From Candidatus Methylomirabilota bacterium (GTDB lineage Bacteria > Methylomirabilota > Methylomirabilia > Methylomirabilales > JACPAU01): a DNA stretch of 36,311 nt. The stretch covers positions 1 through 36,311 of the forward strand of contig JAKEHP010000021.1 of assembly GCA_022614955.1 (NCBI GenBank). Direction: 5' to 3'. Made by a program: the position numbers and the translations under genes. The notes under the pieces were generated by a model. That model was not told the origin of the DNA, did no database searches, and worked only from the letters and a program-made list of their open reading frames with translations. Below, piece by piece: positions 1 through 36,311 of this stretch (the first letter of the stretch is position 1; each line of letters starts with the position of its first letter).

Positions 1-753
1 ACGGACCTGGCGGCGCGGATGGCGCGCGGGGACACGATTATTGACGGCGGCAACTCCTTCTACAAGGACGACGTGCGCCGGATGACCATGCTCAAGGGGA
101 AGGGGATCCACTACGTGGACGTCGGCACGAGCGGGGGCGTGTGGGGGATCGAGCGGGGCTACTGCCTGATGATCGGCGGCGAGAAGGAGGTCGTCCGGCG
201 TCTCGACCCGATCTTCAAGACGCTCGCCCCGGGGATCGGCGACGTGCCGCGCACGGCCGGGCGCGAGAAGCGGGCCGGGACGGCGGAGCACGGCTACCTG
301 CACTGCGGCCCGTCCGGCGCCGGCCACTTCGTCAAGATGGTGCACAACGGGATCGAGTACGGCCTGATGCAGGCCTATGCCGAAGGGTTCGACATCCTGC
401 TCAACGCCAGGTCGAAGGACCTGCCTGAGGATCTGCGCTACGAGATGAACCTCCCCGACATTGCCGAGGTGTGGCGGCGCGGGAGCGTCGTCGGCTCCTG
501 GCTGCTCGACCTGACGGCGCTGGCCCTCGCCGAGAACCCGACGCTGTCCGACTACACCGGCATCGTCCAGGACTCCGGGGAGGGGCGGTGGACCATCATG
601 GCGGCCATCGAGGAAGCCGTGCCGGCCGACGTGCTTTCGGCGTCGCTCTATGCGCGCTTCCGTTCGCGCCAGGAGCATACCTTCGCAGAGAAGGTGCTCT
701 CGGCCATGCGGCAGAAGTTCGGCGGGCACGTCGAACGCCCGGCAGGAGGATAG
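1..753 (+). CDS. gnd: 6-phosphogluconate dehydrogenase, decarboxylating (5' truncated by window edge)
   Basis: Oxidises 6-phosphogluconate to ribulose 5-phosphate and CO2, the last oxidative step of the pentose phosphate pathway. The reading frame is open from base 1 and an internal ATG at 19 is not the start: the residues before it continue the family pattern that leads into [10 protein letters not shown]. Visible motifs are [11 protein letters not shown] (substrate-binding turn), [20 protein letters not shown] (catalytic Lys and substrate contacts) and a helical C-terminal domain. About 250 residues are present; the short GndA-like form is near 300 residues, so roughly the first 50-80, with the Rossmann nucleotide-binding loop, lie outside the window. 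NAD versus NADP preference therefore cannot be read here. The stop is only two bases before the zwf start, and the zwf ribosome binding site lies inside gnd, so the two are cotranscribed. Confidence 0.95.
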
Positions 754-755
754 CC

Positions 756-2363
756 GTGAGCGACGCCGGGCGGGGCGCCTTGACGCACGCGGAGCTGGCG
801 AGCTCCGGCACGCCCCATCGGGCCGGGGACCCATGTGTGATGGTGATCTTCGGGGCCTCGGGGGACCTGACGAAGCGGAAGCTGCTGCCGGCCCTCTCCG
901 CCCTGGCCCACGACGGCCTGCTGCCGGACCGGTTTGCGGTGGTCGGGTTCGCGCGGCGGGAGAAGAGCGACGAGGCGTTCCGCGACGAGATGAAGGCGGC
1001 GGTGCAGCAGTTTTCCCGGCATCGCCCCCCGAAGCCGGAGGTCTGGGACCGCCTGGCGCGGGGCCTCCACTACGTGGCGGCCTCGTTCGAAGAGCCCGGG
1101 GGCTACGACCGGCTCCGGGACCTCCTGGGAGAGCTGGATCGAAAGAACGGGGCCGGCAGGAACCGGGTGTACTACCTGGCCACACCCCCCAACGCGTACG
1201 CTCCCATCGTGACCCGCTTGGGGGCCGCCGGACTGGTGAGTGAGGCCTGGGACGGGCAGCCCGACGGCGGCGCTGCGCCCGACGGTCGCGGCTGGAGCCG
1301 GATCATCATCGAGAAGCCGTTCGGACGCGACCTGGCGACGGCCCGGGCCCTGAACGCGGACATCCACCGGGTCTTCCGCGAGCGGCAGGTCTATCGGATT
1401 GACCACTACCTGGGAAAGGAAACGGTCCAGAACATCCTGACGTTCCGATTCGGGAACAGCATCTTCGAGCCGCTCTGGAACCGGCGGTACGTGGACCACG
1501 TGCAACTCCTCGTGGGAGAGGACCTCGGTGTCGAGGGCCGCGGTGGGTTCTACGACACCGCCGGGGCCATGCGGGACATGGTGCAGAACCACATGCTCCA
1601 GCTCCTGTCGCTGGTCGCCATGGAGCCGCCGGCCACCTTCGAGGCGGACGCGGTCCGGGATGAAAAGGTCAAGGTCCTGCGGGCGATCCGGCCCATCCCG
1701 GCATCCCGCGCCGGGGACCTGACGATCCGGGCGCAGTACGTGAGCGGGGTGCTCCGCGGGAAAAAGATCCCCGCCTATGCCGACGAGCTGGGCGTAGGCG
1801 AGGAGACCCCCACGGAGACGTACGCGGCCCTGCACCTGGAGATTGATAACTGGCGCTGGGCCGGCGTGCCGTTCTATTTACGCACGGGCAAGGCCCTGCC
1901 GAAGCGGGTCACGGAGGTGACCATCCAGTATCGGCGGCCCCCCCTGCTGCTGTTCCAGCAGGCGGAGCACGCCGCCCACGCGGACCGGGACGTGATCGAA
2001 CCGAACCGGCTCACCCTCCGCATCCAGCCGGACGAAGGGATCTCGCTGCGGGTGGGGTTGAAGCCCCCGGGGCCGCGGATCAGCCTGGTGCCGGCCCGGC
2101 TGGGCTTTGTCTACCGGGACACCTTCGGGGTCGAGCCGGCGGAGGCGTACGAGCGGCTGCTGCTGGACTGCATGCTGGGCGACTCGACGCTGTTCATCCG
2201 TCGCGATGAGGTGGAGACCGCCTGGGCGCTGGTGACCCCGGTGCTCGAGGCGTGGGCGGCTGCCAGCCGGAACGGTCTGGCCTACTATCCGGCCGGGAGC
2301 TGGGGTCCGAAGGAGGCCGACCGCTTCATCCAGGGCGACGGCCGGGAGTGGGCGAACCCATGA
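756..2363 (+). CDS. zwf: Glucose-6-phosphate 1-dehydrogenase
   Basis: Oxidises glucose 6-phosphate to 6-phosphogluconolactone, the entry step of the oxidative pentose phosphate pathway. A GTG start at 756 is chosen because an AGGAGG sits at 744-749 and family similarity starts soon after it; the frame stays open upstream only as an overlap with gnd. The 535-residue product has the nucleotide-binding loop FGASGDLTKRK (32-42), EKPFG (186-190) and the active-site signature RIDHYLGKE (214-222) with the substrate-binding His. It is slightly longer than the usual 480-510 residues because of about 25 extra N-terminal residues and a Gly/Asp/Pro-rich insert near 165-180. The stop overlaps the pgl start as ATGA, so translation is probably coupled. 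Confidence 0.97.
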   Translation: MSDAGRGALTHAELASSGTPHRAGDPCVMVIFGASGDLTKRKLLPALSALAHDGLLPDRFAVVGFARREKSDEAFRDEMKAAVQQFSRHRPPKPEVWDRLARGLHYVAASFEEPGGYDRLRDLLGELDRKNGAGRNRVYYLATPPNAYAPIVTRLGAAGLVSEAWDGQPDGGAAPDGRGWSRIIIEKPFGRDLATARALNADIHRVFRERQVYRIDHYLGKETVQNILTFRFGNSIFEPLWNRRYVDHVQLLVGEDLGVEGRGGFYDTAGAMRDMVQNHMLQLLSLVAMEPPATFEADAVRDEKVKVLRAIRPIPASRAGDLTIRAQYVSGVLRGKKIPAYADELGVGEETPTETYAALHLEIDNWRWAGVPFYLRTGKALPKRVTEVTIQYRRPPLLLFQQAEHAAHADRDVIEPNRLTLRIQPDEGISLRVGLKPPGPRISLVPARLGFVYRDTFGVEPAEAYERLLLDCMLGDSTLFIRRDEVETAWALVTPVLEAWAAASRNGLAYYPAGSWGPKEADRFIQGDGREWANP

Positions 2364-3154
2364 GGGGACCGCAACGCATGCGGGAGGCCGCAGGCCCGGC
2401 CGCGGGGATCACCGTGGTGGCCGATCCGGCGGCGCTTGCCCGGGAGGCCGCGGAGCGATTCGCGGAGGCCGCGGGGGAGGCGCTCGCCCGCGCCGGCCGC
2501 CTCACCGTCGCCCTCGCGGGTGGAACGACCCCGAAGCTCCTCTACGCGCTCCTCGCCACCGAGCCGCACCACAGGCACCTCCCGTGGCGGGAGACCCATG
2601 TCTTCTGGGGGGACGAGCGCTGCGTTCCGCCCGACCACCCGGAGAGCAACTACCGGATGGCGCACGAGGCTCTCCTCCGGCACCTCCCGATCCCGTCCGA
2701 GCAGATCCATCGGATGCGCGGGGAGGACCCCGACCCCGAGCGCGCCGCCGCCGAGTACGCAGAGCGGCTCCGGACGGCGTTCCCGGGGCCGAGGGCACTG
2801 CCGCGCTTCGATCTGGTGCTGCTCGGCATGGGGGCGGACGGCCACACCGCGTCGCTGTTCCCCCACACCCAGGCCGTGCGGGAGCAGCAGCGCTGGGTAA
2901 TGTGCAACCGCGTCCCTAAGCTCCAGGCGGACCGCCTGACGCTCACCGCGCCCGTCATCAATTGGGGTTCGACGATCTTGTTCCTGGTCGCGGGGGACGA
3001 CAAGGCCGCCGCGCTCCAGGAGGTGCTCGAGGGGCCGGCCGACCCGGAGCGGCTCCCCGCGCAGCTCATCCGGCCGACGGCCGGACGCCTGGTCTGGCTC
3101 GTGGACCGGGCCGCCGCCAGCCGGCTTGCCGGGAGGGGGAGGCCCCCGTCATGA
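2360..3154 (+). CDS. pgl: 6-phosphogluconolactonase
   Basis: Hydrolyses 6-phosphogluconolactone, the product of Zwf. The start ATG at 2360 overlaps the zwf stop (ATGA); a second in-frame ATG at 2378 is an alternative. The 264-residue protein shows the NagB/SugB-type fold signatures ALAGGTTPK (51-59), VFWGDERCVPPDHPESNY (81-98) and LGMGADGHTASLFPHT (155-170, including the catalytic Asp-Gly-His). Length and motif order match DevB-type Pgl. It lies between zwf and fbp in an operon with overlapping stops and starts, which completes the oxidative branch in reverse pathway order (gnd, zwf, pgl). Confidence 0.96.
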   Translation: MRGPQRMREAAGPAAGITVVADPAALAREAAERFAEAAGEALARAGRLTVALAGGTTPKLLYALLATEPHHRHLPWRETHVFWGDERCVPPDHPESNYRMAHEALLRHLPIPSEQIHRMRGEDPDPERAAAEYAERLRTAFPGPRALPRFDLVLLGMGADGHTASLFPHTQAVREQQRWVMCNRVPKLQADRLTLTAPVINWGSTILFLVAGDDKAAALQEVLEGPADPERLPAQLIRPTAGRLVWLVDRAAASRLAGRGRPPS

Positions 3155-4164
3155 GCGGCAAGGGCGTGACGCTGCCCCGGCACCTCCTTCAGACCCAGCG
3201 CGCGCAGGGCGAGGCGAGCGGGGAGTTCACCGCCCTTCTCACCCAGATCAGCCTCGCCTGCAAGGTGATCGCCCGCGAGATCGGGCGGGCTGCCCTGGCC
3301 GGCACCCTGGGCGCAACGGGGACGGTGAACGTCCAGGGGGAACAGGTCAAGAAGCTCGACCTCCTCGCCAACGGGATCATGGTGGACGCCCTCGAGGAAA
3401 GCGGTCTGGTCTGCACCCTGGTGTCGGAGGAGATGGACGAGCCCCTGCACTTCGGCAAGGCGTGCGAGCGGGCGAAGTACGTGGTCTGCTTCGACCCGGT
3501 GGATGGCTCGTCGAACATTGACATCAACGGGGTGGTGGGGACGATCTTCTCGATTCGGCGACGGACAGGCCAGGGGCCGGAGCACGTGGCGGCCGATCTG
3601 CTCCAGCGGGGCACGGCACAGGTGGCGGCCGGGTACGCGATGTACGGCCCGAGCACGGTGTTCGTGTACACGGGCGGCGACGGCGTCAACGGGTTTACCC
3701 TCGACCCGACCATCGGGGAGTTCCTTCTCTCGCACGAGGGCATCCGGATCCCGGGGCGGGGGAAGACGTACAGCGTCAACGAGGGGCACGTTCACCGCTG
3801 GGACCCGCAGACGCGCCGCCTCGTCGAGCACCTGCGCACCGCGGACAGGGCCACCGGCCGGCCCTACTCCCTCCGGTACGTCGGCTCCCTCGTCGCGGAC
3901 CTGCACCGCACCCTCCTGGAGGGCGCCATCTACCTCTACCCCGCCGAGGGGGACGGAGCGAAGCCGCCCGCGGGGAAGCTCCGGCTGCTGTACGAGGCAG
4001 CACCCCTCGGCTTCGTCGCCGAGCAGGCCGGCGGCCGGGCCAGTACGGGTGCGGAGCGGATCCTCGAGGTCCAGCCGACCTCTCCCCACCAGCGGGTTCC
4101 GCTCCTCATCGGGAGCCCGGAAGACGTCGCGCTGGCAGAGGAGTTCCACCAGGGAAAGCGGTGA
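3151..4164 (+). CDS. fbp: Fructose-1,6-bisphosphatase, class I
   Basis: Dephosphorylates fructose 1,6-bisphosphate to fructose 6-phosphate, the irreversible gluconeogenic step. The start ATG at 3151 overlaps the pgl stop (ATGA) and has GGGAGGGGG about ten bases upstream. The 337-residue protein has the metal-binding motifs SEEMDEP (92-98) and FDPVDGSSNID (114-124), and the C-terminal KLRLLYEAAPLGFVAEQAGG typical of class I enzymes. Its place in one operon with the oxidative pentose phosphate genes and an aldolase suggests that it recycles hexose phosphate rather than serving only growth on non-sugar carbon; that is inference. No regulatory site is visible inside the operon. Confidence 0.97.
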   Translation: MSGKGVTLPRHLLQTQRAQGEASGEFTALLTQISLACKVIAREIGRAALAGTLGATGTVNVQGEQVKKLDLLANGIMVDALEESGLVCTLVSEEMDEPLHFGKACERAKYVVCFDPVDGSSNIDINGVVGTIFSIRRRTGQGPEHVAADLLQRGTAQVAAGYAMYGPSTVFVYTGGDGVNGFTLDPTIGEFLLSHEGIRIPGRGKTYSVNEGHVHRWDPQTRRLVEHLRTADRATGRPYSLRYVGSLVADLHRTLLEGAIYLYPAEGDGAKPPAGKLRLLYEAAPLGFVAEQAGGRASTGAERILEVQPTSPHQRVPLLIGSPEDVALAEEFHQGKR

Positions 4165-4195
4165 ACGCCGGGATCGGCGCCGGAAGGGGGCGGCT

Positions 4196-5119
4196 ATGAA
4201 CAAGCGCGTCAAGGAGATCCTGGGCGGGTACGCCGGGCAGAACCCCGGCATCCTCACGAACCTCGCCCGCATGCTGAATCACGGAACCCTGGGCGGGACG
4301 GGGAAGATGGTCATCCTGCCCGTGGACCAGGGCTTCGAGCACGGCCCCGGGCGCAGCTTCGCCATGAACCCGCCCGGCTACCACCCGCACTACCACTTCG
4401 ATCTCGCCGTCGAGTCGGGCTGCAGCGCCTACGCCGCGCCGCTGGGGTTCCTGGAGGCCGGCGCGGCGGAGTTTGCCGGCGAGATCCCGCTGATCCTCAA
4501 GCTCAACAATCACGATGTTCTGCTCGATGAGAAAGACCCGGACCAGGCCATCACCGGGAGCGTGCAGGACGCGCTGCGCCTGGGCTGCGTCGGGGTCGGC
4601 TATACCATCTACCCCGGCTCCGCCCACCGCCTGGAGATGTACCAGGCGCTGCGCGCCATTGCGGCCGAGGCGAAGGGGGTGGGCCTGGCGGTGATCGTGT
4701 GGTCGTACCCGCGCGGCTCCGGCCTCACCAAGGAAGGGGAGACGGCGATTGACGTGACCGCCTACGCGGCCCACATCGCGGCGCAGCTCGGCGCGCACGT
4801 CGTCAAGGTCAAGCTCCCCACGGCCCACGTCGCGCAGGAGGCGGCCCGGAAGGTGTACGACAAGACGCGGGTGCCAATCGGCACCCTCGCGGAGCGGGTC
4901 CGGCACGTTGTGCAGAGCACCTTCGACGGGCGCCGGATCGTGATCTTCTCGGGAGGGGCCAAGGAAGAGGACAAGACGGTCTTCGACGAAGTCCGGGCCA
5001 TCCGCGAGGGCGGCGGCTTCGGCTCGATCATCGGCCGGAACTCGTTCCAGCGGCCGCGGGCCGAAGCCCTCGAGTTTCTGAAGACCATCATGCACATCTA
5101 CGCGGGGAAGGCCCCGTGA
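4196..5119 (+). CDS. fbaB: Fructose-bisphosphate aldolase, class I (DhnA/archaeal type)
   Basis: Reversible aldol condensation of glyceraldehyde 3-phosphate and dihydroxyacetone phosphate to fructose 1,6-bisphosphate through a lysine Schiff base. The start ATG at 4196 follows GGAAGGGGG; the longer open frame upstream is a shadow over fbp. The 307 residues include MVILPVDQGFEHGPG (38-52), VGVGYTIYPGS (132-142), VIVWSYPRGSG (167-176) and VVKVKLP (202-208); the Schiff-base Lys is expected among the last-named strand's lysines. IFSGG and GGFGSIIGRN form the C-terminal phosphate-binding part. It directly follows fbp, so the two together regenerate fructose 6-phosphate from trioses. The GTG of glk overlaps its TGA (GTGA). 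Confidence 0.95.
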   Translation: MNKRVKEILGGYAGQNPGILTNLARMLNHGTLGGTGKMVILPVDQGFEHGPGRSFAMNPPGYHPHYHFDLAVESGCSAYAAPLGFLEAGAAEFAGEIPLILKLNNHDVLLDEKDPDQAITGSVQDALRLGCVGVGYTIYPGSAHRLEMYQALRAIAAEAKGVGLAVIVWSYPRGSGLTKEGETAIDVTAYAAHIAAQLGAHVVKVKLPTAHVAQEAARKVYDKTRVPIGTLAERVRHVVQSTFDGRRIVIFSGGAKEEDKTVFDEVRAIREGGGFGSIIGRNSFQRPRAEALEFLKTIMHIYAGKAP

Positions 5120-6099
5120 TCCTCGCCGGCGACATCGGGGGGACCAAGACCGTCATCGGCCTCTTCGAGGAGGCCGGGGGAACGCTCCGCGCGGCCCGCG
5201 AGGAGACGTTCCCGAGCCGCAGCCACGGGGCGCTGGAAGAGATCCTCGACCAGTTCCTGGGGCGCGGGTCCCGACCGGCGATCCGCGCCGCCTGCTTCGG
5301 CGTGGCCGGGCCGGTGGTGAACGGGCGCAGCAAGACCACCAATCTCCCCTGGGAGCTGGACGAGGTGGCCCTGGCCCGGACGGTGGGGGCGCCCCGGGCG
5401 AAGCTCCTCAACGACCTGGAGGCGGCGGCCTATGGGATGCTGTTCCTCGCACCGGGTGACCTTCGGACCCTGCACCCGGGCGCGGGCCCGCGACGGGGCA
5501 ACATCGCCGTGATCGCCGCGGGCACTGGCCTGGGCGAGGCCATGCTGCACTGGGACGGGGACAGGTACCACCCCATCGCCTCCGAGGGGGGACATGCCGA
5601 CTTCGCCCCGCGGACCGAGCTGGAGGCGGAGCTGCTCGGCTCCTTGCGACGGGAGTTCGGCCACGTGAGCTACGAGCGGCTCCTGTCGGGTCCCGGGCTC
5701 TTCAACATCTACCGCTTTCTCCGCGACAGTGGATTTGCGGAGGAGCCCACCTGGCTCAAAGAGCAACTGGCGAGCGGCGACCCGAGCGCGACCATCACCC
5801 GCCTGGCCCTCGCCGGCGGCTCTCCCCTGTGCACCGCGAGCCTGGACCTGTTCGTCACCATTTACGGGGCGGAGGCCGGCAACCTGGCCCTGCGGTGTCT
5901 GGCGGTGGGGGGTGTGTACGTCGGCGGCGGGATCGCCCCGAAGATCCTCCCCAAGCTCCAGGATGGCACCTTCGTTCGCGCCTTCACCGAGAAGGGGCGC
6001 CTCACCGACCTGATGCGGACGATCGAGGTGAAGGTCGCCCTGAACCCCGATGCGCCGCTGATCGGCGCCGCGCACTACGGCCGCCGCCTGGCAGCCTGA
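5116..6099 (+). CDS. glk: Glucokinase
   Basis: Phosphorylates glucose with ATP to glucose 6-phosphate, the substrate of Zwf in the same operon. The GTG start at 5116 overlaps the aldolase stop. The 327-residue protein has the N-terminal phosphate loop LAGDIGGTKT (3-12), GVAGPVVNG (62-70), LLND (97-100, catalytic Asp), AAGTGLGEA (134-142), SEGGHADFAP (156-165) and a late GGGIAPKILP motif. This set fits the Glk (E. coli-type) glucokinase family, not ROK kinases, which would show a Cys-rich zinc motif. It is the last gene of the overlapping block; a 42-bp gap with a CGGAGG ribosome binding site separates it from the next gene, so readthrough is likely. Confidence 0.95.
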   Translation: MILAGDIGGTKTVIGLFEEAGGTLRAAREETFPSRSHGALEEILDQFLGRGSRPAIRAACFGVAGPVVNGRSKTTNLPWELDEVALARTVGAPRAKLLNDLEAAAYGMLFLAPGDLRTLHPGAGPRRGNIAVIAAGTGLGEAMLHWDGDRYHPIASEGGHADFAPRTELEAELLGSLRREFGHVSYERLLSGPGLFNIYRFLRDSGFAEEPTWLKEQLASGDPSATITRLALAGGSPLCTASLDLFVTIYGAEAGNLALRCLAVGGVYVGGGIAPKILPKLQDGTFVRAFTEKGRLTDLMRTIEVKVALNPDAPLIGAAHYGRRLAA

Positions 6100-6141
6100 G
6101 CCCGGCCGGCGCGGGCATCCCGCCCCGGCGCGGAGGTCGCC

Positions 6142-7485
6142 ATGATGGTTCCCCAGCAGATGACCGCGCGGCCGGCCGCCGGCCGCGTGCTGGCCCGGCC
6201 CTCCACGTCGCTGGCTCCGCGCATCGTGATCCTGGGGGGCGGGTTCGCCGGCGTCACCACCGCGCTCGAGCTGGCCAAGCGGTGCGCCGGCCTCCTGCCG
6301 GTCCACATCACGCTGGTGAGCGACAAGAACTTCTTCCTGTTCACCCCCATGCTGGCCGAGGCCGCCACCGGGGCCGTGGAGACCCGCCACGTCCTCTACC
6401 CGATCCGGCCCCTGTGCGGCGCCTGGGGGATCGAGTTCGGCGAGATGCGGGTGGAGGCCGTTGACCTTGAGCGGCGGCGGCTCGTCGCCCGCCATCGCCG
6501 GTCCCCGGTCCGCCAGCAGGTGCATTACGACCGCCTGCTGCTGGCCCTCGGTGCGACTCCCAACGTGGCCCTGGTACCCGGCGCGGCGGAGCACGCCCTG
6601 ACCTTCAAGGGAGTGGGGGACGCCGTCGTGATCCGGAACCGGGTGATTGACCTCTTCGAGGCGGCCGCCCTGACCGACGACCCGTGGGCGCGGCAGCGCC
6701 TGTTGACCTTTGTCGTGGTGGGAGCCGGGCACGCGGGCACGGAGCTCATGGCCGCCCTCGAGGAGCTGACCCGCGGGATCCTCCTCCGTCACTACCCCTC
6801 GATCCCCCGGGAGACCGTCCGCCTCGTCCTAGTCGGCAGCGCGATTCTCCCCCAGACCGCGACCAACCTCGCCGCCTACGCGAAAGAGCAGCTCCTCGGG
6901 CGAGGGATCGAGCTCGAGACGGCCCGGGCGGCGGCAGTCTCCGCGGACGGGCTGACCCTCCAGGACGGACGGGTCACCCCCAGCCACTGCGTCATCTGGA
7001 CGGCCGGGAACCGGGTGAGCCCGGTGGTGGCCAACCTGCCGGTCGCCAAGGCCAAGGACGGCCGGCTGCTGGTAAACGAGTTCTTCGAGGTCAACGGGGT
7101 GCGGGACGTCTACGCGCTCGGCGACAACGCGGCCCAGACCGACCCGGGCACCGGACAGCCGTACGTAGCAACGGCCCAGGTGGCGATCCGCCAGGCGCGG
7201 GCGCTCGCCGGACAACTCGAGGCGGAGCTGACCGGTCGCGCGAGACGCCCGTTCCGGTTCCGGGTGCTGGGCGAGATGGTGCCCCTCAGCCGGCGGACCG
7301 CGGTGGCCGACCTGCGGGGGATCAAGCTGGTTGGGTTCCCCGCCTGGTTCCTGTGGAAGACGGTCTACATGCTCAAGCTGCCGGCCGTGGCAGCCCGCTT
7401 GCGCGTGGTCCTGGACTGGACGGTCGAGCTGTTTTTCGAGCGGGATGTGTCCGAGCTGGCGCTGGACGAGGGACGGGGGGCCTGA
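6142..7485 (+). CDS. Type II NADH dehydrogenase (NDH-2)-like FAD oxidoreductase, copy 1
   Basis: Probable non-proton-pumping NAD(P)H:quinone oxidoreductase at the inner face of the membrane. The 447 residues hold an FAD-binding Rossmann motif RIVILGGGFAG (27-37), NFFLFTPMLAE near residue 68, a second dinucleotide fold FVVVGAGHAGTEL, WTAGN and VYALGDNAAQ (FAD contact), and a hydrophobic, aromatic C-terminus (FPAWFLWKTVYMLKLP) like the amphipathic membrane anchor of NDH-2. A 26-residue N-terminal extension precedes the fold; two adjacent ATGs (6142, 6145) follow CGGAGG. A paralogue lies at 11909-13255. It sits between the NADPH-producing operon and a sensor gene, so it could re-oxidise the reduced cofactor. 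The electron acceptor and NADH/NADPH preference are not readable from motifs alone. Confidence 0.87.
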   Translation: MMVPQQMTARPAAGRVLARPSTSLAPRIVILGGGFAGVTTALELAKRCAGLLPVHITLVSDKNFFLFTPMLAEAATGAVETRHVLYPIRPLCGAWGIEFGEMRVEAVDLERRRLVARHRRSPVRQQVHYDRLLLALGATPNVALVPGAAEHALTFKGVGDAVVIRNRVIDLFEAAALTDDPWARQRLLTFVVVGAGHAGTELMAALEELTRGILLRHYPSIPRETVRLVLVGSAILPQTATNLAAYAKEQLLGRGIELETARAAAVSADGLTLQDGRVTPSHCVIWTAGNRVSPVVANLPVAKAKDGRLLVNEFFEVNGVRDVYALGDNAAQTDPGTGQPYVATAQVAIRQARALAGQLEAELTGRARRPFRFRVLGEMVPLSRRTAVADLRGIKLVGFPAWFLWKTVYMLKLPAVAARLRVVLDWTVELFFERDVSELALDEGRGA

Positions 7486-7486
7486 C

Positions 7487-8917
7487 ATGGAAGGACGCGG
7501 CGCGGGAACACCGATGCAGGCGCGCTTGCCGGTCTGGCGCCGGCTGGCCTGGCGCCTGGGCGCCAGCGTTCTGCTGCTCACCGCCCTCGGCATTCTGCTG
7601 AGCGGCCTCCTCCAGTACCGGGCCCAGGACCGATGGCTGCGGCAGTCTCTCGGAGGCCTCCTGCTGAACATCGCGCGCACCGGCGCCCTGCTGGTGGACG
7701 GGGACCTGCACCGGGCGGTGATGCAGGCCGGCCGAAACGACACGACGGCGTACGCGACGATCCGCGCGCAGCTCCGGAAGATCCAGGAGACGAACCGGCT
7801 CGCGGACCCGGTTTATACCCTCTTGGACGTCGAGGGGGACGAGGCCCGGTTCGCCGTCATCACCCACGGACAGGAGCCGGTCGGCAAACGGTATCGGCTC
7901 GCGCCGGAGATCCGTCCCATCCTGCACCGCGTGCTCGCGGAGAGCACCGCCGCCTACACGGACGTCTACGTGAACGAGCACGGCACCTGGATGACGGCAT
8001 TCGCCCCGATCCGGGACGCGGCGGGCCGGACCGTGGCCGCCCTGGACGTGGACTTCCGGGCCGACGTCTACCTCGCGGAGCTCGGGGCGGTCCGGCGCCG
8101 GCTGTACCTCCACTCGCTTGCCGGCGCGGTGCTGGCCCTGTTTGCCGGGGTCCTCCTGGCCCGCCAGATCACGCGCCCGGTGGCCCAGGTCGCGGCCTTG
8201 GCGCGGCGGGTGGTCGAGGGGGACCTCAGCAGCCGGGTCCGCATCGCCGCCCGGGACGAGATCGGCCTGCTCGGCAACGTGTTCCACCTCATGGTCGAGC
8301 GCCTCCACGTCTCCCACCGCAGCATGGTGGACGTCCTGGTTCGGGCGCTGGAAGCCCGCGGCGGCGAGGCCGGAGCCCTCTCGCGGGTGGCCGGCGCGGC
8401 GCTGGCCGTGGCGGAGCGCCTGGAGCTCTCCCCGATCCAGCGCGAGGCCCTGGAGCTGGGCGCGCTCCTGCACGACATCGGCGAGATCCGCACCCCCGAG
8501 GCGCTGCTCCAGAAGGCCGGTCCCCTTACGCCCGAGGAGCGCCGCGTCGTCGAGCAGCATCCCGCATGGGGCGTGGACATCCTGGAGACGGTCCCCCTCT
8601 TGACCCCGGCCCTTGACGTGGTGGGCGGGCACCATGAGCGCTACGACGGGAAGGGCTACCCGCAGGGATTGCGGGGCGAGGAGATCCCGCTCACTGCCCG
8701 GATCTTCGCCGTGGTGGACACGCTCGACGCCATCACCCACGACCGGCCGCACCGGAGCGCTCGCCAGGTGTCTGAGGCGCTGGAGGAGCTGCGACGGGAG
8801 GCGGGCAAGCAGCTCGACCCGCGGGTGGTGGAGGCCGCCCTGGCGATCCCGCCGGCGCGCTGGGCGGAGCTCCTGGGCGGCCAGGAGCCCGCCCGCGCCA
8901 CCCCGCTTTCCCGCTGA
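7487..8917 (+). CDS. Membrane receptor with HAMP and HD-GYP domains (probable c-di-GMP phosphodiesterase)
   Basis: Predicted signalling protein of 476 residues. A transmembrane helix at about 22-43 and a second at about 207-226 enclose a periplasmic sensor region of about 160 residues with a Cache-like look (VYTLLDVEG, TDVYVNEHGTWMTAFAPIRD). A HAMP linker (about 226-280) and an HD-GYP domain follow. The latter keeps LLHDIG (HD at 329-330), HPAWGVDIL, GGHHERYDGKGYPQGL (GYP at 390-392) and ARIFAVVDTLDAIT. The residue after HDIG is Glu (333) where most HD-GYP proteins have Lys. The ATG at 7487 lies one base after the NDH-2 stop; a second ATG at 7514 is possible. The ligand is unknown; its position in sugar and electron-transfer genes suggests a metabolic or redox cue, which is inference. 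Confidence 0.87.
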   Translation: MEGRGAGTPMQARLPVWRRLAWRLGASVLLLTALGILLSGLLQYRAQDRWLRQSLGGLLLNIARTGALLVDGDLHRAVMQAGRNDTTAYATIRAQLRKIQETNRLADPVYTLLDVEGDEARFAVITHGQEPVGKRYRLAPEIRPILHRVLAESTAAYTDVYVNEHGTWMTAFAPIRDAAGRTVAALDVDFRADVYLAELGAVRRRLYLHSLAGAVLALFAGVLLARQITRPVAQVAALARRVVEGDLSSRVRIAARDEIGLLGNVFHLMVERLHVSHRSMVDVLVRALEARGGEAGALSRVAGAALAVAERLELSPIQREALELGALLHDIGEIRTPEALLQKAGPLTPEERRVVEQHPAWGVDILETVPLLTPALDVVGGHHERYDGKGYPQGLRGEEIPLTARIFAVVDTLDAITHDRPHRSARQVSEALEELRREAGKQLDPRVVEAALAIPPARWAELLGGQEPARATPLSR

Positions 8918-9046
8918 CCCCCCAGGGGAACGCGATGCCCTGCATCCTCTGCCCGCCGCCCAGCGTCTAACCACCAGTTGTCAGATTCCAGAAGCAAGAA
9001 CGCCTGGCCCTCTCCAAAGACTGCGCATCGGACAGGAGGCGAGCAG

Positions 9047-9172
9047 ATGACGGGGATCGGTCTTTTCATCGTGATCGTGGCCACGCTCGTCCTCGCCATC
9101 GCCCGCCCCCGTCTGGCCCTTGCTCGCGCGGCGGCAGCCGGGGTGAGGAGGCAACGGGGGCGCGCGAGATAG
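9047..9172 (+). CDS. Small single-span membrane peptide (41 residues), unknown function
   Basis: Not recognised. ATG at 9047 with an AGGAGG seven bases upstream (9034-9039). The product starts with a clean hydrophobic helix (GLFIVIVATLVLAIA) and ends in an Arg-rich tail (VRRQRGRAR), which predicts an N-out/C-in single-span peptide by the positive-inside rule. It fills the otherwise empty gap between the HD-GYP gene and the DoxX-like gene. The strong ribosome binding site is the best evidence for translation; no family can be assigned. Confidence 0.5.
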   Translation: MTGIGLFIVIVATLVLAIARPRLALARAAAAGVRRQRGRAR

Positions 9173-9212
9173 GGGCGTGCCCGCCGGGGCCCGCTAACGT
9201 GGAGGAGATGCC

Positions 9213-9749
9213 ATGTCGGCAGAACCCTATGAGAATCCGAACCTTGGTCCCATCTGGCCCCTCGCCCTCTTCCGGATCGCCTTCGGCCTCATGTACCTCG
9301 ACATGGCCTGGCAGAAGGCCCCCTGGGTCATCACGGAGGGGCACCGGTTCGGCTGGCTGTACGGCTTCATCGAGAAGGAGATCGCCCACCCGGCCATCCC
9401 CTTGTACGCGGCGTTCCTGAAGCAGGTCGTCTTACCCAACTTCACCTTCTTCGGGACCCTCACGTTCCTGACGGAGCTGGGCCTCGGGGTGCTGCTCCTG
9501 TTCGGAATCCTCACCCGGCTGGCCGGCCTGGGAGGCTTCCTCTGGCAGGTGAACATCGCGCTCGGGGGGTTCGCCGTCCCAGGGGAGTGGGTTTGGATCT
9601 GGCCGCTGCTCACCCTGCCCCAGTTCTGCTTCGCCTTCTGCGGGGCCGGACGGGTCCTCGGGGTGGACCGCTGGCTGGAGCCGGCACTGCGCCGCCAGGC
9701 GGCGGCTTCCCCGGCGACTTGGGTCCGCCTGCTCCGATACGCGGTCTGA
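9213..9749 (+). CDS. DoxX/DoxD-like four-helix membrane protein
   Basis: Integral membrane protein of 178 residues with four predicted helices: PLALFRIAFGLMYLDMAW near 16-33, a long span near 75-100 (FGTLTFLTELGLGVLLLFGI), one near 105-122, and one near 128-146. The order and the LxxLRIxxGLxxLxxxxxK-type first helix fit the DoxX/TQO small-subunit superfamily, known from thiosulfate:quinone oxidoreductase and from redox-stress membrane proteins. The ATG at 9213 follows GGAGGAG. No quinone or heme ligand can be assigned with certainty. Its position close to two NDH-2 genes would suit a role in membrane electron transfer, but that is only inference. Confidence 0.72.
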   Translation: MSAEPYENPNLGPIWPLALFRIAFGLMYLDMAWQKAPWVITEGHRFGWLYGFIEKEIAHPAIPLYAAFLKQVVLPNFTFFGTLTFLTELGLGVLLLFGILTRLAGLGGFLWQVNIALGGFAVPGEWVWIWPLLTLPQFCFAFCGAGRVLGVDRWLEPALRRQAAASPATWVRLLRYAV

Positions 9750-9769
9750 GGTGGGGGGGGAACCTGGCG

Positions 9770-10732
9770 ATGGCGGATCGTGCCGAAGGAGAGAACGGAA
9801 GCAACCCGAGGCCGGGGGCCCCCTCCGACCGGCGGCGCGGCTGGGCGCTGATCCTGGCCGGGGGGGATGGCACTCGGCTGCGCCCCCTGACGCGGCGCAT
9901 CTCCGGGGACGAGCGGCCCAAGCAGTTCTGCCCACTCGTCGGGACCGAGACCCTCCTCGACCGGACCCGCCGGCGGACGGCGCTGCTGGTCCCGCCCCGC
10001 CGGACCCTGCTGGTGCTCACCCAAAGCCACGAGCGGTACTACGCCCCCCTCCTGGCCGACGCGGCGCCGGGCTGCCTGATCGTCCAGCCGGCGAACCGGA
10101 GCACGGCCCCGGCGATCCTCTACGGGCTGCTCCGCCTCGCCCTCCAGGCTCCGGACGACCCTGTGGTTATCCTTCCGTCCGATCATTTCTTCTCCGATGA
10201 CGGGGCCTTCATGGCCCACGTGGCGGCCGCCCTCGAGGAGGTCGCGGCCCGGCCGGACCTGGTCATCCTCCTGGGCGCCGCGCCCGACACCCCGGAGACG
10301 GAGTACGGGTGGATCGAGCCCGCCGAGACGATCCCGGCGGACGGCCCGTGCCCGCTCTTCCGGGTCAGCCGGTTCTGGGAGAAGCCGTCCCCGCCACTGG
10401 CCCGGACGCTCATGGCGCGGGGCGGTCTGTGGAACACCTTCGTCATGGTGGGCGCCGTCTCAGCCTTCCTGGCACTCATCCGGAGCACCGCTCCCGGCCT
10501 GTACGAGGCCTTTCTTCGGGTGCGGCCAGCGCTCGGGAGGCCCGAGGAGGCGGAGGCCGTGCGGGCGCTCTACGCCGCGCTGCCGCCCATGAACTTCTCG
10601 GACTACATCCTGGCGGGCTCCCGGCCCAACCTCGCCGTCCTCCCCGTGCACGGGGTCGGGTGGAGCGACTGGGGGGAGTCGGAGCGGGTCCTGGCGGAGC
10701 TGGCACGGATGGGAATCCGGCCGGGTAATTGA
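9770..10732 (+). CDS. Sugar-phosphate nucleotidyltransferase, mannose-1-phosphate guanylyltransferase-like
   Basis: Probably makes GDP-mannose (or a related NDP-sugar) from sugar 1-phosphate and NTP. The 320-residue protein has the nucleotidyltransferase signature LILAGGDGTRLRPLT (27-41) and the ERPKQFCPLVG segment with the catalytic Lys (51). QPANRSTAPAIL, VILPSDHFF (metal-binding Asp), FWEKP and LWNTFVMVG follow in family order. It lacks the C-terminal isomerase domain of bifunctional ManC/AlgA. The ATG at 9770 is 20 bases after the preceding stop; only a G-rich stretch (GTGGGGGGGG) serves as a possible ribosome binding site. A short charged N-terminal leader of about 24 residues precedes the domain. 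Substrate choice remains open. Confidence 0.82.
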   Translation: MADRAEGENGSNPRPGAPSDRRRGWALILAGGDGTRLRPLTRRISGDERPKQFCPLVGTETLLDRTRRRTALLVPPRRTLLVLTQSHERYYAPLLADAAPGCLIVQPANRSTAPAILYGLLRLALQAPDDPVVILPSDHFFSDDGAFMAHVAAALEEVAARPDLVILLGAAPDTPETEYGWIEPAETIPADGPCPLFRVSRFWEKPSPPLARTLMARGGLWNTFVMVGAVSAFLALIRSTAPGLYEAFLRVRPALGRPEEAEAVRALYAALPPMNFSDYILAGSRPNLAVLPVHGVGWSDWGESERVLAELARMGIRPGN

Positions 10733-10764
10733 ACGCCTCGCAACGGAGGAGGGGGAACACACCG

Positions 10765-11868
10765 ATGAAAGCGATCGCGGTATTTCCCGGAAACCCGAAC
10801 AGCGTGCACCTGGCCGAGCTGCCCAAACCGAAGGTGACCGACATCGGGAGCGGCCGGGGGGTGCTGGTCCGGGTGCTGCGCGTCGGGGTGGACGGCACGG
10901 ACCGGGAGATCAACGCCGGCGAGTACGGGGCGGCGCCGAAGGGGTCCGACTTCCTGGTCCTCGGCCACGAGAGCTTCGGCCAGGTGGAGGCGGTCGGGCC
11001 GAACGTCACCGAACTGAAGCGCGGCGACTACGTGGTCGCGATCGTCCGCCACCCGGGCACGAGCATCTACGACCAGATCGGCACCCCCGACATGACGACC
11101 GACGACACCTACTTCGAGCACGGCATCAGCCGGGTCCATGGCTTCCTCACCGAGTACTACGTGGACGAGCCCGAGTTTCTGGTGAAGATGCCGCAGGGCC
11201 TGCGGGAGGTCGGCGTCCTCCTAGAGCCGACGACCGTCGTGGAGAAGGGCATCGCCCAGGCCTACGAGATCCAGCGCCGCCTCCGCGTCTGGCACCCCCG
11301 ACGGGCGGCCGTGATGGGGGCCGGGACGATCGGGCTGCTGGCCACCCTCGTCCTGCGCCTGCGCGGGCTCGAGGTGACGACCTTCGGGCTCACCCGCAAG
11401 CCCTACCTCAACGCGGACCTGATCGAGGCGATCGGCGGCCGGTACGAGTCCACCCAGGACCTCCCGGTCCTCGAGGCGGTCAAGGCCCTCGGGCGGTTCG
11501 ACATCATCTTCGAGGGCACCGGCTTCTCCCCGATCGTGTTCGAGAGCATGCAGGCCCTCGCCAAGAACGGCGTCCTGGTTCTCTCGAGCGTCACCGGCGG
11601 GAACCGGAAAGTCGAGGTCCCGGCCGACAAGATCAACCTGGAGTTCGTCCTCGGGAACAAGGTCATGGTCGGGACGGTCAACGCCAGCCGGGAGTACTTC
11701 GAAATGGGCGTCCGCGACCTGGCGCAGGCCGAGGCCGAGTACCCTGGGTGGCTCCGGCGCCTCCTCACGCATCCCGTTAAGGGCCTGGAGAACTTCCAGG
11801 AGCTATTCGAGAAGCTCACCACGGCCAAGGGAGCCATCAAGGTCTTCTGCGAGGTCGCGCCGGTCTGA
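10765..11868 (+). CDS. Glucose 1-dehydrogenase, medium-chain (archaeal/halophile type)
   Basis: Predicted to oxidise glucose (possibly also other aldoses) with NAD(P) to the lactone. The 367-residue protein has the MDR layout: GDGTDREI-like segment (VDGTDREI, 42-49), LGHESFG (67-72), LLEPTTVVEKG (152-162) and the nucleotide loop MGAGTIGLL (184-192), with the C-terminal region typical of the glucose-dehydrogenase subfamily. The catalytic-zinc Cys of most homologues is Asp 43 here, with His 68, Glu 69 and Glu 154 retained. The four-Cys structural-zinc loop is absent. Both traits match the haloarchaeal (Haloferax mediterranei) enzyme. The ATG at 10765 follows GGAGGAGGGGG; the upstream in-frame TTG at 10729 overlaps the previous gene. 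Gluconolactone formed here could be opened by the SMP-30 proteins only if the two share a compartment, as this protein has no export signal. Confidence 0.88.
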   Translation: MKAIAVFPGNPNSVHLAELPKPKVTDIGSGRGVLVRVLRVGVDGTDREINAGEYGAAPKGSDFLVLGHESFGQVEAVGPNVTELKRGDYVVAIVRHPGTSIYDQIGTPDMTTDDTYFEHGISRVHGFLTEYYVDEPEFLVKMPQGLREVGVLLEPTTVVEKGIAQAYEIQRRLRVWHPRRAAVMGAGTIGLLATLVLRLRGLEVTTFGLTRKPYLNADLIEAIGGRYESTQDLPVLEAVKALGRFDIIFEGTGFSPIVFESMQALAKNGVLVLSSVTGGNRKVEVPADKINLEFVLGNKVMVGTVNASREYFEMGVRDLAQAEAEYPGWLRRLLTHPVKGLENFQELFEKLTTAKGAIKVFCEVAPV

Positions 11869-11908
11869 ACTTCGGTCCCGGCGGCAGCCCGGGGGAGGAT
11901 CGCCACGG

Positions 11909-13255
11909 ATGGGTGCCAGCGGACCGACACGGATCGTGATCCTCGGCGGCGGGTTCGGGGGCCTCTACACGGCGCTCCGACTGGAGAAGACGCTGGCCCG
12001 GGACCCGGAGGTCGAGGTGACGCTCGTCAACCGAGAGAACTTCTTCCTCTTCACCCCGATGCTCCACGAGGTGGCGGCCAGTGACCTCGACATCACGCAC
12101 ATCGTCAACCCCTACCGCAAGCTCCTGCGCCGCGTGAAGTTCTTCCAGGGGCTCGTCGAGGCCATTGACCTGCCGGGGCGGCGCATGAGCGTCTCCCACG
12201 GCGCGGAGCACCACCACCACGAGCTGGAGTACGACCACCTCGTGATCGCCCTCGGGTCCATCACGAATTTCTACAAGCTCCCCGGCCTCGAAGAGCGCGC
12301 CCTGACGATGAAATCCCTGGGGGATGCGATCGCCGTCCGGAACCGCCTCATCGAGAACCTCGAGGCGGCAGACTTCGAGTGCTTCCCCGACGCCCGGGAG
12401 GCGCTGCTGACGGTCGTTGTCGCCGGCGGAGGGTTCGCGGGCGTCGAGACCATCGCCGGAGTCAACGACTTCCTCCGGGAGGCGATCCCCTTCTACCCCC
12501 ACCTGCGCGAGGAGATGCTCCGGGTGGTCCTGGTGGAGTTCGGCCCGGCGCTTCTGCCCGAGCTGGGGCCGGGGCTCGGCGCCTACGCGCAGCAGAAGCT
12601 GGCCGAGCGGAAGGTCGAGATTCGGCTTCGGACCGGGGTGACCAGCTACTCCGACCACGGCGTGCACCTCAGCGACGGCACGGTGGTCCCGACCACCACC
12701 CTGGTCTGGACCGCCGGAACGTCCCCGAATCCGCTGTTGAAGACGCTGCCGTGCAAAACGGAGCGAGGCCGCATCGTGGCCAACGAATATATGGAAGTGC
12801 CGGATTGGCCCGGCGTCTGGGCGCTCGGGGATTGCGCCCTGATCCCCGACCCGAAGACCGGCAAGCCCTACCCGCCCACGGCCCAGCACGCGCTCCGCCA
12901 GGGGACGCAGCTCGCGAAGAACATCGAGGCGGCCGTGCGGGGCCGGCAGAAGCAGCCTTTTGTCTTCGCGACGATCGGGCAACTGGCAGCGATTGGGAAA
13001 CGGACCGGCGTCGCCAACATCATGGGAAGCAACTTCTCGGGCTTCATCGCCTGGTTGCTGTGGCGGTCCATCTACCTGAGCAAGCTGCCGCGCTTGGAGA
13101 AGAAGCTGCGTGTGGCGTTAGACTGGACATTGGATCTCCTCTTCTCCAAGGATCTCGTCCAGTTCCAAACCGCGCCGGCCCCGGCTGTCTCCCACGGGGA
13201 GGCGGAGGGGCCCGCGGTGGCCACGCCGGCCGGGGGACGGTTGCCGGCCGCGTAA
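11909..13255 (+). CDS. Type II NADH dehydrogenase (NDH-2)-like FAD oxidoreductase, copy 2
   Basis: Second NDH-2-like flavoprotein, 448 residues, with RIVILGGGFGGLYTAL (8-23), NFFLFTPMLHEVA, VVVAGGGFAGVET for the second nucleotide, VWTAGTSPNP, WALGDCALIPDP (FAD contact) and the C-terminal hydrophobic stretch FIAWLLWRSIYLSKLP. It is clearly paralogous to copy 1 (6142-7485), with the same motif spacing, but has a His-rich segment EHHHHELEYDH near residue 92 and a different tail. The ATG at 11909 follows GGGGAGGA. It sits directly behind the glucose dehydrogenase, which suggests that it re-oxidises the NAD(P)H made there; that is inference from position. Confidence 0.88.
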   Translation: MGASGPTRIVILGGGFGGLYTALRLEKTLARDPEVEVTLVNRENFFLFTPMLHEVAASDLDITHIVNPYRKLLRRVKFFQGLVEAIDLPGRRMSVSHGAEHHHHELEYDHLVIALGSITNFYKLPGLEERALTMKSLGDAIAVRNRLIENLEAADFECFPDAREALLTVVVAGGGFAGVETIAGVNDFLREAIPFYPHLREEMLRVVLVEFGPALLPELGPGLGAYAQQKLAERKVEIRLRTGVTSYSDHGVHLSDGTVVPTTTLVWTAGTSPNPLLKTLPCKTERGRIVANEYMEVPDWPGVWALGDCALIPDPKTGKPYPPTAQHALRQGTQLAKNIEAAVRGRQKQPFVFATIGQLAAIGKRTGVANIMGSNFSGFIAWLLWRSIYLSKLPRLEKKLRVALDWTLDLLFSKDLVQFQTAPAPAVSHGEAEGPAVATPAGGRLPAA

Positions 13256-13308
13256 GGGGAGAGGCCGGGATTGCGGCCGGAGGGTGCCGGCCGGAGGAGG
13301 ACCCAGGG

Positions 13309-15381
13309 ATGATCCGATTCGGTCCCGAGGTGTGCGGGAATCTGGACGCGGCGCTCGGCCGCGAGTGGCTGGAAACGAACGGCCTCGGCGGCTTCGCCTC
13401 CTCCACCATCGTCGGGCTCAACACCCGGCGCTACCACGGCCTCCTCACGGCCGCCACGAAGCCACCGGTTGGCCGCCTGGTTCTGCTTTCGAAGTGTGAA
13501 GAGACGCTTCTCATTGATGGGCATCGCTTCGAGCTCTCGGCCAACCGGTATCCCGGCGCCGTCCACCCACAGGGCTACCAGTACCTCAAGCAATTCCGGC
13601 TCGACCCGTTCCCCGTGTTCACGTACGTGATTGAAGGGATGGAGATCGAGAAGGCCGTGTTCATGCGGCAGGGCGCGAACAGCACGGTCATCCAGTACGC
13701 CCTCCGCGGGCCGGCCCACCGACCGACCGCCGGTTCCCCACCCGGCCACGGCCACATCCAGCTCGAGGTCCGCCCCCTCATCGCCTTTCGCGACTACCAC
13801 AGCACGACCCACGAGAACCCCGTCCTCGACCCGCACGTGCAGGCGGAGCCGAACCTCGCCAGCGTTGCCCCCTATGGGGGCCTGCCCCGGCTGTACGTCG
13901 CGCACGACGCCGACGCCCTGGACCCAGCGGGTACCTGGTATCGCAACTTCGAGTACGACGTGGAGCGGGAGCGGGGCCTCGACTTCCGGGAGGACTTGTT
14001 CAGCCCGTTCACCCTGACCTTCGATCTCACCCGCCGCGCGCAGGCGGCGATCGTCGCCTCCACCGAGCGGACGGACATCCGGCTCGTTCCCGCCTTCCGC
14101 CAGGCGGAGGTGATCCGCCGCAACGCGGTCCTCGCCACCTCTCCCGCCAAGGACGATGTGGCGCGCATGCTGGTGGCCGCGGCCGACCAGTACATCGTCG
14201 CCCGGGGAGACCAGAAGACGGTCATCGCCGGCTACCATTGGTTCAGCGACTGGGGCCGCGACACCATGATCGGGCTCCCCGGCCTGACCCTCGCGACGGG
14301 CCGCGCGGACGTGGCGAAGAGCATCCTCCTGGCCTTCGCGCGCCACGTGGATCAGGGCATGCTCCCGAACCGCTTCCCCGACGCGGGGGAGCAACCCGAG
14401 TACAACACGGTGGATGCCACGCTCTGGTTCTTCGAAGCCGTGCGGGCCCTGCTCCACTACACCGAGGACTACGCCTTCGTCCAGGCGAACCTCTACCCCG
14501 TGCTGGCGGACATCATCGCCTGGCACGTGCGCGGGACCCGCTACGGGATCCGCATGGACCAGGACGGACTGCTCACCTCAGGCGCGGAGGGCGTCCAGCT
14601 CACCTGGATGGACGCCAAGGTCGGGGATTGGGTGGTGACGCCCCGGCGCGGCAAGCCGGTCGAGATCCAGGCCCTCTGGTACAACGCCCTTTGCGTCATG
14701 GCCCACCTGGCGGAGGTCTTCGGCGACGCGACGGGCCAGGACCGCTACAGCAAGATGGCGGCCCAGGCCCAGCGCAGCTTTACCCCGCTCTTCTGGAACG
14801 AGGCGGCCGGGTGTCTCTACGACGTGGTGGACGGGGAGGACCGGGATCCCTCCATCCGGCCGAACCAGATCTTGGCCCTCAGCCTCGCGCACCCTCTGCT
14901 CTCCGACGAGAGAGCCCGGCGGGTGGTCGAGGTCGTGGTGCGCGATCTCCTCACGCCCTACGGCCTGCGGAGCCTGGCGCCGGGCGACCCGCAGTACCGG
15001 GGGCACTACGAGGGCGATCCCCGGAGCCGCGACGGCGCCTACCACCAGGGCCCGGTCTGGCCGTGGCTCATGGGCCCGTTCATCAGCGCCTACGTGAAGG
15101 TCAACGGCCGCAGCCCGGCGGCCCGCGAGCGGGCGGCGGCGTTACTCAACGGCTTCCGCGAGCACCTGCACGACGCCGGCCTCGGGCAAGTGTCGGAGAT
15201 CTTCGACGGTGACGCGCCGCACCGGCCGCGCGGGTGCGTCGCCCAGGCCTGGAGCGTGGCGGAACTGCTGCGCGCCGCGGTCGAAGACGTCTTGGGGCCG
15301 AAGCCGACCCGACCCGCGCCGGGAGGAGGCCGGGGCGCGGACCCCGCCCCCCCCAAGGGCAGGACGCGTCCGCGCGCCTGA
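13309..15381 (+). CDS. Glycogen debranching enzyme, amylo-alpha-1,6-glucosidase (GH133)
   Basis: Predicted to hydrolyse alpha-1,6 branch points of glycogen or limit dextrin, releasing glucose. The 690-residue protein has an N-terminal beta-sandwich domain (GDE_N type: EWLETNGLGGFASSTIVG at 19-36, NTRRYHGLL at 38-46) and a C-terminal (alpha/alpha)6 barrel with GYHWFSDWGRDTMIGLPG (308-325), NTVDATLWF, LTWMDAK and YHQGPVWPWLMGPF. These are standard for bacterial GH133 enzymes. The ATG at 13309 follows GGAGGAGGA; the much longer frame upstream is a shadow over the NDH-2 gene. There is no signal peptide, so it is cytoplasmic, and free glucose could go to Glk or to glucose dehydrogenase. A Pro/Gly/Arg-rich tail of about 30 residues is not part of the fold. 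Confidence 0.93.
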   Translation: MIRFGPEVCGNLDAALGREWLETNGLGGFASSTIVGLNTRRYHGLLTAATKPPVGRLVLLSKCEETLLIDGHRFELSANRYPGAVHPQGYQYLKQFRLDPFPVFTYVIEGMEIEKAVFMRQGANSTVIQYALRGPAHRPTAGSPPGHGHIQLEVRPLIAFRDYHSTTHENPVLDPHVQAEPNLASVAPYGGLPRLYVAHDADALDPAGTWYRNFEYDVERERGLDFREDLFSPFTLTFDLTRRAQAAIVASTERTDIRLVPAFRQAEVIRRNAVLATSPAKDDVARMLVAAADQYIVARGDQKTVIAGYHWFSDWGRDTMIGLPGLTLATGRADVAKSILLAFARHVDQGMLPNRFPDAGEQPEYNTVDATLWFFEAVRALLHYTEDYAFVQANLYPVLADIIAWHVRGTRYGIRMDQDGLLTSGAEGVQLTWMDAKVGDWVVTPRRGKPVEIQALWYNALCVMAHLAEVFGDATGQDRYSKMAAQAQRSFTPLFWNEAAGCLYDVVDGEDRDPSIRPNQILALSLAHPLLSDERARRVVEVVVRDLLTPYGLRSLAPGDPQYRGHYEGDPRSRDGAYHQGPVWPWLMGPFISAYVKVNGRSPAARERAAALLNGFREHLHDAGLGQVSEIFDGDAPHRPRGCVAQAWSVAELLRAAVEDVLGPKPTRPAPGGGRGADPAPPKGRTRPRA

Positions 15382-15410
15382 ACCGGGCGCCGCCAGAGGA
15401 ACCCCCGACC

Positions 15411-16238
15411 ATGCTCAGTGCGCTCAGACGCCACTGGCCCGAGTACCTGATGGAAGCCGCGGGACTCGGTGGCTTCATGATCTCGGCGTGCCTCTTCACG
15501 GTGCTCCTGGAGTACCCGACCTCGCCCGTCCGGCAGGCCATCGCCGACCCCCTCCTGCGGCGCCTCCTGATAGGGGTGGCGATGGGCCTCACGGCGGTCG
15601 GGATCATCTACTCGCCCTGGGGCCAGCGGTCCGGAGCGCACCTCAACCCCGCAGTCACGCTCACCTTCTTCCGCCTCGGCAAGGTCCGGGGCTGGGATGC
15701 CCTCTTCTACGTGGCCGCCCAGTTCGTGGGGGGCGCCGCCGGGGTCCTGCTCGTGGCGCTCGCGCTCGGCCGCGCCCTCGCCCACCCGTCCGTGAACTAC
15801 GCCACCACGGTCCCGGGGGTCGCCGGGCCCGGCGTCGCCTTCGCGGCCGAGGCGGTGATCTCCTTCGGCCTCATGCTGGTCGTGCTGACCGTCTCGAACA
15901 CGGACCGCGCAGCGCGCCTCACGGGGCTCTTCGCGGGCCTGCTGGTGGCGACCTACATCAGCGTGGAGGCCCCGCTGTCGGGGATGAGCATGAACCCCGC
16001 CCGCACCGTCGGCTCCGCCCTGCCCGCGCAACTCTGGACGGCGCTGTGGATCTACTTCATCGCCCCGCCGCTCGGCATGCTGCTGGCAGCGCAACTGTAC
16101 CTGGCGGTGAAGGGCGCGGGCGGGGTCATCTGCGCGAAGCTGCACCACCAGAATGCCCAGCGGTGTATCTTCCGGTGCGGCTATCAGAAGCAGGAGGCCA
16201 AGCCATGGGCGCTCCCGCTCGCGGATCGGATGGCATGA
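15411..16238 (+). CDS. Aquaporin-type MIP family channel with Cys/His tail
   Basis: Six-helix water or small-solute channel of 275 residues. The two half-helix motifs are present: SGAHLNPAVTL (NPA at 79-81) and SGMSMNPARTVGSAL (NPA at 195-197). The residue after the second NPAR is Thr, not the Asp typical of glycerol facilitators, which favours an aquaporin-like pore. After the last helix there is a cytoplasmic tail with CAKLHHQNAQRCIFRC (241-256), three cysteines and two histidines, a possible metal- or redox-active element. The ATG at 15411 has CAGAGGA upstream. It follows the debranching enzyme by 29 bases; a role in osmotic adjustment during glycogen mobilisation is possible but speculative. 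Confidence 0.87.
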   Translation: MLSALRRHWPEYLMEAAGLGGFMISACLFTVLLEYPTSPVRQAIADPLLRRLLIGVAMGLTAVGIIYSPWGQRSGAHLNPAVTLTFFRLGKVRGWDALFYVAAQFVGGAAGVLLVALALGRALAHPSVNYATTVPGVAGPGVAFAAEAVISFGLMLVVLTVSNTDRAARLTGLFAGLLVATYISVEAPLSGMSMNPARTVGSALPAQLWTALWIYFIAPPLGMLLAAQLYLAVKGAGGVICAKLHHQNAQRCIFRCGYQKQEAKPWALPLADRMA

Positions 16239-16388
16239 GGAAGCCGGAGGCCTTGCCAGCCCCCCCGGCACCGGCCGCGAGCGCGGAGCGCCACCCCTGG
16301 AGGTGAGCCGGCACCGCAAAGGACCTGAACAGGGACGAGTCAGCGTGGCGGAACGTCGCGCGCACAGATGCGCAGAGGAGGGTACGCG

Positions 16389-16799
16389 ATGCATCGGAGT
16401 GGTCATGCCCGGCTCATTCGTGGGGTGTTGCTGCTGGGTCTCGCCGGCGTTTTCCTGCTCGTCGCGAGCATTGCCTTCGCCGCCGAGATCCGAACCGCGA
16501 AGCCCTTTGCGGGCAATACGGTGAACGGCGGGACGGCAGTCTTCTCGAACACCGGGGGGAAGCGGACGCTGACCTGGTCCGACGACTTCAAGATCCCCGG
16601 CTCGCCGGCGCCGCACTGGCAGGTAGTGGACTCGAAGGGCAACGTCTACCTGCTCAACCGGTTGGCCATCAAAGACAACAAGCAGAACCGGACGATCCCG
16701 ATCCCGGCCTACGTGCCCGACATCGCCAAGGTCCAGTTCTGGTGCGCCTGGGCGGAGGTCCTGCTCGGGGAGGCGCCGTTCGACAAGCCGGTGAAGTAG
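16389..16799 (+). CDS. Exported small protein, DM13-like (predicted redox domain)
   Basis: Small exported protein of 136 residues. An N-terminal basic stretch and hydrophobic helix (GVLLLGLAGVFLLVASIAFA) end in a plausible signal-peptidase site near residue 32. The mature part resembles the DM13 domain in layout: GNTVNGGTAVFSNTGG, a middle segment SPAPHWQVVDSKGNVYLL, IPIPAYVPDIAKVQFWCAWAEV with a single Cys at 119, and a final LLGEAPFD. DM13 domains carry a nearly invariant Cys and have been proposed to take part in electron transfer. The ATG at 16389 is preferred over 16368 because GAGGAGGG lies at 16375-16382. The family call rests on pattern only. It heads the exported redox block and is followed by a strong hairpin. 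Confidence 0.62.
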   Translation: MHRSGHARLIRGVLLLGLAGVFLLVASIAFAAEIRTAKPFAGNTVNGGTAVFSNTGGKRTLTWSDDFKIPGSPAPHWQVVDSKGNVYLLNRLAIKDNKQNRTIPIPAYVPDIAKVQFWCAWAEVLLGEAPFDKPVK

Positions 16800-16830
16800 C
16801 GTAGCCGCTCTGAGAGAAACGGAGGAGGAC

Positions 16831-16880
16831 CCGCCGGCCGGCCGTGCGGTGGTCCCAGACCGGGCGCGGTCGGCCGGCGG
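16831..16880. repeat. Long GC-rich inverted repeat (hairpin) between two exported-protein genes
   Basis: CCGCCGGCCG at 16831-16840 is the perfect complement of CGGCCGGCGG at 16871-16880, and pairing continues inward to 16847/16864 with two G-T wobbles, a 17-bp stem. The loop can form a second small stem (GGTC 16851-16854 with GACC 16858-16861). No T-tract follows on either strand, so it is not a classic intrinsic terminator. It lies 31 bases after the DM13-like stop and 26 bases before the HbpS start, where it could pause transcription or protect mRNA ends. Confidence 0.75.
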
Positions 16881-16906
16881 ACCCGATCACTCGGCATGAG
16901 GGAGAA

Positions 16907-17395
16907 ATGATGACCTGGTTCACGCGCATCGGAATGGCTCTGCTCCTCCTGGCCACGGTTGGCATGGGCCACGCCCAGGTAGTGACCAAGAAGGCGCTCA
17001 CCCTGTCCGCGGCAAGAACAATCGCCGCCGCGGCAGAGGCCGAGGCCAAGAAGAAGAATGCCAAGGTCGTCATCGCCATCGTGGATGACGGCGGCAACCT
17101 GCTGTTGCTCGAGCGCCTGGATGACACCCAGGTGGCGAGCGTCGAGGTGGGGATCGGCAAGGCCCGGACGGCGGCGATCTTCCGGCGGCCCAGCAAGGTG
17201 TTCGAAGATCAGATCCGCGACGGGCGCATCGCGGCCCTGGCCCTTGCGGGCGCGACGCCCTTACAGGGGGGCATCCCCATCCTGTTTGAGGGAATGTTCA
17301 TCGGCGCCATCGGGGTGAGCGGGGAAACCCCCGCGCTGGACGAGGAGATCGCCAAAGCGGGAGCCGAGGCAGCGAAGTCTCTTGAGGCAAAGTAG
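16907..17395 (+). CDS. Exported HbpS/GlcG family (heme-binding-like) protein
   Basis: Exported protein of 162 residues. The signal peptide (WFTRIGMALLLLATVGMGHAQ) probably ends after HAQ or HA near residue 25. The mature part is one HbpS/GlcG (PF03928-type) domain: LTLSAARTIAAAAEAEAKKK, VVIAIVDDGGNLLLLERLDD, GIGKARTAAIFRRPS, LQGGIPILFEG and FIGAIGVSG, in the family's usual order and length. Members bind heme or sense redox state (HbpS of Streptomyces) or accompany oxidases of small acids and alcohols. Two adjacent ATGs (16907, 16910) follow GAGGGA. It is paralogous to the first domain of the next gene, so the pair looks like a tandem duplication in which one copy gained a cupin. The ligand is not readable. 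Confidence 0.85.
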   Translation: MMTWFTRIGMALLLLATVGMGHAQVVTKKALTLSAARTIAAAAEAEAKKKNAKVVIAIVDDGGNLLLLERLDDTQVASVEVGIGKARTAAIFRRPSKVFEDQIRDGRIAALALAGATPLQGGIPILFEGMFIGAIGVSGETPALDEEIAKAGAEAAKSLEAK

Positions 17396-17434
17396 CCCTG
17401 GCAGGGCAACGGTCCGCAAAAGGAGAATAGCATC

Positions 17435-18331
17435 ATGAGGTATCTCGGAAGTGTCGCGCTGGGTCTGGTTCTCTCGGCAATGGCCGCGAGCAGCCAGGCC
17501 CAGGTGATGGACAAGAAGGGACTCACCCTGGACGGGGCGAAGCAGGTCATCGCCGCGGCGGTGGCCGAGGCGAAGGCGAGGAACGCCCCGGGGGGCGTCA
17601 TCGCCGTCGTGGATGAGGGCGGCAATCTGATGGCCCTCGAGCGGCTGGACAACACCTTTGCCGCCGGGGCAAACATTTCCATCGGGAAGGCACGGACCGC
17701 GGCCCTTTTCAAGCGTCCCACCAAGGTGTTCGAAGACATTGTCAATAAGGGGCGCACCACGATGGTCGCCCTTCCGGACTTCACGCCGCTCCAGGGCGGA
17801 GTGCCGATCATCGCCGCGGAGCAGGTCATCGGTGCTGTCGGCGTGAGCGGCGCGGCCAGCGCACAGCAGGATGAAGAGCTCGCCATCGCGGGAGCCAATG
17901 CGATCACGGCCACGCCAACCGCCGGAGCCCTCATGCACCCCGGCCTCCCGGTCACCTACATCGAGAGCAAGAAGGTGGCGGAAGCGTTTTCCAAGGGTGC
18001 GGTCCTGATCGGCCAAGAAGAACGGATGATGCATGCCAGCCGCAATTACATGGTGCATGCGAGTCACCGCGATGGACCGGGGATGGCTGAAGTGCACACG
18101 CAGGATACCGACATCATCTACGTGCTGGAGGGTTCGGCCACGTTCGTCACCGGGGGCACCATGGTTGATGGAAAGACCATCGCGCCCGACGAAATCCGCG
18201 GCAAGGAGATCCGCGGCGGAGACAGCCGACGCCTCGCCAAGGGGGACGTCATCATCGTTCCCAACGGGGTCCCTCACTGGTTCCAGCAAGTCAACGCCCC
18301 GTTCAACTATTACGTGGTGAAGGTTCGATAG
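17435..18331 (+). CDS. Exported HbpS/GlcG-cupin fusion protein
   Basis: Exported 298-residue fusion. A signal peptide ending at about SQA (22) is followed by an HbpS/GlcG domain (about 27-165) with VIAVVDEGGNLMALERLDN (55-73), IGKARTAALFKRPTKVFED (83-101) and LQGGVPIIAAEQVIGAVGVSG. A linker then leads to a cupin barrel (about 195-298). In the cupin, motif 1 has His 221 and Glu 232 (EVHTQDTDIIYVLEG), with Gln where a second His is common, and motif 2 is GDVIIVPNGVPHWF with His 281. A single metal or small ligand may be held by His 221, Glu 232 and His 281. The ATG at 17435 follows AAGGAGAA. An HbpS domain beside an exported lactonase and oxidoreductase suggests a redox-related role; the cupin reaction is unknown. 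Confidence 0.85.
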   Translation: MRYLGSVALGLVLSAMAASSQAQVMDKKGLTLDGAKQVIAAAVAEAKARNAPGGVIAVVDEGGNLMALERLDNTFAAGANISIGKARTAALFKRPTKVFEDIVNKGRTTMVALPDFTPLQGGVPIIAAEQVIGAVGVSGAASAQQDEELAIAGANAITATPTAGALMHPGLPVTYIESKKVAEAFSKGAVLIGQEERMMHASRNYMVHASHRDGPGMAEVHTQDTDIIYVLEGSATFVTGGTMVDGKTIAPDEIRGKEIRGGDSRRLAKGDVIIVPNGVPHWFQQVNAPFNYYVVKVR

Positions 18332-18390
18332 AGGATGGCCTGACAGCGCTCCGACACAGACGTGCGGAATGTGATCCGCGAGGATTGCTC

Positions 18391-20034
18391 ATGCAAACTC
18401 GAAGACTGTTTGGGGTTTTCGCCATTACCACCGCGCTGACCTTCTGGCCCCTCGTCACCGCGGCGCAAGGAACGCCGGAGGCGCCCGCTGGCAAGCCGGA
18501 AGCGACGATCAATCTCGCCAGCGAGGAAGGCGTGCGGCTCGTCAAGGGCGAATGGCGGTACAGCGATACCAAGATCATCGAGGTGGATTTCCGGGGCCCG
18601 GGGCCGGACGGGCAGCCGACGGGTCCACCCGTCAAGACCTATGACTACACCCCCAAAGCGGGCGGGGCCGACTTCGATGACTCGCGCTGGGAGGTGGTCC
18701 CTCCGGGCACCCTGGAGAAGCGCCGCTCGACGGGCCGGATCTGCTTCAACTGGTACCGGATCCAGGTCACGATTCCCGAAAAAGTCGGCACCTTCGACCC
18801 GACCGGCTCCACCGTGGTCTTCGAGACCGCTCTCGACGACTACGCGGAGGTCTGGGTGGATGGCGAGCTCCCGCGGGGGCTGGGGCAGCGGGGCGGATCG
18901 GTCATCAGCGGGTGGAACGCTCCCAATCGCCTCGCCATCGGCCGCGACGTCAAGCCCGGCCAGCAGATCCAACTGGCCGTGTTCGGCATGAACGGGCCGC
19001 TCTCGAATCCGCCGACCAACTTCATCTGGATGCGCTATGCGAAGCTGGAGTTTTACAAAGGGACGCCGGGCCCGCTCGCGATGGCGCCGCACGAAGTGAA
19101 TGTGGAGGTCATCCGACGGGATCCGGCGATGGACACCATCGTCGGGCCGAACCCGAAGATCTTCAAGCTCGCCGAAGGCTTCAAGTTCACCGAGGGGCCA
19201 GTCTGGGTCCACGACGGCGGCTACCTGCTCTTCAGCGACCCGAACAGCAACATCATCTACAAGTACACGAGAGACGGGCAGCTCTCCGTGTTCCGCCAGC
19301 CGAGCGGGTACGCCGGGACCGACATTGCCGAGTATGGCCAGCCGGGCTCGAACGGGCTCACGCTGGACCGGCAGGGCAGGCTCACGATCAATGAGCACGG
19401 CAACCGCCGCGTCACCCGCCTGGAGAAGGACGGAAGCGTGACGGTGCTGGCCGATCGGTACGACGGGAAGCGACTCAACAGCCCGAACGACCTGCTCTAC
19501 CGGTCAGACGGGACGCTCTACTTCACCGATCCGCCGTTCGGGCTTCCCAAGTTCTTCGCTGACCCGAGAAAGGAATTGCCCTTCAGCGGGGTCTACTCGC
19601 TGCACAGGGGGAAGGTCCAGCTGATCAGCGCAGACTTGAACGGCCCCAATGGCATCGCCTTATCGCCTGACGAGAGGTACCTCTACGTCGGCAATTGGGA
19701 CGAGAAGAAGAAGGTCGTCATGCGCTACGAGGCGAAGGCTGACGGCAGTTTGGCGAACGGTCAGGTCTTCTTCGATATGACGAGCGCCCCGGGCGAGGAT
19801 GCGCTCGACGGGGTCAAGGTGGACCAGCAAGGCAATCTCTACGTCTCCGGGCCTGGTGGACTCTGGGTCATTTCGCCCGAAGGCAAGCACCTGGGCACGA
19901 TCATTGCCCCCAAGCACATTCATAATATGGCCTGGGGCGACGACGACGGCAAGACGCTCTACCTGACCGCGCGGACCAGTCTGTACCGGATTCGATTGAA
20001 CATCCCAGGCGTTCGTCCATCAGGGCGGCCGTGA
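18391..20034 (+). CDS. Exported beta-sandwich/SMP-30 gluconolactonase fusion
   Basis: Exported protein of 547 residues. A signal peptide (FGVFAITTALTFWPLVTAA) is followed by an N-terminal domain (about 45-225) that looks like a galactose-binding jelly roll: FDDSRWEVV, FNWYRIQVTIP, VVFETALDDYAEVWVDGE, LAIGRDVKPGQQIQLAVFGMNG. The C-terminal SMP-30 six-bladed propeller (about 245-545) keeps the expected metal ligands Glu 268 (FTEGPVW), Asn 366 (NSPNDLLY), Asn 420 (GPNGIALSP) and Asp 473 (ALDGVKVDQQGN). Such enzymes hydrolyse sugar lactones such as gluconolactone. The ATG at 18391 follows GAGGA. It shares many propeller segments with the protein at 20544-21575, so the two are paralogues. The extra domain may bind a sugar; that is inference. 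Confidence 0.85.
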   Translation: MQTRRLFGVFAITTALTFWPLVTAAQGTPEAPAGKPEATINLASEEGVRLVKGEWRYSDTKIIEVDFRGPGPDGQPTGPPVKTYDYTPKAGGADFDDSRWEVVPPGTLEKRRSTGRICFNWYRIQVTIPEKVGTFDPTGSTVVFETALDDYAEVWVDGELPRGLGQRGGSVISGWNAPNRLAIGRDVKPGQQIQLAVFGMNGPLSNPPTNFIWMRYAKLEFYKGTPGPLAMAPHEVNVEVIRRDPAMDTIVGPNPKIFKLAEGFKFTEGPVWVHDGGYLLFSDPNSNIIYKYTRDGQLSVFRQPSGYAGTDIAEYGQPGSNGLTLDRQGRLTINEHGNRRVTRLEKDGSVTVLADRYDGKRLNSPNDLLYRSDGTLYFTDPPFGLPKFFADPRKELPFSGVYSLHRGKVQLISADLNGPNGIALSPDERYLYVGNWDEKKKVVMRYEAKADGSLANGQVFFDMTSAPGEDALDGVKVDQQGNLYVSGPGGLWVISPEGKHLGTIIAPKHIHNMAWGDDDGKTLYLTARTSLYRIRLNIPGVRPSGRP

Positions 20035-20076
20035 AATCACATGTGGTCCATCCTGGTCGGGGAAGAAGCACGCCCC

Positions 20077-20490
20077 ATGAAGAACGAGAAGGTAGCAAGA
20101 TCTGAGACAGAGTGGAAACAGGTCCTGACCTCCGAGCAGTACCGCATCCTGCGGGAGAAGGGCACGGAGCGCGCCTTTACCGGCAAGTACTGGAAGCATA
20201 AGCAGGACGGCACGTACCTCTGCGCGGGATGTGGGCTGGAGTTGTTCAGTTCGGAGACAAAGTTCGACTCCGGAACCGGCTGGCCCAGTTTCTGGGATGC
20301 CATTGACCAGACCAGGATCGAGACCCGGCACGACTCGAGTTACGGCATGCACCGCGTCGAGGCGCTGTGCAGCCGCTGCGGGGGACACCTCGGGCATCTA
20401 TTCGACGACGGCCCCAAGCCCACGGGACAGCGGTATTGCATCAACTCGGCAAGCCTGAAGTTTACGAACGAAAAACCCGGCCGACAGTAG
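20077..20490 (+). CDS. msrB: Peptide-methionine (R)-S-oxide reductase MsrB
   Basis: Reduces methionine-R-sulfoxide in proteins. The 137-residue protein has the zinc-binding pairs Cys 49/Cys 52 (CAGCG) and Cys 98/Cys 101 ([12 protein letters not shown]), [11 protein letters not shown], and the nucleophile Cys 121 in [11 protein letters not shown]. The ATG at 20077 is preferred (GGGGAAGAAG upstream); an in-frame ATG at 20041 lacks a ribosome binding site and adds 12 residues that do not form a signal peptide. Unlike its neighbours it therefore appears cytoplasmic. It lies between two exported lactonase genes, in the less GC-rich part of the window. The placement fits a module exposed to oxidants such as peroxide from flavin oxidases, though this is inference. 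Confidence 0.95.
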
Positions 20491-20543
20491 GGAGTGTTGG
20501 CCCGCGCCGAGTGCTGCGCTCCCTCAACGATAGGGATGAAGGT

Positions 20544-21575
20544 ATGAGCAGATTCCTTCTCTTCCTTCAACTCGTGGTGGCGCTGGTCGCTCCTCTCCAC
20601 TTCGTTCCAGCCGCGGGGGCCCAGCAGAAGAGCCCGTCGGCCAACTTCGGGACCATCGTGCGGCTGGACCCGCGCCTGGACCGATTGGTACCACGCGACG
20701 CGGTACTGGAGAGAATTGCCGGCGGGTTCGCGTGGGTTGAAGGCCCGGCCTGGAGCCGCGCGGGCGGCTTCCTGCTCTTCTCCGACATCCCGAACAACTC
20801 TGTATTCAAGTGGCGGGAGGGGGCCGGCGTCGGCCTCTTCTTGAAACCGAGCGGCTACACCGGCACGGCCCCCTTTGTTGGGCGGGAGCCCGGCTCGAAC
20901 GGGCTGACGTTTGACGCGGCGGGGCGGCTCGTGCTCTGCGAGCACGGGGACCGGCGCATCGCCCGGCTCGAGACGGACGGGCGCAAGACCACGCTGGTGG
21001 ATCGGTACGAGGGAAGGCGGTTCAACAGCCCCAACGACCTGGTCTTCAAGTCGAACGGGGACCTCTACTTCACCGACCCCCCCTTCGGCTTGCCGAAGGC
21101 CTTCGACGACCCGGCCAAGGAACTCGACTTCAGCGGCGTCTACCGCCTGAAGCCGGACGGCCGGATGACGCTGCTCACGAAGGAGATCCGGGCGCCCAAC
21201 GGCATCGCCTTCTCCCCCTCGGAGAAGACCCTCTACGTGAGCAACGCCGACCCGGCCCGGGCTGTCTGGCTGGCCTACGACGTGAAAGACGACGGGACGC
21301 TCGGGAGCGGCCGGGTCTTCTTCGACGCGACGGCCTGGGCGAGGACAAAGCCGGGGGCGCCCGACGGGATGAAGGTGGACCGGGACGGCAACCTCTTCGC
21401 CGCGGGGCCGGGCGGCGTCCACGTCTTCACCCCGGACGGCACGCACCTCGGGAGCATCGAGATGCCGGTGCCGACCGGAAACGTCGCCTGGGGCAACGAC
21501 GGCTCCATGCTCTACATCACGGCCGATACGGCTATCTACCGGATCCGGCTTACCACGAAAGGCGCGGGGTTCTAG
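20544..21575 (+). CDS. Exported SMP-30/gluconolactonase-like protein
   Basis: Exported six-bladed propeller lactonase of 343 residues. The signal peptide (FLLFLQLVVALVAPLHFVPAAGA) is likely cut after AGA at residue 26. Expected metal ligands are Glu 66 (WVEGPAWS), Asn 164 (NSPNDLVF), Asn 219 (APNGIAFSP) and Asp 274 (APDGMKVDRDGN). YFTDPPFGLP and DFSGVYRL are shared with the fusion protein upstream. It lacks the N-terminal beta-sandwich of that protein. The ATG at 20544 has GATGAAGG upstream, a weak ribosome binding site; the longer frame upstream overlaps msrB and is discounted. It is followed by a short GC hairpin and then a GMC oxidoreductase, whose lactone or aldonate product it could process. 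Confidence 0.9.
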   Translation: MSRFLLFLQLVVALVAPLHFVPAAGAQQKSPSANFGTIVRLDPRLDRLVPRDAVLERIAGGFAWVEGPAWSRAGGFLLFSDIPNNSVFKWREGAGVGLFLKPSGYTGTAPFVGREPGSNGLTFDAAGRLVLCEHGDRRIARLETDGRKTTLVDRYEGRRFNSPNDLVFKSNGDLYFTDPPFGLPKAFDDPAKELDFSGVYRLKPDGRMTLLTKEIRAPNGIAFSPSEKTLYVSNADPARAVWLAYDVKDDGTLGSGRVFFDATAWARTKPGAPDGMKVDRDGNLFAAGPGGVHVFTPDGTHLGSIEMPVPTGNVAWGNDGSMLYITADTAIYRIRLTTKGAGF

Positions 21576-21584
21576 CGGAACGGC

Positions 21585-21601
21585 GCCCCCCGGCAGGGGG
21601 C
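21585..21601 (+). other. Short GC-rich hairpin after the second lactonase gene
   Basis: GCCCCC (21585-21590) pairs with GGGGGC (21596-21601) around a five-base loop, ten bases after the lactonase stop. There is no T-tract, so it is at most a pause or a partial terminator. Confidence 0.4.
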
Positions 21602-21643
21602 ACCGCGCGGGGTTCGCGGGAGACGGCAGACGGGAGGACCTCC

Positions 21644-23191
21644 ATGGAACAGGCCAAGCACTACGATGTCATCATCATCGGCACCGGCGCCGGGGGCGGG
21701 ACCCTGGCCTACGCCCTGGCGCCCAGCGGCAAGCGCATCCTGCTCCTGGAGCGCGGGGGCTATGTCCCGCGGGAGAAGGACAACTGGGATACGCGCGCCG
21801 TCGTGACCGAAGGGAAGTACCACATCAAGGAAGCCTGGCACGACACGACCGGCCGGGAGTTCCATGCGGGGACGCACTACTGCGTCGGCGGGAACACGAA
21901 GTTCTACGGGGCCGCCCTCCTCCGCTTGCGCGCGGAGGACTTCGGCGAGGTCAAGCACTACGGCGGGATCTCGCCAGCCTGGCCGATCCGCTACGAGGAC
22001 CTGGAGCCTTACTACACCCGGGCCGAGCACCTCTACCACGTCCACGGCCTGCGGGGGAGCGACCCGACCGAGGCGCCCGCCAGCGCGCCGTACCTGTATC
22101 CGCCGGTCAGCCACGAGCCGCGCATCCAGGCGCTCAGCGACGACCTGACCCGGGCGGGCCTCCACCCCTTCTACCTGCCCGTGGGGATCATGCTCGACGA
22201 GAAGAACCCGGTGAAGAGCCGGTGCATCCGGTGCGCCACCTGCGACGGCCACCCCTGCCTGGTGAACGCCAAAGCGGACGCCCAGGTCATCTGTGTGGAC
22301 CCGGCCCTGGAGCATCCAAACGTCACGCTCCTCACCCACGCCACCGTCACGCGCCTCGAGACCAAGCCCTCCGGCCGCGCGGTCACCGGGGTCGTGGTCG
22401 AGCGCAACGGCGCTCCCGAGACCTATTCGGCCGACATCGTGGTCGTTTCCTGCGGCGCGATCAACTCGGCGGCGCTACTGCTGCGCTCTGCGAGCGACAC
22501 GCACCCCCAGGGGCTGGCCAACAGCTCGGGCGTGGTCGGCCGCCACTACATGTGCCACCTGAACTCGGTCATGCTGGCCCTCTCGCGGTGCCCCAACCCC
22601 ACGGCCTTCCAGAAGAGCCTCGGCCTGAACGACTTCTACTTCGCCTCGAAGGAGTGGGAGTACCCGATGGGGCACATCTCGTTCGTGGGGAAGACCGACG
22701 CCAATGTGCTCGCCGCCGGGGCGCCGAAGATCGTCCCCGGATTCACGCTCGACTTCATGGCCAAGCACTCGCTAGACTTCTGGATGACGTCGGAGGATCT
22801 GCCCGACCCGGATAACCGGGTGACCCTCACCCGGGACGGCAATATCATGCTGAACTACACCCCCAACAACCTCGAGGGGCACACGCGGCTGCAGGCGACC
22901 CTCAAGAGCCTGCTCAAGCACATAGACTGCACCGAGGACCTGATCCACATGCACGCCTACATCGGCAAGCGGATCCCGCTGGCCGGCGTGGCCCACCAGA
23001 ACGGGACGATCCGCTTCGGGCGGGACCCGAAGACCTCCGCGCTCGACGTGACCTGCAAGGCGCACGACCTGGACAACCTCTATGTCGTGGATGGCAGCTT
23101 CTTCCCCTCAAGCACTGCGGTGAACCCGGCGCTCACGATCATGGCCAATGCCCTGCGCGTGGGGGACCACCTCACCGAGCGGCTGGGCTGA
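21644..23191 (+). CDS. GMC family FAD-dependent oxidoreductase with four-cysteine cluster
   Basis: Predicted to oxidise a sugar, alcohol or aldehyde, passing electrons through FAD. The 515-residue protein has the FAD fold VIIIGTGAGGGTLAYAL (9-25), LLLERGG (33-39), CVGGNTKFYGAALLR, and the C-terminal active-site region with a His (LAGVAHQNGTIRFG) and Asn (SSTAVNPALTIMANALR), the His-Asn pair of many GMC enzymes. An insert carries Cys 194, 197, 200 and 205 (CIRCATCDGHPC), a spacing that could hold an iron-sulfur cluster, as in bacterial FAD-dependent glucose dehydrogenases, or zinc. No signal peptide and no small-subunit or cytochrome partner gene are adjacent. The ATG at 21644 follows GGGAGGA. 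Its substrate is not readable; the two lactonases upstream suggest a sugar. Confidence 0.87.
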   Translation: MEQAKHYDVIIIGTGAGGGTLAYALAPSGKRILLLERGGYVPREKDNWDTRAVVTEGKYHIKEAWHDTTGREFHAGTHYCVGGNTKFYGAALLRLRAEDFGEVKHYGGISPAWPIRYEDLEPYYTRAEHLYHVHGLRGSDPTEAPASAPYLYPPVSHEPRIQALSDDLTRAGLHPFYLPVGIMLDEKNPVKSRCIRCATCDGHPCLVNAKADAQVICVDPALEHPNVTLLTHATVTRLETKPSGRAVTGVVVERNGAPETYSADIVVVSCGAINSAALLLRSASDTHPQGLANSSGVVGRHYMCHLNSVMLALSRCPNPTAFQKSLGLNDFYFASKEWEYPMGHISFVGKTDANVLAAGAPKIVPGFTLDFMAKHSLDFWMTSEDLPDPDNRVTLTRDGNIMLNYTPNNLEGHTRLQATLKSLLKHIDCTEDLIHMHAYIGKRIPLAGVAHQNGTIRFGRDPKTSALDVTCKAHDLDNLYVVDGSFFPSSTAVNPALTIMANALRVGDHLTERLG

Positions 23192-23204
23192 GGAGGAGAC
23201 CGGG

Positions 23205-24578
23205 ATGACCAAGTACGACGCGATCGTGATCGGCTCCGGCCAGGGCGGCAACCCCCTCTGCCAGGACCTCGCCGACCGGGGCCGGCGGGTGGCCCTGATC
23301 GAGAAGGAGCACCTGGGCGGCACCTGCATCAACACCGGCTGCACCCCGACGAAGACGATGGTCGCGTCGGCCCAGGTGGCCTACTACGCCCGCAACGCCG
23401 CCCGGTGGGGCGTGCGGACCGGCCCGGTGAGCGTGGACTTGCCCCGGATCGTCGCCCGCAAGGACGGGATCGTCCAGCGGTTCCGGTCCGGGAAGGAGGA
23501 GGCATTCGGCAGCCGCGAGAACCTGCACCTCTACCGCGGCCACGGACGGTTCGTCGAGCCCCACCGGCTCCAGGTCGGGGAGGAGGTTTTCGAAGGAGAG
23601 CGGATCTTCATCAATACGGGCACCCGGCCGGAGATCCCCCGCATCGAGGGGCTGGACCGGGTGGGCTACCTGACCAACGCGACCCTCATGCAGCTCACCG
23701 AGCTGCCGGAGCACCTGCTCGTCATCGGCGGCGGGTACATCGGGCTGGAGTTTGGCCAGATGTTCCGGCGGTTCGGGAGCCGCGTCACCGTCATCCACCG
23801 CGGCGAGCAGATCCTGCCCCGGGAGGACGCCGACGTCGCCGGCGAGCTGCAGAAGGCCCTCGAAGGCGAGGGGGTGCAGTTCGTCCTGAACGCCCGCACC
23901 ACCCGCGCCGAGCGGCGGGGGAAGGAGATCGCCCTGACCGTCGAGGTCGGCACCGGGTCGCAGACGCTCGGCGCATCCCACCTCCTCGTCGCCACCGGGC
24001 GGCGGCCCAACAGCGACGACCTCGGGCTCGAGCGGGCCGGGGTCGCGACCGACAAGCGGGGCTTCATCATGGTGAACAGCCGTCTGGAGACCAATGTCCC
24101 CGGCATCTGGGCGCTGGGCGACGTGAAGGGCGGCCCCGCCTTCACCCACATCTCCTACCACGACTATCAGGTCGTCTATGCCAACCTGACGAACGGAAAG
24201 GGGCTCACCATCGCCAACCGCCTCGTTCCCTACTCCGTCTTCACCGATCCCCAACTGGGCCGGGTTGGGATGACCGAGCGGGAGGCGCGCGCCGCCGGGC
24301 ATCGGCTCAAGATCGGGAAGATCCCCATGTCCTGGGTTGCCCGCGCCATCGAGCGGGACGAGACCGCCGGCCTGATGAAGCTCGTCGTGGACGCCGACAG
24401 CGACCGCGTCCTCGGCGCGGCCATCCTCTCCCTGGAGGGGGGCGAACTGATCCAGATCCTGAGCACCCTCATGCTCGCCAATGCCCCGTACACCCTTCTC
24501 CAGGGCGCCATCTACATCCATCCGACGCTCGCCGAGGGATTCTACACCCTGATGGACGAGGTCAAACCGGTGGAGTGA
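23205..24578 (+). CDS. Pyridine nucleotide-disulfide oxidoreductase, mercuric reductase/dihydrolipoamide dehydrogenase-like
   Basis: FAD- and NAD(P)H-dependent enzyme of 457 residues. It has the FAD loop AIVIGSGQGGNP (6-17), the redox-active disulfide GGTCINTGCTPTKT (Cys 41 and Cys 46), the second nucleotide fold LLVIGGGYIGLEFGQMFRR, VATGRRPN, IWALGDVKGGPAFTH and the C-terminal interface pair His 439/Glu 444 (YIHPTLAEGF). It has no N-terminal heavy-metal domain and lacks the C-terminal vicinal cysteines of true mercuric reductase, so mercury reduction is unlikely. It is not next to any lipoyl dehydrogenase-complex gene. The ATG at 23205 follows AGGAGGAG, 13 bases after the GMC gene, so the two are cotranscribed. 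It might reduce a small disulfide or quinone for this block; the substrate is unknown. Confidence 0.85.
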   Translation: MTKYDAIVIGSGQGGNPLCQDLADRGRRVALIEKEHLGGTCINTGCTPTKTMVASAQVAYYARNAARWGVRTGPVSVDLPRIVARKDGIVQRFRSGKEEAFGSRENLHLYRGHGRFVEPHRLQVGEEVFEGERIFINTGTRPEIPRIEGLDRVGYLTNATLMQLTELPEHLLVIGGGYIGLEFGQMFRRFGSRVTVIHRGEQILPREDADVAGELQKALEGEGVQFVLNARTTRAERRGKEIALTVEVGTGSQTLGASHLLVATGRRPNSDDLGLERAGVATDKRGFIMVNSRLETNVPGIWALGDVKGGPAFTHISYHDYQVVYANLTNGKGLTIANRLVPYSVFTDPQLGRVGMTEREARAAGHRLKIGKIPMSWVARAIERDETAGLMKLVVDADSDRVLGAAILSLEGGELIQILSTLMLANAPYTLLQGAIYIHPTLAEGFYTLMDEVKPVE

Positions 24579-24582
24579 CCGC

Positions 24583-25638
24583 ATGCGGAGAACGCCGCGC
24601 CCCCAGGCAACGCCCCTCCGGCTGATCGCCGCCCTCCCGCTCCTGCTCGCCCTGGCCCTTGGCCTCCCGGCCGCCCTGGCCCAGCAGGCACCCGGTGATG
24701 CGCTCGTCAGCGCCGTGGACGCCATCGGGATGACCGTGGCCGACATGGAGCACTCGGTCGCGTTCTACACGAAGGTCCTCCCCTTCGAGAAGGTGGCGGA
24801 CGTGGAGGTCGCGGGCGCTGACACCGAGCACCTCCAGGGTGTCTTCGGCCTCCGGATGCGGGTTGTGCGCCTGAGGCTCGGCGACGAGTTCGTCGAGCTG
24901 ACCGAGTACCTGGCGCCCCGCGGGCGGCCGATCCCGGTGGACTCCCGGAGCAACGACCGCTGGTTCCAGCACGTCGCCATCATCGTGAGCGACATGGACC
25001 GCGCCTACCACCACCTGCGCCAGCACCGGGTCGAGCACGCCTCCACCGGCCCGCAGCGGCTGCCGGACTGGAACCGGAACGCGGCCGGCATCCGGGCCTT
25101 CTACTTCAAGGACCCGGACGGGCACCACCTGGAGATCCTCCAGTTCCCGCCCGACAAGGGGGACCCGAAGTGGCACCGGCCGAGCGGGAGGCTCTTCCTG
25201 GGCATTGACCACACGGCGATCGTGGTGGGCGACACCGAGGCGAGCCTGCGGTTCTACCGGGACGTGCTGGGGATGAAGGTGGTCGGCGAGAGCGAGAACT
25301 CCGGAACAGAGCAGGAGCACCTGAACAATGTCTTCGGCGCCCGGCTCCGGATCACGACGCTCAAGGCCGCGGCCGGGCCGGCCGTCGAGTTCCTCGAGTA
25401 CCTCACCCCGCGGGACGGCCGCCCGATGCCGGCGGACGCGCGCGCCAACGACCTCTGGCACTGGCAGACCCGCCTCGTCGCCCGCGATGCCGAGCGGGCC
25501 GCCGGGAGCCTGCGGGCTGGCCGTGCCGCCTTCGTATCGCCGCGGGTGGTGGGGCTGCCGGACGCGCTCCTGGGATTCCGCAAGGGCTTCCTCGTGCGGG
25601 ACCCGGACGGGCACGCCATACAGGTGATCGAACGCTGA
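24583..25638 (+). CDS. Exported tandem VOC (glyoxalase/dioxygenase-fold) protein
   Basis: Exported protein of 351 residues, not recognised to a reaction. After a signal peptide ([21 protein letters not shown], cut near residue 34) come two VOC units: one at about 41-190 ([37 protein letters not shown]) and one at about 203-350 ([36 protein letters not shown]). Each unit ends in the DPDGHxxxxxx edge strand that supplies a metal-ligand Glu or equivalent: Glu in the first (LEIL) and Gln (IQVI) in the second, so the second site may be altered. VOC proteins include glyoxalases and ring-cleaving dioxygenases, most of which are cytoplasmic. The ATG at 24583 starts four bases after the previous stop. 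Confidence 0.82.
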
Positions 25639-25666
25639 CGGGCCCGGACGCCCGGAAGGAGAGACG

Positions 25667-28318
25667 ATGGGGACCAGAGAAGAACAGCGACTGGAGGAAG
25701 CGCGCGAGCGGCGGATGCACTGGAAGCGCTGGGGGCCCTACCTCAGCGAGCGCGCCTGGGGGACGGTGCGCGAGGACTACAGCCCCTACGGCACGGCCTG
25801 GGACTACCTTCCCCACGACCACGCCCGGTCCCGGGCCTACCGCTGGAACGAGGACGGCCTGGCCGGCATCTCGGACCGGCATCAACTGATCTGCTTCGCC
25901 ATCGCCCTGTGGAACGGCCGCGACCCCATCCTCAAGGAGCGGATCTTCGGCCTCACCGGGAGCGAGGGCAACCACGGCGAGGACGTGAAGGAGTATTACT
26001 TCTACCTGGACAGCACCCCGACCCACTCCTATATGAAGTACCTCTACAAGTACCCCCAGGCGGCCTTCCCGTACGGCGAACTGGTCGCCGAGAACCGCCG
26101 GCGGGACAAGCGGAGCCTGGAGTACGAATTACTCGACACCGGGGCCTTCGCGGAGAACCGGTACTTCGACGTCTTCGTCGAGTACGCCAAGGCGAGCACC
26201 GAGGAGATCCTCGTCCGGATCAGCGTGGTGAACCGCGGGCCCGAGGCGGCCGCTCTGCACCTGCTGCCGACCCTCTGGTACCGCAACACCTGGTCCTGGG
26301 GGCGGGACCCCCGCCGGCCCCGCCTCCTCCGGGGCAAGCCCGTCAGGGACGCGAGCGTGGTCGAGGTGGACCACCACACCTACGGCCGCCGCTGGCTCTA
26401 CTGCGCCGGCCGGCCCGCCCTGCTTTTCACCGAGAACGAGACGAACCTCCAGCGGCTCTACGGCGCCCCGAACCCCTCCCCCTACGTGAAGGACGCCATC
26501 AACGAGTACATCGTCCACGGGATCAAGGAGGCAGTGAACCCCGAGGGCCTGGGGACGAAGATGGCCGCGCACTACTCCCTGCACGTCGGCCCGGGCGAGA
26601 CGGCCACCGTCCGGCTCCGGTTCACGGACAGCGCCCCGGCGGCCGGGAGCGGCCCCTTCGGCCCCGACTTCGACCAGACCTTCGCCGAGCGGCAGCGCGA
26701 GGCGGACGAGTTTTACGGGATGGTCATCCCCCGGGACCTCTCAGCCGACGCGCGGGACGTGATGCGGCAGGCTTTCGGGGGGCTCCTCTGGTCCAAGCAG
26801 TTCTACCACTACGCGGTCAAGGACTGGCTCGATGGCGACCCGGGCTTCCCGGCCCCGCCCCCCGAGCGACGCCACGGCCGCAACCGCGAGTGGACGCACC
26901 TGTACAACGCCGACGTCATCTCCATGCCGGATAAGTGGGAGTACCCCTGGTACGCCGCCTGGGATCTGGCCTTCCACTGCATCCCCCTGGCGTTGGTGGA
27001 CTCCGACTTCGCCAAGGAGCAATTGGTCCTGATGCTGCGCGAGTGGTACATGCACCCGAACGGGCAGCTCCCGGCCTACGAGTGGGCCTTCGGGGACGTG
27101 AACCCGCCGGTCCACGCCTGGGCCGCCTGGCGAGTGTACAAGATCGAGAAAAAGCGGCGTGGCGTGGGCGACCGCCAGTTCCTCCAGCGCGTCTTCCACA
27201 AGCTCATGCTCAACTTCACGTGGTGGGTCAACCGGAAGGATGCTGAGGGGATGAACATCTTCCAGGGCGGCTTCCTGGGCCTGGACAACATCGGCGTATT
27301 CGACCGGAGCGCCCCGCTGCCCACCGGCGGCCACATCGAGCAGTCGGACGGGACCTCCTGGATGGCCATGTACACCCTGAACATGCTGGCGATCGCGATG
27401 GAACTGGCGCGGGAGGACCCGGCCTACGAGGACGTGGCCAGCAAGTTCTGGGAGCACTTCATCTACATCGCCCACGCGATGAACAACCGGGGCGGCGAGG
27501 GGATCGAACTCTGGGACGAGGCCGACGGCTTCTACTACGACGTGCTCCACCTGCCGAACGGCGACCACTTCTTCCTGAAGGTCCGCTCCATGGTGGGGCT
27601 GATCCCGATGTTCGCCGTGGAGACGCTGGAGTCGAAGCTGGTGGACCGGCTGCCCGGCTTCAAGCGGCGGCTTGAGTGGTTCATTGACAACCGGCCGGAC
27701 CTGATCCAGCACCTGGCCTGCATGCGGACGCCCGGGCAGGGGGAGCGACGGCTCCTCTCCATCCTCACGGCCGACCGGCTGCGGAGCGTGCTCCGCTACA
27801 TGCTCGACGAGAGCGAGTTCCTGTCCCCCTACGGCATCCGCGCCATCTCGCGGTTCCACAAGGAGCACCCATACGTCCTCTCGGTCAACGGGGCGGAGCA
27901 CCGGGTGGACTACGAGCCGGCCGAGTCGAGCACGGGCCTCTTCGGCGGCAACTCGAACTGGCGCGGCCCCATCTGGTTCCCAGTGAACTACCTGCTCATC
28001 GAGTCGCTCCAGAAGTTCCACCACTACCTCGGCAGCGAGTTCAAGGTGGAGTGCCCGACCGGCTCCGGCCGGATGATGACCCTGTGGCAGGTCGCCGCGG
28101 AACTCTCCCGCCGCCTCACGCGGACCTTCCTCCGCGGCCCCGACGGCCGGCGGCCGGTCTTCGGCGGCATCGAGAAGTTCCAGCGGGACCCGCACTGGCG
28201 GGACCTGATCCTGTTCCACGAGTACTTCCACGGGGACGACGGGGCGGGGGTCGGCGCCAACCATCAGACCGGCTGGACCGGGGTGGTGGCGAAGCTGCTG
28301 CAGCAGAGCGGGGAGTAG
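25667..28318 (+). CDS. Large glucosidase-like protein, MGH1/GH63-type
   Basis: Predicted alpha-glycoside hydrolase of 883 residues with no signal peptide. It matches the long bacterial glucosidase group related to GH63 by its overall layout: an N-terminal domain with [20 protein letters not shown] (about 19-38) and [19 protein letters not shown], then an (alpha/alpha)6 barrel with [63 protein letters not shown] and [22 protein letters not shown]. Acidic residues in these last motifs are candidates for catalysis but cannot be assigned. The ATG at 25667 follows AAGGAGAGA. It is the final gene of the plus-strand run and, with the GH133 enzyme, implies breakdown of a glucan or glucosyl-glycerate-type compatible solute. 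The substrate is unproven. Confidence 0.85.
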
Positions 28319-28416
28319 CGCAGCGGGCGCAGTTCGGGGTCGGTAGCCGGGCGCGCGCGGAGGTCAAGCAGGCGGGCGGCCCAGCCGCACCAGGACCTAC
28401 CCGAGCGTCTCCGGGC

Positions 28417-28617
28417 CTAGCTCTGGACGCCGACGAGCAGCGCCCGGCCTTCCTGTTCGAAGCGGAGCTTGCCCTCGCGGGCTAGCCAGCCGAGGGCGAA
28501 GTAGGTCAGGGACTGGCTGAGGCCCGTCCCCCGCTGGATCTGGCTCACGCTCCGGGGTCCCTGGGCCCCGAGGTACCGCCAGACCTTCCCCGCAGACTCC
28601 CCAATCGCGTCCACCAT
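28417..28617 (-). CDS. Small winged-helix protein (DUF2582-like)
   Basis: A 66-residue protein that is almost entirely one winged-helix domain: a first helix (AIGESAGKVWRYL), a helix-turn-helix (SVSQIQRGTGLSQSLTYFAL) and a wing (KLRFEQEGRALLVGV). It fits the small DUF2582-type winged-helix family and could bind nucleic acid or protein. The minus-strand ATG at 28617 has GGGGAGG upstream. It lies 15 bases after the ybaK-like gene on the same strand, so the two probably form one transcript. Its target is unknown. Confidence 0.75.
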   Translation of the reverse strand: MVDAIGESAGKVWRYLGAQGPRSVSQIQRGTGLSQSLTYFALGWLAREGKLRFEQEGRALLVGVQS

Positions 28618-28632
28618 GGCCGCCCTCCCCTC

Positions 28633-29103
28633 TCAGTCATGGACGCAGAAGTGCCCCACCCGGGGCTTCACGAGCCGGGCGTAGTCGGCGTACGGCATCG
28701 CCACCAGCTCCTGGTGGCTCCCGGCCCGGAAGACGATCTCCGGCAGCGCCGCCACCTCCTGGTCCACGAAGGTCTCCAGGCCGTACAGGTTGCCAAAGGG
28801 GGGCATGGCCCCCGCGTCGCAGTCCGGGAAGAGGGGGACGAAATCGGCTTCCCTGGCCAGGCTCACGTCCGGCGCGCCGAGGATCCCCCGCAGGTGCTCC
28901 GTGCTCACCTTGCACGCCGCGGGGAGGACGGCCAGGGCGAAGGTCCCCCCCCGCCTCACCACCACCACCTTCGCCAGCGCCTTCCCGGAGATGCGGGCGG
29001 CGGCGGCGGTCTCCTGGGCGGTGAACGCCTCGACGTGCGGGGTGACGCGATAGGCCACCCCCTCCTTCTCCAGAAATTCCTTCAGCCGTCGCACGATGGG
29101 CAT
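28633..29103 (-). CDS. YbaK/ProX-type aminoacyl-tRNA deacylase domain protein
   Basis: A stand-alone editing-domain protein of 156 residues. Likely removes a wrong amino acid from tRNA, as YbaK, ProX and the INS domain of ProRS do. Motifs: TAQETAAAARISGKALAKVV (30-49, with the conserved Lys of the GK-LAK segment), FALAVLPAACKVS, GAMPPFGNLYGLETFVD and a final FRAGSHQELVAMPYADYARL, all typical of the fold. The ATG on the minus strand at 29103 has GAGGGAGG upstream; the frame further upstream (to 29361) lacks family similarity. A promoter candidate lies near 29306-29334. Which amino acid is edited cannot be read from sequence alone. Confidence 0.87.
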   Translation of the reverse strand: MPIVRRLKEFLEKEGVAYRVTPHVEAFTAQETAAAARISGKALAKVVVVRRGGTFALAVLPAACKVSTEHLRGILGAPDVSLAREADFVPLFPDCDAGAMPPFGNLYGLETFVDQEVAALPEIVFRAGSHQELVAMPYADYARLVKPRVGHFCVHD

Positions 29104-29285
29104 GGGAGAACCTCCCTCGGGCCGGGGCAGACGCCTTCCGCCTGCCCGGTCCCGGCGGCAGTGGGGGCTCGGCGGGGCGCAGGTGCGTCCCGCGATGCGG
29201 GCGACTGAATCGCCGCGCCACTCGGAGGGAGGAGCCGGCGGCGGCGCGGCGGATGGATTGGAAAACGCAGCGGCCCCCGAGGGAA

Positions 29286-29303
29286 GAACCGGCGGGCCGG
29301 TTC
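29286..29303 (-). other. Perfect 7-bp hairpin near the ybaK promoter
   Basis: GAACCGG (29286-29292) and CCGGTTC (29297-29303) are perfect complements around a four-base loop. On the minus strand it starts just downstream of the -10 candidate at 29306-29311, so it would form the very 5' end of the ybaK transcript or an operator. Confidence 0.4.
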
Positions 29304-29305
29304 CT

Positions 29306-29334
29306 AGGATACGGCAGGCCCGGCCGGCCGACAA
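29306..29334 (-). promoter_or_regulatory. Candidate sigma-70 promoter for ybaK and the winged-helix gene
   Basis: Read on the minus strand: -35 TTGTCG (29334-29329), a 17-base spacer, -10 TATCCT (29311-29306). Each hexamer matches the consensus at four of six positions and the spacing is ideal. It would give a leader of about 195 bases before the ybaK ATG. Pattern only. Confidence 0.35.
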
Positions 29335-29395
29335 GAAAAAGGTGGAGCTCGCCCCGCCCACTGGGGGTGACGCCGAAAACGCGGATCCGGGGGGG

Positions 29396-29572
29396 TCAGC
29401 GCTTCCGGGAGCGGCGGCGGGCTGCCAGGAGGCGACGGATGCGGGCGATCTGGGCCAAGTGGTTCACGCCGTGGGCCGCCTGCCAATCCACGAAGTCGCG
29501 GAACGTGATGCGTCCCCGCTCCTCGTGAATGCCGAACCGGGACCTGCCCCTTGCGCCCCGGCCGTCCTCGGC
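29396..29572 (-). pseudogene. DinB-like C-terminal remnant
   Basis: On the minus strand an open stretch of 58 codons, bounded by an in-frame TAG at 29575-29573 and ending in TGA at 29396, has no start codon with a ribosome binding site. It encodes FGIHEERGRITFRDFVDWQ and AAHGVNHLAQIARIRRLL, which resemble the last helix of DinB-superfamily proteins (acid-rich start, then H-x-x-H-x-x-Q-I-x-x-[IL]-R with a conserved His). The four-helix bundle and the first metal ligands are missing. It is most simply a decayed gene fragment. It occupies part of the 555-base gap between the ybaK-like gene and the M48 gene; the rest of that gap holds only the promoter and hairpin listed separately. Confidence 0.5.
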
Positions 29573-29658
29573 CTAAGATGAAAGCAACCCAGCGGCTCGT
29601 CTAAGAGGTAAGCAGGGTGCCTATGCCGATCATTAGGCGATCGATCCGGAGTGGGAAG

Positions 29659-30807
29659 ATGCGCGCGGCCGTCCTTGCGCTCCTGGCAAGCCTCGGCGCC
29701 GCCTGCGCCACCGCCCCCGTCACCCAGCGCTCCCAATTGATCCTGGTCTCCCGCGCCGAAGAGGCCCAGCTCGGCGCCCAGGCCTTCGAGGCCGTCAGCA
29801 AGAAGGGGAAGCGCTCCCGCGATCCCGCCCACACCGCCGTCGTCGAGCGGATCGGGCGCCGCATCGCCGCCTCCTCCGGGATCCAGGCCAACTGGGAGTT
29901 CGCCGTCTTCGAGGACGACAAGCAGGTCAACGCCTTCGCGCTGCCCGGGGGGAAGGTCGGGGTCTACACCGGCCTCTTCCCGGTCGCGGAGACGGAGGCC
30001 GGCCTCGCCGCCGTCCTGGCCCACGAGGTGGGGCACGTCATCGCGCGGCACGGGGGGGAGCGACTGAGCCAGGGCTTGCTGCTCCAGCTCGGGGCCGCGG
30101 CGATCCAGATCGGGATGGGGGGAAACGATCCCGTGGTGACCCGCGGGGTGCTCCAGGCCTACGGCCTCGGGGCCACGGTGGGGGTCCTGCTCCCCTGGGG
30201 CCGGACCCAGGAATCGGAAGCCGACCGCATCGGCCTCGACCTCATGGCCAAGGCCGACTACGACCCGCACGCGGCCCTCGGTCTCTGGGAGCGGATGCAG
30301 AAGAAAGAAGGCCGGCAGCGGGCCCCGGAGTTCCTCTCGACGCACCCGGGGCCGGGCCAGCGGGCCGAGAGCATCCGGGGCTGGCTCCCGGAGGCCCTCG
30401 CCCACTACCGCCCCACACCGGAGCAGGCGGCGGAGGGAAGCCAGCCGTTGCCGGCCATCGGCAAGGCGCGTGGGGCCGCCCTCCCGCCATCCGCGCCGCC
30501 ACCGACGCCAGCAATCCGAGAGGGGCGCTGGGAGCGGGAGGGACCGGCCTCCCTCCGGTTCGTCTTCGCCCTGGACCGCCCCGTCGCCCTGGAGGGCGCC
30601 GAGATCCGCGGCCCCAATGGGATCATTTACCAGGTCTTCCTGGAGGCCCGCCTCGAGGCCAACCAGCGGGAGACGATCACCCTGCCGCCCGGCGCCGTCC
30701 CGGGTGGTGTTCCGCCCGCCGGCACCTATACCCTCACGCTCAAGGGACGCTTCCCCGACCCCGCTGGACAGCCCTTCACCGCCGAGCGGACCTACGCCGT
30801 CCGGTAA
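29659..30807 (+). CDS. M48 family metalloprotease, probable lipoprotein, with C-terminal beta domain
   Basis: Zinc endopeptidase of 382 residues, probably in the periplasm and tied to the membrane by a lipid (hydrophobic stretch then Cys 16; the residues before it, LGAAC, only loosely fit a lipobox). The catalytic motif is HEVGHVIARHG (122-132) and the third zinc ligand is in ESEADRIGLDLM (185-196). SLSTHPGPGQRAESI-like text (LSTHPGPGQR) closes the M48 domain, as in BepA/LoiP-type outer-membrane quality-control proteases. A Pro-rich linker leads to a C-terminal beta-rich domain of about 100 residues (RFVFALDRPVALEGAEIRGP onward) not usual for the family. Start choice: ATG 29659 has GGAG seven bases upstream; ATG 29623 and GTG 29617 are in-frame alternatives. 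Confidence 0.88.
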   Translation: MRAAVLALLASLGAACATAPVTQRSQLILVSRAEEAQLGAQAFEAVSKKGKRSRDPAHTAVVERIGRRIAASSGIQANWEFAVFEDDKQVNAFALPGGKVGVYTGLFPVAETEAGLAAVLAHEVGHVIARHGGERLSQGLLLQLGAAAIQIGMGGNDPVVTRGVLQAYGLGATVGVLLPWGRTQESEADRIGLDLMAKADYDPHAALGLWERMQKKEGRQRAPEFLSTHPGPGQRAESIRGWLPEALAHYRPTPEQAAEGSQPLPAIGKARGAALPPSAPPPTPAIREGRWEREGPASLRFVFALDRPVALEGAEIRGPNGIIYQVFLEARLEANQRETITLPPGAVPGGVPPAGTYTLTLKGRFPDPAGQPFTAERTYAVR

Positions 30808-30816
30808 GCCGGACCC

Positions 30817-32073
30817 TCAGTAGGCTGCGACCTCCTCGGGGGCGAGGCGGGCAGGCCGGCCCTCCCGGATCAGCAGGCTGAGCCCGGCCGCCACGAAGGC
30901 GAGGAGCGCCGCCGAGAGGAACGCGGCGCTGTATGAGCCGGTGGTGTCGAAGATGCGCCCGCCGATCCAGGCGCCCGCCGCCGCCCCCACCTGGTGGCTG
31001 AGGAAGATCCAGCCGAAGAGGACCCCCACCGAGAGGCGCCCGAAGAGGTCCGCCGTCAGGGTGGAGGTAGGCGGAACAGTCGAGATGTAGTTCAGGCCGA
31101 AGAGGACGGCCCAGAGGTTCAGGGAAAGGGGGGTGTCCACGGCGATGAGGTACAGGATGGAGACCCCCCGGAAGAAGTAGAAGCAGGCCAGCGGCACCTT
31201 CTTCCCGAACCGGTCGCAGAGATACCCGGAGGCCAGCGTTCCCAGGATGTTCATGGCGCCCATGAGCCCCAGGGCCGCCGCCGCCGTCATCTCGCCCAGC
31301 CCGCTGTCCACCGCGTACGGGACCACGTGGGTGCCGATCATCCCGTTGCTGGTGTAGCCGCAGATGAAGAAGCCTCCGGCGAGGTACCAGAAGTCGGGGG
31401 AGCGGACCGCCTCGCCCACCGCCGTCCGTCGCTCCAGCGCCAGGCCGGCTGCCCCCGCGCCCGCGGTGGAGCCGAGAGGCGCGGCGCCGTAGGGGCTCAG
31501 CCCCTTCTCGGCCGGGTCGTCCCGCAGGAACCAGGCGCACAGGGGAGAGACCAGGAACACCAGGATCGCGCCCATCCAGGCGAAGGAGAGGCGCCACCCC
31601 ACGTGGATTGTCAGGCCCATCGCCAGCGGGATGAAGAGCAGTTGCCCGGCGGAGGTCCCTGCCCCCGCGATCCCGATCATGAGGCCGCGGCGCTGCTCGA
31701 ACCAGCGGACGGCGACGGCGGAGGCCGTGACCAGGGCGGCCCCACCCGCCCCCACCGCCGTCAGGACCCCCGCCCACAGGTGGAGGTGCCAGAGGCGCGT
31801 GATGGTGGCCGAGAGCAGGGCGCCTGCCCCGCAGAGCAGGACGCTCAGCGCCAGGACCCGGCGGGGGCCGTACCGGTCCACCAAGCGCCCGGCGAGAGGA
31901 CCGCTGGCGCCGTAGATCAGGAGGGAGATGGCGGCGGCGAGGGCGATGACCCCCCGCTCCCAACCGAAGTCCTGCTCCAGCGGCTTGATGAAGACCCCGA
32001 AGGAGGACCGGACCCCCGAGGCCGCCAGCAGGGCGAGGAAGGTCATCCCCGCGACCACCCAGGCGTAGTGCAA
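30817..32073 (-). CDS. MFS transporter, OFA (oxalate/formate antiporter-like) type
   Basis: Twelve-helix membrane transporter of 418 residues. The TTG at 32073 is the likely start: it lies nine bases after the tenA stop, behind a GGGGGG run, and directly begins the first helix (HYAWVVAGMTFLALLAASGV). MFS motif A is seen as GPLAGRLVDRYGPRR after helix 2; a central loop (about residues 190-220) and a second half with GYLCDRFGKKVPL follow. ATG-like codons inside the first helix would cut it. The gene order tenA-MFS suggests import of a thiamin breakdown product or pyrimidine, but members of this family carry many small acids. The stop lies ten bases from the convergent M48 stop. Confidence 0.84.
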   Translation of the reverse strand: MHYAWVVAGMTFLALLAASGVRSSFGVFIKPLEQDFGWERGVIALAAAISLLIYGASGPLAGRLVDRYGPRRVLALSVLLCGAGALLSATITRLWHLHLWAGVLTAVGAGGAALVTASAVAVRWFEQRRGLMIGIAGAGTSAGQLLFIPLAMGLTIHVGWRLSFAWMGAILVFLVSPLCAWFLRDDPAEKGLSPYGAAPLGSTAGAGAAGLALERRTAVGEAVRSPDFWYLAGGFFICGYTSNGMIGTHVVPYAVDSGLGEMTAAAALGLMGAMNILGTLASGYLCDRFGKKVPLACFYFFRGVSILYLIAVDTPLSLNLWAVLFGLNYISTVPPTSTLTADLFGRLSVGVLFGWIFLSHQVGAAAGAWIGGRIFDTTGSYSAAFLSAALLAFVAAGLSLLIREGRPARLAPEEVAAY

Positions 32074-32081
32074 GCGCCCCC

Positions 32082-32750
32082 CTACAGCGGCCAGCGCTCT
32101 AGGCGGTAGGCCATGTCCCAGAAGGCGTACTCGTAGCGGCTGCTCGTCAGGAAATGGCGCCGCATGCGGTCCCGCTCGGCGCGCCCCGCCCCTTCCGCCA
32201 GCCGGTCGGTGAGGCCCCGGAGCCAGCGGGCCAAGTCCCCGAAGCCGGCGCTGCTGTAGGCCCGGATCCAGTCGGCGTACGGGTTGGCCCGGCCGGGCCG
32301 CTGCCCCTTGGCGAGGGCGGTGCCCAGCTCCCAGTAGCCCCACTGGCAGGGGAGCAGGGCCGCGCACAGCTCCGCGAGCGTCCCGGAGGCCGCCACCTGC
32401 AGCAAGTGCCGGGTGTAGGCGTACGCGGTGGGGGCGGGGACGGTCCCTTCCAGGGTCGCCGTGCTGATGCCGAACCGCCGCGCGTAGCGCCGGTGCAGAT
32501 CCATCTCGACGTGGAGCGTGGCGTGGAGAACACCGGCGAACTCCCCCATGGTCTTCAGGTCTTCTGCCCGAGCCACCGCGAGAGCCAGGACCCGGCTGTA
32601 CTCCACCAGGAAGACATAGTCCTGGCAGAGGTAGAACCGGAAGCGCCGCCGCGTCAGGCGCCCGCTCCCGATCCCCCGCACGAAGGGATGGGCGGCGATC
32701 CTTCGCCAGATGGGGTCCGCCTTCCTGCGCAGATCCGCCGTAAAGGCCAT
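32082..32750 (-). CDS. tenA: TenA family thiaminase II / aminopyrimidine aminohydrolase
   Basis: Probably hydrolyses aminopyrimidines from degraded thiamin to hydroxymethyl pyrimidine for salvage. The 222-residue all-helical protein has FYLCQDYVFLVEYSR (39-53, with Asp 44), ALLPCQWGYWELG (131-143) with the nucleophile Cys at 135, and SSRYEYAFWDMAY (203-215) with Glu 207, the positions expected for TenA. The minus-strand ATG at 32750 follows GGAGGA; an upstream ATG at 32810 in the same frame lacks a ribosome binding site. It is followed closely by an MFS gene. No TPP riboswitch could be found upstream, so regulation by thiamin is not shown. Confidence 0.9.
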   Translation of the reverse strand: MAFTADLRRKADPIWRRIAAHPFVRGIGSGRLTRRRFRFYLCQDYVFLVEYSRVLALAVARAEDLKTMGEFAGVLHATLHVEMDLHRRYARRFGISTATLEGTVPAPTAYAYTRHLLQVAASGTLAELCAALLPCQWGYWELGTALAKGQRPGRANPYADWIRAYSSAGFGDLARWLRGLTDRLAEGAGRAERDRMRRHFLTSSRYEYAFWDMAYRLERWPL

Positions 32751-32884
32751 CTGTCCATCCTCCAGCAGCGTTCCAGACGGTCCCCGGGCAGGCGTCCTCG
32801 AACCCGACACCGTTCCTCAGTGGCCCTCGCAACCGGGCCTGGCGCCTGGCCGCCGCGTCGGGACGCCGGCCCGAAACGGCGGTG

Positions 32885-32890
32885 AGTATA
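32885..32890 (-). promoter_or_regulatory. Possible -10 element for tenA
   Basis: Read on the minus strand, TATACT about 135 bases before the tenA ATG is a good -10 match (five of six). The best -35 at suitable spacing is GGGACG-like and poor, so this is only a weak promoter candidate. The rest of 32751-33220 holds this element, the plus-strand promoter at 32989-33016 and otherwise nothing recognisable. Confidence 0.25.
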
Positions 32891-32988
32891 CACCATTTCC
32901 AGCGAGGCGTCCCTGGCCCGGGCGAAACCTCGCCGCGGGTGAATCCTGGCACTCTCCTTGCTCGTCAGAACGGGTGAGGCCCCCGGCT

Positions 32989-33016
32989 TTGACAGCAGGC
33001 GCGGCTGCCCTATACT
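32989..33016 (+). promoter_or_regulatory. Near-consensus sigma-70 promoter for the acyl-CoA synthetase gene
   Basis: TTGACA (32989-32994) is a perfect -35, followed by 16 bases and TATACT (33011-33016), a five-of-six -10 box. It stands out sharply from the GC-rich surroundings. Expected transcription start is near 33023, giving a leader of about 200 bases before the GTG at 33221. It is the best promoter in the window and probably drives the acyl-CoA synthetase and hydroxyacyl-CoA dehydrogenase pair. Confidence 0.7.
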
Positions 33017-33220
33017 AGAAAATGAAGGCTTACGCGGCGCAGGGGGCGAGAGGAGCGCCTGGGGTGGCCCAGGCGACACAGGCTGGACGGGGGTGGACCT
33101 GACCTAGGCGCTATCCAGAAGACCGGGGAGCGGCGCAGGCCGGGTGCCGGGGTGATGGCCGAGGCGATCATCGTCGGTCCCCGGCCTGTCTGCCCTTTTG
33201 CGGGACGGGAAAGGAAGTCG

Positions 33221-35065
33221 GTGCCACAGACCCTGTTGGACATTTACCGCAAGGCCCTCGCCCGCCCCGCGAGTGCCCCGTTCCTCCGCGCCAAGCGAGG
33301 GGGGGTGTACCAGGACCTCACGGCCGGGGAGTTCACCCGGCAGGGGGAGGCCCTCGCGGCGGCCCTGGTTGCCCAGGGGGTGTCCCCGGGAGATCGAGTC
33401 GCCCTCCTCTCCGAGAACCGCCCCGAGTGGCTGCTAGCTGACTACGCCCTGGTCCGCCTCGGGGCGGTCAGCGTTCCGCTCCACGCCACCCTCCCCGCAG
33501 CCCAGGTCCAGGCCATTATCCGGGACGCCGGCGCCCGTCTGGTCCTGGTATCCACGGCGAGCCAGCGGGGGAAGGTGGGGCGGCCCTCGTGGCTGGCCCG
33601 GGCGCCTGCGGTCATCGTGTTTGACGCCGCCGCGGCCCAGCCCTGGGATAAAACGCTTTCCGACCTCCTGGCCCAGTCTGGGGGGGAGCCCGCGCCGGGG
33701 GAGGAGCCGAAGGCCGAGGACCTCGCCACCCTCATCTATACGTCCGGGACCACGGGGGAGCCCAAGGGCGTCATGCTCACCCACGCGAACCTGGTCGCCA
33801 ACCTCACCGCGCTCCAGGGAATCGCAGACCTCGGCCCGAGGGACGTGGCCCTCTCCTTTCTCCCCCTCTCCCACGTGCTTGAGCGCGTCGCCGGGACCTA
33901 CCTGGTCCTCCTCTGCGGGGGCGTCGTGGCCTTCGCCGAGGGGCTCGAGGCGCTTGCCGACAACATCCGGGAGGTTCGCCCGACCCTCATGATCGGCGTC
34001 CCCCTCTTCTACGAGCGGCTGCGGGCGAAGATTCTCGCGGAGGCAGACGGGCGACCCGCTCCGGTCCGCAGCGTCATCGCGTGGGCGCAGGCCGCGGCGC
34101 ATGCGGCCTTCGCCGCCCGGCAGGCGGGTGAGAGTCCTGCCCTCCCCCTTCGACTGAAGGCCGCGGTCGCCGACCGGCTGGTCGGAGCCCGCGTCCGGGC
34201 GGTCCTGGGCGGGCGGCTCCGGTTCTTTGTCTCAGGGGGGGCGCCCCTTCCCGTGGAAGTCGGGGCCTTTTTCCACACCCTGGGTATTCCCGTGTACGAG
34301 GGGTACGGCCTCACCGAAACCTCCCCCGTGGTCAGCCTGAACCGCCCGGGTGCCACCCGCCTGGGGACTGTGGGGCCGCCGATACCCGGGGTGGAGGTGA
34401 AGGTGGCCGGGGACGGCGAGATCCTGGTCCGAGGGGCCAACGTCATGGCCGGCTACTGGCGCAAATCCCGGGCCACCCGAACCGCCCTGGAGGACGGGTG
34501 GCTGCACACGGGCGATCTTGGCCACCTGGACGATGCCGGCTTCCTGGTCATCACCGACCGGAAGAAGGACCTGCTTGTGACGGCAGGGGGCAAGAAGGTC
34601 GCCCCCCGGGGCCTGGAGGAGCGGATCCGTCGCCACCCGGCGGTCCGGGACGTGGTCATCGTAGGCGAGGGGCGCGCCTACCTGACGGCCCTGGTCGTTC
34701 TCCGGGAGGAAGCGCTCCGGGCCCGGGCGGCCGAGGCCGGGATCGCGCGAGATGGGGGGGATCTCCTGAAGGATTCCCGAATGGAGCTCCTCCTCCTCGG
34801 GGATCTGGACCGGCTGACCTCGGATTGCGCCCCCCACGAGAAGGTCCGCCGGATTCTCTTCCTTCCGGAGCCCTTCAGCCTCGCCACCGGGGAGATGACC
34901 CCCACGCTCAAGGTCCGCCGGGCCGTTGTGGCGGCCCGGCACCGGGAGGCCATTGAGCGCCTCTACGAGGCCGATGCCCCGGCGCGGGCGGCCTGGATCA
35001 TCCGGGGGGGACGCCTCTTCTCCCGCCTCTCCCGACTCACCCGATGGGCGCGGAGGAGCGCATGA
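33221..35065 (+). CDS. AMP-dependent synthetase, long-chain acyl-CoA synthetase-like
   Basis: Activates a carboxylic acid, most likely a long-chain fatty acid, to acyl-CoA via acyl-AMP. The 614-residue protein has the P-loop-like motif IYTSGTTGEPKGVML (172-186), YEGYGLTETSP (359-369), DGWLHTGDLGHLDDAGFLV (425-443) and DRKKDLLVTAGGKKVAP (446-462) with the hinge Asp and catalytic-region Lys. The GTG at 33221 is preferred because GGAAAGGA lies just before it and the family usually begins with this LLDIY segment; GTG 33152 and ATG 33155 are in frame but lack a good site and add 22-23 residues. The stop overlaps the next start (ATGA), so the downstream dehydrogenase is translationally coupled. Confidence 0.9.
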   Translation: MPQTLLDIYRKALARPASAPFLRAKRGGVYQDLTAGEFTRQGEALAAALVAQGVSPGDRVALLSENRPEWLLADYALVRLGAVSVPLHATLPAAQVQAIIRDAGARLVLVSTASQRGKVGRPSWLARAPAVIVFDAAAAQPWDKTLSDLLAQSGGEPAPGEEPKAEDLATLIYTSGTTGEPKGVMLTHANLVANLTALQGIADLGPRDVALSFLPLSHVLERVAGTYLVLLCGGVVAFAEGLEALADNIREVRPTLMIGVPLFYERLRAKILAEADGRPAPVRSVIAWAQAAAHAAFAARQAGESPALPLRLKAAVADRLVGARVRAVLGGRLRFFVSGGAPLPVEVGAFFHTLGIPVYEGYGLTETSPVVSLNRPGATRLGTVGPPIPGVEVKVAGDGEILVRGANVMAGYWRKSRATRTALEDGWLHTGDLGHLDDAGFLVITDRKKDLLVTAGGKKVAPRGLEERIRRHPAVRDVVIVGEGRAYLTALVVLREEALRARAAEAGIARDGGDLLKDSRMELLLLGDLDRLTSDCAPHEKVRRILFLPEPFSLATGEMTPTLKVRRAVVAARHREAIERLYEADAPARAAWIIRGGRLFSRLSRLTRWARRSA

Positions 35066-36311
35066 GGCGGATCCGGTCGGTGGCCGTCCTGGGAGCGGGG
35101 GTCATGGGACGGCAGCTCGCCGCCCACCTGGCCAATGCTCACCTCAAGATCACGCTCCTGGATGTCCTGCCGACCGGACTGACACCGGCGGAAGAAGCCC
35201 GGGGGCTCACCGTCGCCGCCCCCGAGGTCCGGAACCGACTGGCGCGGGAGGCTGTGGATGCCCTCCGGCGGGCGAGTCCGCCGGCCCTCTTTGTTCCCGA
35301 GTTGGCGGACACCATCCGGGTCGGCAACCTGACGGACCACCTGAAGTGGCTCGGCGAGGTGGACTGGATCCTGGAGGCCGTGGCCGAGGATGCGAGCATC
35401 AAGCAGGCTCTCCTCGCCGCCGTGGATGCCCACCGCGCCCCCGGGACTCTCGTCAGCAGCAACACCTCGAGTCTCCGGTTGCACCGCCTGGCGGCCGGCC
35501 GCTCCGAGGACTTCCGCCGCCACTTCCTCGGGACCCACTTCTTCAACCCGCCCCGCTACATGCGCCTCCTCGAGATCGCCCCGACTGCGGAGACCGACCC
35601 GGCCGTCCTGGAGGGGATGGAGGCCTTCGGCAGCTCGGCCCTGGGCAAGGGAGTGGTCCGGGCGAAGGACACCCCCGGCTTCATCGCCAACCGGGTCGGG
35701 GTCCACGCGCTCCTGATCGCCTTCCGCGTGATGGAGGAGGAGGGACTCTCCGTCGAGGAGGTGGATGCGCTCACGGGCCCTCCCCTGGGCCGACCCCGGA
35801 CCGCCGCGCTTCGGACGCTGGACCTGGTCGGGCTGGACACCTTCGCCCGGGTGGTGCAGGCCATCGGGGAACAGGCGGAAGACGACGAGGAGCGGCCCCG
35901 ATTCCGCGTCCCGGCGGTGGTCGAGGCGCTCGTCAAGACGGGGCGTCTCGGGGAGAAGAGCGGCGCTGGCTTCTACCGGAGCGGCCCCGACGGGAGCCGC
36001 CTGGTCCTCGATGTCAAAACCCTGGAGTACCGTCCGGCGGAGCGGGCCCCGTTCCCGGCGCTCGAGGCCCTGCGGGGCGTCGAGGATCCCGCCGCGCGGC
36101 TGTGCCGCCTCCTCACGAGCGGCGACCGGGCGGCAATGTTGGCCTGGCGCCTGCTCGGCGGGACGTTACGCTACGCCGCCGCCCGGGTGCCCGAGATCGC
36201 CGACGGCCCACCCGCCGTGGATCAGGCGATGCGGTGGGGCTTCGGCTGGGACCTGCCCCCCTTCGCTGCCTGGGACGCCCTGGGCGTGGAGGAGGTGGCG
36301 CGGCGTCTCAC
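35062..36311 (+). CDS. 3-hydroxyacyl-CoA dehydrogenase (3' truncated by window edge)
   Basis: NAD-dependent beta-oxidation enzyme. About 416 codons are present and the frame is open to the last base. The nucleotide loop AVLGAGVMGRQLA (8-20), SSNTSSL, GTHFFNPPRYMRLLEI, DTPGFIANRVG and GEKSGAGFY show both the N- and C-terminal 3-hydroxyacyl-CoA dehydrogenase domains. More protein follows the second domain (VKTLEYRPAERAPFPAL onward), as in FadN-type proteins of about 790 residues that end in an enoyl-CoA hydratase domain; that domain, if present, is outside the window. The ATG at 35062 has GGAGGAG upstream and overlaps the acyl-CoA synthetase stop, which supports a fatty-acid degradation operon. 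Confidence 0.93.
   Translation, partial: MRRIRSVAVLGAGVMGRQLAAHLANAHLKITLLDVLPTGLTPAEEARGLTVAAPEVRNRLAREAVDALRRASPPALFVPELADTIRVGNLTDHLKWLGEVDWILEAVAEDASIKQALLAAVDAHRAPGTLVSSNTSSLRLHRLAAGRSEDFRRHFLGTHFFNPPRYMRLLEIAPTAETDPAVLEGMEAFGSSALGKGVVRAKDTPGFIANRVGVHALLIAFRVMEEEGLSVEEVDALTGPPLGRPRTAALRTLDLVGLDTFARVVQAIGEQAEDDEERPRFRVPAVVEALVKTGRLGEKSGAGFYRSGPDGSRLVLDVKTLEYRPAERAPFPALEALRGVEDPAARLCRLLTSGDRAAMLAWRLLGGTLRYAAARVPEIADGPPAVDQAMRWGFGWDLPPFAAWDALGVEEVARRL

Follow-up and report, generated by a model that had tools for sequence, protein, structure and literature searches.

In the window, by which we mean the whole stretch of 36,311 nucleotides that was analysed, nine genes (A to I) follow one another on the forward strand between positions 16389 and 25638, and their open frames and protein families agree with the first-pass annotation. 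The intergenic gaps from A to J are just 4–107 bases, and thus the run extends into J, which encodes an MGH1-like glycoside hydrolase. The run comes from a soil-type bacterium. The genes and their upstream neighbors are as follows:

10765–11868, + strand: glucose 1-dehydrogenase-like enzyme (Pfam Glu_dehyd_C, E = 1.1e-50)
13321–15381, + strand: amylo-alpha-1,6-glucosidase (glycogen debranching), upstream of the run (Pfam GDE_C, E = 1.1e-131)
15411–16238, + strand: MIP-family channel (aquaporin/glycerol facilitator), 150 bases upstream of A (Pfam MIP, E = 8.6e-31)
16389–16799, + strand: A, small exported protein, weakly DM13-like, with an invariant Cys119, upstream of the HbpS genes
16907–17395, + strand: B, exported single-domain HbpS/GlcG-like (DUF336) protein (PF03928, E = 1.7e-33; signal-peptide heuristic)
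17435–18331, + strand: C, exported HbpS-cupin fusion, with a candidate cupin metal site of His221, Asp226, and His281
18385–20034, + strand: D, exported two-domain protein, an N-terminal domain followed by an SMP-30/gluconolactonase propeller
18499–19110, + strand: N-terminal domain of D, predicted to be beta-rich
20071–20490, + strand: E, MsrB, without signal peptide (Pfam SelR, E = 1.1e-53)
20538–21575, + strand: F, exported single-domain SMP-30/gluconolactonase
21644–23191, + strand: G, GMC dehydrogenase without signal peptide, with Cys194/197/200/205 and catalytic His451 and Asn494
23208–24578, + strand: H, FAD pyridine-nucleotide disulfide oxidoreductase of the RclA/MerA-like group
24583–25638, + strand: I, exported protein with two VOC domains, the usual neighbor of G
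25667–28318, + strand: J, MGH1/GH63-like glycoside hydrolase, 28 bases past I

Genes for G6P dehydrogenase and 6-phosphogluconolactonase also lie upstream of the run. No RNA families or tRNAs were found in the region, and the count of promoters and terminators there is not above chance expectation. Based on a simple heuristic of hydropathy and cleavage site, signal peptides are carried by exactly six of the proteins (A, B, C, D, F, and I), as had been annotated, and by the same heuristic G, H, and E have no export signal. The annotation of A as DM13-like holds in part. A profile of the A family shows a weak likeness to true DM13 proteins (E = 2.4e-4, probability 44%); against the Pfam DM13 profile (PF10517), the best homologue reaches 13.6 bits (E = 0.1), which is below the cut-off of 25. 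A was therefore rejected as a bona fide DM13 protein, and its sequence suggests at most a relationship to that family.

The HbpS gene lies directly upstream of the gene for the 549-aa SMP-30 protein D in 36 of 37 loci and in none of 40 control regions; it is usually fused to a cupin, which is detectable in 33 loci. This HbpS-D pair is found in Methylomirabilota, Acidobacteriota, candidate division KSB1, Verrucomicrobiota, and Pseudomonadota; among the sampled genomes, D occurs in 18/396 Acidobacteriota, 8/82 members of the KSB1 phylum, 1/289 Verrucomicrobiota, and 1/399 Pseudomonadota. Within its own phylum, the HbpS-cupin protein and D are present in the same 4 of 95 genomes and are adjacent there. 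The HbpS-cupin and two-domain propeller genes, side by side in at least five phyla, are a real module that has apparently escaped description, and the module is inherited as a unit across phyla. Our literature searches found no paper joining HbpS, SMP-30, and cupin, none joining GlcG, SMP-30, and GMC, and none joining DUF336 and gluconolactonase. A search of 72,556 plasmid records gave no HbpS-cupin match and no near-full-length D. In three genomes (G039, G105, and G233), open frames of about 800 aa resembled HbpS-cupin/SMP-30 fusions and were rejected upon frame-by-frame mapping: the two genes lie in different, overlapping GC-rich frames, and thus these are not fusions and provide no Rosetta-stone link.

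We counted neighboring genes within about 10 kb of 34 D loci and, as controls, in 40 other regions of these genomes, each no longer than 20 kb. HbpS accompanies D at 34/34 loci, A at 16/34, VOC at 12/34, GMC at 10/34, and F at 8/34, compared with 0/40 controls for each, and a MIP channel is present at 16/34 loci versus 0/40 controls. GDE (9/34) and MGH1 (8/34) recur as well, as does a subtilase with a glycogen-binding module, and MsrA or MsrB is found at a few loci. The slot upstream of HbpS is occupied by either the DM13-like A or a Spondin_N protein, never both, with Spondin_N in 11 Acidobacteriota loci. The glucose 1-dehydrogenase-like gene was found at 2/34 D loci and 1/40 controls. HbpS-cupin, SMP-30, DM13-like, GMC, and VOC genes are therefore linked in several phyla, and the neighborhood is conserved far beyond close strains, so that the refuting condition set by the first-pass annotation does not hold, yet the conservation is in part only: MsrB (2/34) and the disulfide-reductase-like gene H (1/34) are not conserved members, which argues against the single pathway of nine genes that the first-pass annotation had proposed.

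D and F reach 130.6 and 151.3 bits against the SGL profile (PF08450; cut-off 26.3), which places both in the six-bladed propeller family. The metal ligands of D (Glu268, Asn321, Asn366, and Asp473, numbered from a start at 18391) are invariant in 36 of 36 copies, and F contains the EGP, SNG, SPND, and PDG motifs when aligned to 3dr2. The best matches in a fold search with D (Foldseek) were 3e5z and 3dr2 (exported gluconolactonase), with TM values of 0.87–0.89 by target length. Both the ligands and these matches are consistent with the annotated lactonase function, which D would share with the XC5397-type exported gluconolactonase (PDB 3dr2) along with the propeller fold (about 30% identity in the fold match), export, and all four metal ligands. 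In contrast to that enzyme, D has about 200 extra residues ahead of the propeller and an HbpS-cupin partner gene. The additional N-terminal domain belongs to no Pfam family, and searches of Pfam and PDB profiles gave weak matches only.

The HbpS proteins of the window score 115.8 and 108.9 bits against PF03928 (cut-off 25), and a Foldseek search with C matched 2a2l, 9jth, and 6bws, which assigns C to the DUF336/HbpS-like fold. Proteins of this kind are widespread, and only three bacterial ones have been biochemically characterised (PMC8153426). C shares with the exported DUF336 protein HbpS of Streptomyces reticuli its fold and the conserved K83 and D143. However, the heme-binding Thr113 and iron-accepting Lys108 of the Streptomyces protein align to F116 and V111 of C, and its iron-binding E78xxE81 aligns to N80 and I83, so that all of these are replaced; B has E and I at the latter two positions, as read by eye from the alignment. 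A SenS/SenR-like pair, as in the S. reticuli system, was not seen as a constant neighbor of the module. The pocket residues R42, K57, S114, and D121 of the formaldehyde sensor EfgA (DUF336; PDB 6bws/6c0z) are all matched in C, by R70, K85, S138, and D146, which vary little or not at all among 28 sequences. Since these residues are for the most part conserved throughout the family, the match is not specific to EfgA, which differs from C in being cytoplasmic and without conserved gene context (PMC8153426), and for which no cupin has been described. The alignments indicate that C is largely missing the heme- and iron-binding residues and has kept an EfgA-type small-carbonyl pocket, contrary to the previous suggestion that HbpS senses heme or redox state here. 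In the cupin of C, H281 is invariant, H221 and D226 are present in at least 90% of the 28 sequences, and the second His that is usual for motif 1 varies; the domain thus appears to keep a candidate metal site.

By sequence comparison, G is closest to FAD-glucose and fructose dehydrogenases and not to oxidases. Its residues C194, C197, C200, C205, H451, and N494 are invariant in 8 homologues, and its cysteine loop aligns with the Fe-S loop of 6a2u. G resembles the Fe-S GMC dehydrogenases of the BcGDH/FDH class, with a putative Fe-S cluster: like the catalytic subunit of the Burkholderia cepacia FAD glucose dehydrogenase/fructose dehydrogenase, it has a GMC fold, the catalytic His/Asn, and a cysteine cluster in the Fe-S loop, although the cysteine spacing differs and no cytochrome subunit lies beside G in the window. 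In Fe-S glucose and fructose dehydrogenases, the electrons go to a cytochrome and not to oxygen, which speaks against the annotated production of oxidants. The small subunit Gluconate_2-dh3 (PF13618), a Tat hitch-hiker that exports such enzymes, is absent from the 95.5% complete genome. With G, H, and MsrB all without an export signal, oxidation outside the cytoplasm is not supported either.

We hold, with a confidence that goes about halfway, that the run is best read as an exported module of binding protein and lactonase that is joined to genes for sugar oxidation. Its core would consist of three to four exported proteins, a DM13-like or Spondin_N protein, then HbpS and/or HbpS-cupin, then the two-domain SMP-30 protein. 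Outside the inner membrane, D would use a divalent metal ion to open a lactone, most likely an aldonolactone derived from a sugar, and here the single-domain F would assist it. HbpS-cupin may bind a small carbonyl or acid ligand of the same chemistry and act as a buffer, a sensor, or an enzyme that works alongside. The module would be plugged into sugar-oxidising genes that vary by lineage, and this sugar side may comprise the cytoplasmic Fe-S GMC enzyme with the tandem VOC protein, a soluble glucose dehydrogenase, glycogen/alpha-glucan hydrolases, and the MIP channel. The context at this locus favors a sugar substrate, with the glucose dehydrogenase-like enzyme (a potential cytoplasmic maker of gluconolactone), G6P dehydrogenase, 6-phosphogluconolactonase, and GDE upstream and MGH1 downstream. 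However, the sugar-oxidising enzymes are cytoplasmic and the lactonases exported, and the lactone would therefore need to cross the membrane or come from outside. Furthermore, GMC, GDE, and MGH1 are missing from most D loci within about 10 kb, so that the sugar link is regional and not universal. SMP-30 propellers with a like metal site can also prefer other esters, judging from a Deinococcus protein with the same kind of site that hydrolyses 2-coumaranone and does not hydrolyse gluconolactone efficiently (PMC12362111).

We also put forward, tentatively and with clearly less confidence, that this is a horizontally shared system outside the cytoplasm, not described before, whose HbpS-cupin protein detects or traps a reactive carbonyl or lactone and passes it to a dedicated two-domain lactonase with a non-Pfam N-terminal domain. 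Retention of the pair across five phyla predicts shared function well, and a conserved operon partner limits the roles that exported HbpS proteins could have; the question of what an exported HbpS binds becomes testable with two small proteins.

The module could instead serve against oxidative stress in the envelope, with HbpS, the DM13-like or Spondin_N protein, and the propeller protecting or monitoring the cell surface, lactone hydrolysis acting as repair, and the sugar genes being mere neighbors. We consider this somewhat unlikely. Genes for ECF sigma factors (12/34 and 8/34) and DoxX (8/34) are found at D loci and at 0/40 controls, and at many Acidobacteriota loci they are the neighbors instead of sugar genes. 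The recurrence of MsrA/MsrB genes, the presence of MsrB and the RclA/MerA-like enzyme in the window, and the role of Streptomyces HbpS in oxidative-stress signalling (PMC3754957) point in the same direction, but neither MsrB nor the RclA-like gene is a conserved member and the heme and iron residues of that HbpS are replaced in C. The Deinococcus propeller lactonase mentioned above is fused to a superoxide dismutase (PMC12362111). This Cu/Zn-SOD-propeller protein (PDB 9m58), which was found in the fold search with D, is a precedent for an SMP-30 propeller tied to another function; it has a SOD domain where D has its N-terminal domain, no HbpS partner has been described for it, and its deletion had no noticeable stress phenotype (PMC12362111).

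It is rather improbable that the module degrades carbohydrate, with the N-terminal domain of D binding a polysaccharide or glycan, the propeller acting on a sugar ester or lactone there, and HbpS-cupin being an accessory isomerase-like or binding protein. This possibility draws on the recurrent GDE, MGH1, and subtilase neighbors and on matches of the N-terminal domain to sialate O-acetylesterase (E = 0.005) and to a GH2 galactose-binding-like domain, the latter in a single member (E = 0.16). These profile matches lie close to the noise limit or beneath it, the fold search with D was dominated by the propeller, and the glycoside hydrolases of the window have no export signal.

Finally, the nine-gene extracytoplasmic pathway of the first-pass annotation, in which sugar lactones and oxidants come from GMC, the lactones are hydrolysed by SMP-30, HbpS is a sensor of heme or redox state, and MsrB undoes the damage, got the gene order, families, and six export signals right and is thus supported in part, but as a single oxidant-making pathway with heme sensing it is not supported and we regard it as very improbable, given the unexported, dehydrogenase-like GMC enzyme, the missing small subunit, and the rarely conserved MsrB and H.

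The HbpS-cupin fusion and the two-domain SMP-30 protein form a conserved operon that is real and widespread, and for which we found no description in the open-licence papers searched. A collection-wide scan recovered relatives of the fusion in metagenome-assembled genomes labelled Acidobacteria, Terriglobia and Verrucomicrobia, and further ones in genomes labelled Burkholderiales, proteobacterium and candidate division KSB1. In the first neighbourhood table of the scan matches, the small, weakly DM13-like protein, HbpS, the HbpS-cupin fusion and the two-domain SMP-30 protein occur together in most carriers. When domains were mapped frame by frame, HbpS lay immediately upstream of the two-domain SMP-30 protein in 36 of 37 loci, the one exception being a 3.3-kb contig, and a cupin was detectable in 33; the conserved neighbourhood that the first-pass annotation proposed looking for exists, in part, in several phyla. 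Within Methylomirabilota, the fusion and the full-length SMP-30 protein are found in exactly the same four of 95 genomes, and the latter is absent from three further members of the window's own genus. Elsewhere it occurs in 18 of 396 sampled genomes of Acidobacteriota, 1/289 of Verrucomicrobiota, 1/399 of Pseudomonadota and 8/82 of the KSB1 phylum.

In a maximum-likelihood tree of the two-domain SMP-30 protein, the four Methylomirabilota copies do not cluster together: the window copy pairs with that of a genome of the same order (support 99/98), and a copy from another family is placed among Acidobacteriota. The well-supported branches require at least two label changes for Methylomirabilota, and likewise for KSB1, which, together with the patchy distribution, points to transfer between phyla. 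The tandem HbpS copies may also have exchanged sequence by recombination, as suggested by two loci (given as G008 and L037) in which the cupin-fused HbpS domain is nearer to the stand-alone HbpS of the window, with 75-79% identity, than to its fused one:
L118:17349-18257 (-), B-type HbpS-cupin fusion
L037:9956-10867 (+), B-type HbpS-cupin fusion, proteobacterial

We compared the neighbours in 34 loci (591 kb), all of which contain the two-domain SMP-30 protein by construction, with those in 40 control stretches (652 kb) of the same genome set. HbpS is present in 34/34 loci, the weakly DM13-like protein and a MIP channel in 16 each, VOC and ECF sigma factor in 12 each, a Spondin_N protein in 11, GMC in 10, GDE in nine, and the single-domain SMP-30 type and MGH1 in eight each, all against 0/40 controls; MsrB appears in only two loci and the disulfide-reductase-like enzyme in one. 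Because the 34 loci are related by descent, Fisher p-values overstate the evidence, and what counts is the case/control contrast together with the spread over phyla. The slot upstream of HbpS holds either the weakly DM13-like protein or the Spondin_N protein, never both. The latter occupies it in Acidobacteriota loci L083, L084, L085, L086, L087, L089-L092, L094 and L116 (Pfam E=2.3e-7 in L084).

In the window, whose assembly comprises 2.8 Mb in 624 contigs (completeness 95.5%, contamination 8.3%), the nine plus-strand genes and their families are as first annotated. The count of six export signals also agrees: by a heuristic based on hydropathy and cleavage sites rather than on SignalP, signal-peptide-like N termini fall in the weakly DM13-like protein, both HbpS proteins, both SMP-30 proteins and the tandem VOC protein, and in none of MsrB, GMC and the disulfide-reductase-like enzyme. 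Intergenic gaps remain at 4 to 107 bases through to the MGH1-like gene, so that the run also includes this glycoside hydrolase. Genes upstream were named by family search where done and otherwise from translations; a MIP channel is also among them.
765-15381, upstream of the nine genes: large carbohydrate cluster with G6P dehydrogenase, 6-phosphogluconolactonase, a glucokinase-like protein, two NDH-2-like enzymes, a glucose 1-dehydrogenase-like enzyme and amylo-1,6-glucosidase (glycogen debranching)
25667-28318, continuing the gene run: MGH1-like glycoside hydrolase

The best-supported reading, to which we give about an even chance, has an exported module of binding protein and lactonase joined to genes for sugar oxidation. 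The structure predicted for the two-domain SMP-30 protein is of good confidence (pLDDT 86), and the closest folds to its propeller half include the gluconolactonases 3e5z and 3dr2, with TM scores of 0.87-0.89 when normalised by target length. None of its four predicted metal-ion ligands varies among 36 sequences. Its N-terminal domain, some 200 residues that follow the signal peptide, is conserved no less well than the rest of the protein: mean column identity is 71% there and 65% over the whole alignment. Every domain of the module belongs to a known family save this one, for which no Pfam family was found; weak matches to a sialate O-acetylesterase (E=0.005) and, in one member, to a GH2 galactose-binding-like domain (E=0.16) are the only leads, and that it binds carbohydrate is a guess.

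Ligand binding of at least three kinds has been characterised in the HbpS family: Streptomyces HbpS takes heme and iron, PduO heme and cobalamin, and EfgA formaldehyde (PMC8153426, PMC3754957). In HMMER alignments with the fusion, Thr113, Lys108, Glu78 and Glu81 of Streptomyces HbpS are replaced by F116, V111, N80 and I83, whereas the family-conserved Lys83 and Asp143 are retained as K85 and D146. In the pocket of EfgA, residues R42, K57, S114 and D121 correspond to R70, K85, S138 and D146 of the fusion (we infer a 20-residue offset between native and chain numbering of EfgA), which vary little or not at all among 28 sequences. Since the EfgA residues are reportedly conserved across most of the family, the match shows a predicted usable small-ligand pocket rather than formaldehyde sensing. 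The cupin retains His221, Asp226 and His281; in its first motif, the usual second His is variable across the 28 sequences.

The nearest solved relatives of the GMC enzyme are Burkholderia cepacia FAD glucose dehydrogenase and fructose dehydrogenase. In both, electrons reach heme c by way of a 3Fe-4S cluster, and a Tat hitch-hiker subunit is present (PMC9727119). The cysteine cluster noted at first pass does align with their Fe-S loop and is, with the catalytic His and Asn, invariant in eight homologues; its spacing differs from that of FAD glucose dehydrogenase, and cluster binding is only putative. A search of the genome, which is 95.5% complete, turned up no Gluconate_2-dh3 subunit. This kinship, the Fe-S-loop cysteines and the missing subunit tip the balance towards a cytoplasmic dehydrogenase and away from an extracytoplasmic oxidase that makes peroxide, and with no signal peptide found either, the extracytoplasmic, oxidant-making enzyme first envisaged loses ground.

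The main rival, an envelope oxidative-stress module, we regard as unlikely while taking it seriously: ECF sigma factors, DoxX and scattered Msr genes lie near the module, and a Deinococcus protein, itself of no known phenotype, joins superoxide dismutase to a propeller lactonase (PMC12362111). The same fusion is a caution against inferring activity on gluconolactone from a gluconolactonase-like site (PMC12362111). A role in carbohydrate degradation comes third and is improbable.

Other neighbours also recur. In Acidobacteriota loci, DoxX-like proteins, ECF sigma factors and a DedA-like/ATP-grasp-like protein lie beside the module (such neighbours occur in L086, L087, L090, L092, L096-L098 and L113) and possibly form a regulon with it. 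Eight of the 34 loci have a subtilase that carries a glycogen-binding (AMPK1_CBM) module at its C terminus, and in three loci a true DM13 protein is encoded no more than a few kb from the conserved module (E=1e-27 in one and 4e-15 in another):
L083:13846-15318 (-), AMPK1_CBM subtilase
L088:6722-8188 (+), AMPK1_CBM subtilase (also in six other loci)
L113:14953-15936 (+), true DM13 protein
L111:2314-3291 (-), true DM13 protein
L116:16973-17467 (+), true DM13 protein
Those of KSB1 are fused to Ig-like repeats, and the DM13 neighbours hint that proteins of this type have been tied to the module more than once.
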